DNA of 64,000 nt from Prorocentrum cordatum. Lineage: Eukaryota > Sar > Dinophyceae > Prorocentrales > Prorocentraceae. The first letter of the stretch is position 1; every line of letters starts with the position of its first letter. The notes beneath the pieces are model-generated. The model did not search any database, was not told the DNA's origin, and was given only the letters and a program-made list of their open reading frames with translations. A program made the position numbers and the translations under genes. The stretch is taken from the NCBI GenBank assembly GCA_963575745.1, contig CAUYUJ010015699.1, positions 206,120 to 270,119 on the forward strand, given 5' to 3'. This document shows, piece by piece, positions 1 to 64,000 of the stretch.

Positions 1-181
1 AGGACCAGGACCAGGAGCAGGAGCAGGAACAGGAGGATGAGGAGGAGGAAAAGGAGGAGGAGGAGGAGGAGGAGGAGGAGGAGGGAGAGGAGGAGGAGGA
101 GGAGGAGGAGGAGGAGCATGGGGAGGGGGAGGAGGAGGAGGAGGAGGAGGAGGAGGAGGAGGAGGAGGAGGAGGAGGAGGA
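1..181. repeat. (GGA)n microsatellite
   Basis: Nearly uninterrupted GGA/AGG triplets with a few A- and C-containing variants. The array ends exactly where the spliced-leader relic at 182 begins, and a second GGA array resumes at about 1734. A retrocopy may therefore have landed inside one array. The polyarginine and polyglutamate frames here are repeat artefacts. Confidence 0.95.
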
Positions 182-203
182 TCCTTAGCCATTTTGGCTC
201 AAG
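182..203 (+). other. Dinoflagellate spliced-leader relic
   Basis: Matches the 22-nt dinoflagellate spliced leader at 21 of 22 positions by my comparison (fourth base T instead of G). It includes the intact 3' part CCATTTTGGCTCAAG. In the genome this sequence is expected only in SL-RNA genes or in retrocopies of trans-spliced mRNAs. There is no SL-RNA gene structure here: no GT donor follows, and an ORF starts 95 nt downstream. I read it as the 5' end of a retroposed mRNA. Confidence 0.85.
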
Positions 204-298
204 CCGCTCAACAGCGAGCGACAGCCCTGTTGTTGAAGCCAGCGCGGCGATGGCCCTCTGGTTTGCTTCTGCAGTCTTCGCTCGTCGTGCTTGAGAAG

Positions 299-1002
299 AT
301 GGTTCGGGAGGGCGCGGGCGACGCGCGTCCAGTTTCACATGATGCTGCTGTTCCTCGCCGCACGGCTGCCGAACGGCGAGAGCGCCGAGAGTGGGCCCGC
401 AGGTCGGCCGATCTGGCGATCCAGCGTTTGTCCGACCAGCTCACGGTGCAGAAGGCCCAGTATGTGCGTCTCCGTGGTTATGTTTCCCAATTTCTTGGCG
501 ATCCATGTCTGCCAGATCGTAGATTGGCCATTGCGCCTGCTCTTTCCCACCTGCTCCACGGTCGCCCTGCTGATCATGCTGCCGTCCTCCGGCGGAACGT
601 GGCACTGCACTCAGTGGCGCAGCCAGGAGTTTGGGTTTCATTGGCCACTTCGGCGGAGCTAAGGAAGATGCAGAAGGGACCTCGTCTGCCCTCGCCTTCG
701 GCGTTGGATCCCGATGCGGCTACTTTCGTCCCGCGCGGCGTGTGGGAGCCGTTCGAATGCAGCGTGAAGGAGTCAGGAGGTGTGCCCTCCTTCGCCGGGG
801 AGATAGACGTGGCGAGTGTATCGGTGCCGAGCTGGGTGAGCGGTGTTGCGAGCGCAGGCGCGCCGCCGCCGCTGCTGCCGACGCGGTGCAAGAGAAGCAG
901 AGCTGCCAGCTTCCCGCCGTGGGGTCCCACCCCCCCACATCGGACGGCTCGGAGGGTGGGGCCAGCTTGGGAGTGCATGGCGTCGATGCGGAAGGAGCGG
1001 CC

Positions 1003-1075
<73 letters not shown>

Positions 1076-1656
1076 CGGAGGCGGAGCTCAGCGCTGCTTG
1101 CCGCCGCTCGCCTGGCTGGTGGCGGGCTCGCGCGGCCAGCGCCCGCTCCTGGCTGGAGGCCGTCGACGCAGAGCGGCCTGCAGGGGATCACTGCCCTGCC
1201 GCCGCGGACGCCGCCGCCGTGGTCGCCGACGCGGACGCGCTGCAGGCCCACGGCGCGGGGGGTTGTGATCCGAGCGGGAAGGTCCACGTCGTCAGCCAGG
1301 GCGACGTAGATTTTGTCGAGGGGGTGGAGGAGCAGCTGAGGCTCTGTGGCCAACAGCGCCCTGGCCGAGCGATCCGTCCCTTCGTGCGGCGCCGCGCTCG
1401 GGTGGACGCTGCGAGCTCGTTCAATCTCTGGGCCGCCTATCCCGCTGGAGTATCGCCTGGTGCTCTGGAGTTGGAGTCAGACTCCAGCGTGGACGAGGCG
1501 GCCGACGGCGTGCGCAACAAAAAGGGCCAGCTGCTGACGAGGGACGAGGCCTGGGAAGAGTACCTGGCCATGGAGGCGGAAGGATCGCGTCTTCCTGCAT
1601 GGCGTCGTCCGGGGTTCCACCAATTGGAGGCCTTCCTTGGGCTCGCCGAGGACTGA
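299..1656 (+). pseudogene. SL-headed retrogene-like ORF with CAG-repeat expansion
   Basis: Unrecognised protein. From the ATG at 299, one frame runs through a hydrophilic N-terminus rich in Arg and Glu (R-R-E-W-A-R-R-S-A-D-L-A-I-Q-R-L). It continues through a moderately conserved-looking section to about position 860. A (CAG)n tract at 1004-1072 reads as polyserine in this frame and polyglutamine in the next. After the tract the better coding frame is the +1 neighbour, which ends in D-E-A-W-E-E-Y-L-A-M-E and stops at 1654-1656. A frame change therefore lies somewhere between about 860 and 1072, possibly caused by repeat-length change. The SL relic at 182-203 supplies the 5' end, so this is likely a cDNA-derived copy. 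No A-tail or clear target duplication is visible; both flanks are GGA repeats. Family and function are unknown. Confidence 0.5.
1004..1072 (+). repeat. (CAG)n trinucleotide tract inside ORF
   Basis: About 23 perfect AGC/CAG units within the retrogene-like ORF. The tract encodes polyglutamine or polyserine depending on frame and is where the two plausible reading frames trade places. Confidence 0.95.
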
Positions 1657-1733
1657 TCTTCCTTGCTTTTTCCTACCTCATTGCAGGCCTGGCCAGCGGT
1701 GACGGTGGCAGTTGAGTCCAAAGGAGTCACAAG

Positions 1734-1915
1734 GGGGAGGAGGAGGAGGAGGAGGAGGAGGAGGAGGAGGAGGAGGAAGAGAAAGAGGAGGAGGAGGAGG
1801 ATGAAGAGGAGGAGGAAGGAGGAAAAGGAGGAGGAGGAGGATGAGGAGGAGGAGGAAGAGGAGGAGAAAAAGGAGGAGAAGGAGGAGGAGGAGGAGCAGG
1901 GGGAGAGGGAGGGGG
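1734..1915. repeat. (GGA)n / (GAG)n microsatellite
   Basis: GGA triplets with AAG and GAT interruptions. It follows the SL-headed ORF after about 75 nt of 3' sequence and may be the other half of the array at 1-181. Confidence 0.9.
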
Positions 1916-1937
1916 AGGCCGAGGATCGAAGAAGAAG

Positions 1938-1998
1938 GGGCGCCGATCCGATCGAGAAATCTGCGCGGACTTGTGAAGGTTGATGTTTATGCAGTCTT
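1938..1998 (+). repeat. Foldback family 2, right-half copy
   Basis: Contains the family's right arm: gcgccgatcc, a spacer, then agaaatctgcgcgga and ttgatgtttatgc. Only one arm is present, so it is a solo half of the palindromic element described at 53840-53980. Confidence 0.6.
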
Positions 1999-2164
1999 CC
2001 GCTCTTCTGGAGGATTCCTGCGCCCGCCCGTTCCGAGGAATTCCAGGGGTGCACCGCGCCACTTTTCGGCCGCGGTCAGGGAGGCCCCCTCTGCCGCTGC
2101 GCCTACGCCGCCGCAGCGCAGGAGAAAACAAAATCAATCCGGCCTTGCCCGAGGTTCAGAGGAG

Positions 2165-2410
2165 GGCCCTTGTGTGTCCATGGCCGGGCTTCCTGGGTGA
2201 CCCTCGTCGCCACAGCTGGATTCGCCCCGACATTGTGGTCAGAACGCACCCCGGGAAAAGTTTGGTGAGTAGCGATATCGCTACGGTAGGTTCATGCGGC
2301 GTTGGCGCGCCGGCGATTCTGGCGAACGCGCTCCAGGTTGAAGTCCTTGACGCGGGAGCACCGAGAGACACGGCATCGCCGCAGGACCCGACGGATTTCG
2401 ACCTTGAGCG
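2165..2410 (+). repeat. Dispersed family 7, copy 1
   Basis: Shares an ordered series of blocks with 22862-23110: a CGTCGCCACnGCTGG block, then a GCGCACCC block, then ACGGTnGGTTCATGCGGCG, then a GTTGAAnTCC block. Similarity is about three quarters by eye. No ORF of note. The following stretch 2411-3180 holds no gene I can support. Part of it (2795-2822) recurs at 63645-63672. Confidence 0.6.
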
Positions 2411-3180
2411 AACGGGGTTTTGTCTATAGGTCCACCACATAATGTTCTCAGAACCTGTTGTGGCTTGCGCGAGGCGGTCTTAAACATGTTTGGTTGAGAC
2501 GGTCATGTTGTAGTATATCGGTTTCATGATTCAAGAGCATCGTTTCTGTTGTTGGAACGTGTTTGGTTCTACGAGATTTTCGTGGCAGGCCTGTAGGACT
2601 ATCAGGATTTCGGGTTCGATGTTGGACCCCTTGTTGAACGGACCCATCCAGCTTTCGCGCCTAAGACCGCTGGAAGCCGCCAAAGACGCCCAGACACTGC
2701 CGAAAACCGTCGGAAGACCGCCCGAAGACTGCCCAAGATGGCACAGGAACAATGGGCAACAAGGGATCCGTGGTCGAACACATAGCCGGGACGGTCGGTC
2801 CTTGCTCAAACATTCTGGTTTCCCCAGATCATTCAGCACAAAAAAAGCCCCCACCCTATTAATACGATGACGAAATGACCTCACTTTGGTCCACGCCCTC
2901 GCATCAGGGATCATATTTCTGGGCGGTTTGGTTTGATGCATCTGCAGAAAATGACCCTGTGACGTACCTAACCCATTTGTATCATGGGAAACGAGGAGTT
3001 GGCCGAAACTTGCACGGACAATCAAATTGCAGGATCCGTTGTTTGATATGTAAGCTACTTGGGACACGCGCCAATGGAATGATGCGCAGGAGAACCATAC
3101 AAGAACGACGGGCGACAACTACAGGCTCGAAGAGGACATGGGGGTCGGGAGCGAAGAGCAGGAGAAAAACGTGCGGGAAA

Positions 3181-4170
3181 CCCACTGTGCTGGGCCCCCC
3201 AGCAGGCCTCGAAAGTGGCGACAGTTTCACAGGTCGCAGCCCCCCAGGGATGGCGAGGTCTCATTTGAATCCGCCGTGGGTGCCCAGTGTGCTGGGCCCC
3301 CCAGCAGCCTTCGAAAGTGACGACGGTTTCACAGATCGCAGCCCCCCAGGGATGGCGAGGTCCCATTTGAATCCGCCGTGGGTGCCCACTTTGCTGGGCC
3401 CCCCAGCAGGCCTCGAAAGGGGCGACAGCTTCACATATCGCAGCCCCCCAGGGATGGCGAGGTCCCATTTGAATCCGCCGCGGGTACCCACTGCGGGGCC
3501 CCCCAGCAGCCCTCGAAAGTGGCGACAGCTTCACAGATCGCAGCCCCCCAGGATGGCGAGGTCCCATTTGAATCCGCCGTGGGTGCCCATTGTGCTGGGT
3601 CCCCCGGCAGCCTTCGAAAGTGGCGATAGTTTCACAAATCGCAGCCCCCCAGGGATGGCGAGGTCCCATTTGAATCCGCCGCGGGTGCACCACTGTGCTG
3701 GGCTTCCCCAGCAGGCCTCGAAAAGGGGCGACAGTCTCACAGATCGCAGCCCCCCAGGGATGGCGAGGTCCCATTTGAATCCGCCGCGGGTGCACATTGT
3801 GCTGGGCCCCCTAGCAGCCCTCGAAAGTGGCGACAGTTTCGCAGATCGCAGCCCCCCAGGGATGGCGAGGTCCCATTTGAATCCGCCGCGGGTGCCCACT
3901 GTGCTGGGCTTCCCCAGCAGGCCTCGAAAGGGGCGACAGTCTCACAGATCGCAGCCCCCCAGGGATGGCGAGGTCCCATTTGAATCCGCCGCGGGTGCAC
4001 ATTGTGCTGGGCCCCCCAGCAGCCCTCGAAAGTGGCGACAGTTTCACAGATCGCAGCCCCCCAGGGATGGCGAGGTCCCATTTGAATCCGCCGCGGGTGC
4101 CCACTGTGCTGGGCCCCCCAGCAGCCCTCGAAAGTGGCGACAGTTTCACAGATCGCAGCCCCCAGCAACC
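3181..4170 (+). repeat. 102-bp minisatellite, about 10 copies
   Basis: Tandem array whose units start near 3181, 3283, 3385, 3487, 3586, 3688, 3793, 3895, 3998 and 4100. Each contains TGCTGGGCCCCCCAGCAG, a short inverted repeat, then CGAAAGTGGCGACAG, then GGGATGGCGAGGTC, then CATTTGAATCCGCCG. Because the unit is mostly a multiple of three, long frames stay open on both strands (about 440 codons forward, 250 reverse). Composition gives no reason to prefer a coding reading. Confidence 0.92.
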
Positions 4171-4364
4171 CTCGAAACGCAGCGACGAGCCAGGTAAAAG
4201 GCAGGGGGGAAGAGAGGGACGGGAGGGGGTGGGAAGGCGCGAGCGGTGCTCTATCCAAAACGAGAACCCAACGCAGGAGGGTTGGGTAAAAAAACATGAT
4301 TATTGCGGTTTCTGGCCCTCCTAACTCAGGTCCCTTCTCAAAGGGTTAGTCTATGCCTCCTTCG

Positions 4365-4585
4365 GAGCAGATGGGGTCGGAGAGTCGTGCCGCATCGCCG
4401 ATGCATTGGCGATGCGTCGGCGATACGGCTCGATGTGGGGCTCGATCCTCTGTCGCCGAATGCATCGCCGACGTCGCCAGTATATCGCAGACGCATCGCA
4501 GATGCATTGCCGATGTCTCGAAGATGCGTCAGGATCCTCCTACCCCATCTGCTCGAACCCCATCTGGGAGGCCCTCTGGTTACTT
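4365..4585 (+). repeat. Dispersed family 6 (GCATCGCCGATGC-rich), copy 1
   Basis: Built from repeated self-complementary GCATCGCCGATGC-like words followed by GATCCTC...CCCCATC...GGGAGGCC. The same words and the same downstream order occur at 19912-20052. The short palindromes could give a multi-hairpin transcript. Confidence 0.65.
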
Positions 4586-4654
4586 TTTTGGGGGGGGAGT
4601 TCATCACCAGAGGCGCCCTCGAGGGCGCGAAATTGTTCGCGTTTCGGCTCCGCT

Positions 4655-4715
4655 TCCTCCTCCTCTTCCTCCTCCTCCTCCTCCTCCTCCTCCTCCTCCT
4701 CCTCCTCCTCCTCCT
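4655..4715. repeat. (CTC)n microsatellite in duplicated GC-rich block
   Basis: About 20 CTC triplets. The block just upstream (GGCGCCCTCGAGGGCGCGAA, 4612-4631) recurs at 5171-5190, followed in both places by a run ending in CGGCTCCGCTTCCTCCTC. 4610-4680 and 5170-5262 are therefore related copies. Confidence 0.8.
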
Positions 4716-4814
4716 CTGCTCCCCTGGGAGGCGGCGCGCGAACGCGAAGTGCTCCGCGCTTCGCGCTCTCGCGCGGCGCGCAGCGCGACGTCGGGTGGCT
4801 CACCATGAGTGAGT

Positions 4815-4970
4815 GGGCCCTGGGACACAAATAAATACACACAAAGTAAAAAGGATTCTCCATATTTTCAAATATTTTCTGGGTTTTTGTCTTCCCCCCC
4901 CCACTTCCCATATTTTCCCGTATTTCCCTGGGAGTCGACGATTAATTGTGTATGTGTGTTTCTTTCCCTC
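4815..4970 (-). repeat. Dispersed family 1, copy 1 (reverse)
   Basis: Reverse-oriented member of a family of about 120-180 bp. Family hallmarks in forward sense are CAGGAGGGGA, then CACACAGACAC, AATCGTCGA, a GGAAAATATGGGAA region, GGGGGGAAGAC, AAAACCCAGAAAATAT, then TTGTGTGTATTT and GTGTCCCAGGGCCCC. All are recognisable here in order on the minus strand. The ends are imperfectly inverted (GGGA...CACACA). Confidence 0.85.
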
Positions 4971-5752
4971 CTGACTGAGGTCCCGCTCTCCTACAACTTC
5001 ATCGCCATCGCGCCGCGGGCGCAGGTCGGCTCCCAGGACGCGCCGCCCGCAGCGCGGCGCGCGCCGTGGCCCCCCCTTTGGGGCCCTTGCGCCCCCTCCC
5101 CCCGCGCTTCGCGGGGCGGGCCTCTCGGAGTCCGGGCGGCGCGCACCGGCGGGGGCGGCGGGCTCGAGCGCCGGGCCTCCAGAGACCAGGGGGCGCCCTC
5201 GAGGGCGCGAAGTTCTTCGCGCTTCGCGGCTCGGCTCCGCTTCCTCCTCGGCCCCTCGACTCCACGTAGGAGTGGCCGTTCGCCGGAGCGACCTGTGGTG
5301 CGGGCACAGATGGGCCCGCAGATGGCCGAAAGAGAAGCGGTAGCAGCGGCCTGCGCGCTCGTTTTTGGCCCCCCCCGCGGTCCCAAAGAGCCGCGCACCA
5401 AAGGTCACTCTTGCCCAGGGTCCCTCTTGCGTGTAGCCGAACTCCAGAGATGGGGGTCAGTGCAAACGAGGGTCAGTCAGAGCGCCGAATCTTGCAGGAT
5501 CCTGCAGGGCCAGGGTCGCATTGGCCCAGGTCTGGGTGCAGGATCCTGCAGGATCCTGCAAGACCCGACCGACACGGGTTTGCGCTGACTTTGGGCGTCG
5601 CGCAACGGCGGGGGCGATGAATTCGAGCAGGGGATCGACTACAGAATTGATGCCTTCTAAGATTAGACCTCTCGTCGAGAGCCTACGACGAGGACGAACA
5701 TCAGCAGCAGGGGCTGGAGGGGGAGGAGCGGGAAGAGCAGGAGGACCAGGGT
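4971..5752. other. No supported gene; GC-rich and GATCCTGCAG repeats
   Basis: Holds a very GC-rich block (5000-5400) related to 4610-4760. A cluster of GGATCCTGCAGG words lies at 5490-5560 (for example aggatcctgcaggatcctgc), a short-period repeat. I see no convincing coding frame. Confidence 0.6.
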
Positions 5753-5912
5753 CAGGAGGGGAATAAACACACAGACACAATGAATCGTCGATCCCCAGGA
5801 AAATATGGGAACATATGGGAAGTGGGGGGGAAGACAAAAACCCAGGAAATATGTGAGAAAATGGGGAATCATGTTATTTGTGTGTATTTCTTCGGTTGTG
5901 CCAGGGCCCCTT
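5753..5912 (+). repeat. Dispersed family 1, copy 2
   Basis: Starts CAGGAGGGGAATAAACACAC and ends with a CCAGGGCCCCTTT block. Carries the internal AATCGTCGATCCCCAGGAAA and GGGAAGACAAAAACCCAGG words. One of the best-preserved copies. Confidence 0.88.
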
Positions 5913-6164
5913 TACAGGGGAAAGCGGCGGAGACGAAGTGAGGGGGGCGACAACGACGAGGAAGGAGTCGGATCCCGAGAAGGGGCGCGCGCGGGGGCGG
6001 GAGCGCCATGGCCGAACGACGGGAGCAGAGCCCCGATCCTGAGAGGGGGCCCGCGATGCAGCGGGAGCACCGTTTTGGAAGGACCAGCCAGGCTCGGATT
6101 GGACACGAACCATTCGGACTCTTCCCCTGTGGCATGGTGGACCTGGGTCGCCCAAGAGGACACA

Positions 6165-6228
6165 CTATACATATATATATATATATGTGCATACACATAT
6201 ACGTACACACATTTACATGTCTTTATTA
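6165..6228. repeat. AT/TATG dinucleotide-rich tract
   Basis: Alternating ata/tat followed by gtgcatacacatatacgt and cacaca. Simple low-complexity sequence within a long stretch (5913-6600) in which I see no gene. Confidence 0.8.
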
Positions 6229-6628
6229 CGCGCAATCTGGAAATAATGAGGGGGGCTCTTGCAGAAGGATGCACAGGACGAATAGGAGAAGGACGATGAA
6301 GGGGGAGGACGGGCCCACTCTCTTTTTCTGTGCTTCAGGCGCCCGTCCTGATCCCCGCTGCGCCCGCCAGGCTCAATTCGTTCATCGTTGTGCTGAGTCG
6401 TGTTTTTTTTCACCAGCCTGACGCTCCAGTCCAGAAGCTGCCGTCCGCCCAGAGCAAAACAAAGGGGGGAGGACGAGGAGGAACTGCGGCAGCAGGAGCG
6501 GGGGAGCGGGAGGAGCAGGATGACCTGGAAGGCGGGGGGGAGGGGGCAGGAAGGGGACGACGACGACGACGGGGCAGCACCCGTCAGAGCAGCAAGAGGT
6601 CATGAGAATGATACGCTCCAGCCCATCA

Positions 6629-7570
6629 GCCATAATGTTCCGCATCGGCTGCGCCGCTCGATCTTCGAAAAATCCTGGAGCGTAACCCGAGCCGACCTTC
6701 TCATGCCTTCTTCGGGAGGGGAACAACGACGCACAGACACCATTAATCGTCGAATCCAGGACAATGTCGGAAAACATGGGAATTTGGGGGGGGGGGAAGA
6801 CGAACATCTCAAAAATATGTGCGAAATATGCGCACTCCTGCTATTTGTGTGTATTTGTTTGTGTGTCCCTGGGTTTCTTTAATCATTCTCGCCCCAGCCC
6901 AGACACGAACTTGGGCGAGAGCGCCACTTCCCGAGCGACGGGAGCAGCCATAATGTTCCGCATCGGCTGCGCCGCTCGATCTTCGGAAGTTCTGGGGCGT
7001 AACCCGAGCCGACCTTCTCATGCCGTCATTCTCGCCCCAGCCCGGACGCAAAAGGGCGGCCAGTCTTGGGCGAGAGGCGCCATTTCCCGAGCGACGGGAG
7101 CAGCCGCGCCGATCCACACGACGAGGCCAGCGCTGCCGGCTGGGGCACCACTGAGCGGAAGGACCGAGAGAACCCTCGGACTGGGACTGGTGAACCCCGA
7201 CGGGAAGGCCCCACGCGGGAAGCTCCAAGAGTAATCGATCGTAAGCCGGGCAAGAGCTGCTAGATCCGTGGCTGCTAAGATCGACCTCCGGGAAGTGGTC
7301 TTCGTCCTTCAGGGAAGAAGCCCGTTGACGGTTTCGCGTGCCGCGCCTCATTCCTGGAAGTTGCGTTTTCCCTTCCGGGAGGGCCGTTTCAGCAGCCACG
7401 GCTCTAGCAGCCCTCGCCCAGCTTTCGACTTCCCGAGCGACGGGAGCAGCCGCGCCGATCCCACAGCGAGGCCAGCGCTGCCGCGGGGGCGCCGCTGTGC
7501 GGAAGGACCGAGAACACCCGGACTGGGACTGGTCAACCCCGACGGTAAGGCCCCACGCGGGAAGTTTCTT
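6629..7570 (+). repeat. Nested direct duplications (family 13)
   Basis: Three block pairs. First, 6629-6712 and 6948-7023 share ATAATGTTCCGCATCGGCTG through a CCGAGCCGACCTTCTCATGCC end. Second, 6886-6947 and 7028-7105 share ATTCTCGCCCCAGCCC...CGAGCGACGGGAGCAGCC. Third, 7085-7215 and 7432-7565 share CGACGGGAGCAGCCGCGCC...GGCCCCACGCGGGAAG. The order points to at least two successive local duplications; a family 1 copy (6713-6875) lies inside. Confidence 0.8.
6713..6875 (+). repeat. Dispersed family 1, copy 3
   Basis: Shows CACAGACAC, then TTAATCGTCGAATCCAGGA, then GGAAAACATGGGAA, then GGGGAAGACGAA, ending TATTTGTGTGTATTTG and GTGTGTCCCTGGG. The right end is slightly diverged (GGGTTTC rather than GGGCCCC). 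Confidence 0.85.
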
Positions 7571-8239
7571 CAAGCCTCGTCAAAAAGAAGCAGAAGACTT
7601 CTGAGTTCGGTGGTTGTGGGGTCAGCGCTGCTCCAATGCTGACGGATGCCTGTTGACTCGGGCGCGGTGTTGTCCGAAAACCGACCCCGCCCCCTCAGCA
7701 TTTAAGCACGCGCTTTCGGACAAGCGCCCGAAAGCATCGCGCCCCAGGATTTCAACTTCCATTTCTGGATATTTTGACGAGGCTTGTAGGAGTACGGTCG
7801 GACCGAGGTAAGAGATCCAGGTCGGTTCGGGGAGGGTACCATCATGGTCTTCGTGTTTGTTGGATGTTCTTGTGCATCCTGCGGGAGGGTACCCTCGAGT
7901 GATCTGATCGTTTGGGGAGTTTTGACCCGGGGAGGGTCTCATGCTCTTGTGGGATGCTCTTCTGGCGTAGGTCGGGCTGCAATCCTCATCGCCGTCCTCG
8001 TGACTGCCGAGGCTGTATCTCCCTCTGTCTAGTACCTGCTGGTCCTTTCCGGCACTCACAGGTTTAAAGTCAGCCCACATAGTAAGGAACAGCGATTTTC
8101 CAAGGTTATTCTTGCGTCCTTCCCCTTCGGCCCATCCTTTGCCGCCTTCGCTGGTCGCGCCCCGCCCGCAAAGTGCCAACATGGCGTTCCAAGGCCTTTG
8201 CATCCTTTCCGCGCATCCTTATTATACTCGCTGACGGTA
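7571..8239. other. No supported gene
   Basis: I see only weak internal repetition: GGGAGGGTACC words at 7829-7893 and GGGAGGGTCTC at 7940. No ORF has convincing composition or splice context. Confidence 0.5.
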
Positions 8240-8720
8240 TTTAGGACCGAGGACGGCCGCTTTGGATTGCTCGACAGAGCAACGAGACTCCTGCTCGAGA
8301 CTTCTCCAAGTTCCAGGCTCCCATGAGTCACCAAGCCCGTGCTTTTGCAAGGCATCCCGATGGCCGCCTCGGATTCGTAACATGAAGCGGGGTCCACAGG
8401 GTGGGGGCTCCCGATCGAGACCTTCTCGCGATTCACCTACAGGCGATCGTCCGAGACAGCCTTCCACTTGGTTCTGGAACGAGGCTCCCGCTCGAGAGCT
8501 CCTCGGGATTCGAGCTCCCAGGTGTCACCAAACCTGTGCTTTTGTATGGCATTCGGGTGAAGTGGGGACCCCATAGGGAGGGGCTCGTGCTTGAGACTTC
8601 CTCGCCTTGCATTATAGACGAGTGAGCGCCCGAACCATCCTCACTGTGCTCAGGAGCGATGCTCACGCTCGAAGCTTCCTCAGGTTTCATGTTCCCAGGT
8701 GTCACCAAACCTGAGTGTTG
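8240..8720 (+). repeat. Dispersed family 5, copy 1
   Basis: Repeated words GGCATCCCGATGGCCGCCTC, GGGGGCTCCCGATCGAGACC, GAACGAGGCTCCCGCTCGAG and CAGGTGTCACCAAACCTG recur within the block at intervals of roughly 150-200 bp. They occur again at 9205-9570, and in inverted orientation at 56770-57185. Confidence 0.75.
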
Positions 8721-8864
8721 GGTCCTCTTTTTTGATTCGCAGCGCCGCGCTCCATCTCACCACCTCCCCCTCTACCTCTCCTCCCCTCTTCCGTCGCACT
8801 CCTTCCTTCGCTTCCTCCTCATCTTACTCTTCCCATCACCATTCTCATTTCGACGCACCTCTTA

Positions 8865-9135
8865 CACGTTCCAAGGCCCTATAGGGAGCTCCAACGAAGG
8901 CCCCAGTGGCTGTGTTCGCATGCGTACTCGGGTCCTGTCGGGCGCACCCTTACCACACGCTTCGTGGTCTCATAGGGACCTCCACCGAAGGCTCCAGTGG
9001 CAGGGTGTGCATGTGCACCCGGGTCCGTCCTGGCGCACTTTTCACACGTTTCGTGGCCCCATAGGGAGCCTTGCCGAAGGCCTCAGTAGCAGGGTTCGCA
9101 TGCGTGCTCGGGTCCATTCTGGCGCACCCATGCGT
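8865..9135 (+). repeat. Tandem array, about 90-bp unit, 3 copies
   Basis: Units contain CGTGGCCCCATAGGGAG, then CGAAGGCCCCAGTGGC, then CGCATGCGTACTCGGGTCC. The same unit, diverged, forms the longer array at 10795-11490. Confidence 0.8.
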
Positions 9136-9204
9136 GAATGGGACGGTTTTGAGTGTAGTTTCAGTTTCTTGGAGAAGCGTTCAGGAGTACCGCATATCCC
9201 CTCA

Positions 9205-9570
9205 GTATGGTCATGTGCATTGAGGTGTCCTACTACTATCCGCCACGCGTTAGCAATGGGTTGGGTTCTCCGCCAGGGTACTTTCCCTGGTGCGCATTCC
9301 GATGGCCGCCTCGGATTACCAACACGATGCGGGGACCCCTTAGAAAGGGGGCTCCCGCCCGAGACCTCCTCGCCATTCGCTCACAGACGAGTGAGCGCGC
9401 GAGACATCCATATACATTGCTCGGGAACGAGTCTCCCGCCCGAAATATCCTCGGGATTCGGGCTCCCAGGTGCCACCAAGCCTGCGCTCAGGTGGCATTC
9501 CGATGGCCGCCTCGGATTGCCAGCATGAGGCGGGGACCCCACAGGGAGGGGGCTTCCGCTCGGTCATTCA
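9205..9570 (+). repeat. Dispersed family 5, copy 2
   Basis: Contains two GCATTCCGATGGCCGCCTCG blocks (near 9296 and 9496), GATGCGGGGACCCC, GGGGGCTCCCGCCCGAGACC and CCAGGTGCCACCAAGCCTG, in the same order as at 8340-8720. Confidence 0.78.
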
Positions 9571-9689
9571 CACGATTCACAGACAGGCGATTCTCCCGCT
9601 CGAGACTCTCTCCATATTTCTTGGTGTGAGTGCGTGAGTCAGTGTGCGTGCGTGTGCGAGTGTGTGCCATGATGCTGCTTCTGGTGATG

Positions 9690-9840
9690 ATGATGATGAT
9701 GCTGAGGAGGAGGAGGAGGAGGAGGAGGAGGGGGAGGAAAAGGATGAGGATGATGATGTTGCTGTTGCTGATGATGATACTGATGCTGATGATGGTGATG
9801 ATGATGTTGCTGCTGACGATGATGCGGATGATGCTGATGC

Positions 9841-9884
<44 letters not shown>

Positions 9885-10140
9885 CGGATGCTGATGATGC
9901 TGCTGCTGATGATGGGGATGAGGATGATGATGTTGATGAGGGTGATGATGCTGCTGATGATGGTTGATGGTGATGCTGATGCTGCTGCTGATGATGATGG
10001 TGATGATGGTGTTGCTGATAATGATGCGGATGATGATGGTGATGATGGTGATGGTGATGGTGATGATGCTGATGATGATGCTGATGCTGATGCTGATGCT
10101 GATGCTGATGCTGATGCTGATGCTGATGCTGCTGATGATG
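9690..10140. repeat. (GAT)n and (CTGATG)n microsatellite cluster
   Basis: Long run of ATG/GAT triplets with GCTGAT variants. It ends in about ten near-perfect CTGATG hexamers (10072-10134). The polyaspartate and polymethionine frames over this are artefacts. Confidence 0.95.
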
Positions 10141-10375
10141 ATTGGAGGGGTTTGAGGTTCTCGCGCGGGGTGGGCAGAGGAAGCAACGCCCCCCTTAGGA
10201 TGTTGGGAAACCAAAAAACGTTACTACTCGCAGCAGGTGGTGGGGCGCCCTTCTCTCGGCACGTCTGCGGGGGAGAGGGGAGAGCAGTACTCGTACCGTG
10301 TAGGTACCAAGTGGGTGGACGTGGGGGGGGGGCCGGAGCCAGCATTGGCAGGTGGCCTGCCCCGGCAGGGCTCGT

Positions 10376-10600
10376 TTGGCTTCCTCCGATTCGGTTCGAC
10401 CCGACTTCGATGGCTTCCGATTCCGATTCCGATTCGACTTGGGCTTCCGATGTGGGGTCCGACTGTCTATTGGAGACATACCAGGCTGGCGATTTCCGCC
10501 GATTCGACGTTCCCCGACTCGGCTGCCGATCTCCCCCGATCCGATTAATTTTTGACCGCCGATCCGGCTTGCCGACTCGATTCTGGACTCTGCTGCCCTG
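10376..10600 (+). repeat. Dispersed family 4, copy 1
   Basis: TCCGATTCGGTTCGACC, TTCCGATTCCGATTCCGATT, CGATTTCCGCCGATTCG, CCCGACTCGGCTGCCGATCT, CCGATCCGATT and ACCGCCGATCCGGCTTG in order, ending at a GATTCTGG...CTG block. Two other copies lie at 17860-18076 and 21470-21655, all on the plus strand. Confidence 0.82.
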
Positions 10601-10794
10601 GGGTGCACAGGTGGCCTCACTGTGCTGCGATGCGGGTGGGCTCCCTGCACGGGTCGGACTCCACCTCGTCAAGGAGGGCCTTCGACCCTCATGCTTTTTC
10701 CCAACCATCCTGCTGTGGTGTTGGGTGCTCGTTTTGAAGAGACGGTCCCCGCGTTCTCCTCCTCTCGTGCCCCCCCCCCCTCCTCCCTACTGTC

Positions 10795-11490
10795 CGCATG
10801 CGTCCCGGACACCTGGGACCCAGTACAGCGCTTCGTGGCCCCATAGGGAGCCCCACCGAAGGTCCCAGTGCTACCGTCCGCATGCGTCCCGCACACCCAG
10901 TACAGCGTTTCGTGGCCCTACAGGGAGCCCCACCGAAGGTCCCAGTGCTACCGTCCGCATACGTCCCGCACACCCAGTATAGCGTTTCGTGACCCTTCTC
11001 CCCCGTCCTCCCTGCGTTTCACCCACCCAGTACAGCGTTTCGTGGCCCCATAGGGAGCTCCACCGAAGGCCCCAGTGCCCCAGTCCGCATGCGTCCCGGA
11101 AACCCAATTTGGCATTTTCGTCCACCCAGTGCAGCGTTTCGTGGCCCCAGGGGGCTCCACCCAAGGCCCCAGACAGAGCCACCGTCCGCATGCGTCCGGG
11201 AAATGTAATTTGGCATTTTCACTCGCGCAGTGCAGCGTTTCGTGCTCCATAGGGGGCTCCACCGAAGCCCCCAGTGGGACCGTCCGCATGCGTCCCGGTA
11301 ACCCAATTTGGCATTTTCACTCACTCAGTAGAGCGTTTCGTGGCCCCATAGGGAGCTCCACCGAAGCCCTCAGTGGGACCGTCCGCATGTGTCCCGGAAA
11401 CCCAATTCGGCACACCACCCACACAGTACAGCGTTCCCCCCCGCCCAGTGCAGCGCTTCGTGGCCCAATAGGGAGCTTCACCGAAGCAGA
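10795..11490 (+). repeat. Tandem array, about 75-120-bp unit, about 8 copies
   Basis: The landmark CGTTTCGTGGCCCCATAGGG (or a variant) recurs near 10830, 10909, 10984, 11036, 11138, 11236, 11332 and 11454. Each is usually followed by AGCTCCACCGAAGGCCC and CGTCCGCATGCGTCCCG. From the fourth unit on, an extra AACCCAATTTGGCATTTTC segment is inserted. Unit length therefore changed partway along the array. Confidence 0.88.
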
Positions 11491-11712
11491 TATTCACAAT
11501 TACGGTACCCACAACTGCATATGGTTGGGACCTTCGCCAGGATACTTGTTTGCGCCCCTTTTGGCTTCCTTCGTCCCTCATGTGTCTTTCGTTTGCTTCC
11601 TGGCTCTGTGTCTCCCCATCCTGTCCCTCCCCTTCCTTTCTCTTCCTCCAGGGAAACGGAAACAGGTGGTGTAGGGTTTGCAGATCCGCCAGGGTCCAAA
11701 TCGGTCGCAGTG

Positions 11713-11921
11713 ATGAGCACTACAGGCGAGGACCTATTGCATGCCCCTGGTCCGGGCATCCGTGGCGTCCCCATCCTTGGACCTTGTGGTACCATTAGCG
11801 TTCAGGAGTTGACGTCGGAGTACAAGAACATGTTCCACGACACTGGCGGCGCATCTGCTTCGTCCTCGCAGTGGCTCGCCGCGGCTGGCAAGGCTGCCGA
11901 GCTGGCGTGCAACGGTGCTAG
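11713..11921 (+). CDS. Candidate first exon of an unknown host gene
   Basis: An ATG at 11713 opens a frame with balanced composition and a preference for C or G at third positions. It encodes an N-terminus with G-P-G-I-R-G-V-P-I-L-G-P, followed by E-L-T-S-E-Y-K-N-M-F-H-D-T-G-G and a helix-like S-S-Q-W-L-A-A-A-G-K-A-A-E-L. After about position 11914 the sequence becomes less coding-like and a GTGCTAGG donor-like site occurs, so the exon probably ends there. I do not recognise the protein. The exons at 12.3, 13.8 and 14.1 kb on the same strand could belong to the same gene, but phases were not resolved. Confidence 0.4.
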
Positions 11922-12261
11922 GAAAGAAACAGCAACACCACAACCCAGGACGACGGACCCTCAGATTTCAGCGTCGCGCAAAAACACCAGAAAGAACGCA
12001 CGACTCGCGTTTTCCTGTTCTTTTCGGTCCCAGGCGGCCCAAGGACCCTCACAGATCGAGACGGGAAGCGTAACGATAGAGTTCGAGAGCTCCGACCACG
12101 ACTGTTTCGCAATGCTATGTTCCTGTTCCCAAGGAGAGGATTCTCGGGGTGGGTGGGAAGAGCAGGTACTGTCTGTCAACACACACAGCCACACCGAGGA
12201 TGTTGTGTGCCTTTACAAGGGCAGCCTCCCCCGCCCCCTTCTTACTCAATAATGTGTGCAC

Positions 12262-12487
12262 AGCTTGTCTGCCAGCTCCTTGCGAGTGATCGCTCCGCAC
12301 GCTCCGCCAGCCCACATCGTATTATCGCCGGCACGTGCTTGCGTGCTCGCGGGAGCTGCGCAAGTGGTGGGTGGCGGTCGTGTCCCTGACCCGTGGCGTG
12401 AACATCGCCCTGGGAGGAGAAGCAGCGGCCTGGCAATTCCGGAGCGACGCTCGACGGATCGCGCCCCCAGAGCAGCTACGTCAGTGC
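12262..12487 (+). CDS. Possible internal exon (weak)
   Basis: Preceded by an acceptor-like tract ending GTGTGCACAG at 12261. One frame encodes S-R-E-L-R-K-W-W-V-A-V-V-S-L-T-R-G-V-N-I-A, then A-W-Q-F-R-S-D-A-R-R-I, which reads like protein. A second frame is also fully open here, so frame choice is uncertain. Confidence 0.28.
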
Positions 12488-12499
12488 AGGTCTCGACCT

Positions 12500-13310
12500 G
12501 AGCAGTGCTTTGGCAATCTCGTGGACCGCTTTCGTCCTGAGTTCGTTTTGCAGCAGTGGCAGAACGAAGACAGCACGAGAGCAGACGAAAAGCAACACGG
12601 ACACGAAAACGCCGCTTAGGTCGCGCCCTGCGTCTGCGCATCTTGCCACCGTGCCCGAGTCGTGGGCCAGAGGCGTGCTGGATGCCCCGCTGGAGTTTCT
12701 AGGGATGCCTCTCCGGGGCTCCTTGCGGGCCTCTGCGGGACATCCGGGGGCCTCTCTGGGGCTCGTTTGGAGCCCCAGGGCTCGAGCTAAAAAATGTCTT
12801 GGCGATTTCGTGGACCGCTTTCGTTTTGCTTTCGTTTCGCAGCGCAGACAGAACGAAAACATAACGAAAGAAAACGTTAACAAACCAAACATGAAAAAAC
12901 ACTGTTTCGCTCGAGTCCTGTGGAGTCCATCTGGAGATTCTTCGGGCCGCGGGGCTTCATGGGGGCATCCTGGAGGCCTCTCTGGGATTCTCCTGGGGGG
13001 CCTCTTGGACCGTCTTGGGGGGTGCTTGGGCCGTCTTGGGGCTCTCTTAGGCTTTCTTGTGGCTCTGTGGGATGCCTCTGGGACCGTCTTTGAGCAATAT
13101 CTGGCCGTCTTTGGCTGGAAAGCCGAGAACGTCACAATCTTTCAGACATGGTTCGGCAATCAATGATTGGTGTATCGTGGGGCCCTCTTGGGCCGTCTTC
13201 GGGGCCTCTTGGGCCGTCTTCGGGGCCTCTGTGGCCGTCTGGAGCCCATCTTCGGCAGTCTTGGAGCGCTTTTGGGTCGTTTCTTGGCCTTTCGAGCTCC
13301 TTTGGAGCAC
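12500..13310. repeat. Degenerate internal repeats (GGGCCGTCTTCGGGG type)
   Basis: Two related blocks share TCGTGGACCGCTTTCG and AGAACGAAnACA: 12518-12560 and 12803-12860. The 12960-13310 part is a degenerate minisatellite of GGGCCGTCTTGGGG / GGCCTCTTGG words, similar in character to 33740-33880. No supported gene. Confidence 0.65.
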
Positions 13311-13425
13311 TGCTGGGTTTGTCGTGGGGGTTCAGAATCCCGCTCCAGTTCCGGCATTTCTGATCCGACCTTGACTGACGACGATGCGATTTGATTGCAG
13401 ACAGACAGATGGTGGAGGGAAGGCG

Positions 13426-13466
13426 TGGGGTGTGTGTGTGTGTGTGTGTGTATGTGTGTGTGTGTT
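13426..13466. repeat. (GT)n dinucleotide repeat
   Basis: About 19 GT dinucleotides with a single TA interruption. Confidence 0.95.
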
Positions 13467-13780
13467 TCGCAACAGCCTCCCAGGTACAGGCCTTGCATAC
13501 AGTCCCGCAGATTGTCTGCGGCGCCCCCAGGCGAGGACACTGGCCACCGGAAGGATCGCAGTGACCATGATCATCGCAGTTCTCACTGCATGCGATCCTG
13601 ATGTAAGGCTCTCGGATTGCCCGTGCACTCTGCCCGTGCACTCTGCTTTGGGCTGCGGATGGCAGTCGTTCGACAAATGTCTCCCCCTATCTTCCGCTTT
13701 CCCCTCTATCCTTCTTCGTCCCGCCCTGCCGAGCTGCTGCCCCGTGACAGACCGCCCGCCGTGCGGGCCTGAACGCCAAG

Positions 13781-14033
13781 GTTTGACCTGGGCTGGGGCT
13801 CGATGACGTTCTCGCTCAGCACGGAGCCTCCGTTCGACGGCGTGTTCGCCGTGGCAGAGGCGTCCCAGAAGGGCAGCCAGCGGCCGCAGGCGTTCGTCCA
13901 GCCGGTGGCGAACGGGACCGCGTCGATGGAGAGTCTGTTCGACTCCGTGGACAGCGTCTACAAGAGCCTCAACACGCCGAGCCTTAGGTCGGGCGTGTCC
14001 CCCTACGGGAGGAATCTGTTTCCAGAGCAGTAG
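13781..14033 (+). CDS. Candidate exon of an unknown host gene
   Basis: Open frame with good codon character. It starts after a CGCCAAG acceptor-like site with F-D-L-G-W-G-S-M-T-F-S-L-S-T-E, then F-A-V-A-E-A-S-Q-K-G-S-Q-R-P, then M-E-S-L-F-D-S-V-D-S-V-Y-K-S-L. It either stops at TAG 14031-14033 or splices earlier. A CTTAG|GTCGGG donor at about 13996 is in a phase that joins cleanly to the acceptor at 14120. A long minus-strand frame overlaps it but has poorer composition. Function unknown. Confidence 0.45.
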
Positions 14034-14120
14034 AACATCGTCTGGTGGGTGCGATGTTTGGTGCTTCTTTGACCGTGCTGGATTGTTGGTTGGCTGATCT
14101 GTGATTGATTTCTCTTCCAG

Positions 14121-14275
14121 CATTCCGCCTGCAGGAGGACATGCCCGACCTAAGCCGAGCCCTGACCTGCTGTTCCTGAGCCCCATGGTCGGGAATTGCA
14201 TGTCCGTGCGGCTGCTGGGGCGCTCCCGCCGGGGGGCGGCGGGTGCCGGGCCCCCGCAGATCACCCCGAAGCTGG
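14121..14275 (+). CDS. Candidate downstream exon of the 13.8-kb gene
   Basis: Begins after the strongest acceptor-like tract in this region, a pyrimidine-rich stretch ending TTTCTCTTCCAG at 14120. In the phase set by the donor near 13996 it reads I-P-P-A-G-G-H-A-R-P-K-P-S-P-D-L-L-F-L-S and continues to P-P-Q-I-T-P-K-L, with a GTGCGC donor-like site just after. In another phase it would be an 18-codon terminal exon ending TGA at 14177-14179. Evidence is only splice context plus composition. Confidence 0.38.
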
Positions 14276-14924
14276 TGCGCTCGGTGCGATCGAAACGGGC
14301 ACGGAGAGCACGGGGACGAAGATTGTCAGCAGGGAGCGAAGATTCTCAGCAGCTCTCAGCCACGACGACGACGACGAAGACGGATGACGTCGAGGTTCCT
14401 TGTGGTCTTGCAGCCCCGGGACGCCTTATAGTGGCTGCGCATCGCTGGCAGCGTCACGTGGGTGTCTGGATCGTTCCGAACGGCCGCCGGAGGCCTGAGT
14501 TCTGACCTGGACACCATCAGGCGTCGAAGAGGTCAGGGGCAACGCTAGGATGTTACATCGAAACTTAGAGCATATACATTATCAGTGGCGGGCTGTGTTT
14601 CAATCCCACGGCGTGGTGTTCCTGGGAAAACGACGAACATATATGCATTGGTTCCCGTATACACCAGGATTTTCTTGCGCAAGTTTCAGTGCAGGGTCAG
14701 AGAAAGCGTCGGTGTATTGGGTTCGGTTCAGGTCAGTGGGGTAGAGCGGGGGGGCGTCCCCCGGTACACAGCACTAAACCAGGTCCCACTGAACCCAGTC
14801 CTGCCAACGCCCGAGGGTATCGGTGACATGCCGCCGGTGGGAGCCCGTCAGCGGGATACTCCTTCGCTTTTGTTCCGAATCCCCATGGCTGCGTGTCCTC
14901 TACACTGCTCGTGCTCCCCAATTG

Positions 14925-15045
14925 CTGCTCATGCTCCACAGAGCGCGTTGTCGGTGCCGCCGCGGCTGTGGCCCGTGCGAGACGGCAAGGCGCCTGCCCA
15001 GCAGCGGCCGCTGTCCGTTCTGGACAGCATCTGCTGTCGGGCATC
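14925..15045 (+). repeat. Dispersed family 11, copy 1
   Basis: Shares GTCGGTGCCGCCGCGGC, GGCGCCTGCCCAGCAGCGG, CCGCTGT and an inverted TGTCC...GGACA block with the reverse complement of 58935-59055. Conservation is about 75-80% by eye. Weak protein similarity between the two suggests a shared transposon fragment, but I assign no gene. Confidence 0.65.
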
Positions 15046-15189
15046 GTTGAAGGGAAGAAGAGGCACCCCGACCCCCGTTTGGCGTTTACTAAACGGCCCT
15101 GGGCGTTTACTAGACAGCCCTGCCCTGTTCAATTTCTTCCTTGGGTGCGTTTACTAAACGGCTCCGCATATCGGAATGCTCATGATAAC

Positions 15190-15385
15190 CGGCGGCGAGC
15201 CTGGGGGAAGTGAGAAGGGGCGGACCCTCCCAGGAGGCTCTGAAGGCCTCGGGCCTTCTGAGAAGTTTCCTAAGCCTTCCCCGAAGACGCAGAACTCTTT
15301 TCGGAAGGCACGAGGGCTTCTATTGGGCTCCGCCGCCTTCTGAGAAGGCCTGCTCCCTCTCACTCCCCCCCCACGGGCGCGCCGC
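15190..15385 (+). repeat. Foldback family 3, copy 1
   Basis: Left end GGGGGAAGTGAGAAGGGGCG; right end GGCCTGCTCCCTCTCACTCC. These are mutually inverted. The interior has GGGCCTTCTGAGAAG and CCTTCCCCGAAGAC. Other copies are at 17048-17270, 59385-59515 and 63705-63897. Confidence 0.8.
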
Positions 15386-15599
15386 TGATTATCGTGAGGG
15401 TGGTTGTCTGCACGCTGATCGTACCTCTTTGTTGCTCCACGTGCCCGCTTCGGGCTTCGCCGAGGTGTGGCTGCCGGTGAACCCGTTGATACCGCCGCCG
15501 TGGCAGCTCGAGCCGGACTTCTCGGCCTGGCACAGGAGGTGGCACGAGCGGCGAGCATGTCCGCACAGTCAAGACGCTGAAACAAGGACAGTTTTCGTG

Positions 15600-15662
15600 A
15601 GAGGAGGAGGAGGAGGAGGAGGAGGAGGAGGAGGAGGAGAAGGAGGAGGAGGAGGAGAGGCT
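15600..15662. repeat. (GGA)n microsatellite
   Basis: About 20 GGA triplets with one GAA variant. Confidence 0.95.
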
Positions 15663-16071
15663 CGCTGTTTCTGAAATCATTCCGTGGTTGTCTGTTCTCT
15701 ATCCCTCCTCGTGCATCCAGGCAGGCGCTGCTGGTGCCAACAAAGGGGTTTCGTTCCTTATCCAGCCTTCCTTATTGCAGCAGCCCGACCGTATCGCGCC
15801 CTCGCGGTCTGGATTCGGGCGCGATCCCGGGCCCAGCACGCGAGGCCGAGGATACGGATACGTCATTCGCTCACGAAGGTGGGTCGACGCTCAGCGGGAG
15901 GACCAGGAGGCGGCGCGAGCGAGGTGTCTGGGTGAGGGGTCAGAAGAGGGCCAGTTGCGACAACGGCAGTGAGATCGCGGGGGGCTCCCACGTCACCACG
16001 GCCAGACGCAGCCTCGGAAAATTAAATTGGTGCGTTTGGACCCTGGGGACCGATTTTGAGGTGTCGTTGTT

Positions 16072-16220
16072 CAGGAGGGGAAAAGCACACAGACACGATT
16101 AGTCGGCGATTCCTAGGAACATCCGCGAGACTATTGGAAGTGGGGGGCAAGGCGAAAACCCGGAAAATATAGGGAATCCTGGGATGTGTGTCCATTTATT
16201 TGTGTGTCCAGGGGCCCCTT
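16072..16220 (+). repeat. Dispersed family 1, copy 4
   Basis: Begins CAGGAGGGGAAAAGCACACA. Carries TTAGTCGGCGATTCCTAGGA, GGGGCAAGGCGAAAACCCGG and AAAATATAGGGAATCCTGGG, and ends TTTGTGTGTCCAGGGGCCCC. Confidence 0.88.
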
Positions 16221-16559
16221 TAGTTGTCTCAACTCACCCTCCGAAGGGGTGAATCCCGATCGTGCCAGAGGGGATCCGGGTTCGGGTGTTGTCGGGGGCG
16301 GCCCTGACCCGAGGTGGTGGTCTTCTCTTCCCCCGGGAGGCACAGAGGTGACCTCCAGAGCAGCCTTGTTCGCGGAGCCCAGAAGGCCCCCCAGGGGGGT
16401 CAGAGAGGCGCGGGAAGTTGGGGGGCACCCTGGGCCAGGGTCACCCCCGACAACCTCCGAGAAGAGCCAGAACCGCCTGTGTGTTTCATGCGGTCAAGCT
16501 CAGTGGGTCTCTTTTGGGGGAAGCTCATCTTGACGTACAGGATACGCTTCTCTGCGTTT

Positions 16560-16700
16560 CCGTAGAGGCTACTACGGGCAGTTGAAGGCAACTACAGGCA
16601 GTCAAAGGCCGCTAGAGGCCATTGACGGCCGCCAAAAGGCAACTGAAGGCCACTAAAGGCCGCTGACACACTGAAGGCCGCCTACGGGCTACTACACTGA
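16560..16700 (+). repeat. Degenerate 13-16-bp minisatellite
   Basis: Variants of GAAGGCCACTAAAGGCCGCT repeated about nine times, too diverged for an exact unit. 16221-16560 holds no supported gene. Confidence 0.65.
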
Positions 16701-16828
16701 TGCGGTCTATGTTAGCATGAGCTTCCTAAAAGACTGGTTCCGTGCAGGTGGAGGGATGCGCAGTGGTGGTTCGCGCAGTGCTCCCTCGCGTCTGCGGCAG
16801 CCGTGATGGAGGAGCAAGGCTCCGAAGG

Positions 16829-16970
16829 TGATGGGCCGATTTTTCCAACATCACGACCATACGGAGGAGAGGGAGGAGGAGGAGGAGGAGGAGGAGGAGG
16901 AGGACCTCCCCATCCTTCTTCCCGTCCTACCTATGGTAGTGGTGGTGGGAATTGGCCCATCAGAGGGGGG
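16829..16970. repeat. Foldback family 15, copy 1 ((GGA)n loop)
   Basis: Left arm TGATGGGCCGATTTTTCCAA...ACCATACGG and right arm TATGGTAGTGGTGGTGGGAA...GGCCCATCA are inverted with respect to one another. They enclose a (GGA)n loop. The same architecture with the same outer word GGCCCATC occurs at 37001-37178. Confidence 0.75.
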
Positions 16971-17047
16971 AGCGCGAAGTTTGCCCTTGCTGACCAACCT
17001 CACCATACCTCGATCCAGACGTCGAATGTCAAGTACGAGTCAAAACC

Positions 17048-17270
17048 CCGTTGTCTTAAGAATCGGCTGCGAGCGAGGGGGGGAAGTGCGAAGGAGGAGG
17101 CCTTCTCTGAAGGCGGCGGGGCTTCTCAGAAGCCCTCGCGCCTTCTGGGAGTTTGTTTGTGACTTCGGGGAAGGCTCAGATAACTTGTTCAGAAGGCCCG
17201 AGGCCTTCCGAACCTGCAGAGAAGGCCAAGTCCTTCTCAATTCATCTCTGGGCGCGCCGCCGTCAGAAGA
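17048..17270 (+). repeat. Foldback family 3, copy 2
   Basis: GAGCGAGGGGGGGAAGTGCG at the left and AGGCCAAGTCCTTCTCAATT near the right, with CTTCTCAGAAGCCC and GGCCTTCTCTGAAGGCGG inside. More rearranged than the other copies. Confidence 0.7.
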
Positions 17271-17859
17271 CATGCTCGCCGTGTGGAGGCCGAACAATAA
17301 ATCGGCTCCTTACTAAATTTGCAGTTGGCACGTATGTTCTTCGAGGCCGTGGGCCTCACCCGGTCCGCCCTTACGTGGCCTGGGTTGTTGTTTGCACGAG
17401 CGTTTTGCAGGACCGAGGGAGACTATCATGGACGCCCGCGTTGTTGTTCAAGTAGTGTATGTTACTCGTTTGCTTTGTTCGTTGCAGCACCTTTGCTCCT
17501 GCCGAACAGCAGCAAGCTGATGGGATCGTTCGACCGATGTGTTCTATGTTGCTGCTATGCTGCTATGTGTTCTTTCCGATCCGAGCTCCGATCACATCCC
17601 CTGTGAGGACAATCCTGGAGGCCTCTGACGGGGCGCAGTAGTTGGTATTGTCTGGTCCGGACGTCCGCCTCGTCAGACAATGTGGCGAACGTCGCGCGGC
17701 GATGTTCCGACATGAGCCGGTCGTGAGTGACTGCGGGGTGCGTCCGACGTGATCCCGGCTTGAGTCCGACGTGGCGCCGAAGCGAATCCGGCGGAACTCC
17801 CACCAGTTGGCCGCGCGAGGCCTCTATAGGATTTCCCTCACAGGATCCCCTCCGGGACG
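17271..17859. other. No supported gene
   Basis: Moderate-complexity sequence without a convincing frame. TTGCTGCTATGCTGCTATGTG at 17548-17568 is a small local repetition. Confidence 0.5.
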
Positions 17860-18076
17860 CCAGGGCTCGTTCCGATTCGATTCGATGTCGATGGCTGCGG
17901 ATTCCGTTTCGATTTGACTTGGGAGTTCGATTTAGGTTTCGATCTCTTCTCGGAGGCATGCTAGCCTGCCGATTTCCGCCGAGTCGCCTTTCCCCGACTC
18001 GGCTGCCGATCTCCGCCGATCCGATTCATGTCGATTGCCCATCCGACTTTCGATTCGATTCTGGGCTCTCCTGGGA
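17860..18076 (+). repeat. Dispersed family 4, copy 2
   Basis: GTTCCGATTCGATTCGATG, GATTTCCGCCGAGTCGCC, CCCCGACTCGGCTGCCGATC and CCGATCCGATTCATG in the same order as copy 1. It ends GATTCTGGGCTCTCCTGG immediately before a coding-like exon, so the copy probably lies in an intron. Confidence 0.82.
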
Positions 18077-18232
18077 GGCTACGTGCTCCTGCACCTGGAG
18101 CACAGCTTCGCGGTCTTCGTCCTCAGGTCGCTGTGGCCGGCGGTCGCGCCCATGGTGCAGGAGACGGTGCAGCACGGCATGGGTGCCCCGCGCGCCGCTG
18201 CCGCCGTGGGCGCCGCCACCGCCGTCGTCCGA
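18077..18232 (+). CDS. Candidate internal exon, hydrophobic segment
   Basis: Follows an acceptor-like CTCTCCTGGGAG and encodes G-Y-V-L-L-H-L-E-H-S-F-A-V-F-V-L-R-S-L-W-P-A-V-A-P-M. It then continues as an amphipathic stretch with V-Q-E-T-V-Q-H-G-M and an Ala-rich end, before a GAG|GTGCGAG donor-like site. Codon third positions are strongly C or G. The first 25 residues could be a membrane helix. I do not recognise it. The flanking exons are not identified. Confidence 0.42.
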
Positions 18233-18289
18233 GGTGCGAGGAGTGAGGCTCGAGAGCGCGCCGTACAGGAAGCGTATCTGAAACGTGGA

Positions 18290-18900
18290 CGAAACACAAA
18301 CGAAACGCAAGTGACACGCACGTGAAGCGCACATCGAACCACACGAGCGTATACGGCACGTGTTCGGCACGTATGCAATAACGTTTGCGAAACCTATTCG
18401 GACTTAAAATGATACGCATACGGAACGTATACACACAACGTGTACGGAACGAACACACAGCACGCACACATATCGTGGACGAAACGTTTTACGACACATG
18501 TACTGAATGTGCATGGTACGTACAGGAAGCGTTTACGGAACGTATACAGCACGTCTAAAAGCACGTATATACAACGTAGATAAACGCACACGAAACGCAT
18601 CCTGAACGTCCATTCAACGTGTATACTACCTATCCGAACTTAACCGAAGCGCGTACACAACGCATGCACGCATGCAACAAGTATGCGAGGCGTATACGCG
18701 CCGCTACGAAACGTATGCGAGACGTACCAGCAATCGCATCAAACACAGCATGCGGCACTGCACGATCGCGACAGTCATACGCAACATATGTACAGACATG
18801 TATATATGCACATATATATATATATGAATCAAACGCATGCAAAGCGCATACAAAACATTTATACACAGTGCGCAACGCGTATCCGACATGTATAAATAAC
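18290..18900. repeat. Degenerate ACGTATACG-type repeat tract
   Basis: About 600 bp in which words such as AACGTATACG, ACGTGTACGGAAC and GAAACGTATGCG recur irregularly every 10-15 bp. Many contain self-complementary CGTATACG or ACGT. It is less GC-rich than its surroundings and has no gene. It is followed (18901-19200) by a second degenerate tract of GGATTCCT / GATTCTTCAAG words. Confidence 0.7.
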
Positions 18901-19222
18901 GATTGTTCTTGACGACCCCTGAGGGCTCTCAGGAACAAATATAATAGGTTCGTACATATCCCAAACATATTCCTGAATATTCCTCTGGATTCCGAGGGAT
19001 TTGTGAACATGCATGAGGTTTCTTGAAGAGTCTTAGGGGTCCCAGCAAGTTTCTGACGAATCCAAATGTTTCTTGAGGATTCCTTAAGATCCCGACGGAT
19101 TCTTCAAGAACTTGGGAATTCCAAAAACGATACCAGACAATTCCTTGATGTTCCTGGTGATTCCCCAAGATGCCTACGGATTCCTACAGATCCCTGGGGG
19201 GTGGTGAGGGCTCTTGCCAAGG

Positions 19223-19420
19223 AACGCCTTGCAAGCTGCCAGGTAGCGCCGTAGAAGCTGCCAAGGAGCGCCGTAGAAGCTGCCATGGATCGCCTTAGAA
19301 GCTACCACGGAGCGCCTGAGAAGCTGCCACGGAGCGCCGTAGAAGCTGCCAAGGAAAGCCCTAGAAGCTGCCAGGGAGCGCCCCAGAAGTTGCCATGGAG
19401 CGCTTCAGAAGCTGCCAAGG
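19223..19420 (+). repeat. 22-bp tandem repeat, 9 copies
   Basis: Consensus AGCGCCGTAGAAGCTGCCAA plus GG, in exact 22-bp register for nine units. Variation is mostly at unit positions 6-9 and 19-21. Confidence 0.93.
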
Positions 19421-19574
19421 AGGTTCTTTATCAACGTTTCTGCAATTTCTGAAGCCTTGAATCTTCAGAGACTACAGCCAGGAAGTGGACCATTTCACCG
19501 GGGAGTGCTCCAACCCCCTCCCACCCACTCCCCTCCCCGCGCAAGGGGTGCGGGGGGTAACAGTCCCCCCCCCG

Positions 19575-19860
19575 CCGCCGTCGTCGTTGCCGTCGTCGTT
19601 GTCGCAGTCGCCGTCGTCGTCGTCATCGTGCTCGTCGTTGTCGTGGTCGTCTTTGTCGTCGTCGTTTTCGTCGTCGCCACCTCTGGCCCGACAAGTCACA
19701 TCCGCCTCGGGCCAGAGCCAGACCCCAAGTTGGTCACGTCCGCCACCGCCGCCGTCGCCGCCGCCACAGTCGCCGCCGCCGCCGCCGTCGACCTCGTCGT
19801 CGCCGCCATCGTCGCCGTCGTGGTTGCCGACGTCTTCGTCGTCGTCGTGGTCGTCGCTTT
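19575..19860. repeat. (CGT)n / (GCC)n trinucleotide tracts
   Basis: Two CGT/GTC-rich runs (19575-19680 and 19738-19862) separated by about 60 bp. They give long artefactual polyvaline, polyserine and polythreonine frames on both strands. Confidence 0.9.
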
Positions 19861-19911
19861 GGGGGGGAGGGGTCCTGGACCCCCCCTGCAATTTTTGGGG
19901 GGATCCGACGT

Positions 19912-20052
19912 AAGCGATGCATCGGCGCCGTCGGCGTGTATAACGTCGGGTTCCACACCGAGCCGCATCGCAGGTGCATCGCCGATGCATCGGCGATGCG
20001 GCGCGATCCTCTGACCCCAACTACCCCGACCCCATCAGGGAGACCTTCTACT
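19912..20052 (+). repeat. Dispersed family 6, copy 2
   Basis: GATGCATCGGCGCCG, GCATCGCCGATGCATCGGCG, GCGATCCTCTGACCCC and CCCCATCAGGGAGACCTTCT reproduce the order at 4365-4585. Confidence 0.65.
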
Positions 20053-20454
20053 TTGAGAATTAGAGCACCTGCAGTGCCGGTAGGCAGTCGCTCGAGATCA
20101 AGACTTGCCCAGTTCACCGGTTTGAAACCTGAAGGGCGCTGAGATCGGCTCATCAGTCAAAGCATTCTGGAGCCACTGCGTCCCTCCTCGGAATCGAACG
20201 CAAGCTTTTCCCCACGACGTGGCGCCGCCCCCGGGCCCCAAATTTCTCCGTGCATGCCGAGCACGGGCGATTGCGCTTTGTCGTTGACCCGCCGGCCGCG
20301 CTGCGCGCGTCCATCAACGACGTTGATTTTTGGTGGGCGAGGCGGTCGGATGAAAAATTGTGTTCGATTTCGATCGCAGTCCTTCGCAGACCTGGCATGC
20401 CACCCGCAGGCGCGCCAGCGCTAGGAGACTGGTTTTTGAATTCGGAAAACGGCA

Positions 20455-20640
20455 TCCCCGATCCCCCATGCTCGATCCCCCGTCCTCGATCCTCGATCTC
20501 TTGTCCTCGATCCTCGATCCCCCATCCTCGATCCCCCATTCTCGATCCTGGATCCTCCATCCTCGATCCCTCATCCTCGATCCTCGATCCCCCATCCTCG
20601 ATACCCCACCCTCGCTCCTTGACCCCCCGTCTCATCGATC
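20455..20640 (+). repeat. CCTCGATCC minisatellite
   Basis: Dense repetition of the 9-14-bp words CCTCGATCC, CCCATCCTCGATCC and CTGGATCC. A second cluster of the same words lies at 20985-21066. Confidence 0.9.
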
Positions 20641-20695
20641 TTCGAGCCTCGATCCTCACTCCGATCCCCCTCCTCGATCCGAAGAAGAAATCGCC

Positions 20696-20856
20696 ATAAT
20701 CATATAACTTTGGGCGTGCCGCGCGGATTTCTTGGATCTGCGCTGGGCCCCCCTGGCTGCGCCTCTTACGCCGCCCCTGGCGCGCTCTGCGCGCCAGGGA
20801 GGGGGGCCCCGCGCGGATCCGAGAAGTCCACGCGGAGCGCCTACAGTTCATGTGTC
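20696..20856 (+). repeat. Foldback family 2, copy 2
   Basis: Left arm TTGGGCGTGCCGCGCGGATT...TTGGATCTGCGCTGGGCCC is inverted in the right arm GGCCCCGCGCGGATCCGAGA...TCCACGCGGAGCGCC. The right end is AGTTCATGTG. Arms are about 50 bp with an internal GCGCGC palindrome. Confidence 0.85.
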
Positions 20857-20984
20857 TGCCGTGTTCCCTTCTTCTGCCGGTTTTCCCCCCGATCCCCTTC
20901 CTGGACCCCACTTTTTTCTCACAGGCGCGAAGCAGCCCCGTGGCACGAAGAGGGGGACGAGGGAGAGAGGGGGGGGGACCATCG

Positions 20985-21066
20985 ATCCTCGAGCCTCGAC
21001 CCTGGATCCTGGATCCCCCCCCCTCGATCCTGGATCCTGGATCACCTCGATCCTCGAGCCTCGAGC
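20985..21066 (+). repeat. CTCGATCCTGGATCC minisatellite
   Basis: Second cluster of the CCTCGATCC/CTGGATCC words, directly related to 20455-20640. A very GC-rich stretch (21067-21200) follows without a supported gene. Confidence 0.85.
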
Positions 21067-21337
21067 CGCCGGGCCCCTCCCCGAGAGATCCCGGCGCCTC
21101 GGACCCGCCCCCCCCCCCGGAGAGCGCCGCGCGCGCGAGGTGGCCCCGGCGGGCGCCCGCTCGCCGCCGGGGCCGGCGCCGCGCCGCTCTACGACCACTG
21201 GCTGCGGGGCTGGCTCTGCAAGGGGCGAAGCCGCGGCTCAGTTCGCTTTTCCTCAGATGCGATGCGGTCCGACCTTGGCGAGGCGGGAATTTCTACATGA
21301 CCACCGCCTGGAGGATCAATTTTCGGGGACCTGGACA

Positions 21338-21397
21338 GGCGGTGGATATGGACATTTTCGGGCCCCCAGGGGCCAAAATATATCCATGTCCACCGCC
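21338..21397. repeat. About 60-bp foldback
   Basis: GGCGGTGGATATGGACATTT on the left is inverted on the right as ATATCCATGTCCACCGCC, meeting around GGGCCCCCAGGGGCC. A further GGCGGTGGATATGG occurs at 21430-21443, and the rest of 21200-21470 is related to it. Confidence 0.8.
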
Positions 21398-21469
21398 CGC
21401 TGGGGCACCAGGACGTCGGTGCCCAGGCGGTGGATATGGAATGGATAAATCCCCGCCTCGCAATCTTGG

Positions 21470-21655
21470 CGAGGGCCCGTTCGATTCGGTTTCGGATTCC
21501 GATGTGGGTTCTGGTGCCTCGATGGAGGCACACCTCAGCCTGCCGATTCCTGCCGATTCGATTTCTCTACCGACGTGGCCGCCGAGTTCCGCCGATCCGA
21601 TTCGTTTCGACCGCCGATCCGGCTTGTCGATTCGGTTCTGGGTTCTCCTGGCGAA
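21470..21655 (+). repeat. Dispersed family 4, copy 3
   Basis: CGTTCGATTCGGTTTCGGATT, GCCTGCCGATTCCTGCCGATT, AGTTCCGCCGATCCGATTCG and CCGCCGATCCGGCTTGTCGA, ending GGTTCTGGGTTCTCCTGG. Confidence 0.8.
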
Positions 21656-22477
21656 GCAGCGGCTCCTCCTCCGGGGCTGCAGAGGAAGAGAAGGTGAGCA
21701 TTCTTTTATTATTTGTTTTTGCTTTCGGCGGAACGCCCCTCCCCCCCCCCTCCCCCCCCCCCCGTAGAGAAGTTCCGGGCTGATTTTGGCACCTGCTTCA
21801 ATCGATCGGACGAACTACAGGGGCCGGCGCCCCCCCCCCCTCCCCCGGTAGAAACTCGAATCGCTGATGTGTGCAACTGTGCGCATTTTATCGTGCTACT
21901 CTTCTGGAACCACAACGAAAGGGCTCAGGGGCGCCAGACCCGATCGCCAGAAAGCATGCCTCCGGCTGGGCCCTCCCCTGTTATGCCAGCGACGGCCTCG
22001 TGGAATCATGAATAGGTGATCCCTAGCAATTCTGGCACAGGCTTGCCAAATCACGCATAGCCTTGGCGCAGCCCCGCGCAGCCGCTGCGCGAGTCCCCCA
22101 TGGGGGGTCTCCCCTAGGATTCCCTCATCGGCATCTCCCACAGGATTCCCCACATGATTCAATCGGAGGCATTGACTACGGGCCGAGAGCCGGACCCCCC
22201 CCCCCCTCCCCCCCATGCGCCTAAAGCCGGAACCCAGAATAAAAAAATGCTCACAAGGCTCCCATCGGCCGTTAAAAATTGGTATTTCTGGACTCTCAGA
22301 ACCCCATCTACTTCACAAGCGCCTTCCTATACGTCAAGCGTCGACATGCGTTTGCTGCGTTTTGTTGCTCTCTGGGCGGGCCCGAACCCAATCTACTTCA
22401 TCCGCCTTCCTACTTCATGTCTCTCCCTACTTCTTCCGACCGATGGGTGCCCATACCTCGAAGAAAAAGAAAGCAAA
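21656..22477. other. No supported gene
   Basis: Contains poly-C tracts (21733-21764, 21826-21846, 22194-22212) and a local direct duplication of a CCCATCTACTTCAC/CCAATCTACTTCAT segment (22304 and 22388). No convincing frame. Confidence 0.5.
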
Positions 22478-22612
22478 CATAGACGTAAACTTTCGGCGCT
22501 CCGCGAGGATTTCTTGGATCCTCGCCTGGGACCCCCCCTGGCGGCGCCTCCGGGGGTCCCAGGCGCGGATGCAAGAAATCCGCGTGGAGCGCCAAAAGTT
22601 TCTGTTTATGCC
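22478..22612 (+). repeat. Foldback family 2, copy 3
   Basis: AACTTTCGGCGCTCCGCGAG at the left is answered by CGTGGAGCGCCAAAAGTTTC at the right. Between them GGATTTCTTGGATCC pairs with GGATGCAAGAAATCC. The centre is GGCGGCGCCTCC. Confidence 0.88.
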
Positions 22613-22614
22613 GT

Positions 22615-22830
22615 TCCTTATTATTCCTCTTCTTGTTAGTATTATTATGATGATGTTTACTATTATTATTATTCCTATTTTATTATTATTATTATTATTA
22701 GAATTATAATTATTTTAATAATAATTCTTATTATTGACTTAATGTTATTATTATCATTATTATTTAACATTATTATTATTATTTCTCTTCTTCTTCTTCT
22801 TCTATTTCTTCTTCTAGAAATGGTACCCAT
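22615..22830. repeat. AT-rich (TAT/ATT)n tract
   Basis: Very AT-rich run of TATTAT and ATTATT words with a CTTCTTCTT stretch, directly abutting the foldback at 22478-22612. Confidence 0.9.
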
Positions 22831-22861
22831 ACCCCTACCCTTCCCTCGTTTTCCCCTTTTG

Positions 22862-23290
22862 GGGCTCCTGGGAGGCCCTTGTCGCCACCGCTGGGTTCGC
22901 CTCGAGATCCTCTTCAGAGCGCACCCTGGGGGAGGTCCGGGGAGTAGCGGTATCGGTATTTTTTGTCTCCCCAGGGTTGAGATGGAAAAGTGCATCGAGT
23001 GTGAACATACGGTGGGTTCATGCGGCGATGGCACGCCGGCAGCGCTAGCGAAGGCGTGCACGGTTGAACTCCGCGCGATAGAACGTCGCGAAACAACTGG
23101 AGGGCGCGGGGACGACATGGAACCTGGCGGAATTCAGCCTTTCAACGATCAGAGCAGGAATCGGTCCAGGGTTGAACGATCGACGCGGTGTCAAAAACCT
23201 TGGCGCGCGCCGACGCCTCACGAACCTACCGTATGCGAGTCCATGCCCCCGACTCTGTTTGCCGCTTCGCGCGATTGAGGGGCGCAGCAA
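22862..23290 (+). repeat. Dispersed family 7, copy 2 plus inverted partner
   Basis: The block ACATACGGTGGGTTCATGCG at about 23005 is matched in inverted orientation by ACGAACCTACCGTATGCGAG at about 23220. Flanking sequence also pairs, including GTTGAAC words. The left half resembles 2165-2410, so the complete element may be a foldback of about 400 bp. Confidence 0.65.
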
Positions 23291-23814
23291 ACTGTTAGAG
23301 CGTCGCACAAAGTCTATAGAGCTCCGTAAATCAAAGAGCGCCTTTCTCCTCCTCCTCATTGTCACCGTCCTAGCTTCATCCTCGTCTATGTTATGTTCTC
23401 CTCTTCGTGTTTCCCCCCTCTCCTTCTCATATGCATCTTCTGCCACCACCTTCCCGTCCTCATTCTCTGGCTCATTCTGATCATCTCAGTGTTCGTCCCC
23501 CGCCAGTGCTTGCGCGGTAGGGCCTCTCACCCCTACTGCTGAGTAGCTGGTCGGGGGCCCGGTGTTTCGTTTCATGGGCGCCCACGGGCGCCTCGTGGGC
23601 GCGTCGTCCGCCAGCTGGGTGCCCTGAGGTTCGCCTGGCTGGCGCCCGCGGGCGCCTCGTGGGCGCTCCCTGTGACCACGGGTGGGCACCTCCCGGGGGC
23701 TCGCCCGGTGGGGGCCCGAGGGGGCTCGGTGGGCGCCTCGTGCGCGCGGTGGGCACGGAGGGGGCTCCGCCTCGTCGGCGCCCGTGGGCGCCGTGTGGGC
23801 GCCCACGGAACGCT
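23291..23814. other. No supported gene; GGCGCC-rich repeats
   Basis: 23570-23810 repeats GGGCGCC, CACGGGCGCC and TCGTGGGCGC words (a degenerate minisatellite). No convincing coding frame. Confidence 0.6.
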
Positions 23815-24150
23815 CCTCCTCCTGCTCCTCCTCCTCCTCCTCCTCCTCCTCCTCCTCCATCTCCTCCTCCTCCTCTATCTCCTCTCCTCCTCCTCCTCCT
23901 CCTCCTCCTCTCCTGCTCCTCTCCTCCTCCTCCTCCTCCTCTTCTCCCCCTCCTCCTCCTCCTCCTCCTCCTCCTTCCCCCGTCCTCCTCCTCCTCCCCC
24001 TCCTCCTCCTCCTCCTCCCTCCTCTCCCTCCTCCTCCTCCTCCTCCTCCCCCTCCTCCCCCTCCTCCTCCTCCTCCCTCCTCCTCCTCCTCCTCCTCCTC
24101 CTCCTCCCCCTCCTCCTTCCCCTCCTCCTCCTCCTCCTCCTCCCCCTCCG
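23815..24150. repeat. (CTC)n / (TCC)n microsatellite
   Basis: About 330 bp of CTC triplets with C-rich and T interruptions. All six long frames over it (poly-Ser, Pro, Leu, Glu, Gly, Arg) are artefacts. Confidence 0.97.
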
Positions 24151-24449
24151 GGCGCGCCGCCGAGTCACGGAGGCGATGCTCGTTCGACACTTCGCCTTCG
24201 TGTCGGGCAGACATTGTTTCGATACTGTCATGTTTTCTGCTGTAAAGATAATTCGGTGACGATTATTCGTTATAGAGGCGGCCCAGATTAGTAGGTCGAC
24301 CCTGCCAAATCAAGGGTGCTCTTGTGTCCTGTGTCTCGCGACCCATGCCTCTCACATTCCTGTGGCAGTGTGGCCCTCGGAAGGGTCTTGTGTCCTCTCG
24401 CGTGTCCTGTCCAACCAAGTCCGACTGTAGTGCGCGTTGCCTGGCAATC

Positions 24450-24890
24450 AGCCCCAAGAGAGCTCCAACATAGGGCTCAAAGTGGTTCCGAAGAGGGGCA
24501 CAACATGACCCCTAAACCACGGCATGCCAAGAGCCCTTTGTATCATATCGATGGAAACCCTCCTGGGGGCGGGGCCCTTTTGGGCCTTCTGGGGGCAAGT
24601 TCCTGTTTTCGGGAACGGCCAAGGAGTGCCCCTGACAGCCCCAAGAGAGCTCTTGTGGGCCCAACAATGGTTCCGAAGAGGTCCCCCGAATGGCCCCCGA
24701 CGAAATCATACCAAGAGCCATTGGTATAATCTCGTTGGGGTGTCTCCTGGTAGCACTCTGGGGTCCTTCTTTGGCCTTTTTGGTGCCTGTTCCTTGAACC
24801 GAACACGGCCTTGGAGGGTTTCTGGCAGCCCCGGTGTAGTTTCAAGGTATTTTCGAGAGGGCCCTCTAAAGTAGCCTTCAGAGGGACCTC
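24450..24890 (+). repeat. About 180-bp degenerate tandem repeat, about 2.5 copies
   Basis: CCAAGAGCCCTTTGTATCAT (24527) and CCAAGAGCCATTGGTATAAT (24712) head successive units. Each contains GGGCCTTCTGGGG- or GGCCTTTTTGG-like words, TCCTGTTTTCGGGAACGG or TGTTCCTTGAACCG, and GGTTCCGAAGAGG. An earlier partial unit starts near 24450. Confidence 0.7.
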
Positions 24891-25352
24891 TTGGATGCCA
24901 CTGTCGGGGGGCCCTCTCAGGGTGAAGCACGCTGCATGACTGCGCTTGTCATGCGCCAGCCTTTCACGCAAAGTCATCATCTCGACATTCGGGGCCTGCA
25001 CTCTCTTGCCGTCGAGCTTAGAAAGGGTGGAAGTGTTCGATTTCGACGATGGCATCGTCGACCGCCGCCTCCGTCTTGCGGGCCTGCAGCCTTCCCGGGG
25101 CCTTGGGGTGAACGGCCCGCCACGTTTGCGCCCGTTGTTCGGAAGCATCGCGCGCCCTGGAGCTCCCGCGCTCCGCGGGCTCCGCGGGAACCGCGCAGCT
25201 CTGGCTGGTTTTGCTGGGGTCGACCTGGCTCCGCGCGAAATTGGGTTTTTGCGGACTTGGAGGCTCGAGCAAGGGGGGCGACGGTGAGCGAGCAGAGCTC
25301 GCCGGAAAATCTGCTGGAACAATGACGCTGAACAAATTGATACGGGACGCTT

Positions 25353-25475
25353 ATGATCGTTTTCCAAACTTAATTGATCGCGTCTCGGGGTGGTGTGGTG
25401 GGGGTGGGCCGTGTAAGATAGTAGTGCAGGTTATATCCCTCGTCCTGCCCTGCTTGTCTTTCGTGTCCGCTCAAG
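25353..25475 (+). repeat. Split direct repeat A1
   Basis: 123 bp, identical to A2 at 32639-32761 except for three substitutions by eye. Starts ATGATCGTTTTCCAAAC and ends GTGTCCGCTCAAG. Confidence 0.97.
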
Positions 25476-25744
25476 TTTTTTCTGGCTCGAGGTCGTTCGA
25501 GCCAGGAGCGCGCGCTCGCCCTTCTGCCCCACCAGCGTGGGTGCCCGCGGCGCGGGCGCTGATCGTCGGCACCACGGCGAGGCGGTGGTGGCTCGCCAGT
25601 GCTGCTTTGCTCTCGTACATCGGGGACTGGGGAGTCCTCGACTCTATCCTCTCGAAGCCGTTCGTGGAGCCCGAGGACGACGCGTCCCTGAGGTACACGA
25701 GAGAGTCCGAGCGGCTCAGTTTCTACGACTATCTGCGGGTGCAC

Positions 25745-27389
25745 ATGTCCAGCGTGACACGATGGAGCCGCTTCTATCGGACGACTGCCCCCCAGCGGGG
25801 GCAGGTGGTCCTGGTGATGCGAATGTACCCCAAGAAGAAGAACGACACAAGGTGGATCTACGTGAAGCCGGACCGCGCGCTCGGCGTGGGCGACATCAAG
25901 GATCGGGCGAAGATGTCGAGTCGTCGACAGCCAGGCTGGAATTACGAGACGTTCCCGACCCTCACAGCCAACGAGAAGACGGACATCCTGGAGAAGGGCA
26001 AGGAGAAGCAGCTCGATGCCGAGCTGTATCTGTCCAACATCCGCGGCTACGTTGCCTCATTGTCCTGGTTTCGCTCTGGTCTGGTTGGCGTATGGAGCAC
26101 ATGGAACTGGGGGTCGACGGTGGGCGCCGCCTTCTTTTTCTGGAGGGTGGCGGTCTACTGCAACCTATGGCAGTGGATGCGCTGGTCAGTGGAGAAGCTC
26201 GAGGATGGCTACATCATGATCCTTGAGATCGACGGCTTCCGAGGATATCTGCACGACCTGTACCAAGACGGCAAGCTCGATATTCCCATCATGATCTTCA
26301 CCGCTGTGGTGGCTCTCGGGCCAAGTCTCCTGCGTTGCTGCAGGCAGCGCCCCTCCCCTTTGCTCGCGGGGGCCTCGCCTCCAGTGAGCGACGTGGACAG
26401 CGACGGGGAAGCGGGCCACTCGGTGGCGGGGTCGTCGGACGAGTCCGAGCCAGCCAAGGACATGCAGGAGATGAAGGCCATGATGAGCAACTTGCTCGAC
26501 GAGATCACCAAATCGAGGTCGGAGTCACCACGTGCCCCCACGAGTCGGAGTGCCTCGTCGGCCGCGTCCCCTGGAGAGCAATCACGCCAGCTGGGAGAGA
26601 GTCCCCAGTGTCAACACGGACTCCAGCATGGACATGCATGTGGACAGGATGATCGACCGGCTGGAGCGATTCGAGGACACGATCAATGCGGACAAGGCCT
26701 CTCCTGTTTGCAAGCCCTTGCAGGACGCTTCGTCCACGTCGGCCACGGCGGGATCAGAGACGTGCCCTACCATCGACCTGGGGGCGATGGAGACGCTGGA
26801 GGGCGCGGGGGTGGGCCTCGAGCCCTTGAGGGAGGCACTCCGGGACCCCAGGGGGAGATTGCTGGCCAAGCTCTCGAAGATCGATGCGCCGCCCACCTTC
26901 GCCCTCCCAGCGGGCCTCACCGCCCGCGTGGCGCAAGAGCTGCTGGTCCAGACCTACGGGAAGTACGGCGGCATGGTGAAGTTCGCGACGGACTGGGTTC
27001 GCCTCAAGGAGTTGAATCGCAACCACATCGGCCACGAGATGATGCTGCACTGCACGACGCTGGACCGGATGCTGGAGGCCTCGCCCGAGTTCATCCAGAC
27101 GGCGGGCTGTGAGATCCTATGCGCGCGAGTTTATGCTTTGAAGCGGGCGTTCAAGGACGTGGCGTGCATCAGCGACTGGAAGCAGCCCCGGGGCAGCGGG
27201 GCCAACAAGTGGAAGTCCAAGGTGCGCTGGGACCTCGCGAACGAGCTGGACTGGAGGTCCCTCGCGGAGGGCGAGGACGCGCCCCCAGGCGTGGAGCGCG
27301 ACTTGACGGCCAGGCTGCAGCAGAAGGCTCTCTTCCAGAAGTATCTGCAGAAGGGGGGCTCGGACGCAGTGAAGGAGGAGGACGAGTAG
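25745..27389 (+). pseudogene. YR retrotransposon ORF1, gag-like with hydrophobic N-terminal region
   Basis: The first in-element ATG of this frame is at 25745, but coding-like sequence extends upstream to about 25560, so the true start is uncertain. The N-terminal part has hydrophobic stretches: W-L-A-S-A-A-L-L-S-Y-I near 25590, a Trp-rich segment at 26050-26180, and I-P-I-M-I-F-T-A-V-V-A-L at 26284-26319. A Ser-rich linker and D-M-Q-E-M-K-A-M-M-S-N-L-L follow. Near 26570-26610 the frame shifts, and the second part continues to TAG at 27387-27389. This part has a helical region with L-T-A-R-V-A-Q-E-L-L-V-Q-T-Y and E-I-L-C-A-R-V-Y-A-L-K-R-A-F, the sort of alpha-helical composition expected of a capsid-like protein. 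Gag identity is inferred from position 5' of RT, not from a diagnostic motif. Confidence 0.55.
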
Positions 27390-27583
27390 ACTTTGGAGAA
27401 ACTCCCCCTGTCTGTGGTGCCTCGCGGGGCTCCCCGCGCTTGAGGGAGGGGCTGGCGGTTTACCGTTCCGTTCGCCCCGACGACGGCCACTCTGGTGGGC
27501 TTACTCTCCCGATAGCTACGGTGACGCTCCTGCTTGTCGCGACGATCTTTCGCGTGGCCCTGCGCCCCTCGGGAGGCGACGCC

Positions 27584-29451
27584 ATGCCCGCTTTTCTCCA
27601 TCCACGCACTTCTCCATCGTCTACCTCGACGGCGGCCACAGGCGCGCCTCCCGAAGCCGTTCCTCGAGACCGAGACCTTCTGCCGGATTTGCCGCTGCTA
27701 CCGTGGTCGGTGGTGGTGGACCGCGCGGGGCCGATGCATCAAGGCGCGCTGAGACACGTGCGAGCTCTTGCCAACGGGTTGATCCGATCCATGCACCACC
27801 TTTCGCGGGGCACGGTCGGAGCGGCCGAGGGCGCCGGGCCGTCGGCCGCGCGGGAGCGGGCGACGCCGCTCCAGAGGGCTACTTCGAGGAGGTTCCTGGA
27901 GGCGTGGCTAGCTTGGGGCGGCCAGGTGGCCGCGATCAAGGAAGACGAGGACGCCGCCCTTCGGCGCGCCATGGCCGGTCGGGCCTCGCCATACTCAGGC
28001 GATGGGGCTACGGTTGCCCTGGGAAAGGATTCAAAGGGAAGGGAGATGCTACCAAAGGGCGCGATGTGCTCCGTCGACGTGGAGGCGCTGGCTCTTCCGC
28101 CGCCAGGGACCATCCCTGCCGAGCTCGTGGACATTTGCCCGCCGGCCGCCGAGTACTTCTCCGACGTTGCGGGGGGGATGCTACGCGAGCCCAGCAATGC
28201 CATTGACGAGGAGCTGAAGGGCCAGAAGGTCTACCGGGATCCGTCTCTCCGATCGAGGGCGTCGCGTCTCCGCCTAGCCGAGAGGCCTTGGGATGCGGGG
28301 GTGCTCGGGGCCACCGACGAGCTGGTCGAGGGGGTCTCGCTTTTCGGAGTCATCAAGAAGTACCTGCAGGAGGAGGGGGGCCCCCTCAGCCCCGCCAGGC
28401 GCCAGGTGCGCTCCATCTGGGACCAGAGGCGGGCCAACCTCCGCTGGCAGAGGCCCCCGCACGTGCCCCTCGGCAGCCCCGCGACCTTTGCCCACGTGGA
28501 CCTCTCCAACCTGGGCGAGAGGGACGTGGTCTACACTGGCGTGGGCGACATCCCGGATATGTTCTATCGTTTGGAGACGCCGCCCGATGTCTGGCCCTAC
28601 TTTGTCTTGGAGGAGGTGCCAGTCCACGAGTTCGTCGAATGCATGAGGACTCAGGGGCGGGACTGCGTCATCCCCGATGGCGGGCCCTTCCTGGCGCTGA
28701 AGGTCCTAGTCATGGGCTGGTCGTGGGCCCCGTTCTTGGCCCACTCTACGCTGCAGGCCTGCATGGCGCGCGGGCTCGGGGAGGACTCCGTCGGCGCGCG
28801 TCTGGTCTACGGGGCTCCGACGCCTCAACTGACCGGGCCCGAGGGGTTCGAGTCGGTGAACGGGGCGTGCATGGGCGACTACGGGGTCATGGCCACGTCC
28901 GCCAGCGCGCAGCAGCCTGTGAGCGAGGTCGTGAGCGGACTGGCGGCCCGAGTCAAGCACTACTTGAGGCAGGTCGGGCTCCCCGTCCACAAGGAGACCG
29001 AAGGCGAGGGGCTCGAGTCGCTGGGGGCGGTCATCCGAGGCCGACCGTACTCCGTCTCAGCCGAGACCGACCGCACCTGCGGCCTGGCTCTGGTGACGCT
29101 GCGGCTGGTAGAGCGGACGTGCTGAACCGCGGAGCTCCTCGAGCGCGTCGTGGGGTTGTGGGCGTGGGCGGCCATCTTCCAGCGCACGGGCCTCGCCATC
29201 TGCGGCCAGGTGTACCGCGAGATGAGACGCCCCGAGACCGCCAAGACGCCGTTCCGACTGACGGGCGCGGCGAGGTGGGAGCTGACTACGATGGCATACT
29301 GCGCACCCCTCTTACGTGCAGATCTCGAAGCTCCGTGGCCCTCGCAGGTGTTCATGACGGACTCCAGCGACACGGGCTACGGAGTGGCGGTCACCGACGC
29401 CTCGCTGGAGGAGATCAGGAAGGACGCCCGTTACAGCGAGATGAGGGGATG
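27584..29451 (+). pseudogene. YR retrotransposon reverse transcriptase with start of RNase H
   Basis: One frame from an ATG at 27584, with an N-terminal region of about 270 codons and then the RT core. Motif A is G-D-I-P-D-M-F-Y-R-L (first Asp at 28547). Motif B is V-M-G-W-S-W-A-P-F-L-A, near 28710. Motif C is represented by C-M-G-D-Y-G-V-M-A (Asp at 28877), where most relatives have two acidic or D-N residues. A TGA at 29123-29125 interrupts the frame, but homologous-looking sequence continues in the same frame. That includes F-M-T-D-S-S-D-T-G-Y-G-V-A-V (29351-29392), the first-strand Asp motif of RNase H. A second TGA follows at 29449-29451. R-S-I-W-D-Q-R-R-A-N-L-R-W (from 28409) is the conserved segment upstream of motif A. 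Inference: RT of the DIRS/PAT group, now interrupted. Confidence 0.85.
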
Positions 29452-29506
29452 AACAATCGCCACCGAGGATATTCACACAGCCCAAGAGGAGGACGCCTGG
29501 GGCCCC

Positions 29507-30213
29507 CCACGCTGGGGGGTGTGCGTACGACGTCGACGAGCTTATCGAGGCATCGACTGCACCGCCGCCGCGGGTAAGTCGGAGGGTCTACCGGGTGCTG
29601 TACCTCTTCGCGGGCAGGCGCCGGGAGGGGGATCTAAAGGAGGCCATCCACTCGCGGGCGGAGCACGACCTCACCAACGACGAGTTCGTCAGCCTGATCC
29701 TGAGCCTGGCGCGCGACGGGCACTTCCACGCAGTGATCGCCTCGCCCCCATTTTCAACTTGGAGTCGGGCTCGCGTCCTGGGGAAGGGGCCCAGGCCCTT
29801 ACGGACGCGCCTCGAGCCTTGGGGGCGGAGCGACATGCCATTCACAGCCTTCGAGCGCCTCCGCCTGGACCTAGGGTCGCCCCTTTTGCTGTCAGCCATG
29901 CAGGCGGTCCGCGAGGTATGTCGAGCTGGAGGCCTAGGCTTGATGAGGCACCCTGCGGACCCAGAGGAGGACCCGTACCCGTCAATCTGGAGCCTACCCG
30001 AGATGGCATGCCTCCTCGAGGAGACGGGCGGGAGGATCCATCGGATCGACCAGTGCCGCTACGGAGCCCCGTCGATGAAGCCGACCATGATTGGCATCTT
30101 CGGGATCTACGACGACGCACTGGACCTCGCCGCGGACCGTCTCCGCTTGAGGTGCAACCACCGAGGGAGGCAGTGCTCAAGGGACGGGTGGAGCGAGGCC
30201 GTCCCGATTTTTG
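29507..30213 (+). pseudogene. Methyltransferase-like domain of YR retrotransposon
   Basis: A different frame from the RT carries V-L-Y-L-F-A-G-R-R-R-E-G-D-L (from 29595), resembling a SAM-binding glycine motif. F-H-A-V-I-A-S-P-P-F-S-T-W-S follows near 29724-29765, then G-L-M-R-H-P-A-D-P-E-E-D-P-Y-P-S-I-W and I-D-Q-C-R-Y-G-A-P-S-M-K-P-T. DIRS-type elements are known to carry a methyltransferase-like domain. Here the catalytic-loop motif reads S-P-P-F, closer to the [DNS]-P-P-[YFW] of amino-methyltransferases than to the P-C of cytosine-C5 enzymes. The frame is lost near 30190-30213 and picks up again in another frame as Q-A-Y-Q-P-P-L-C-A-A-L-A-E-V. Fold and activity are inferred from motif resemblance only. 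Confidence 0.65.
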
Positions 30214-30877
30214 CACCGCCTCCGCCCAGGCGTACCAGCCGCCGCTGTGCGCCGCGCTGGCGGAGGTGATCATCGAGGCGTTCGCCCGCGTGACGAAGGA
30301 GATGAGGGGCCCCGATCCGACGGGCTCGCGTGTGCCTCCATCCACTTCGTCCTTCGGCCCACCGAGGCCGGGAAGGGCGAGGATCGAGGTGAGGCGGGGC
30401 GATCGAGTCAGAGTCCCCCCGCTGTCCCCCGCCTGGACGCCGATCGCGAGATGGCGGCCGCTCTACTTCGGGAGGTGGAGGATCACGGAGCACACGAACA
30501 TCAACGAGACGCGGGCCGTGGTGGGCCTGCTGCGACACCTGGCCAGATCATCCCAGATGTGGAGGCGGAAGGTCCTGATCCTCACAGACAGCATGGTGGC
30601 TCTGGGGGCCCTGGGCAAGGTCCGCTCGAGTTCGCCAGCCCTGCTGCGCTTGTGCCGCCAGGCGGCGGCGATCACCATGAGCTTCGCGACTCATGGGTAC
30701 TATCGTTCCGTCCCGTCGGAGCTGAACGTCGCCGACGGCTTCTCTCGGGGGGGCTTCCTCGGCGCGGCGCCCGAGACGGTGGCAGCTCACAGCGACCGAC
30801 GCCCCGCTCCAACGGACAGCCGAGGTCACGATCTACGCGACCTGGGCCGCGCTTGTACGGGATACGCTGCTGGGTAG
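30214..30877 (+). pseudogene. YR retrotransposon RNase H, C-terminal part
   Basis: After the end of the methyltransferase-like domain, the same frame carries W-R-I-T-E-H-T-N-I-N-E-T-R-A-V (catalytic-type Glu at 30506). L-I-L-T-D-S-M-V-A-L-G-A-L follows (Asp at 30587), then V-P-S-E-L-N-V-A-D-G-F-S-R, the typical last RNase H motif of DIRS-like elements. The frame ends at TAG 30875-30877. The first Asp motif of the same fold lies 1.1 kb upstream, so the methyltransferase-like domain sits between two parts of one RNase H. Confidence 0.78.
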
Positions 30878-30879
30878 CC

Positions 30880-32167
30880 GCCATGGCATTGGAGGCAGTC
30901 CACCCTGTTGGAGCGGTTCGCCCGAAGCCACCCAGGGCGGGAGACATCCCCCTGCAGAAGCGAGGGCCACGGGCGTGGGAGAACTACGAGAAGGAGCCGC
31001 ACCTGGGCATCAGCGAGGGCGGCCTCGCAAGGCTGCTTACCCACTCCGTGGCGGACGTCACCGCGGCGCAGTGGGCCCCGAAGGTTCGAGACTTTCTCAG
31101 CCACTGTGTCGAAGGGTTGGGAGCTGCGGTCCTCGAACGCCGTGGACCACGCCCTGGCCGACTACATGGGCATGAAGTGCTACAAGGACCGGCTCCGTCC
31201 TACGTGGGGGTCGATCGTCTTGTTCGGGCTGCTGGTGATTTGGCCTGAGCTGAGGAACCAGCTTCCGCTGGCCTTGCGAAGCCTGAAGAGCTGGCAGAGG
31301 CTGGTTATCTCGGTGGAAGGGGGTCCCCTGCCTGAGGAAGCTGCCTTCGCCATCGCCATCTACTTCTTCGAGGCGGGGCTCCTGGATGAAGCCATCTGGG
31401 CCCTCGTGCAGTGCGACGTCTACGGGCGGGAGCAGGACATGGAGATGCTACGCGAGGCCGACATCATTTGGGATGGCCGATGCGTGGGCCTCCTGTTTGG
31501 CATCTCGGCCCGAGGCGAGGAGGGCAAGACGGGCAGCAATCAAGGGGTCGTCATCCGCCGCGGCACCGTCGCGAGCCTCATCCTGGCCCTGAAGGACGTC
31601 AAGAAGAATGCCACGGGGCCCATCTTCGGCCCCGAGCAGGCAGGCTTCCGCAAAGAGTGGCACCGCGGATGTCGCTCGCTTGGGATGCCCTGGGCGCCGC
31701 CTCCGCACGGGCTCCGCCATTCGGGGCCCAGCGAGGACGTGGCCCGAGGACGGGCCAGCCTAGAGCAGGTGCGGAGGCGGGGCAGGTGGAAGGCATTGTC
31801 CAGCGTCCAACGGTACTCCAAGACGTTCGCCCTCACGCAGTTCCGTGCAAAAATGCAGAAGAAGGTGCTGGACGTGGGCCCCCGTGCGACCTCAGACCTA
31901 GCTGCCGAGATACTCCGTGCGACAGAGTCCCGCACCAACTACAGCAAGCAGCAGCAGCAGCTGGTCGACGGCATCAGGACGAATCTGAAGACGAAGAAGG
32001 TGAAAGATGTCGCCGCAGAGCTCTTGATGCTGGGACCCACCACAAAGCAGAAGCAGAAGACCACCACCAACAAGAAGTCCACCAAGGGTGACACAAGCTG
32101 CCCAGAGTCCGACGACCTCTACTCCGACGAGACGTGGGGAGAGGGAACTGGATGGTGGACAGAGTGA
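30880..32167 (+). pseudogene. YR retrotransposon tyrosine recombinase
   Basis: Starts in one frame (M-A-L-E-A-V-H-P-V from about 30883, with E-N-Y-E-K-E-P-H-L-G-I) and changes frame near 31110-31130. From there it reads straight to TGA 32165-32167. The core has Y-G-R-E-Q-D-M-E-M-L-R-E-A-D (first catalytic-type Arg, about 31425). P-H-G-L-R-H-S-G follows (His-x-x-Arg box, 31702-31725). R-G-R-W-K-A-L-S-S-V-Q-R-Y-S-K follows, with the presumed nucleophilic Tyr at 31814-31816. R...H-x-x-R...Y order and spacing fit tyrosine recombinases of DIRS/PAT elements, which integrate circular cDNA. A Lys-rich tail follows. One frame break; catalytic residues are intact. Confidence 0.85.
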
Positions 32168-32375
32168 GGCGACAGGCCAAATGGGGGCGCCCCATGTGGG
32201 CGACTAGGGGCGCCATACGAGGGCCCCCTAGAGTTGGTGGCCTACGGGCGCGACCACCACCCCACGGTGAGCTTGGCCGTTCGCTTGAATATCTTCTTTG
32301 TGGCCCCCGCCCGCCCGCCCTGGCCACAACATGTAGTTTTTTTTTTCGGCTACGCCAGGCACGTCAAATGCGGGG

Positions 32376-32641
32376 GTGGGACTGGGAATCTTCTGATGCC
32401 GATCGCAACTCGAGTTTTTGTTGGTTGTGATTTGGTTGAGGTTTTATGGATCTCAATCGGCCTCCCGTTGAATGGTTATATATATATATTTGGCCCGTCT
32501 GGGCCCTCGTGCAGTGTGTGGTTGAAACAGTGCTTCCTCATAGGCCGCTTCGCGGCGTTGCTGCACGTCCCGCTGTCAGATACTGTGTATCCTGTCAGCT
32601 TCGCTGGCCCTCCGCCTGCCCCCTGAGACGTAGCGATAATG
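32376..32641 (+). repeat. Split direct repeat B1
   Basis: About 265 bp matching B2 (32809-33070) with few differences. Starts GTGGGACTGGGAATCTTCTG and ends CCTGAGACGTAGCGATAATG. Its end runs directly into A2 and shares the ATG core. Confidence 0.96.
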
Positions 32642-32761
32642 ATCGTTTTCCAAACTAAATTGATCGCGTCTCGGGGTAGTGCGGTGGGGGTGGGCCGTGT
32701 AAGATAGTAGTGCAGGTTATATCCCTCGTCCTGCCCTGCTTGTCTTTCGTGTCCGCTCAAG
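32639..32761 (+). repeat. Split direct repeat A2
   Basis: Second copy of A1, immediately after B1. A 47-bp non-repeated spacer (32762-32808) separates it from B2. Confidence 0.97.
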
Positions 32762-32808
32762 CTTCCCTCCCTGTTTGAACGCTTTGCCCGGCCCTGCTCT
32801 CACGACAC

Positions 32809-33070
32809 GTGGGACTGAGAATCTTCTGATGCCGATCGCAACTCGAGTTTTTGTTGGTTGTGATTTGGTTGAGGTTTTATGGATCTCAATCGGCCTCCCG
32901 TTGAATGATTATATATTTATGGCCCGTCTGGGCCCTCGTGCAGTGTGTGGTTGAAACAGTACTTCCTCATGGGCCGTTTCGCGGCGTTGCTGCACGTCCC
33001 GCTGTCAGATACTGTGTATCCTGTCAGCTTCGCTGGCCCCCCGCCTGCCCCCTGAGACGTAGCCATAATG
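32809..33070 (+). repeat. Split direct repeat B2
   Basis: Right end of the YR element, ending CCTGAGACGTAGCCATAATG. Host sequence GGTCATTTGC begins right after. Confidence 0.95.
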
Positions 33071-33539
33071 GGTCATTTGCAAGAACAACAATTAACGGGC
33101 AAACAGCGGGGGGGGCACCTAGCATGATAAAGTTCAGGACACAACTCAACCATGACATGCCCAGGATGAACAGAGCCATAATATCTAGGGGCGACAGCCA
33201 GCGAGCAAAACTCACCGAAATCATACTGTTGTAACAATCTCCCTGAGCAATTGATGGGAGCAGTTGTGGAACATTTGCAAGAACAGCTGACAGACAACAA
33301 GCGGCCGGGAACTCTAACATAACAAGCTTAGGGACACAATTCAACCATAATATGCTCAGGGTAAACAGAGCCATAAACGCGCTGGAAACATCGCATACAA
33401 TCCCAACATCTTTTTTCCAGTGTAGAACTCTGGAACAATGGTTCTGTGTGCTCATTTGTTGTTCCCGAGCGGTGCCGCGGCTGTCCGGGGCCCTCCAGGG
33501 CCGTCTTTGGGGCCAGGGGGAAACCCCAGGCAGGCTCAA
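33071..33539 (-). CDS. Tandemly duplicated hydrophobic coding-like sequence, interrupted by the YR element
   Basis: The minus-strand frame contains two related units of about 205 bp. The first has S-S-A-F-M-A-L-F-T-L-S-I-L-W-L-N-C-V-P, then L-S-A-V-L-A-N-V-P. The second has L-D-I-M-A-L-F-I-L-G-M-S-W-L-S-C-V-L, then L-I-V-V-L-A-N-D-P. Each has a predicted membrane-type hydrophobic stretch. A third, diverged unit continues beyond the element at 25352 reading down. A GTGAG donor-like sequence occurs at the same place in two units, so these may be duplicated exon-intron blocks rather than one ORF. Function unknown; it could also be a non-coding repeat that happens to stay open. Confidence 0.35.
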
Positions 33540-33644
33540 GCGGGCGTGGAGAGACGGCTCCCCGCACGGCCCCAGAGAGGGCCCCCCCGACTGGCATCCG
33601 TGAGCGCTCTTCTGAATGCCAATGTCGAGGTTCTTTCTTGAGGC

Positions 33645-33885
33645 GCACCTAGGCCTTCCTAGGCCGCGTCTGAGGCCTCCTAGGCCTCCTGAGGCACACC
33701 TAGGCCTTCCTAGCCTTATAATTTAATCGCTTCGCTCATGCCGGCGGCCCTGGAGCGCTATTTGGGGCTTCTTGGGGCCGTCTTGGGGGCTTCTTGGGGG
33801 CTTCTTGGGGCTCCTTGGTATTGGGCTCCCCTGGGGCCTCTTGGGGGGCCTTTGGGGCCCCCTTGGGGCGGGAGGGGGGTAGTCG
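33645..33885. repeat. CCTAGGCC and CTTGGGG minisatellites
   Basis: 33645-33718 repeats CCTAGGCCTTCC and CCTCCTGAGGC palindromic words. 33755-33880 repeats GGGGGCTTCTTGGGG and GGGGCC words, like 12960-13310. No gene in 33540-34171. Confidence 0.75.
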
Positions 33886-34186
33886 ATTGCAGCTCCCCCC
33901 CTCGGAGGCCACGATCCTTGTGAGGGGTGGCGAAGAATAACCCCCCCCCTGGGGATCGCCCGGGACCCAGCCAGGGCCCGGCCTGGGATCGGCCGGGGTA
34001 CTTTTCGCTTGGGGCCCCCCAAGGGCCGCCCCGCGCGCGCGAATTAGAAATATTGTTAAGTAATTACTGGAGATGTCAGCGCGCCTCTGGCCCGTTGGGC
34101 CGGCGAATTTTGGGGTTGTCCGAGGCCTTCCTAGGCCGCGTTCGGCGCGAGAGGAAGGCGCCGAGACGGCCCGAAGAAGGTTCCAA

Positions 34187-34208
34187 TCCGTATCCATTTT
34201 GGCTCAAG
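34187..34208 (+). other. Dinoflagellate spliced-leader relic
   Basis: 21 of 22 positions match the dinoflagellate SL by my comparison (seventh base T for G). It includes CCATTTTGGCTCAAG. It sits immediately 3' of the target-site duplication, so the retrocopy appears full length at its 5' end. Confidence 0.92.
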
Positions 34209-34251
34209 TCGAGTCTGCCCGACAAGTTCCAGCAGGGGCCGCGCTGATTAA

Positions 34252-34960
34252 TTGCATCACAGCATCAAGCTGTTTTTCCACACTGAGATGAGAAATTTAT
34301 TTGTTTACGGTGTTCCCGTTCTCGGACCGTTGCTCGGGACAGACAAGGTGCCGAGTTTGGAAGATGTCGACAAGCTCATGATGGCGCGGGCATTGGTACA
34401 AGGGCTTTTGCTATCCTGTCTCGCTGGGACTTTTCAGTCAGTATTGGAATGCTCCGACGACGCCGAAGAGCCTGACGAGCACCAGAAAGTTTTGGCAATC
34501 AATTTTCAGTATTGGTCTTTTGAATGCTTGTGCTTGGCCGTCCTTTTCACAATTATCACATACGCCTACATTGTACTTGATCGACCAAGCAGGTGGTGAC
34601 ACTGTAGAAATCAAACGGATGCAAGTGTTCTGGACAACCGGGGGGAGATTTGTTATGGCAGGGCTTGAAGTGTTCACGGTCACCGGGGCTGTACTTTATG
34701 CGTGGGGGGTCTCGCGGGCACTTGCGTGCATTTATGGTGACTTACACGGTGGCCATTGGGGCATGGATGGCTTCCTCCCAGGCGGCCTTGCGATGCCGTT
34801 GGTTGCATGCTTTGGTGCGATGCTGATTCACGTGTCCTTTAGGAAGATGTTGATGGAACATCTGGATGACCTGCCTGGAGGGGCAGCCGGTGAACCGAGC
34901 CTTCCCTTTGAATGCAGGGCTTGTTTGAGGCGCAAAACAAATGAAGCAGGTTCAGAGTAG
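34252..34960 (+). pseudogene. Retroposed multi-pass membrane protein gene, frameshifted
   Basis: The first ATG at 34252 (or 34288) opens M-R-N-L-F-V-Y-G-V-P-V-L-G-P-L-L-G, then a helix S-L-E-D-V-D-K-L-M-M-A-R-A-L-V-Q-G. An acidic loop follows, and then a membrane-like segment C-L-C-L-A-V-L-F-T-I-I-T-Y-A-Y-I-V-L. The frame then changes near 34575-34600. The next frame continues R-F-V-M-A-G-L-E-V-F-T-V-T-G-A-V-L-Y-A-W, then L-A-M-P-L-V-A-C-F-G-A-M-L-I-H-V. A hydrophilic tail with F-E-C-R-A-C-L-R-R-K leads to TAG at 34958-34960. There are three or four hydrophobic helices in all. The shift lies within continuous homology-like sequence and fits pseudogene decay. Protein family not recognised. Confidence 0.72.
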
Positions 34961-35212
34961 CTCCTGCAGTAGGTCGGCGAAGTAGGTCTGCAGCGCGCCT
35001 GGCAACAGTGGTCGGCGCAGGTAACTCGAAGGGAAAGGATGGCGAAACCGATTAGAAGCTTTCAGGGGGGAAAAAAAAGATGGCTCGAAGAAGGTTCCAA
35101 GAGAGCCCCCAAGAGGGCACCAACGTGCTCTTAGCAGGATGCCGTGGGGGGGGGGCCGTTTGGGCCCCTCTTGCAAACTCTGTTGAGCAACTTGGAGCTC
35201 TCTCGGGGCTGC

Positions 35213-35405
35213 CCGGCGAAACCTCGCCAACCGGGTCTTCGCGCGAGGCCCCCACGAGGCTTCCGCTGGCGCCCACCGGGCGAAACCTCGCCGTCCCCAC
35301 CCAGCGCACGAGGTGCCCGCCCGTGAGGCGAAACCCCGCAGTGCCCACGCTCGGGGCGCCCACGAGGTGCCCTCGGGCGCGCATCAGGTGAAACCCCGAA
35401 GTACC
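35213..35405 (+). repeat. About 60-bp tandem repeat, about 3 copies
   Basis: GGCGAAACCTCGCC, GGCGAAACCTCGCCGTCCCC, GAGGCGAAACCCCGCAGTGC and CAGGTGAAACCCCGAAGTAC recur at about 60-bp steps. GCCCACGAGGTGCCC words lie between them. Confidence 0.8.
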
Positions 35406-35559
35406 CATCCAACTTGGGTACTGAACAGGAGACGTACGATTCCTCAGTGCAATCACTACTTGAGGAGTAATACTCCACGGCGTCACAGTTCTCGTGTGAT
35501 GACGTGCCTTGCCCATGGTCGTCGGAGCATATCGGCAGGCTTTTGGGGTGCTTGGGAGG

Positions 35560-35900
35560 CTTCTGGACGCTTCTTGAGGCTTGTTCGAGGGCTTCTCGTT
35601 GCCGCTCTGGGGCCTCTTCAGGGGCTCGCGTGGGCTCGCGTGAGGCTCGCGTTGGCTCCGTGGGGCGCACGTGGGCCTCGTGTGGGGCTTGCGTGGGGCT
35701 TGCGTGAGACGTGCTTGAGGCTCGCTCGGGGTTGGCACGGGCCTCGCGTGGTCTCGCGCGAGGCTCGCTCGCTGGGCTCGTACGAGCCCCGCACGAGTCC
35801 TGCCGCTCCCGTCGCGAGACCCGCGCGAGACCCACGCGACTCCGACGGAACCCGACGCAAGCCCCGCTTGAAACGCGCGCGTGACCAGCGTGGCCCCGGG
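35560..35900 (+). repeat. GGCTCGCGTG minisatellite
   Basis: 10-12-bp words GGGCTCGCGTGAGGCTCGCG, GGGGCTTGCGTGG and CGCGCGAGACCC repeat irregularly. No gene in 35101-36417. Confidence 0.8.
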
Positions 35901-36279
35901 GCAGGCCCCGCGTGAACCCAGCCGTGGGCCGTTGGTTTCTGGTGGGTATACAGCGATCGTCGCGTGTCTCCGGCAGTAGCCGCGCGCCGGTTGCTGCGAG
36001 CGTCTACTGAAGCAGCGGCAGCGTTGACGAGTCCAAGTGGCGATGATCATGCGCGCGCTCCCGTTGCAGACGCATCGGCGCGCGCATTCTGGCAGCGAGT
36101 TGGCCGCGTTGAGGCCAGCGTCGACCGTCTCCTCATTGGGGCCATCGCAGCGCGAGATGTGGCTGTTGCCTCCCGCTCACCTGCAAACCATCACATGAGT
36201 TTTTGAAGTGAACTTATTTCTGAAATCCTGTGAGGTGGTTGGGCAGCCCAAAAAAACATGCAAGAACAAAAGCAGCATA

Positions 36280-36400
36280 CATTTTTTTCTGTGAGGATTC
36301 AGGGTTGAGGAGGATGTTCGAAGATTGAGGCTCCAGGCTCGGGGGTTGAGGTTCGAGCATTGAGGATTCTAGTCGTGCTGGGCCTCTAGGGGCCTCGGGA
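36280..36400. repeat. TTGAGGATTC minisatellite-like tract
   Basis: GAGGATTCAGGGTTGAGGAGG, GATTGAGGCTCC, GGGGTTGAGGTTCGAGCATT and GAGGATTC words. Reads as a diverged inverted relative of the CTCGATCC minisatellite at 20455. Confidence 0.55.
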
Positions 36401-36417
36401 GTCGAAGCAGGAGCCAC

Positions 36418-36583
36418 GGCATGAATGTAACCTTTCGGAGCTCCGCGCGGACTTCTTGGATCTGCGCTGAGCACTCCTGGCGGCGCCCCCGGCGCCGCCC
36501 CCTGGGCGATCCGCGAGCCAGGGAGAGGGACGTTCCGCGCCGATCCCGGAAATCCGCGCGGACCTCCGAAAGTTTATGTTTAT
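36418..36583 (+). repeat. Foldback family 2, copy 4
   Basis: Left CTTTCGGAGCTCCGCGCGGA and CTTCTTGGATCTGCGC pair with right GATCCCGGAAATCCGCGCGG and CCTCCGAAAGTTTATG. The centre GGCGGCGCCCCCGGCGCCGCC is itself a palindrome. Confidence 0.88.
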
Positions 36584-36626
36584 GCCTATTCTTTATTCCT
36601 TACAGATCGAAGAATTAACAACAATG

Positions 36627-36795
36627 ACATAGTATGAACTGTTGTAGTTCTGCGCAGATTTCTTGGACCGGCGCTTGGAAACCCTTGGCGGCGCCTCCGG
36701 CGCAGCCTTTGGCGCGCTCCGCGCGCCAGGGAGGGGGTCCAGCGCAGGTCCAACAATACGCGCGGACCGTCAACAGCTTATGTTTGTGTCGCTTC
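36627..36795 (+). repeat. Foldback family 2, copy 5
   Basis: Follows copy 4 after about 45 bp. Left GTAGTTCTGCGCAGATTTCT, then TGGACCGGCGCTTGG; right GTCCAACAATACGCGCGGAC, then CAGCTTATGTTTGTG. Arms are more diverged than in copy 4. Confidence 0.75.
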
Positions 36796-37000
36796 TTCGG
36801 TTCCTTACAAATAGGTACAAGCCAACATTTTCGGATCCGCGGACGACTTACATGCACAACACCGCGTTGGCGTCTCCCGAGTCGTCGTCGGCTTTCGGCC
36901 CAGACATAAGTTGGTGCATGGTTCATGTCTGCTCGGCCTCGGAGCCGAGAAAATATACGCCGCACCCAGTTGGAGTTAGGCCTGAAGGGAGTCCACAGAC

Positions 37001-37178
37001 TGTTGGGCCTGTTTGCCACCACCACCACCACCATAAGTTGGAGGGGGGAGGAGGAGGAGGAGGAGGACGAGAAGGAAGAGGAAAACGAGGATGAGGAGGA
37101 CAAGGAGGAGGAGGAGGAGGAGGACCCCCTCCCCTTCCAACTTATGGTGGTGGTGGCGGAAAAGAGGCCCATCACCCG
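37001..37178. repeat. Foldback family 15, copy 2 ((GGA)n loop)
   Basis: GCCACCACCACCACCACCAT plus AAGTTGGAGGGG on the left is inverted on the right as CCCCTTCCAACTTATGG plus TGGTGGTGG. They flank about 70 bp of GGA/GAA triplets. Same design as 16829-16970. Confidence 0.85.
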
Positions 37179-37182
37179 GTGT

Positions 37183-37450
37183 ATGAGCGCCGCTGTCGTA
37201 TCCGAGCTCCGCGCGGGTTTCTGGGATCGGCGCCGGCTCGCGCCGGGGAGGGGGGTCCAGCGTGGACCCCACGCGTCCGCGCGGCCCTCCGCGCGGCCCT
37301 CCGCGCGGCCCAGCGCGCGCCCTCAGCGCGCGGCCCCACCCCTCCCGCGCCCCTCCCCGGGGCGCGGGGGCGGCGCTGGAGACGCCGACGGGGAGGCCCG
37401 GCGCCGGTCCAAGAGCTCCGAGCGGAGCTCTGAGGGCGTTTTTGCTCCTG
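37183..37450 (+). repeat. Foldback family 2, copy 6, expanded centre
   Basis: Arms GAGCTCCGCGCGGGTTTCTG and GGCGCCGGTCCAAGAGCTCC bracket a centre enlarged by GCGCGGCCCTCC repeats (37276-37330). Confidence 0.6.
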
Positions 37451-38286
37451 TGTGTAGCTGCCCAGCCATTCTGCCGAAAAAGGCCCAGCCATGTTCAGCT
37501 CCGAGCGCCGCGAGGGAGCGAGAAGAGAACGGGGGGAGGGCGAGCAAATGGACGGCTTGGGGGGAGCGGTGGAGGAGGCGGGGGGAGGAGGGACGGGGGG
37601 AAACGAGGATCCAAAGCCAGTACCCAACACCATACGAGGGCCCAGCACCGCGGAGCTCCGAGAGTTCATGTTCACCGAGAACAAAAGAACCCGTAACTCT
37701 GATAACACGATGAAGGCGTGGCCTCACCGAGGTCCCCGTTTTTGTGCATTTTGGGGCGATGCATCTGGAGAGTTTGGATCGTTACATGTGCAGCAAGGAC
37801 CCCCTATCCCTAATGTTCTTCTGGCCCTCCTACCTTCGGTCCCCTCCCAAGGGGCAGGGGTCCTTGTATGGTCTCTCATATGCCTTCGCAGATGTTTGGT
37901 CGGGCGATCGCAACCATGGATCAAGGGGGCGTGGATTAGCGACGGGTCTCGTTTCCACCAGACATCGCGGATTTCCGCCGCCGCACGAGGCGGCGCGGGC
38001 CGCATTTTTGGGGAGGGCCCCCCCCCCCGATCCGTGGACTTGGCGACCGCGCGCCAGCTCCATGGATCGCTGTCCCGTGCTTGCGCGCCCCCGGCTTTGC
38101 GCCTCCAGGTTCTGCTCGCCGGTGGCCCCGACGCTGTTCGGCCTGCGGCACAGCTCCGCAGTGGACCTGTCCGTGCTCCACGACAGGCGGCGCCCCGCCG
38201 GGCCGGCCACCCAAAACGCCACGGGCGCGGCGGCGCGGCGCCCCCCCGGTGCAGTGCCGTGGCCGCCTCGCCCCGCTCGGGGCCTT
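37451..38286. other. No supported gene; dispersed family 9 copy 1 at 37895-38110
   Basis: 37895-38110 shares GGATTAGCGACGGGTCTCG, ATCGCGGATTTCCGCCGCCG, CATTTTTGGGGAGGGC and TTGGCGACCGCGCGCC with 56045-56245. The sequence up to the left end of the 14.2-kb element contains no convincing frame. Confidence 0.65.
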
Positions 38287-38327
38287 CGCTTTGATCGTCG
38301 GGTGGCTGTAAGTGCGGTAAGAGCGTT
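38287..38327 (+). repeat. Left terminal inverted repeat
   Basis: 41 bp ending TAAGTGCGGTAAGAGCGTT. One mismatch (C against G) with the inverted right end. Confidence 0.95.
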
Positions 38328-38454
38328 CATCTTACATAATCTTAGTTAAGCCATAGAACGTACACTTGTTGATCGCGCATCTCATGTGTGCATATGCAAT
38401 ACTTATGGTGTTTGTAAGTGTAGATGTAAGTAATATACTAAGTTAGATATCTCT

Positions 38455-38588
38455 GCTAAGTCGATGGGGCTGAACATATTCGTGTTTTTGCTAATCATTT
38501 GCGTATTTTTTATTCTTAACTTTTTTGAAATCCATTGAATTTCCGTTGTTGTTGTTGTTCAGTTGTTCAGGACCGAGGCGCCGCAGGT
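38455..38588 (+). repeat. Left subterminal inverted repeats
   Basis: GCTAAGTCGATGGGGCTG (38455-38472) and GTTCAGGACCGAGGCGCCGC (within 38560-38588) are both found inverted and in the same relative order near the right end, at 52185-52203 and 52043-52070. Likely transposase-recognition or structural sequence. Confidence 0.85.
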
Positions 38589-38750
38589 ACTTGCTGTACC
38601 TCGCGGCCGCGGCGCTGCGGGCTGCGCGCATGCCCGCGGGGAGGGGGGAGGGAAGGAGGAAAATGTTTATCCATGTGTCTTCGGCCCTCCCTTATCCCCC
38701 CTTTCCTTAGGCGGCGCACCGCCTTCTCCTCCGTCGCCTCGTCCTCCGTC

Positions 38751-39069
38751 GGCGGTAATCCGCCTTCTCCCCCCCCCATGGCGGCAATCCGCCTTCTCCC
38801 CCTCCGTGGCGGCAAACCGCCCTTCTGGCGGCAAACCGCTTTCTCCTCCTTTGGCGGCAAACCGCCTACCCCTTCTGGCGGCAAACCGCCTTCTCCTCCT
38901 CTGGCGGCAAACCGCCTACCCCTTCTGGGGGCAAACCGCCTACTCCTCCTCTGGCGGCAAACCGCCTTCTCCTCCTCGTGGCGGGAAACCGCTTCTTCCC
39001 AACCGCCCTATCGGCGGCTTGCTTTGCCGCCTCCTTCCACCCCCTCGGCGGCAAGCCGCCCACCCCTTT
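38751..39069. repeat. Cluster of GGCGG-N-CCGCC hairpins (gene A upstream)
   Basis: About a dozen copies of GGCGGCAAACCGCC and variants (GGCGGTAATCCGCC, GGCGGCAATCCGCC), separated by CTTCTCCTCCTC-like spacers. Each can form a 5-bp GC stem with a 4-nt loop. Confidence 0.9.
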
Positions 39070-39204
39070 CCCCCCTCCCCTCCCTGGCCTCTCCTTGACC
39101 CACCCTCCCCCATAGCTCTCTTCTTCCCCCCCGCGCACCCTTCGGCACCCCCTCCCCCGCCCCCCCTTCGACACCCTCTCCCCCCTGCGCCCCCCCTCAC
39201 CCAG

Positions 39205-39337
39205 GAGGAGGAGGAGGAGGAGGGAGAGGAGGAAGAGGAGAAGGAGGAGGAGGAGGAGGGGGAGGAGGGGGAGGAGGGGGAGGAGGAGGAGGAGGAGGAG
39301 GAGGGGGAGGAGGAGGAGGAGCAGGAAGAGCAGGAGT
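39205..39337. repeat. (GGA)n microsatellite
   Basis: GGA/GAG triplets with AGA variants. It lies between the hairpin cluster and gene A. Confidence 0.93.
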
Positions 39338-39360
39338 AGGATATGTCCGTCGCACGCGCG

Positions 39361-39384
39361 TTGGCTCGATCCGTTTTTGGCGAG
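39361..39384 (+). other. Possible degenerate tandem SL relics upstream of gene A
   Basis: TTGGCTCGA is followed at once by TCCGTTTTTGGCGAG. This could be the end of one SL copy joined to a second that has lost the AGCCA block. Weak; it needs alignment to other copies. The ATG of gene A is 84 nt downstream. Confidence 0.25.
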
Positions 39385-39467
39385 CCCTCCTCCGAGGGCT
39401 TCGGGCGGCGTGCGCGCGCGGGGAGTCGCGCACTCCGCTCGGCGCGCGGTCGCGCCGCATCGCTGCC

Positions 39468-41563
39468 ATGGAGGGCATCCTTCGAGGCCGCCTGGAGGAG
39501 GCGCGGGCGGCGTTCGTAGCGCGCGGCAGTGCGACGGAGCACCTTCCTGCCTGCATCCAGGCGGCGACGTCCCAGCGCTGGTCGCAGCTCCAGAGTGCGC
39601 AGTTTGCTGCTTTGGGCGGCGGCGTGGGGTGGGCGCAGTCCGAGCTGGGAGACTTCTTGCAGGCTCTGTCGTCGGGCAGCCTGCAGGGGAGGAAGCTCCA
39701 GAACTACGAGGGGTTCATTGAATTTCTGACGCCTCAGTTGTGGGAGTTCGTGCTCTCGCCGCATTCGGGCTTCACTGCCAAGATGGCGGCGTTCTCAGAG
39801 CACCTCGGGGCGCTTGGCCTGAGGCATCCGAGCTGCCCGACGGCCGCCAATATGGCAGCATTCTTGTTGCTGGTGTGCAAGCAGACAGGCGTGGAGACGG
39901 GCGAGATCACGAGGGAGCTGTTGCAGTCATATCTGGCCACAGTGAAATCCTCGTTCAAGAATCTCGTGGCGACGATGCCGCCGCCCAGGGATGGCATCCA
40001 GGCTCTCCCCATCACGCCTGGGAGGCTCCAGTCTCAGTACCCCATCACGTACGTCGACGCCTTCCCGCCAGGTGTTGGAGCGACGGCGCCGCAGATAAAT
40101 CCCGTCGAGATGGTGACGATTGCGAAGCTGATTAATCTCCGTGCAGGGAAGAAGAGCGGCCACCTCGCGCTGCCCGCGCCTGCGCCCGCCCGCGGCGGGC
40201 TGCAGCCATCCCACGGCCCAGGCGGCGGCTCTCCTCAGCAGCACCTCCCCATCGCGGCGGCCGATTCGTTCTCTGGGCGCTGGCCGACGGCTCCACGGGG
40301 AATAACAGAACGCATTCCCCCGCGGGACACCTGGTATTGGGTCGAGGGGTGGGTTCCTGGATCGGCGCGGGGTACGTTTCTGGATGCCTGGATGGAGGGC
40401 GTGTTGTGAAATATTCCCCCCCCCCATCCCCCTAGGGGGATGGGGGGGGGGAATATTTTCGTTCGGCGGTGATCCGCCTGATTTCAGGTGGGGCTTTCGC
40501 GCAGCGGCGGCCGCTGGCCCAACCCAGCCATCCAGCTGATCGACCGCTCGCAGACGCAGCAGCCGCAGGAGCCGTTGCAAGAACGAGCAGGTTCGAACCA
40601 CCAGCTTTCGATGGCGGCGGGGAGTTCGGATGCGCCGTCGACGCAGCAACTGGCGGCACACGATGGCGGCAAACCCGCCGACTGTCAGCCGTTATCGAGC
40701 ACCGCCGCCGCCCAAACGGCCTCGATCAGCAAGAGCCGCGCGGCGAAGAAGCAGAAGAAGCATGAGCTGCCGATCGAGCTCGACTCCGACTCCGACTTCG
40801 GCATCGTCGCCGTGACGCCGCCGCCCAAGGCTGAGAAGGTCGGCATCGCCGCAGGCTCTCTGAAGAAGACCCCGACGGAGGCGGCTCTGGCCATGGTCGC
40901 GGCCATGGATAAGAGGACGAAGGCGGTCAAGACGAAAAAGAACGCCGAGGCGGTGAAGGCCCCCACGCTTGCCACGGGCAATGCTGCTAAGAAGACGACG
41001 CCGCCTGGCAATGACAACGCGGCAAAGAAGACGACGCCGCCTGCCACGGGCAACGTGGCTAAGAAGACGCCGCTCCCCACGGGCAAGAAGACGGACGGCG
41101 CGGCTGGGAAGGACAAGCAGCGCAAGTGGGCGAAGCCGAGGTGGGAGATGCAGACCACACGCAACTTGGCGAGCGGGGTTGAACCTCCCACCGATGAGGC
41201 GTCGGGCGCGCGCGGCGATTCCCAGCAGCCCCGCTGGGGTCGCAGTTTGCGCGCCCGCCGCCTTTCAGGCGACTGTTCATCGTTGCTCCGCCCCCCAGGT
41301 GCAGTTCCGCAGCGGCAGGGTCGGCGTCCCTGGCAGCAACGTCAGCCTGAAGTACATCGCGGGCGATGAGGCCGACAAGGCCAGATTCTCACCGACGCCC
41401 TTCTCGACGCCCTCCTCCGCGCTCTCTTCATTTTCGCCCCTGCCTCGACGCCCCCTCCGCCCCCTGCTGCCTCGTTGCGCCCGATCGCTCCGAGGCCAGG
41501 GCCATCGCGGAGGCGGAGGAGCTGGTCAAGAAGGAGCTCGCCGCCAGGGCGCGCGGCGAGTAA
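39468..41563 (+). CDS. Element gene A: unknown protein with Lys-rich repeats, 4 exons
   Basis: ATG at 39468 in a CGCTGCCATGG context. Exon 1 has an alpha-helical N-terminal domain: L-Q-N-Y-E-G-F-I-E-F-L-T-P-Q-L-W-E-F-V, then L-G-L-R-H-P-S-C-P-T-A-A-N-M-A-A-F-L. Its frame is open to TGA 40407-40409. A phase-compatible GC donor at 40143 would join exon 2 (40488-41177), which follows a GATTTCAG acceptor. Exon 2 is basic, with K-S-R-A-A-K-K-Q-K-K-H, an acidic patch D-S-D-S-D-F-G, and repeats of A-A-K-K-T-T-P-P-x-x-x-N reminiscent of histone-H1-like tails. Exon 3 is 41299-41379 (V-Q-F-R-S-G-R-V-G-V-P-G). Exon 4 is 41495-41563 (A-R-A-I-A-E-A-E-E-L-V-K-K-E-L, stop TAA). Introns 2 (GT-AG, 121 bp) and 3 (GC-AG, 115 bp) join in phase 0. 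About 500 residues; the basic repeats suggest nucleic-acid binding. Family unknown. Confidence 0.65.
40409..40458. repeat. 50-bp perfect palindrome
   Basis: 25-bp arms with no spacer, centred on CCCCCTAGGGGG at 40433/40434, with C10/G10 runs and AAATATT ends. It lies in the presumed first intron of gene A, overlapping the stop codon of the unspliced frame. Confidence 0.95.
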
Positions 41564-41626
41564 TTCGCGCTACGACTCTTCAACTCTCCAGGCCAACGGG
41601 GCGGCCTCGGGATAACAAAAAGGTCG

Positions 41627-41752
41627 TGGCGGATATGCCGCCTCGTGGCGGATATGCCGCCTTGTAGCGCAGCCTTCTCGCCTTCCAACTCGTGGCGGAC
41701 ATGCCGCCCCCGCCCCACCCCTTTGCGCTCCTCCGCCCTTCAGGCGGACATG
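41627..41752. repeat. GGCGG-N5-CCGCC hairpin cluster (between A and B)
   Basis: GGCGGATATGCCGCC twice and GGCGGACATGCCGCC twice. 41564-42327 has no other gene I can support. Confidence 0.9.
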
Positions 41753-42166
41753 CCGCCGCCCCCCTCCCCTACTCGGCCCACTCCGCGCCCCCGCGCCACG
41801 TCCCTGCGCCCCCCTCTCCGCTGTCAGGCACTGGATCCCACGCCAACTAACGTCGGGGAGACGCCCACTGCTCGAACGGCGAAGGCGTTCACCCAGAATG
41901 GCATGGGCGCGCGCGAAGGCACCGACGTTGCCACCGCCCGTTCAACGACGAAAACAAGTGAACCAAGACCTGCACATTCAAAGGGACACCAGTTCACTTA
42001 TATTTCTGGTTCCCAATGCCACCCTCACTCTGCCCCCTCCCCCGAGACCCCGTCGCAAGAACCAGCGGGGCCCTTCTGAGAGGCCCCCGAGGGCTCGAGG
42101 AGCTCCAAGACTTCAATGGGTCCATGGGCAACCCCCTCCCCCTCCTCCCGAAGTCTCGCTTCCGCG

Positions 42167-42188
42167 TCCGATTCCATTTCGGTTCAAG
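42167..42188 (+). other. Diverged SL relic upstream of gene B
   Basis: 17 of 22 positions match the dinoflagellate SL without gaps. It begins TCCG, keeps CCATTT and ends TTCAAG. It is on the coding strand, 139 nt before the likely ATG of gene B. Confidence 0.5.
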
Positions 42189-42327
42189 CCCGCGGCCCGC
42201 GGGTGCCCGCGAGCCCGCGCGGGGTCGGCCCCCCCCTTTCGCGCCGACGCGTGGGCTGGGGCCCGCGCGCCGAGGCTGCGCCGCAGCCACCGCGTCGCGC
42301 TCGGCGCCTCGCACTGCGGCCGCGGCC

Positions 42328-43372
42328 ATGGCAGACAGCGGCAGCGCGTTCGACGCGTTGGAGGCAGCTGCATCGCCAAAACAAGTGGCCCCGCGTGCGG
42401 TAGCCAGGGACGCGCGCATCGCGCGCGAAACTGGCTGGCCGCTCTCGGTCGAACTGTTTTGGCGATTCGGCGCAGGAGATGTTCGGGCCAGCGATGCAGT
42501 TGCTCTCCGACCTTGCGGGCGTGGACAACAACGCAGGGGATCGGTCTTCCTCCGCCAGCGGCAGTCGGCCAGCCAGCGCGCCCACGTTGGCGGCGCAGCC
42601 AGCGCGATCGCGCAGCCCGCGCCACCCGCGGGCACCGTCGACGCCGCCGCGCAGGCGGGGGCCGACGTCACCGCCGCGGGGCCCGCGGCAGCGGCCTTTC
42701 CCGCCCTCGGCTCTCGTGAAGGAGCTCGCGTCGCACATGCGGGGCGCGACGCCTGTGGTGGAAGAGCCCCCCGAGGCGGTGGAGGCGCATCCCAGCGCGG
42801 TGGAGGCGTTCAGGACGCAGCTGCGAGCCTGGCTGAGCGACCCCGTTGGGAATCCCATCGACTGGCGGTCGGAGACCGTGCTCGCCGTGCTCAAGGAGTA
42901 CCAGATGAAGTACGACTACAAGAAGTTCCGCGACCGCGGCCCGCCTGGCCCCGCCATGGGCGGGCCGCAGACGTGGCAGGGCCAGGCGTGGCGCGCCAAT
43001 GCGAAGCGCTGGGGGAACCGAGGTGGCGCAAAGCGCGAGATGTACGCGAAGCTGCACGGCAACAAGGCAGCGCCGCGGGTGCGCGAGGCGCACGTCCCCA
43101 AGCCTCAGCTGATGCATCGGGAGCCCATGGCGCCGAACTTGCCCAAGACGATGCCTCAGCAAGCGCCGTGGAGGACTGGCAATATGAACCCTCCAGTTCC
43201 GCCTCCGCCGCCGAAGACCATGGGGCCGCCGCCGCCGAAGACCAGGCAGCCGCCAGCAGGGAAGCCCAGCATGGTGCAGCCGAGGGCAGGGCGTCGGCTG
43301 CAGCCGACAAGCAAGATGGCACCACCGCCAGCGAAGCCGCGCCCGCCCGCCCGCGGAGATGTCTTCTTGTAG
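42328..43372 (+). CDS. Element gene B: proline/arginine-rich unknown protein
   Basis: The ATG at 42328 has the element's GCGGCCATGG start context and opens M-A-D-S-G-S-A-F-D-A-L-E-A-A-A. The better coding frame downstream is offset and open from 42404, with C-F-G-D-S-A-Q-E-M-F-G-P-A-M-Q-L-L (an in-frame ATG is at 42479). A shift or unrecognised small intron near 42385-42410 is therefore needed. It continues as a Ser/Pro/Arg-rich segment (P-R-H-P-R-A-P-S-T-P-P-R-R-R-G) and a folded-looking stretch A-F-R-T-Q-L-R-A-W-L-S-D-P-V-G-N-P-I-D-W. A basic Gly/Arg/Asn segment and a long P-P-P-P-K tail end at TAG 43370-43372. Part of the N-P-I-D-W-R-S-E-T coding sequence is duplicated at 48070-48122. Unknown function; composition suggests RNA or DNA binding. 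Confidence 0.6.
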
Positions 43373-43533
43373 GGTGATCGCGTGGACCTGCAAGCGGGCT
43401 GGGGTGCATAGCTTCCGTAATTCGAGCGCGGATAGTTGCAGCTATCCGCGCTGACGCGTCATGACGCGCCGCCTCTCCCCGCCTCGTCTCATCTCATCTC
43501 TCCTCCCCTCTCTTCGTTGCCGATCTATCTCAT

Positions 43534-43767
43534 TGGCGGACGCGCCGCCTCCCCCCGCCTGGCGGACAACCGCCGTTCAGATACGAGCATCGGCGCATCG
43601 GGTTTGTTCTATGCGGTTGGAAAAAAACACCAGTCCTTCCCTGAGCCACCCATTGGCGGCTAAACCGCCCTGAAGCCTCCATTGGCGGCCACGCCGCCCA
43701 TTGGCGGCTAAACCGCCCATTGGCGGCCACGCCGCCCTGAGCCCTCCATTGGCGGCTAAACCGCCGC
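43534..43767. repeat. GGCGG-N5-CCGCC hairpin cluster (between B and C)
   Basis: GGCGGCTAAACCGCC and GGCGGCCACGCCGCC alternate about three times each, with CCATT spacers. GGCGGACGCGCCGCC and GGCGGACAACCGCC lie at the left. Confidence 0.92.
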
Positions 43768-43924
43768 CGCCGCCTGCTGGCATCCCGAAATGTGCGATGC
43801 CACCGCGCCTCTTACACATGTATGTTTTTGTTGTTGGGACGCTGTATCGGCTCGAATCTAGGCGCGCACAGGCTCGCGCCCCACGCCGCCCCTGCGCTAG
43901 CCGCGCACTTCTCGCCCTGCCGCC

Positions 43925-44563
43925 ATGGCAGGCCAGCAGGGCGAGAAGACCGTCATGTTCGGCTTCAAGTGCCCACAGAGCAGCAGCTGCAAAAGGGGCG
44001 GCAAGTGGTTCCAGGGAGAGACAGTGGAGGCGGCCAGGAACAAGCTGGTGAACCACCTTCGCGTGTCGCCGTACCACGACTTGAGCGAGGACGAAGCGGA
44101 GGTAGCTGCTGTCGCACTCGAGCCCGACTCGTGGGAAGTCGACCTCGCGGAGTGGCGCCAATGGGAGGAGGAGAAGGCCAACTGGGGCTCCGTCAAAAGG
44201 CGCAAGGGGGCGCCGAAGGTCGAGCTGGCGCCAATCCCTCCACAATCCCGCGTGGAGCGCTCGCACCAGCTGAAGGACGCGTTCTCGGAGGGCAGCGGAT
44301 CGTCAGGCGCAGCTTCGTCAGCCACGGCGGGCATGAGGATGTCCACGGCGTTGGCCAGCCAGATGTCGCCCGATAGCATCGTGGTGCTCAACGGCACCCA
44401 GTGCCAGGCTGTGCTCGACTCGTTGCGCCGCGCGCGTACTGCGACGCAGATGTGCGCCCAGATAGCGGAGCGCGCGGTGAACGCTTTCCGCCAAGAGGAG
44501 CAATGCATCGCCGAGTGCGAGGACGTGCTCGCGAGCTGGCTGGTGCGCAACGCGACCTCGTAG
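43925..44563 (+). CDS. Element gene C: unknown 212-residue protein with Cys pair
   Basis: Single intact ORF from ATG 43925 (context CTGCCGCCATGG) to TAG 44561-44563. The N-terminus V-M-F-G-F-K-C-P-Q-S-S-S-C-K-R-G-G-K-W-F has a C-x5-C pair and aromatic residues that could be part of a small zinc-binding or DNA-binding fold. A-R-N-K-L-V-N-H-L-R-V-S-P-Y-H-D-L follows. The middle is W- and E-rich with a basic S-V-K-R-R-K-G patch. The C-terminal third is helical, with a Cys and Gln pattern (A-T-Q-M-C-A-Q-I-A-E-R-A-V-N-A-F). It has no frame breaks and the best-behaved codon use in the element. Family not recognised. Confidence 0.75.
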   Translation: MAGQQGEKTVMFGFKCPQSSSCKRGGKWFQGETVEAARNKLVNHLRVSPYHDLSEDEAEVAAVALEPDSWEVDLAEWRQWEEEKANWGSVKRRKGAPKVELAPIPPQSRVERSHQLKDAFSEGSGSSGAASSATAGMRMSTALASQMSPDSIVVLNGTQCQAVLDSLRRARTATQMCAQIAERAVNAFRQEEQCIAECEDVLASWLVRNATS

Positions 44564-45009
44564 GTGCAGGTGCACGGCTGGCAGCACTGATGTCGCCTCA
44601 GCATCAGTAGCCTCATTCGCGCAGGCGGCGCGACGCGTCGGCCCTACACGCCCCCCTCCCACTCCTCCAACGCAATTTCAATCCACACCCCTGTGTCAGA
44701 ACAAATTAGGACACCCCCACACACTCCATCCGCACTCAATTCGTGAAGGCCGCCACGCCGAGGTGAATTTTGGCCACGCAGGCGGCCGAGTAGCCGTCCC
44801 CCAATGCAAGGCGATATGGGGGCGAGTGGACGAGCGGAGCGGGAGGAAGGTGAGGGAACTTCGGCGGATAAGACAGGTGGGCGGTTGGATGGGATTTGGC
44901 AAAAGGGCTGGGTGGAGAAAACTGCATCCGCATAAGAATGAGTGCGGCTATTTTCTGGATGTGCTGCATCGCCATGTCCGCCCACCCCCCCCATCGCCTT
45001 GCATATGAT

Positions 45010-45122
45010 GACGCTCAGGCAGCGCGCCCCGATTGCGCGCGCTCGCCCGTCTCTTCGCTGCCGCTCAGGCAGCGCGCCTCGCTTCCGCGCTCGCCCGTCT
45101 TTTCGCTGCCGCTCAGGCAGCG
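45010..45122 (+). repeat. About 55-bp tandem repeat, 2-3 copies
   Basis: CGCTCAGGCAGCGCGCC then GCGCTCGCCCGTCTCTTCG repeats at about 55-bp spacing, ending with a third CGCTCAGGCAGCGG. The palindromic CGCTnnnGCAGCG word is reminiscent of the element's hairpins. 44564-45009 holds nothing I can support. Confidence 0.8.
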
Positions 45123-45245
45123 GTTTGAAGCACGCGGCGCCGTCCGCGGTCGGTAGCGCAGGGCGCCGCTCCGCCCCTGCTGCTCCGCTTAACTAACTCG
45201 GCGGACGTGCCGCTACGCCGCCGCCATGCACTGGCAAAAAAAAGT

Positions 45246-45397
45246 TGGCTGTTATCATATGTTAGCAGATGTTATCACGCGCCTGATAACACCTGATAAC
45301 ACCTGATAACACCTGATAACATGTTATCAGGTGTTATCATGTGTTAGCATGGTGTTATCACACGCCTGATAACATATGATAACATATGATAACATGA
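45246..45397. repeat. TGATAACA direct and inverted repeat cluster
   Basis: At least a dozen TGATAACA/TGTTATCA octamers in both orientations. They include four consecutive CCTGATAACA units followed by ATGTTATCAGGTGTTATCA. It is AT-rich inside a GC-rich neighbourhood, between genes C and D. It could be a protein-binding array, an origin-like element or simply an unstable minisatellite. Confidence 0.92.
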
Positions 45398-45477
45398 TGT
45401 CAATTTTGTGTGGTTGTCATGTTGCGCGCAATTCATTTCAGTATCCGTATCACCTCGTGCGTCCGCCACGCTTCGAG

Positions 45478-45737
45478 CGGCTAGTCCGCTGGCGGCCAAT
45501 CCGCCTCCCTCGCCGCGCCCCTGCACCCTCTCAAGCGGCGAGTCCGCTGGCGGATATGCCGCCCCCTTCATACCTCACTCCACCCCTCCCTCCACCTTTG
45601 AAGCGGCTATTCCGCTGGCGGCTACCCCGCCTCACTTACCGCGCGTTTTCTTCGTCATCGCTTCGCGTCCAGCTCATCTTGGCATCAGGGCCGCGCGCGA
45701 CGCGCGGCTTCTCGCGTGCCAAGGCGGTCACGCCGCC
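45478..45737. repeat. Diverged hairpin cluster (gene D upstream)
   Basis: GCGGCTAGTCCGCTGGCGGC, GGCGGCCAATCCGCC, GGCGGATATGCCGCC, GGCGGCTACCCCGCC and GGCGGTCACGCCGCC occur before the gene D ATG. At 45666-45691 an AGCTCATCTTGGCATCAGG segment weakly resembles an SL relic with two gaps. Confidence 0.8.
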
Positions 45738-47675
45738 ATGGCGGGGACGCCGCCCGCTGAAGATCACCAGCAGCATTCTCTGGCAGTGATGTTCGGAGCA
45801 GCCAGGCCGAAAAACAAGGGAGTGATGACCAAGGCGCCCGCAGCGAAGCCCCGTGGGAAAGCTAAGCTATCGGGGACGCAGATGACACTGACTGGACAGC
45901 TTGTGCCGCCGCTCGCATTGACCGACGCAGGGCCGCCGAAGGCACGCGGGAAAAGCAAAGGCAAGGGCAAAGGTAAGCACCCCGCAGCGTTGAGGACGGC
46001 TCGCAAAGCTGCGTCAGCCGCAGCTCCCGCCGAAGAACTGCCTCCTCAGGGCGCAGCGGCTTTGCCACCAGAGCCGGACGACGCAGCGTCAGAGGCGGCA
46101 TCGGGCTCCGAGGAGCGCGGCGACGAGATTGGTTCCGAGCTCGGCGTCAAACAGGATGAGCTTGAGAGTGCCAAGCGTGAGCTTGAGGAGGAAGAGGCTC
46201 CACCGCAGGGCGCGGTAGCCAAGGTTGAGAATGAGGAGCGCTCGCCCGAGGCGGCAGCGCCGCAGGCGGAGGAGGAGGAGGCAGCTCAGGACGATCCGCC
46301 AGCAGGCGCTCCCCAGGTAGGGGAGTTCGTGGATGTGCATGGCATCGGGCATAGCATCGTGCGTTGCAACCGCTGCTGTCGCACGGCAAAGGAGTGCAAC
46401 TACAGGATCAGGCGAAGGGCCAGTCGACTTACCAGTGCGACGCGTGCAACACGAACGGGGTGCGCCTTTCTCGGAGGTTCGGACAGTGGCCGCCAAAGTG
46501 TTTCGCCAAAATGAAGAGTGAGTTCAAGCAGCAGTTCTACAAGGATCTGGCAGAAGATCCTGGGCTGTCGAACCTCGATCGCATTGAAGCCTTCGTGGTC
46601 AGCTCAATCACTGTCCAACGGATGGAGGAGGAGCGCGTCCGCAAGGGTGGCAAGTACCTTCCGCTGAGGAAGTGGGCGCACGACGGCTTCGACGCGAAAA
46701 AGATTGAAGATAATGTGCAGGATAAGAGGTGGAACCCTGATCTCGGGGAGTGGACGTACAGGCCGCAATTGGAGGCGGCCTGGAGCGAGACAGTGGAGGC
46801 CGCAGTGCGCAACGAGCTGTACACCGATAAGAGGACGCAGGCGAAGCAGAGCGGCCCGCGGGCAGCGGCCTCGACGGGCGTCGCAGAGCACGGCGGCGAC
46901 AAGGGCGACAGAAGCGACGAGAGCGACATGTCCAGATCCAGGCGGCGCCGCAGGCGCAGGTCTGACAGCCGCAGGAGGAGGAGGCGCAGCATGAGCAGGC
47001 GCGACAGCAGGGGCAGGCGCGACAGCAGGAGCAGACGCCGCGACAGACGTCGCGACACCAACCGCAGCAGGAGCCGCTCGCGCGGCGACCGCGACAGGAG
47101 CAAGAGCCGCCGCAAGGGCAGGAGCAAGAGCCGCGGCAAGAGCAAGGACAGGAGCAAGAGCAGGCCGTTTGGGGGTTCAACGCAGGGGTGTCGCCTGGGC
47201 TTCGCATTCGTTTTCGGTTTCCGTTCAACTCTTCAGGTTCGGATCGGGTTATTGATTTCGCTCGGCTCGAAGTGTTGTCATTTTCGGACAACCCCGAAGG
47301 CTCCGCAGGGATAAGGACGCTGAGAAGGAGCGGAGGCGACAGGAAGCGAGGGAGAAGGCCGAGCAGGCCAAGAAGGAGACGCAGGAGAAAAACCTGGCGC
47401 TGAAGTGGATCGGCACCGCAACGAGGCTCGAGACAGAGCTGGACGGGTACCTCGAGCATGAGAAGGCGGACAAGGTGCCGTCATGGGCTGTGAAGAACGC
47501 GAAGGCGGCGAGGAAGTCTGTGGCAGTCATGAAGGCGGTGGCGCAGAAGCGCGTGCACAGCGGCGTGGCGTTGACGATCACGCAGGACGAGGCCATCAGC
47601 ATCCAGAAGGATGCGAGCTCGGCGGCGAGGGCCATCGCGGGGATGCTCAAGGAGGCGCAGAAGCACAGCACCTGA
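45738..47675 (+). CDS. Element gene D: zinc-ribbon-like, SR-rich protein, 2 exons
   Basis: ATG 45738 (context ACGCCGCCATGG). The N-terminal part is low complexity, with M-F-G-A-A-R-P-K-N-K-G and Lys/Gly-rich and acidic segments. At 46340-46395 it reaches V-R-C-N-R-C-C-R-T-A-K-E-C. One base is then out of frame, and the next frame continues Y-Q-C-D-A-C-N-T-N-G-V-R-L, then P-P-K-C-F. Four or more Cys across the shift look like one zinc ribbon. A helical domain (L-R-K-W-A-H-D-G-F-D-A-K-K-I-E) and a long Arg/Ser-rich tract (R-S-R-R-R-R-R-R) follow. A 145-bp GC-AG intron (47164-47308, phase 2) gives an exact join K-S-R-D-K-D-A-E-K. Exon 2 is a Lys/Glu coiled-coil-like segment, then V-H-S-G-V-A-L-T-I-T-Q-D-E-A, ending TGA 47673-47675. 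Probably nucleic-acid binding; family unknown. Confidence 0.68.
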
Positions 47676-47744
47676 GCGCCCCATGGTGGCCCAGTACATC
47701 ATGAAGTACGGCCTGAAAAGGTGGAGAAGGACCCGAATAAGCCG

Positions 47745-48375
47745 CGGCCGCTGGGCCGCTCGTGAGCAGGGGCGGCAGTTGGGCCGCTCCTGACGAGGTG
47801 TGTGATTTCGTACAATTGTTATTGTTGGTGAAACAACATTTCCACCGCCACCCCACTCGTTACCACCGCAGCCCTTCGTTTGGCGGGGATGCCGCCTTTC
47901 CACTCTCGCAAGCCCTTGGCGGACATGCCGCCTTGCCTTCATTTGGCGGAGATGCCGCCTTTGCTGCTCATCGCGCTCCGATGCCTCACTTGGCGAGGCG
48001 AAGCGCTTGCATAACTCCCTCCTGCTCGTGCGCGTCCTGCCCGAGACCCTACCGCGCGAGCTGTGGCTCGCGAAGGCCAGCGACACCGTTGGGAATCCCA
48101 TTGATTGGCGGTCGGAGACGAAGCAGAGGCGAAGCAGCTCCTTGGCAGGGGCGGCAGTTGGGCCGCTCATGACGAGGTGTGCGATTTCGTACAAGTGTTA
48201 TTGTTGTTGAAAAAAAAAAACATTTCTTCGTTGCCATCGCCACCCCACTCGTTACCACCGCAGCCCTTCGTTTGGCGGGGATGCCGCCTTTCCACTCTCG
48301 CAAGCCCTTGGCGGACATGCCGCCTTGCCTTCATTTGGCGGAGATGCCGCCTTTGCTGCCCACCGCGCTCGCACC
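47745..48375 (+). repeat. About 390-bp-spaced duplication between genes D and E
   Basis: 47760-47975 (GGGGCGGCAGTTGGGCCGCT through TTGGCGGAGATGCCGCC) is repeated at 48145-48362 with few changes. Each copy has three hairpins (GGCGGGGATGCCGCC, GGCGGACATGCCGCC, GGCGGAGATGCCGCC). Between the copies lies a gene-B-like fragment GTTGGGAATCCCATTGATTG. Confidence 0.9.
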
Positions 48376-48424
48376 GTTCTCTCGCGTTTCCCAATGACAT
48401 GATCTGCCACCGTCCCACCCCTCA

Positions 48425-48446
48425 TCCGTAGTCTTTGTGGCTCAAG
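48425..48446 (+). other. SL relic upstream of gene E
   Basis: 19 of 22 positions match the dinoflagellate SL. It begins TCCGTAG and ends GTGGCTCAAG. It is 44 nt before the ATG of gene E and on the coding strand. A chance match this good is very unlikely in 64 kb. Confidence 0.8.
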
Positions 48447-48489
48447 TGGAGCCGCTCGAGGTCGTGCCCCTTCGCGGTCTTGCGCCGCC

Positions 48490-48786
48490 ATGGCGAGCAT
48501 CGCGGACAAGTACGACGTCGATGACTTCGAGCTCATCACGGGTGGCAGTGCGTGGAGCTGGGCGACCATCGTGGTGCGCTTCATCGAGTGGCGCAATCGT
48601 TGCCGCCATGCACGCGCCGTTGGCATCAAGGGCCAGATGCTCATCGACAAGGCGCGGCGCATGATGGAGGAGGCGCGCCGCACCGAGGAGCGCGGCAAGA
48701 TGCTGTGCCAGATGTCGAAGCAGATGGTGCAGGACATCCCAGGCGGCATTCGGTTCTTCTGCCGCCAGCCGCACCAGGAGAGCTGA
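48490..48786 (+). CDS. Element gene E: small helical unknown protein
   Basis: 98-residue intact ORF from ATG 48490 (GCGCCGCCATGG) to TGA 48784-48786. The N-terminus is A-S-I-A-D-K-Y-D-V-D-D-F-E-L-I-T-G-G-S-A, then W-A-T-I-V-V-R-F-I-E-W-R-N-R-C. A charged amphipathic helix follows (K-A-R-R-M-M-E-E-A-R-R-T-E-E-R-G-K), and the end is I-R-F-F-C-R-Q-P. No frame breaks. The SL relic at 48425 indicates the coding sequence passed through an mRNA stage. Function unknown; its size and charge would suit an accessory DNA-binding or regulatory protein. Confidence 0.7.
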   Translation: MASIADKYDVDDFELITGGSAWSWATIVVRFIEWRNRCRHARAVGIKGQMLIDKARRMMEEARRTEERGKMLCQMSKQMVQDIPGGIRFFCRQPHQES

Positions 48787-49143
48787 GCGGCGATCGGCTG
48801 GGCCGATAGAGGAGGATAAGGAGGAAGAGGAGGCAGGATGAGGAGAGGAGGAGGAGGTGGATGAGGAGTTGGAGGCAGCACGCGCACCCGCACTAAGAGC
48901 CGCCAGCCGCCGCCGCGCCCGTCCCGCGCTGCGCCCGTCCCGAGCTCGAGCCGCCAGCCGCGCCCGTCTCCGAGCGCTGGCGGCTTGGAACCCGAGCTTG
49001 AAACTCAAGCTCGAAATTGCGTGCGAGAAAAAGAAATCTCCCTTGCAAGTTCCGTTGCTACGCTCACTTCGCGCCTCCGCAATCTCCCCCACCCACCCCC
49101 TCCCCCCTCCCCCCTCCCCCCATGCCCCCTCGCCCCCACGCTC

Positions 49144-49214
49144 TTCGGCGGCTACGCCGCCCCTCCCGACCCTTCAGGCGGCTACACCGCCATGCCCTTC
49201 GGCGGCTACTCCGC
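49144..49214. repeat. GGCGG-N5-CCGCC hairpins (gene F upstream)
   Basis: GGCGGCTACGCCGCC, GGCGGCTACACCGCC and GGCGGCTACTCCGCC in succession. At 49239-49273, TCCGTCTCTCTGGCTGCAA and TTCGTTTTTCTCAACC may be two degraded SL copies (weak). Confidence 0.88.
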
Positions 49215-49332
49215 CCCGCGATCCATTCCCGCCTCCACTTCCGTCTCTCTGGCTGCAATTCGTTTTTCTCAACCGCGCTGGGCCTCGCGCTGCCCCCCGC
49301 CCCCGCCCCTCCCGCGCGCGGGCGTCGGCGCA

Positions 49333-51742
49333 ATGGGGAAACGCGCCCTGCAGGTGGACAAGCAGGTGGAGCAGCGGGCTCGACTGCAACAGTGTCTGGC
49401 CCTGCGCGGCGTGTCCGCGGCTTTGCTCGAGCGAATCGTGACTGCGCTTGGCCATGGCGACGACGCGGGCGATGCTATAGACGTGAGCGCTCGGGCCATG
49501 CAGCGATCGCAGACGGCATCCGTGGCCGATCTCATCAGCGCAGTGCGGCTGCAGCCCAAGATCGGCACGCCTTTCCGATGGAGCGTGGCGCTGCCGCATC
49601 GGCTGATGCCGAGGCTCCTGTCGGACTGCCCTCTCTGGAGTTCAATGTTTTGGGAAGCGATGCGCCGTTTCCCTGTGTCGCGCGATCGGCCGTGGAGGCT
49701 TTTGCTGTACTACGACGACATTGGCGTGGGCAACGCCTTGAAGATAGATAATCGTCGGAATCAGCTCGCGGTGTATGCGAGTTTCCTCGAGTTCGGATCC
49801 TTCTTGCAGAAGGAGGTTGCGTGGCTGCCGATCGGCACCTTGCGCGTCGTCGTGAAGAAGAGCATCGGCGGCTCGGCCGTGGCGCGGGCATTGCTTCGCG
49901 CGCTGTTCCTGGGCCCAGAGAGTCTGTCGGAGCACGGTGCGCCAATCGGCGGCGTGCACTTTTTCGCCAAGTTCCACCGCTTGATTGCAGACGAGGCGGC
50001 TGGAAAAGAGACATTCTGCACCAAGGGCGCTGCAGGTCTGAGACCGTGCTTGCAATGCAAGAACGTTGTGCTGGATCAGGCGGAATGTCTTGCAGACTAC
50101 GACGACGATGATTACCTCGTGCCTCTCTGGTGCGCTGACTCGTCGCGCTTTGACCCGCTGTCGTCAGACGAGTTTTTGCAGCAATATGATGATTTGGCGT
50201 CGCTGCGGGACACGACAACCAGAGCGAACATCGAGAGACTGGAGCCAGGGAGGAAAACATTTCCATCGATCCCCTTCTGATGTCCCCCCCTTCCTTCCCT
50301 TCTGATGTTCCGGCCCCCGAAGGAGACGGCAATGGGCATCACTCTGGATGACCGTTCTCTGGTGGCGTGCCAGGCGTTGCGGACGGTGGCGCCGCCGAGC
50401 ACATACGTGAGGGACCCCATGCATACCATGCTGGCCAGCGGCGGGACCTTGCAGGTCGAAATCTTTGCGCTCCTCAAGGCGGTGAGGGATGTCATCCCCG
50501 ACGCGTGGGGAACGTGGCGGGATCGCTGCTCGGCGTGGCGGACTGGCAGACGCGGCAGGAAACCGCCAGCGTTTCTGTTCAGCGTGGCTCGGAAGAAAGC
50601 GACCTGCAAGGCGTCGCACTTCGTGGGCAAGGCGTCGGATTGCTTGGCCGTGTTCCCTTTGATTCGTCATTGGGTGCACACAGAGCTGCGTCCCAGCGGC
50701 ATGGCGAACGCTGCGGCGCGGTCGTTCGAGGCGATGGCGAAGATGCTCGAATTGTACATGCAGGGCAAAAGGACATGCGGCCGCAGCTGAAACGCAAACG
50801 CTGGCCTGCGCGTTCGAGGATGCACCGCGTCGGCCCGCGCGCATCCTCGAGCGCTTAGGTGGCAGGCGGTTCGGCTACGTCCTGAGGATCGGCGCCGTGC
50901 CGAATTTGATAGCTGTCTGGACCAAGGCCGTTTCGATTTCCTTGGCGCTGCACAAAGCCGCGCACGGGCCAGCCCTGATCAAGCCGAAGCATCATTATTT
51001 GTGGCACGTCCCCGACCAGCCTGCGGAGGACGGCATCTGGTTGGACGCCTTCGTACTCGAGCGGAAGCACAACCTGCTTCGGTCCAGGTCGCAGGAGATC
51101 GACAACCCTGAGAATTTCGAGCGGTCGGCCTTGACGGCGATGCTCGCCTGCTTCCTGGAGGAAGCGAAGGAGGCGCCGCGCTCCCGCGCCAAAGCGTGGC
51201 GCACGCCAGAGCTGGACAGTACGTTCGGGCACTCGGGGCGCAACCTTGCATGCCCTTTGTGGAGGAAGATGGGCTGGGAGAGGGGAAGGCGGTTTGCCGC
51301 CGAGGCGGCTCGCCGCCAGGAGGAGGAGGAGGAGGAGGAGGAGGAGGAGGAGGAGGAGGAACCCCTCCGCAGGGCTGAAACGTGGACCAGCAGAGAGGCG
51401 TCGATCGACGGCCAGATGTACGGCAGCCAGGACAGACGGCGCAACCAACCTTGGTATTTAGGGGTGCACATGCGTGTGCCCCCCCAAAAATCGAGGCGTT
51501 GCTGCCCTCAGGATTTTCTCCTGGGCGACGGCGAGGCGTACATCGTGCATTGCTGCGCGCAGGCTGGCGCCGCCAGCTACCTGCTGGTGGAGACCCTGGA
51601 ATGGGTGCGCGCGCCATGCCCAGGCGCGTCCCTGTGGCGGCCGCGCGGCGACGTCGCCGTGATGCCCGCCGAGCTGATCCCGCCAGCCTGGGCGGCTTAT
51701 CGGCGACTACAGGACGATGGCTATGTGCTCGCCATCACGTGA
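49333..51742 (+). pseudogene. Element gene F: DDE-type transposase-like gene, interrupted
   Basis: ATG 49333. Part 1 (to TGA 50278-50280) has L-L-L-Y-Y-D-D-I-G-V-G-N-A-L-K (Asp pair at residues 128-129), W-L-P-I-G-T-L-R-V-V-V-K-K and a Cys motif G-L-R-P-C-L-Q-C-K-N. A short local duplication of CCCTTCTGATGT surrounds the stop. The same frame resumes with Y-V-R-D-P-M-H-T-M-L-A-S-G-G (Asp at 50413). The frame changes near 50780-50800. Part 3 has L-I-K-P-K-H-H-Y-L-W-H-V-P-D and F-V-L-E-R-K-H-N-L-L (Glu at 51059), a polyglutamate insertion (51320-51360), and a C-terminal domain ending at TGA 51740-51742. D...D-x-x-H...E-x-K-H order suits an RNase-H-fold DDE transposase, perhaps in the Plavaka/CMC neighbourhood, but that placement is tentative. 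Position at the end of a TIR element supports the role. Confidence 0.62.
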
Positions 51743-51773
51743 AAAAGGAAAAAACGAGCGCATGCGAGAGCGG

Positions 51774-51960
51774 ATATGCCGCTGGCGGATGCGCCGCCCT
51801 TCGATAGAGAGGTGCAGGAGGGAGGGGCGGATATGCCGCCGAAGAAGGAAGGCGGGCTCGGGGAGGGAAGGCGGCAGGAGGGAGCGGGGGCGGGCTGGCC
51901 GCCGACAACGAGGAGAGGAGAGGGGAGGCGGTGATGGCCGCCGAGGGGAGGCAGTTTGAA
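51774..51960. repeat. Hairpin-like tract after gene F
   Basis: GCGGATATGCCGCTGGCGGA, TGCGCCGCC, GGCGGATATGCCGCC and later GGCGGCAGG and GGCCGCC words, purine-rich towards the end. Confidence 0.7.
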
Positions 51961-52042
51961 GAATAGTTGATCCCCCCCCCTCTCCCTCTCCCCCCTTCCC
52001 CTCCGCGCCCCGCAGGCGTCCTGAGGGCGGCTCGGCGCGTCG

Positions 52043-52203
52043 ACCTGCGGCGCCCTGTCCTGAAAAACTGTTGTGTTGTAGTTGTTAAAACGTTTTTTGT
52101 GGTTTTTTCCCGAAACATAGCAATATCAAGAACAAACATGCAAAACATAGAAAGTTATGCAAATTTCGGGTTAACCGAATCGGACAGCCCACATCGACTT
52201 AGC
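52043..52203 (-). repeat. Right subterminal inverted repeats
   Basis: GCGGCGCCCTGTCCTG (within 52043-52070) and CAGCCCACATCGACTTAGC (52185-52203) are inverted partners of the left subterminal blocks. The surrounding 52060-52450 is AT-rich and contains no gene. Confidence 0.85.
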
Positions 52204-52452
52204 TGACTTAGCTACTAAGTTGGGTATGTTGAGGTGTATGTATCGATATATCTTGGCAGTGGTACCCGATAGCTCAGTTGATAAGATGGATGGTTCTGTG
52301 AGTAGTATGTATGGTATGTTGTTGAATATACTTATCTAACAAAACGTCAAGTAGATGAATGCGAAGTTCGATATTTTATATATGTTGAATATGTGAGGTC
52401 AACTAGCATGAACCTACATACATCTTCGTTGAAACGATTTCATCGGATATAC

Positions 52453-52493
52453 AACGCTCTTACCGCACTTACACCCACCCGACGATCAAAGCG
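52453..52493 (-). repeat. Right terminal inverted repeat
   Basis: AACGCTCTTACCGCACTTAC at the inner side, ending CGACGATCAAAGCG. The mate of 38287-38327. A G-rich tract follows directly. Confidence 0.95.
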
Positions 52494-52554
52494 GGGGGGG
52501 GGCGGGGGGGGCGGTAAGGGCCGCCATGATTCGGAGAAAGGGGAACGAACTGTG

Positions 52555-52597
52555 ACATGAACAGGAAGAACCGGAGGTCGGCGCAGATTTCTCATCG
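52555..52597 (+). repeat. Foldback family 2, left-half fragment
   Basis: ACATGAACAGGAAGAACCGG plus AGGTCGGCGCAGATTTCTC corresponds to the left arm only. Confidence 0.5.
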
Positions 52598-52999
52598 TCT
52601 TCTCGGTCGTCGACGTTATCGCTGTCGTCGTCGCCGCCGCCGTCGTCGTCGTCTTCGTCGTCCGTTGCCGTCGTCACCGTTGTCGGTCGTCGTCGTCGTC
52701 GTCGTTGTCGTCGGCGTCGGCGTCGGCGTCGGCGTCGTCGTCGTCGTTGTCGGTCGTCGTCGTCGTCGTCGCCGCCGTCGCCATCGTCGTCGTCGTCGTC
52801 GTCGTCGTCGTTGTCGGTCGTCGTCGTCGTCTTCGTCGTCCGTCGTCGTCGTCGTCGGCGTGGGCGTCGTCGTCGGCGTCGGCGACGGCGTCTTCGTCGG
52901 CGGCGTCGGCGTCGTCGGCGTCGTCGTCGTCGTCGTGGTCGTCGTCGGCGGTCGTCGGCGGTCGTCGGTCGTCGTCGTCGGCGTCATCGTCGTCGTCGT

Positions 53000-53033
<34 letters not shown>

Positions 53034-53230
53034 GTCGTCGTCGTCGTCGTCTTCGTGTTCGTCGTCGGCGGTCGTCGGCGGTCGTCGGTCGCCGTCGTCG
53101 GCGTCGGCGTCGTCGTCGTCTCGTCATCGTCGGCGTCGTCGTCGTGGCGTCGGTGTCGTCGGCGTCGTGATCGTCGTCGTCGTCGCGTCGTCGGCGGTCG
53201 TCGGCGTCGTGATCGTCGTCGTCGTCGGGT
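52598..53230. repeat. (CGT)n / (CGTCGG)n microsatellite
   Basis: More than 600 bp of GTC/CGT triplets with GGCGTC variants. The long frames here are artefacts. A GC-rich stretch to 53446 has no supported gene. Confidence 0.96.
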
Positions 53231-53446
53231 CGTCGTGCTGCGTCGGCCGCCGCGCCTCGCTGCTCCCCGCGTGCGAGGGCGCCCGCCCGCCGCGGCCCCG
53301 ACCCCCCTCCGGAGTGAGGCGGGCGCCGCCGGAGCGGCAGCAGCGGGCCGTGTGCGCGTTCGCGCGCGAGCAGGGCCTGCCGGCGGGGCAGGACCGTCGG
53401 CGGGGTCAGGGCGGGCGGGGCAGGGGAGCGCCCGGGCCTCGCTTGT

Positions 53447-53606
53447 CAGGAGGGGATCACACACAGACACAATGAATCGCCGCTCCCCAGGAAAACGTGG
53501 GGAACTATGGGAAGCGGGGGGGAAGACGAAAACCCAGAAAATATGAAACAAATATGGGGAATCCTGTTATTTGTGTGTATCTATTCGTGTGTCCCAGGGC
53601 CCCTTT
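53447..53606 (+). repeat. Dispersed family 1, copy 5
   Basis: Starts CAGGAGGGGATCACACACAG. Contains GAATCGCCGCTCCCCAGGA, GGGGGGAAGACGAAAACCCA and GGGGAATCCTGTTATTTG, and ends GTGTCCCAGGGCCCCTTTG. Confidence 0.9.
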
Positions 53607-53711
53607 GGCTTGGGCGTGTGCGCTGTGCCTCGGCAAGAGCTCTATCGAGGAGCCTGTTGGGCCGTCTCGCGAGAGCGCACGCGCGCGAAAGCCCTCTGAA
53701 GGAGAGAAAAC

Positions 53712-53838
53712 CGGCATAAACACAAATCGTTGGCACTGCGCGTGGATTTCTTGGATCCGCGCTGGGCCCCCCCCCAGCGGCGCCTCAGGCGCCGCCCCTG
53801 GCGGTCCGGAGCCACCCAATCAGTTCCAAGAGCAGAAA
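53712..53838 (+). repeat. Foldback family 2, copy 7
   Basis: GCATAAACAC, TTGGCACTGCGCGTGGATTT and CTTGGATCCGCGCTGGGCCC form the left arm, with the centre GGCGCCTCAGGCGCCGCC. The right arm is degraded. It abuts copy 8. Confidence 0.8.
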
Positions 53839-53839
53839 A

Positions 53840-53980
53840 CTGCATAAACATGAGCTTTTGACGCTCCGCGCGGATTTCTCGGATCCTCGTTGGGCCCCCC
53901 CGGCGGCGCACACGGCGCCGCCGGGGTCCGGCGCGGATCCCAGAAATCCGCGCGCAGCGCCAAAAGTTCATGTTTATGTG
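53840..53980 (+). repeat. Foldback family 2, copy 8 (best preserved)
   Basis: Ends ATAAACATGA and TCATGTTTAT. The left arm GACGCTCCGCGCGGATTTCT pairs with AGAAATCCGCGCGCAGCGCC on the right, and GGATCCTCG with CGCGGATCC. Arms of about 60 bp are nearly perfect; centre GGCGGCGCACACGGCGCCGCC. Confidence 0.93.
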
Positions 53981-54144
53981 TTTTCTTTTTCTTCCCCTGG
54001 CCTCGCTCGGACGTGTGCATTTCTCCTGGGCAAGAGCTTTATCGAGGAGCATTTGGGGCCGTCTTGCGAGAGAACACGCGCGCAAAAGTCGGACGGAGGC
54101 ACGAGGAATGGACGTCCGGGCGATGGCGAGACTCGCCACTATCA

Positions 54145-54810
54145 TCACCACCTCATCCTCCTCCTCCTCCTCCTTCTCCCCCTCCTCCTCCTCCTCCTCC
54201 TCCTCCTCCTCCTCCTCCTCCTCTCCTCCTCCTCCTCCTCCTCCTCCTCTTTCTCCTCCTCCTCCTCTCCTCTTCCTCCTCCTCCTCCTCCTCTTCCTCC
54301 TCCATCTCCTCCTCCATCTCCTCCTCCTCTATCTCCTCCTCCTCCTCCTCTTCCTCCTTCTCCTCCATTCTCCTCCATCTCCTCCTCCATCTCCTCCTCC
54401 TCTATCTCCTCCTCCTCCTCTTCCTCCTCTTCCTCCTCCTTCTCCATCATCTCCTCCCTCCTCCTCCTCCTCCTCTTTCTCCCTCCTCCTCCTCTTCCTC
54501 CTCCATCTCCTCCTCCTCCTCCTCTATCTCCTCCTCCTCCTCCTCCTCCTCCTTCCCCTCCTTCCCCTCCTCCTCCTCTTCCTCCTCCTCCTCCTCCTCC
54601 ATTATCATCTCCTCTTCCTCCTCCATCATCTCCTCTTCCTCCTCCTTCTCCTCCTCTTTCTCCTCCTCCTCCTCCTCTTCCTCCTCCATCTCCTCCTCCA
54701 TCTCCTCCTCCATCTCCTCCTCCTCTTTCTCCGCCTCCTCCTCCTCTTCCTCCTCTTCCTCCTCCTCCTCCTCCTCCTCCATCTCCTCCTCCTCCTTCGC
54801 CTCCTCCCCC
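54145..54810. repeat. (CTC)n / (TCC)n microsatellite
   Basis: About 650 bp of CTC triplets with TTC, ATC and CAT interruptions. Frames over it are artefacts. Confidence 0.97.
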
Positions 54811-54856
54811 AGCAGTTAGAACAGCGCCACGTGCCAAATCGAGGGCGCGGGGGTCG

Positions 54857-54922
54857 GACCTGGTGGTGACCTGGTGGTGGCGTGGTGGTGACCTGGTGGT
54901 GACCTGGCGGTGGCGTGTTGCT
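54857..54922. repeat. GGTGACCTGGTGGT minisatellite
   Basis: Five to six copies of GACCTGGTGGTG / GGCGTGGTGGTG, about 12 bp each. Confidence 0.85.
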
Positions 54923-55445
54923 GGCGTGGGAGACGGAAAAAACGCACCGTTCTTCTTCGAGGTAACGACTAGCCTTGACTTCGTGTCGTTTCCCATCGCC
55001 TTCATCCATGAGTTTCGCGTCGTCGCGCCGCCAGACCTGTCGCTCAGGATCGCGTGATGCACCTGGATGGCGGATAAATGTCAACATCGGGCTCTCATTG
55101 AGTGTTGTTTCACAGTTATGAATTGAAGCTTGGGCCTTGAGACAGGTGCACAGTTGGATGGCAAGGGTTTGTCCAACGGCGATGAAGGTTGAAAATGCGG
55201 TTCTCGAGTGTTGATTCACCGAATGTTGCGATCTCGGCGGTTGCAATTCAGCAGTACTCAAATCCTGATTGCCAATCGAAGCTGGCTCTTACTGCATGGA
55301 CTGACAGCTCGAAGAGAGATCTACTATTCTGTCGCCTGTGGTATCCTCAAGCCGACAGCTTTTAAGGTTGATGCTGCTATACCAGCTGCTTGCGCGGAAG
55401 GGGCTGCTCCTATCCAAAACCGATTTACCTCGCGTTCGTCAATTT
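54923..55445. other. No supported gene
   Basis: Moderate-complexity sequence. A frame of about 250 codons beginning at 55208 runs through a family 1 copy and so is not credible as a gene. Confidence 0.5.
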
Positions 55446-55562
55446 CAGGAAGGAAAACGCATGCAGGCACAAATTATCGTCGACCCCCCAGAACATTCGT
55501 GAAACTATTGGAGGTGAGGGGGAAAACGAAAATCCATAAAGTGCGCGTCCCTGGACCCCTTC
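55446..55562 (+). repeat. Dispersed family 1, copy 6 (diverged)
   Basis: CAGGAAGGAAAACGCATGC, then AATTATCGTCGACCCCCCAG, AAACTATTGGAGGTGAGGGG, AAAACGAAAATCCA, then GTCCCTGGACCCCTT. Shorter than the others; the TTTGTGTGT segment is missing. Confidence 0.7.
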
Positions 55563-56440
55563 AACAGTTCAGAGCTCCCGACCTAAGTCCAGCCCGGGCC
55601 CGCTGGCGACGGGCCGGCTCGCGATCCATATACCGCGGCCGCGCGTCGAGAAACGGCGTGATCTCCGTTTTTTTTGTTTTCGTTCCATGCTCTGAGCGGC
55701 GGCTTCCCGCGGCCGTGAAAGGAGCTGCTGCGTTCAGGGTGCTCTGGGTTTCCCCCAGCTGTATCTCCCCTCCCTTCGTTCCATGGTCGGGTTTTCTGCG
55801 AGGGTTTCCTGCGGCCGCTCGTCATCGGCGCGGCGCGCGCTCTTTCTCAGGCCTCTCTGCCAGATGCTTCGGCAGCAAATCGTGGGAGCCTTATAACTAC
55901 CCTCGCACTTCCCTCTTTGGAGCGCAGCCAACAGGATTGAAGGGGAGGCTCCAATGAGTTGCCGCAGAACAATGCACGGATGGGGGGCGATTGCTTTTGT
56001 GACCGGCTCCGCTGTGGCACGCTGCGCGGCCGAATCTCCAGCGATCGCAAACATGGAACAATGGGGGCATGGATTAGCGACGGGTCCCGTTTCCAGAGGA
56101 AATCGCGGATTTCCGCCGCCGAACGGGGCGGCGCCGGCAGCATTTTGGGGAGGGCACTTCTCCCGATCCATGGATTTGGCGACCGCGCGCCGAATCCATG
56201 GATTGCTAATGCATGTTTGCGCGCCCCCGAGGATCTCCGCGCTACGGTTAAGTCGGCCCTGCCATTCTACAGGAGGAATACTCAAACATCGTAACAAAAA
56301 AGTTCGGGGACGATGTTTGGAGTAGTGTTGGGCATTTGATTATCTTGGATTTGTTTCCTACATCCAAAGTGGGGGTCTTGTTTTCTCTGCGCACCCCCCG
56401 CGCAGGATTTATCCCACCCCTTCTTTTCCTCATCATCATC
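55563..56440. other. No supported gene; dispersed family 9 copy 2 at 56045-56245
   Basis: 56045-56245 shares GGATTAGCGACGGGTCCCG, ATCGCGGATTTCCGCCGCCG, CATTTTGGGGAGGGC and TTTGGCGACCGCGCGCC with 37895-38110. The rest shows nothing convincing. Confidence 0.6.
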
Positions 56441-56730
56441 GTCATCAGCATCAACATCATCATCATCGCACACTCTAACGCACTCAGACTCACACACTCA
56501 CTCCCCCTCTCCGCCGCGCTCACTCACTTCACCGTCATCACTGGCGCTCTCACTCACACCCACACTTACTCACTCACACACTCACACCCACCATCATGAT
56601 CACCATCATCATCACTCGATCACTCACCCACTCACCCACTCACTCACTCACTCAACTCACTCAACCATCATCATCCATTCAGTCACCGTCATCATCACTC
56701 ACTTACTCATCACTTCGTCATCACTCACTC
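56440..56730. repeat. CATCAT and CACTCA simple repeats
   Basis: TCATCATCG words, then ACTCACACACTCACACCC and CACTCACTCACTCA tracts. Confidence 0.9.
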
Positions 56731-56769
56731 CCTAGCTTGAATATGGAGGAAATATCAGACGGGGGCTTC

Positions 56770-57185
56770 GTCTGTGAGTGAATTGTGAAGAAATTTCAGG
56801 CGGGAGCCCTGTCCCCATGGATCCCGCACCTCTCGTTTGTAATCCGAGCGGGTCATCCTCAACCCTGTAACTGTCGTCACTTTTGGGCTCCTGAGGCCTG
56901 ATTTTGGAGGATGCATCAAGTGGGAACTTCGTCTGTGAGTGAATTGCGAGGATGTCTCAGGCGGGAGCCCCTTCCCTATGCGCCGCGCGCTTCATGTTGG
57001 CAATCCGAGCGTGTCATCCTCAACCCTTTCACTGTCGTCGCGCTTGGGCTCCTCAGGCTGGAACTTGGAGGAATTATCCAGCGGGATCCTCGTCTGTGAG
57101 TGAAGTGCGAGGAAGTCTCAGGCGGAAGCCCATTCCCTATGGAGCACGCGCTTTGTGTTGGTAATTTGAGCGCGGTCATTCGAAT
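56770..57185 (-). repeat. Dispersed family 5, copy 3 (inverted), about 2.5 tandem units
   Basis: Unit words are CAGGCGGGAGCCCCTTCCCT, TTCATGTTGGCAATCCGAGC, TCATCCTCAACCC, TTGGGCTCCT and TCGTCTGTGAGTGAA. They repeat at about 145-bp spacing and correspond to the reverse complement of 9340-9560. Confidence 0.75.
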
Positions 57186-57233
57186 TCTGTAACCGTTGTT
57201 ATTTTTGGCTCTTCGGGCTGCACGTACGTGTAG

Positions 57234-57421
57234 AGGACGAATGCCGCACGCGCGTGCGGAACATGCTGATCCTGCGGCCGCCCCCGCGAGACATCCTGGA
57301 TCGGGGGCCCCCTGCGCACCTGCAGAGGGCGCTCCGGAAATTCGGCGAGAAAACGAAGACTTCCGTGGATGAGGCCGAGCAGCTCGCCGCGGAGGTTGGC
57401 GTCGTGCTGCCTCCCGCCTGA
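57234..57421 (+). CDS. Candidate terminal exon of an unknown host gene
   Basis: After a GTACGTGTAG acceptor-like end, a frame of about 62 codons reads E-C-R-T-R-V-R-N-M-L-I-L-R-P-P-P-R-D-I-L. It continues H-L-Q-R-A-L-R-K-F-G-E-K-T-K-T, then D-E-A-E-Q-L-A-A-E-V-G-V-V-L-P-P-A and a stop (TGA 57419-57421). Composition and third-position GC are coding-like, and it lies directly after a family 5 repeat that would be intronic. Upstream exons were not found. Protein not recognised. Confidence 0.5.
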
Positions 57422-57604
57422 GCGCCGCGGCGCGCAGCTGGAGGCCCGCGGGGTTGTCCCAAAGGCATGGCCCGCGGGGCTGTCCCAAAGGCTTCGCGAA
57501 CCAGCCGTCGGCTAACGCGCGCGCGCTGGTCGAGGCGGCGACGGCGCCGAGGAACATGGATTTGCCTACCCCGGCCAGGGGGAAGGGAGGGAACACATGG
57601 AGAA

Positions 57605-57925
57605 GAAACAAGGTAAGGATGAGGACGGTGAAGGGGTAGGGAGAAGGTGGTGATGATGAGGAGGAGGTGGAAAGGGAGGAGGAGGAGAAGGAGGGGGAGG
57701 AGGAGGAGAAATAGAAGGAGGAGGAGGAGGCGGAGGAGGAGGGGGAGGAGGAGGAGGAGGAAGGGGGGGGAGGGGGAGGAGGGGGAGGAGGAGGAGAGGA
57801 GGAGGAGGAGGGGAGGAGGAGGAGGAGGAATAAATAATAGGAGGAGGAAGGAGGAGGAGGAGAGGAGGAGGAGGAGGAGAGGAGAGGAGGAGGCGGAGGA
57901 GGAGGAGGGGGGGAGGAAAAGACAA
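57605..57925. repeat. (GGA)n microsatellite
   Basis: GGA/GAG triplets with GGGGG interruptions. The frames on both strands are artefacts. Confidence 0.95.
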
Positions 57926-58461
57926 AGCAGAGGGCGAGAGGAGGGTGTCCGCCAGGGCGAGGGGGGAAGGCGAAGGGCAAACCAAACAGGTGTTCATGCG
58001 GGGTCTTTCCGTCGGAGTCAGTTATTAGTCGTGCAAGGTCTGCGTGTAGGGAGACGGGTCCGACCTAACGTTGCGGTCGGATCGTCCTGTGTGGCGGCGC
58101 TCCCCGGGGGGGAGGGCAGAAGGGGGCTCCTGTGGGCGTCCTGAAGCTCGATGAAACGAGCGCGCGAAATAACCATTCCCCGGACATCGGTATTGTTTAA
58201 CCGATCCCCATCCCCATCCCCATCCCCTTCGAAACCCCCACCAAGTTACCCCCCCCAAGTTGGGGGTACACCAGTCGAAACCCGAAGGAAACGACCTATA
58301 CCCGTATTCAGGGGGTAAATCGGCCAGTGGGACCCAGGGCACGCCGCTGGGGATGGGATCGGTTGAACGATGTTCAGAAAATTGGGAAACCAGTGGCATC
58401 TTGGGAGCTTCTCGGGCCACCTTAGGGCCCTCTTTTGGGACTCCAGGCTTTCTGACGCTTT
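57926..58461. other. No supported gene
   Basis: Includes a short (CCCCAT)n run (about 58205-58230). Otherwise no clear repeat or coding signal. Confidence 0.5.
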
Positions 58462-58468
58462 CGCCTCG

Positions 58469-58508
<40 letters not shown>

Positions 58509-58850
58509 TGTCATCGTCGTCGTCGTCGTTGTCATCGTCGTCGTCGTCGTTGTCATCGTCGTCGTCGTCTTCGTCGTCCATCGGCGGCTTTGCAGCCTCG
58601 GGATGCGCTCCAGCAGCTGCGCCCCGCCGAGCGCGCGCCGGGGGGGTGCCCGGATCGTCCCCGGACGGCCGCCGGAGAGCAGAGGCGCGGCGCCGGGAGC
58701 CCCCGTCCGAGGGGGGGTGGGCCCTCTCGGAAGGCTCCGGAGGCCTCCAGCCTACGGCGACGGCGTCGACGGCGACGATGACGACGACGACGACGTCGAC
58801 GACGACGACGCTGACGACGACGCCGACGAAGACGACGACGACGGCGCGTC
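58462..58850. repeat. Inverted pair of (CGT)n and (GAC)n arrays
   Basis: 58462-58580 is CGT/GTC triplets (with CGTTGTCAT variants) and 58752-58850 is GAC/ACG triplets, the inverted equivalent. They are separated by about 170 bp of GC-rich sequence. Confidence 0.85.
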
Positions 58851-58934
58851 AGAATCGATGCCGAGTCGGATCGATCGCATCGAGACGGGCCCTGGAGCCC
58901 CTCTTTGGACGCCCGAAACGGGCACGGAAAGAAT

Positions 58935-59055
58935 GGGTACAGTACCCAACAACAAATGTTGTCCCAGACCAACAGCGGCCGCTGTTGGGCAGGCGGCCTT
59001 CTGTCTCAAATGGGCACAGGCCGCGGCGACACCGACACCGAGTCCTGATCGAAGT
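58935..59055 (-). repeat. Dispersed family 11, copy 2 (inverted)
   Basis: Reverse complement shows GTGTCGGTGTCGCCGCGGCC, CCGCCTGCCCAACAGCGGCC and GGGACAACATTTGTTGTTGG, matching 14925-15045. Confidence 0.65.
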
Positions 59056-59384
59056 GAAAAGGAACTGATGTTGGGCATTGTGCCCCTTTTTGTCCGTACC
59101 CATTTCGTTCGTGCCAAATCTCTAAGCCTCACGGCGCCCACATCGCAAAGCGGATGTCGGTCGGATGACCACGGGATGGGCCCCGATGATCTTGGAGAGT
59201 TTCGTTCCGGATTGCGAGGTGAATGTTGTGCGGATTTTTTGGGGCCAGGAATGAAGACTAAATGATCAAACAAAAATCCACACGAAAATTATAAGTTTTT
59301 CACTCGCCGTTTCGGGGTTTTTGTACTGACAGAAATCCACTCGAAAATCCTCTGCAGCACGTCTGCAAGGTCAGTGCAGTGATA

Positions 59385-59515
59385 AGCCGTTCCCGAAGCC
59401 ACAGAGGGCTTCTCAGAAGGCCCGAGGTGGCTTCTGAAGAAGGCCGGGAGTGCTGCCGAGAAGCCCCGCCGCCTGTGAGAGGGCCTGCCACCCGTCGCTT
59501 CCCCCCTCGGCGCAA
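59385..59515 (+). repeat. Foldback family 3, copy 3
   Basis: GGGCTTCTCAGAAGGCCCGA, GGCTTCTGAAGAAGGCC and CCGAGAAGCCCCGCCGCC. The ends CCGTTCCCGAAG and CGCTTCCCCCC are diverged. Confidence 0.65.
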
Positions 59516-60001
59516 GGCCGTCCTGTGCAGCGAGCGGGTGCCTCGCAGGTCGAGTCTTGCCGCGTGCCGCGCCAGGGCCCTCCCTCGAGCCATCGATCGA
59601 GAGTAGGAGCACGGTGGCCATCGATGGCCATCGATCGAGAGAAGAAGCGCGGTGGCCATGACCAGGATGTCGCGGGTCTTCTCGACGCCGATCCTGGTCA
59701 CGGCCCATGCTGGCCGTCGCCGATTCGCGAGGGCGAAAAAATCGAGTTGACGAGGACGAAGATGGACGATGAGCAAGGTCGACACTGACGTTTCTGCACT
59801 CAGTCTTGGTCATGCTGATTATATCTCTCTTTCCGTTCAATCGAATCGAAGCATCACCGCTCCAACCCTCCCAGTTCCTGAGCTTCCGCGGGGCCCTCAC
59901 CGTCCCAGCAACGCTTGCAGTGGTGAAAGGAAATTCGCACCCGCCGCTTCTCAAGACCTCTGATCCCTAGAAGAGGCTCCGACCCTTCTCCCGGGGTTGC
60001 C
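59516..60001. other. No supported gene
   Basis: A small direct duplication of GGTGGCCATCGATGGCCATCGATCGAGAG words lies at 59592-59656 (ATCGATCGAGAG twice, GGCCATCGAT twice). Nothing else recognised. Confidence 0.55.
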
Positions 60002-60178
60002 CAGGAGGGAAAAACACACAGACACGAATACTCGTCCAAGCCAGGAAGATACGGAAAGTATGAAAAGTGGAGGGGACGACGAGCGTCCAGAAAATATCGA
60101 TGTATGTGTATATATATACACATAAGTGTGGAATCCTGGGATTTGTGTCTGCTTATTGGTGTGTCCCTGGGCCCCTTC
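60002..60178 (+). repeat. Dispersed family 1, copy 7
   Basis: CAGGAGGGAAAAACACACAG, CGTCCAAGCCAGGAAGATAC and GGGGACGACGAGCGTCCAGA. It carries an inserted ATGTGTATATATATACACAT palindrome and ends GTGTCCCTGGGCCCCTTC. Confidence 0.87.
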
Positions 60179-61236
60179 AAAGATGTCTACCTCGTCCGGC
60201 ATTTGTTCTGACGGCGACCCTTGGGGCCCTGTCAAGCGGCCCCCTGAGGCCAGCCATCACGAACACATATGGCTCTGATGTTTACGTGGCGTTTGGAGGT
60301 CTGGCCGGCTTGGGAGGAGTCAGGAGCGAAGGAATGACGTACACGCGCATGAATCCACGCTGGTTTTGAAAGTACGCATGGCGCGAGCGTTCGTATTACG
60401 AGGCTGGTCTCGCGGACCAGGGGGCCGTATTCATTCATGTGCGTGGTTGGGCGCGCGTGTTTTTTGTGGGCTCCCTAGAGGAGGGACAGCGCTGCCATCA
60501 GGGGGGCAGGCCATCAGGGGGGGCAGCCTCAGGCCGGGTTTCCCCTCTATGTTCGGGATCTCCTCGGCTTGAGCCTCTCCTAGGTTTCGGTGCCTTCTCC
60601 TCGGCGCTGTGTTTCCTCCAGCTCGGTTCTTCCGTCGGTTTGGTTCTATACTCGCTTTGGCTTCTCCCGCGGCCCTCGGTTTGGGTTGGTCTCGCCCGCC
60701 ACGCGGTGTAGACTCTCGTGGCGGAAGTCGCCTGAGACCGTGGCGATTCGATTTGTTCGAGTCGGGCGTTTTCGTTCAATTTCCGGGCCCTGGGATCCTC
60801 ACAGATCGCACCGGCGTCGAACGTGCCTCAGAAAGGTGGGGTTCGGGGACCCGGTCGCGATCTCCTGCGATGTTGCAATGTCTGTTGCGACGTCGGACCT
60901 CAGGGTCTGGAGGCTCGCGGAGGCTCGCGCGTGGCCCGCACAGCGTGGTTCGACAGGGTCTGCGGGTGTGCGCGGCGAGGAGTGTGTCTGGAGAGGCGGG
61001 GGGGAGGCAAGCGGAAGGGCAGGACAGAAAGAGAGAGAGAGAGGGGGATGGTGAGGAGAGAGGAAATGGGAAGAGATGTGGGAGATGGCCCTGAGGAGGA
61101 GCAGGAGGAGGAGGAGGCGGAGAAGGGGAGAAGGAGTACCGTCTCTCAATCTCTCTGGCTCTTTCTCTCTCTCTTTCTCTTTTTCCCTGTCTCCCTCTCC
61201 TGCTGCCTGGTGGCAGCCAAGCCATCACGCCCAAGC
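60179..61236. other. No supported gene; inverted GA and CT tracts
   Basis: 61020-61045 is an AGAGAGAG tract and 61141-61200 a CTCTCT/CTTTCTC tract, inverted to one another around a GGA run. The rest shows no reliable coding frame. Confidence 0.5.
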
Positions 61237-62545
61237 TGCGACACATAAGGCCAGGCAGCGCCGGCCCATTCATGTGTACTCGGGGTGGTGGAAACTTTCA
61301 GCGGCATCCGCATAGATTCGCTTTGAATCCAGACCTGCTGGTCAGCAAAGTCGTACTCGAATCCTCCTCAGTACTGCTGGCCAGCCGACAGATCAGCAGA
61401 AAAGTGTAGTTCTTTCAGGCCCCTCTAATTCCAGGGTGTGGCCCCATCTAGTCTCACTGCTACGGGTCTTCTCTCACGCTGTCGGCATTAAGTGTCACTA
61501 CCTCTTTGACTCTTCTCTACTCCTCATGAATATTTATGTACAAATGGACTGGGATAGCAGGTGGAACAGTCACGGGTACGCGGAAGTGCGTTGGATACCA
61601 AGCTCGCTGTCATTTCGGGGCCCCCCTGTCCCACAGGGCGTGGCACACTTTCTGTCCGCTCCACAGGCTCCAGACTTAGAGCCCCTACTCAGACATCGCT
61701 TAACTGTTATCTTGATTCTGCTGTCCACCACCATTTTGGCCAGTAAGTAGGGGGCTGGCCATGTGGGCCCACCCCACCGTGGAATACTTACAACAACTGT
61801 CAGCAAGCACAGTCTTTTATCCCTGCCCAGCTGCAGATGCTTCCCAGCTGCTACCCTCATTGCTTAGACCCACAGGCCAGCCAGTCTACATGGCCAGCCT
61901 AAGCATTCAGGGCCACACAGCAGCTGCTCCCAAAGGTTCGTGCTTCACCCGCAGAAAAAAATGTAACAACAAACACGAGGGTCCTGGGACCATGGAGGTG
62001 CGGGGTGAACTGGACAAACCCTGAACGGCAACCCAAGAATTGCCACCACTTGCACCTTCTTCTGACAGTTTTAAGCCTCGCCTCTGAAGCAACTTGACTT
62101 TTCACTGGGGATGGATGTTGGGGGCTGCGGAGGTGGGGGTGATGTTGTGGGAGGTCACATAGACCCACGCGATGGGCCACTACAGGCCAGACTTCACCGT
62201 GGCCAGCAAGAACTTTACGCCAGCCACGCTTTTCAGCTGTACAATTGCTTACTAGCTCGCTCAATGAAGTTTAGAAAAGTCAGCAGCGTGCACGAGTATC
62301 TCTCTCACTTCTGTCCAGACTTCTGCAAATCAAGATGTCGCACTCCAGCCATGTCAGCCAAACTTCGTCCTCCGCTTTCAGACACGCTTATATACTGCAC
62401 ACGGGCCAACCAGTACCCATCTGGCCTAAGATCAGCCTGGTTTTCAGCATCTTTAGAGTACCACCACATTTCTTTCTTACTCAGTTCACGTTGCCTCGCC
62501 GCTCTGCCCTTACTGCGGCACAAGGCCAGGCAACGCCAGCCCAAC
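61237..62545. other. 1.3-kb segment flanked by a diverged direct repeat
   Basis: AAGGCCAGGCAGCGCCGGCC near 61250 and AAGGCCAGGCAACGCCAGCC near 62522 are direct repeats of 40-45 bp with flanking similarity. GGCCAG words are scattered between them. Lower GC than its neighbours, no supported ORF. Possibly a small non-autonomous element; evidence is thin. Confidence 0.35.
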
Positions 62546-63489
62546 AGCGCATACTAGAGGGGGTGGATGTAGGATGAGTGGAGGAAGAGGGGGAGGAGCA
62601 TCTGGTCAACTTCCACAGTATGCGAGTATCAGGCCAGCGAGTTCAATGGCCAGCCAGCCATCCTCATCGTTACTTTACCTTCCGTGGGTCGGCCGTCCTT
62701 TCTCTTGCTACTGGCGCCGCAAGCGTCTTTCGACCGCCCCTCACTCGGCATCCTCCCTAGTTTGTATGATTTTGTTACTCTGGTCCTGGCTCGTTGTCCT
62801 TCCCACTCCACCATGCGGGTACGGGGAAAGCTGGGCCTGGCGGGCGCATGCACTATGGCCACTCGGCCATGGCACCCTTTTCTCTGCCGTTTGCCCTTCT
62901 TGTGTTGTTCCAGCTGCGCCCGCAAGGCTTCAGTCGCTTTCCCTCTGCCTCCTCCTCTGCACACTCTGAGCGCAGCGATTTTCTCGATCCGTGCCCGCGC
63001 AACGTCCCGGGAGGGGAAGTTCGATGTCTGTTCATGGGAGCCTTGGGCGGCGACATTGAAATCAGCTTTTCCTGCATTTGGCCCATCCTCCTGCTCCTTC
63101 TCTCCCCTCCTGTTCCCCCTCCCCCTCCTCGTTTCTCCTACGCAGCCCCCACGAATCCAGTCCAGGTCTGGTCCAGATCCGGTCCAAATTTCTTCCAAAG
63201 CCGGTCCAAATCAGGCCCCCATTGGACAGTGCCGGGGGCCACGCGGGCTCCCTTTTTGACCGGACACCAAAGGGAGGGAGGCTCGAGCACGCCCCCCCCC
63301 CCCGCCCCAGGACCTGCCGGCGGCGTGCGAGGGCGGAGGCGCGGGCGCGCCCGAGCGGGAGGCCGGGGCAGCAGGAGCGCGGGGGGGGGGGGCCCGCGGG
63401 GGGCGAGGGCAAACCGCAGGAGTTCTTCGAGGATCGAGCGGTGGCGAAGCGTCCTGGCTCGCCTAATAGCCCCACCAAGGAATGTTCCA

Positions 63490-63620
63490 AGAATCTTCTT
63501 GTGGTTCCCACGAAATGTTCTTAGAACATTTCTGGCTGGGACCGTCTTGCTTGAACACATCGGGCTTATGTTCTAAGAACGTTGTTTTTGTTCTTAGAAC
63601 ATCTTTGGGTTCTAAGAACT
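63490..63620. repeat. GTTCTTAGAAC palindrome cluster
   Basis: ATGTTCTTAGAACAT, TGTTCTAAGAACGTTG, TTGTTCTTAGAACATC and GGTTCTAAGAACTT occur within 110 bp. The following GGCGGTCGGTCCCTGCTCAA is shared with 2795-2822, and the wider 63600-63672 resembles 2580-2825. Confidence 0.85.
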
Positions 63621-63704
63621 TATCGTGGTAGGACTATAGGAATGCCGGGGCGGTCGGTCCCTGCTCAAAATGATGCACGTGCCCCCCTCCTCAACAAAAA
63701 ATAT

Positions 63705-63897
63705 CGTCCGCGAGCGACGGGGGGAAAGTGCGAAGGGGCGGGCCTTCTCAGAAGGCTCTGGCATTTTGAGGCGTTTTTTAAGTCTTCCCCGAGGACACAG
63801 GAGACCTCCCGGAAAAAGGTGGGTGCCTTTGAGAAGCCCCGCCGCCGTTGAGAAGGCCTGCTCCTTCTCACTTCCCCCCCTTCGCTCGCCGCCGACA
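63705..63897 (+). repeat. Foldback family 3, copy 4 (best preserved)
   Basis: Left CGAGCGACGGGGGGAAAGTG, then CGAAGGGGCGGGCCTTCTC. Right GAGAAGGCCTGCTCCTTCTC, then ACTTCCCCCCCTTCGCTCG. The ends are inverted over about 45 bp. Confidence 0.88.
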
Positions 63898-64000
63898 GAA
63901 GCTTTGGCTTGGCAATTAGGTGCGGGAGTCGGCCGCTGAATGGTTTGGCCAGTACCGTGGGCGGCTGCTTCTCCTGGTGGACATCTCCCCCTGGGCTGCC
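63898..64000. other. Window end, no feature seen
   Basis: About 100 bp of non-repetitive sequence cut by the window end; nothing can be assigned. Confidence 0.5.

Follow-up and report, generated by a model that had tools for sequence, protein, structure and literature searches.

A recently active multigene element, probably an autonomous cut-and-paste transposon, in the dinoflagellate Prorocentrum cordatum

We found that a 14,203-bp element in the red-tide alga Prorocentrum cordatum (positions 38289-52491 of the window, the 64,000-bp stretch of DNA that was analysed) is recently active and jumping. In our best explanation (probability roughly 0.85), it is a recently moved, probably autonomous cut-and-paste transposon with conserved accessory machinery, in which the last gene, F, is a probable transposase of the DDE type, accompanied by at least four further genes. 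This reading is based on fixed ends, a 2-bp target-site duplication (TSD), a large number of near-identical copies and the gene order A-B-C-D-F shared by three diverged families. A eukaryotic cut-and-paste transposon typically has one or two genes, and we found no earlier description of this system in the open-access PMC literature, preprints excluded.

The element is bounded by 39-bp terminal inverted repeats with a single mismatch (38289-38327 on the plus strand and 52453-52491 on the minus strand, 38 of 39 positions matching in reverse complement), and copies elsewhere matched the left repeat at 100%. The sequence-only reading had described near-identical 41-bp ends differing at one base; the one-base difference stands but the length does not, because the outer CG on either side (38287-38288 and 52492-52493) differs between copies and is the TSD, outside the inverted repeat. 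Two pairs of subterminal inverted blocks (38455-38472 with 52185-52203, and 38560-38588 with 52043-52070) were both found as that reading had reported, with small differences in each, and the AT-rich ends and GC-rich core it noted were also evident: the outermost 350 bp had a GC content of 0.45 on the left (38289-38638) and 0.39 on the right (52142-52491), versus 0.61-0.72 per kb across 38001-52000. These outer regions contain six ACTTA/TAAGT motifs on the left and five on the right, both being raw counts in AT-rich sequence. A search of the window against Rfam gave no match. We also considered an introner-like role with splicing through G/C..AG/; by reasoning only, it is unsupported, since splicing it out would either keep one base too many or drop one.

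At least 57 distinct left ends were present in the genome, including the window's own. A right end was located ~14.2 kb from the left end in 35 of the 45 stretches examined and was absent at the expected place in the other 10, and together these counts indicate that the inverted ends are more than a chance pairing. Among 20 left halves examined, 16 gave a single unbroken alignment of 9.4 kb with 98.9-99.9% identity, and these near-identical halves sit at unrelated sites. The 2-bp TSD matched on both sides in 34 of 36 complete copies, and natural empty sites were identified for both testable insertions (L025 and L046), with 19 and 20 matches to the single-copy TSD, respectively, and 0 and 0 to the doubled form. 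The mobility proposed from the sequence was thus borne out both by paired ends at many sites and by duplications with empty sites. An apparent strict NG target preference was rejected as a query-start bias (CG), having vanished with a query beginning at the element itself. Counting against the best explanation, variants between copies were mostly nonsynonymous, and coding sequence was no poorer in variants than non-coding sequence.

Between the ends, six genes (A-F) had been proposed on one strand. The plus strand holds for all six, and homologues back five of them (A, B, C, D and F), while E is doubtful. Those homologues come from two sibling families in the P. cordatum genome, 10.3 and 12.2 kb in length, whose inverted ends differ in sequence from those of the window element and whose diverged copies of A, B, C, D and F keep the same order and strand. 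Of these families, named alpha and gamma, a 2-bp TSD was found in one alpha copy and in 5 of 5 further gamma copies. Genes A and D lay upstream of F in all 22 alpha-like matches listed, and D lay upstream of F in 23 of 28 gamma matches listed. Because the same genes recur in the same order in two distant relatives, the element seems to belong to a lineage of complex transposons that has drawn little notice, and the idea of accessory genes as random cargo does not survive the conservation of A-D plus F in three diverged families. The question of whether A-F travel together received a partial answer: A, D and F do so, each keeping a constant spacing to the left end among the matches listed, with E again doubtful.

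Gene F (49333-51742, plus strand; nine homologues) is a probable DDE transposase. Its predicted structure comprises exon 1 (49333-50241), exon 2 (50323 to ~50772) and exon 3 (from ~50860-50890 to 51739, plus the stop codon), with splice sites placed by inference. An acidic triad (D128, D220 and E510), to which we assign a probable catalytic role, was invariant in 12 of 12 aligned F sequences, in agreement with the earlier recognition, from sequence alone, of a DDE-transposase-like last gene. The C(2)C motif (C239 in 12 of 12, C242 in 11 of 12) and the H(3)H motif (H488 in 12 of 12, H492 in 11 of 12) were nearly as well conserved, and the alpha sibling has one additional residue between the C(2)C cysteines. 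Within the element's own family, exon 1 was free of stops at 16 of 17 places among the matches listed. The suggested check by profile HMMs did not recognize the gene F product: ten F proteins searched against Pfam (HMMER, up to E 10) gave no transposase match, so the DDE call rests on the conserved motifs. Searching PDB by sequence gave no match to F, 61 pattern matches in viral contigs yielded no confirmed relative, and none was found in phage records.

The companion genes all lie upstream of F. In gene A (39468-41388; approximate exons 39468-40286, 40515-41165 and 41296-41388), all 17 of the 17 copies keep an open frame in part of exon 1, and the gene is preceded by a cluster of nine GGCGG-N4-CCGCC palindromes (38710-39060), a motif found 41 times in the element versus 0.24 in shuffles. 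For gene B we propose a start at 42328, and its main open frame runs to 43369; the gene probably has an intron close to its start and contains the motif KKFRxRGPPGP..GGP..W.GQ.WR; its gamma homologue is weak (E 0.004). Gene C (43925-44563), a single exon of 212 aa with a C/H zinc-finger-like N-terminal part, was intact in 16 of 17 copies. It is followed by a two-way repeat array (45250-45394) of TGATAACA (seven times) and TGTTATCA (five times), and then by gene D (45738-47672; approximate exons 45738-46409, 46415-47164 and 47310-47672), which has CxxC...CxxC and then FGxWPP motifs; 13 of the 17 copies have an intact D exon 1. The doubtful E is an open frame (48490 to ~48744) with no counterpart in alpha or gamma. 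Each of the three families has its own palindrome between genes (33 in gamma versus 0.02 in shuffles), and alpha and gamma carry arrays of other repeat units at the same C-D place. Neither ten frames of the element nor eight sibling accessory proteins matched Pfam at the curated cut-off. Sub-threshold hits, for example to a C2H2 zinc finger (gene C, 0.066), TFIIA (alpha A, a glutamine-rich stretch), zf-RVT (alpha C) and Cwf15 (alpha D, a lysine-rich stretch), were not taken as assignments.

To place the element among known systems, we compared it to the CMCT group, which comprises EnSpm/CACTA, Mirage, Chapaev, Transib, Plavaka, ESTA and Lanisha with RAG1 as kin and is described as having transposases of the pattern D, D, C(2)C, H(3-4)H, E, with the C/H motifs between the second D and the last E, and TSDs of 2-5 bp, including 2 bp in PlavakaA (PMC12730594). 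By sequence, F has the pattern D, D, C(2)C, H(3)H, E, and the element shares inverted ends and a TSD within the group's range. However, the terminal dinucleotides are CT..AG in the element and both sibling families (3/3), whereas 5'-CA..TG-3' is given for most CMCT lineages, not universally (PMC12730594). Further differences are that F is undetected by the Pfam transposase models (HMMER) and that four conserved companions, intergenic palindromes and a two-way C-D array are present here. Maize En/Spm, which encodes TnpA and TnpD, combines a transposase with a DNA-binding helper that has repeated sites. The element resembles it in its subterminal repeats and in this division of labor, the helper role here being proposed, but has more companions and has sites through all spacers; sequence kinship is not part of the likeness. 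KDZ elements and other transposons of fungi that have captured TET/JBP genes likewise have several genes between inverted ends, but the Zisupton TSD is 8 bp versus 2 bp in our element (PMC12730594), and no TET/JBP or other Pfam domain was present in the ten element frames scanned.

Several other explanations were weighed against the same evidence. A replicative copy-and-paste route, or mobilization in trans by the transposase of another element, would suit the high copy number (at least 57 left ends) and the near identity of copies; we regard it as unlikely, given that inverted ends, a 2-bp TSD and a DDE-type gene inside the copies are usual for cut-and-paste movement and that F exon 1 is mostly stop-free at the places listed. 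More improbable still is a one-gene cut-and-paste transposon with A-E as host-derived passengers. Genes A-D are without known function, and the genome contains many gene-D-like candidates (32,893 on a first count, of which 126 were scored), so D-like genes may also occur outside elements; against this, two families whose ends differ from those of the element have A, B, C, D and F homologues in an unchanged order and on one strand, and A and D precede F throughout the alpha-like matches listed.

Polintons have TSDs of 5-6 bp, versus 2 bp here. An element of this virus-like kind would share with ours its size, inverted ends and several genes, and endogenous polinton-like viruses are reported in Oxyrrhis marina (PMC12721341). 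We consider such an origin very improbable, because the ten Pfam-scanned frames gave no match to a protein-primed polymerase B, retroviral-type integrase, capsid or packaging gene, and the viral and phage searches described above confirmed no relative of F. The chance of a non-mobile segmental duplication or assembly artefact is close to negligible: two left ends (L077 and L082) have identical 30-base left flanks and two copies (L050 and L079) have mismatched duplications, but most of the flanks shown have nothing in common between copies, the element's ends are exact, the other 34 duplications match and empty sites exist.

Under the preferred reading of an autonomous cut-and-paste transposon, F, putatively a DDE transposase with an RNase-H-like fold and broadly of the CACTA/Transib type, would bind the inverted ends, possibly also the ACTTA motifs, cut the element out and join it to its target with a stagger of 2 bp, in most cases at pyrimidine-purine dinucleotides. 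Less certainly, the companion proteins may form dedicated accessory machinery, in which the zinc-binding-like C and D possibly recognize the palindromes specific to each family and also the C-D array, by analogy with TnpA of maize En/Spm, which binds subterminal motifs. The placement of all genes on one strand suits polycistronic transcription and trans-splicing. At a little under even odds, the three families may represent a separate, dinoflagellate-abundant superfamily of eukaryotic DNA transposons that moves by conserved machinery of five parts, a divergent RAG1/CACTA-like transposase and four companions, in which each family has a coevolved palindromic recognition code between its genes and a two-way C-D array, and whose genes, D above all, make up a sizeable share of the genes catalogued as lineage-specific to dinoflagellates.

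Gene D proteins have been deposited as ordinary P. cordatum proteins, one of which (P0016) bears a host-type name, and recognizing the element would correct gene catalogues on this point. Its copies are recent and near-identical, and several of their reading frames are intact, which makes them useful for testing; in dinoflagellates the element might also serve as an insertion tool. A conserved set of five genes, with candidate recognition sites particular to each family, would be a new system in which to study how dedicated partners help a transposase.

The element at window positions 38289–52491 (14,203 bp) is genuine: a DNA transposon that has moved recently and whose several genes form a conserved set. 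We found no earlier description of it in the open-access literature searched. Its inverted ends (38289–38327 and 52453–52491) agree at 38 of 39 bases; the inverted repeat proposed by the sequence-only reading is borne out, but at a true length of 39 bp rather than 41 bp, the extra CG on each side being flank. We searched the 4.13-Gb assembly (21,875 contigs) that contains the window (G000:C14850:206120-270119); the published assembly of Prorocentrum cordatum CCMP1329 has 4.15 Gb and 59.7% GC (PMC10666404). The best 40 of 385 candidates for a left-end query were all 100% identical across 133–134 bases, as were all of the best 40 of 380 across 132 bases when the query began inside the element. 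Both searches pooled yield at least 57 distinct left ends, the window copy included, and the proposed end recurs as a pair: the right end was present in 35 of 45 short stretches sampled ~14.2 kb from left ends. The other ten lacked it there and held internal or altered element sequence, other sequence or N instead.

Flanks were compared for 36 complete copies (35 with both ends, plus the window), revealing the target-site duplication that had been sought. The two bases adjoining each end agree between left and right in 34 copies, and a third base is common to both sides in none of these. Duplications comprised CG (15), TG (8), CA (5), AG (2), AA (2), GA (1) and TA (1), a tally biased toward NG by the first left-end query; the second list gave 27 pyrimidine–purine and 7 purine–purine dinucleotides among 34 ends read, a count that omits 6 of 40 left ends, four of them NG according to the first list. 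The two copies with unequal flanks, L050 and L079, look like recombinants or misjoins, and the right flank of L050 is that of L024. Empty sites, also sought, were seen for insertions L025 and L046, which sit in satellite whose intact units recur in other fetched loci: joining their flanks with one duplication copy gave 19 and 20 matching places with at most one substitution, and keeping both copies gave none for either in the same search. Joined flanks of L077 and L060 had no match with one or both duplication copies.

Movement had been proposed to be fairly recent, and 16 of 20 left halves (10 kb each) agree with this, aligning in one piece over ~9.4 kb at 98.9–99.9% identity. The left half of L022 aligns in two pieces and those of L011, L013 and L020 partially, these four being diverged or internally altered copies; the first 3.7 kb of L011 is at ~94% identity, and its sequence suggests an older subfamily. 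Across the window and the 16 others, substitutions relative to the majority letter numbered 5–82 per ~9.3 kb (median 14). The tested parts of genes A and B are open in all 17 copies, gene C in 16 and D exon 1 in 13. Indels numbered 8 in approximate coding versus 55 in non-coding sequence of near-equal length. Despite this contrast, inter-copy differences are without clear sign of selection, because most substitutions were nonsynonymous, and substitutions affected coding sequence (119 of 4,646 sites) at least as often as non-coding sequence (88 of 4,666).

Two sibling families, alpha and gamma, were recognized in the same genome among the best 67 of 3,762 candidates for protein P0003, and one copy of each was read. 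The alpha copy (C514:30973-43125; 12,153 bp) ends in perfect 33-bp inverted repeats with an AG duplication; the left end of a second alpha copy was not found within the stretch taken. The gamma copy (contig C4903; 10,329 bp in stretches L104 and L105) has the 14-bp inverted end CTGGCGTAGCGACT and a CA duplication, and five further gamma copies carry TG, TG, CA, CT and TA, each equal on both sides. A satellite with ~130-base units (L104:1-1353, L105 from ~1780, L041 and L046) is hit by both own-family and gamma insertions and may be a preferred target or merely abundant.

As to whether genes A–F travel together, both siblings have homologues of A, B, C, D and F, with order and strand preserved, but the doubtful gene E had no match in either stretch up to E 0.1. 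These tblastn searches were run against a single fetched stretch per family, which sets the scale of the E values (alpha: A 4e-11, B 1e-9, C 3e-13, D 4e-27, F 1e-45; gamma: A 2e-5, B 0.004, C 2e-5, D 6e-16, F 9e-30). Judged by position alone, all 22 alpha-like F matches listed in the genome have same-strand D 2.2–3.6 kb and A 7.2–10.1 kb upstream, and 23 of 28 gamma F matches listed have D 1.7–1.8 kb upstream. In the own family, D lies ~3.5 kb upstream of 6 of the 17 F matches listed. Among the matches listed, A lies 1.08–1.19 kb from 44 of 57 own left ends, D 7.5–7.6 kb from 16 and F 11.07–11.10 kb from 8. The gene A search gave 98 low-identity places among the matches listed, mostly own-family, and the gene D search covered the best 126 of 32,893 candidates scored.

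Element genes also appear in deposited Prorocentrum cordatum proteins, including P0015 (gene D), P0010, in which parts of A, B and D are fused, as well as P0016, whose UniRef name starts 'ADP-ribosylation factor-like protein 6'. For the gene D and A proteins P0011 (from ENA), P0020 and P0021, the longest contig listed is 12,150 bases in each case, so another sequenced copy of the element may exist outside the present assembly. Beside the element, a long simple-repeat tract rich in GTC/GAC (52557–53550) adjoins the right side, and a run of long + strand reading frames lies to the left (25211–32167); the five of these frames that were scanned had no Pfam match at E 0.01.

Gene F had been called DDE-transposase-like. 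Among 8,000 scored candidates from a 5.8-billion protein set, nine homologues were found at 30–50% identity, none with a precomputed Pfam domain. Aligning F with these and the two siblings (n = 12) showed D128, D220 and E510 to be invariant, which favors the proposal, but no Pfam transposase model detects F. C239 and H488 are likewise conserved in all 12, and C242 and H492 in 11; alpha F has one additional residue between the paired cysteines. D220 and C239 are spaced by 19, as in RAG1. This pattern of acidic, C and H residues is the one reported for transposases of the CMCT group (EnSpm/CACTA, Transib and others; PMC12730594), so F is predicted to work like one and is a candidate member; set against that group, the element ends in CT..AG and F is without a Pfam transposase match.

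Short repeats differ among the families. The element contains 41 GGCGG-N4/5-CCGCC palindromes, versus 0.24 in shuffles (maximum 2) and one in the other 49.8 kb of the window, with 4 of the 41 beginning within approximate coding exons. Gamma instead has AGCGA-N5-TCGCT 33 times (shuffles 0.02) and the GGCGG palindrome once, and alpha has GGCGG 14 times and AGCGG 5 times (shuffles 0.1 and 0.04). The C–D spacer array also has a different unit in each family: TGATAACA/TGTTATCA in the window (7 and 5 copies), CCGATAAC in alpha and TGGTCCAACG in gamma, whose array has few inverted copies. Other repeats in the element include a perfect palindrome with 25-base arms between gene A exons 1 and 2 (40409–40458), whose C/G run varies in length among copies, and, in the spacer that precedes gene E (47839–48370), a 140-bp block that recurs 392 bp later with 97% identity.

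ACTTA/TAAGT, in contrast to the inverted ends, is placed alike in all three families, with raw counts of 11/14, 8/9 and 8/10 in the AT-rich outer 350 bp of each end. The pattern fits a model in which ACTTA/TAAGT would be a shared motif bound by the transposase and the family-specific palindromes and arrays would be sites for companion proteins. The functions of the companion genes are proposals; mobility is, judging from sequence, most likely by cut-and-paste driven by F.
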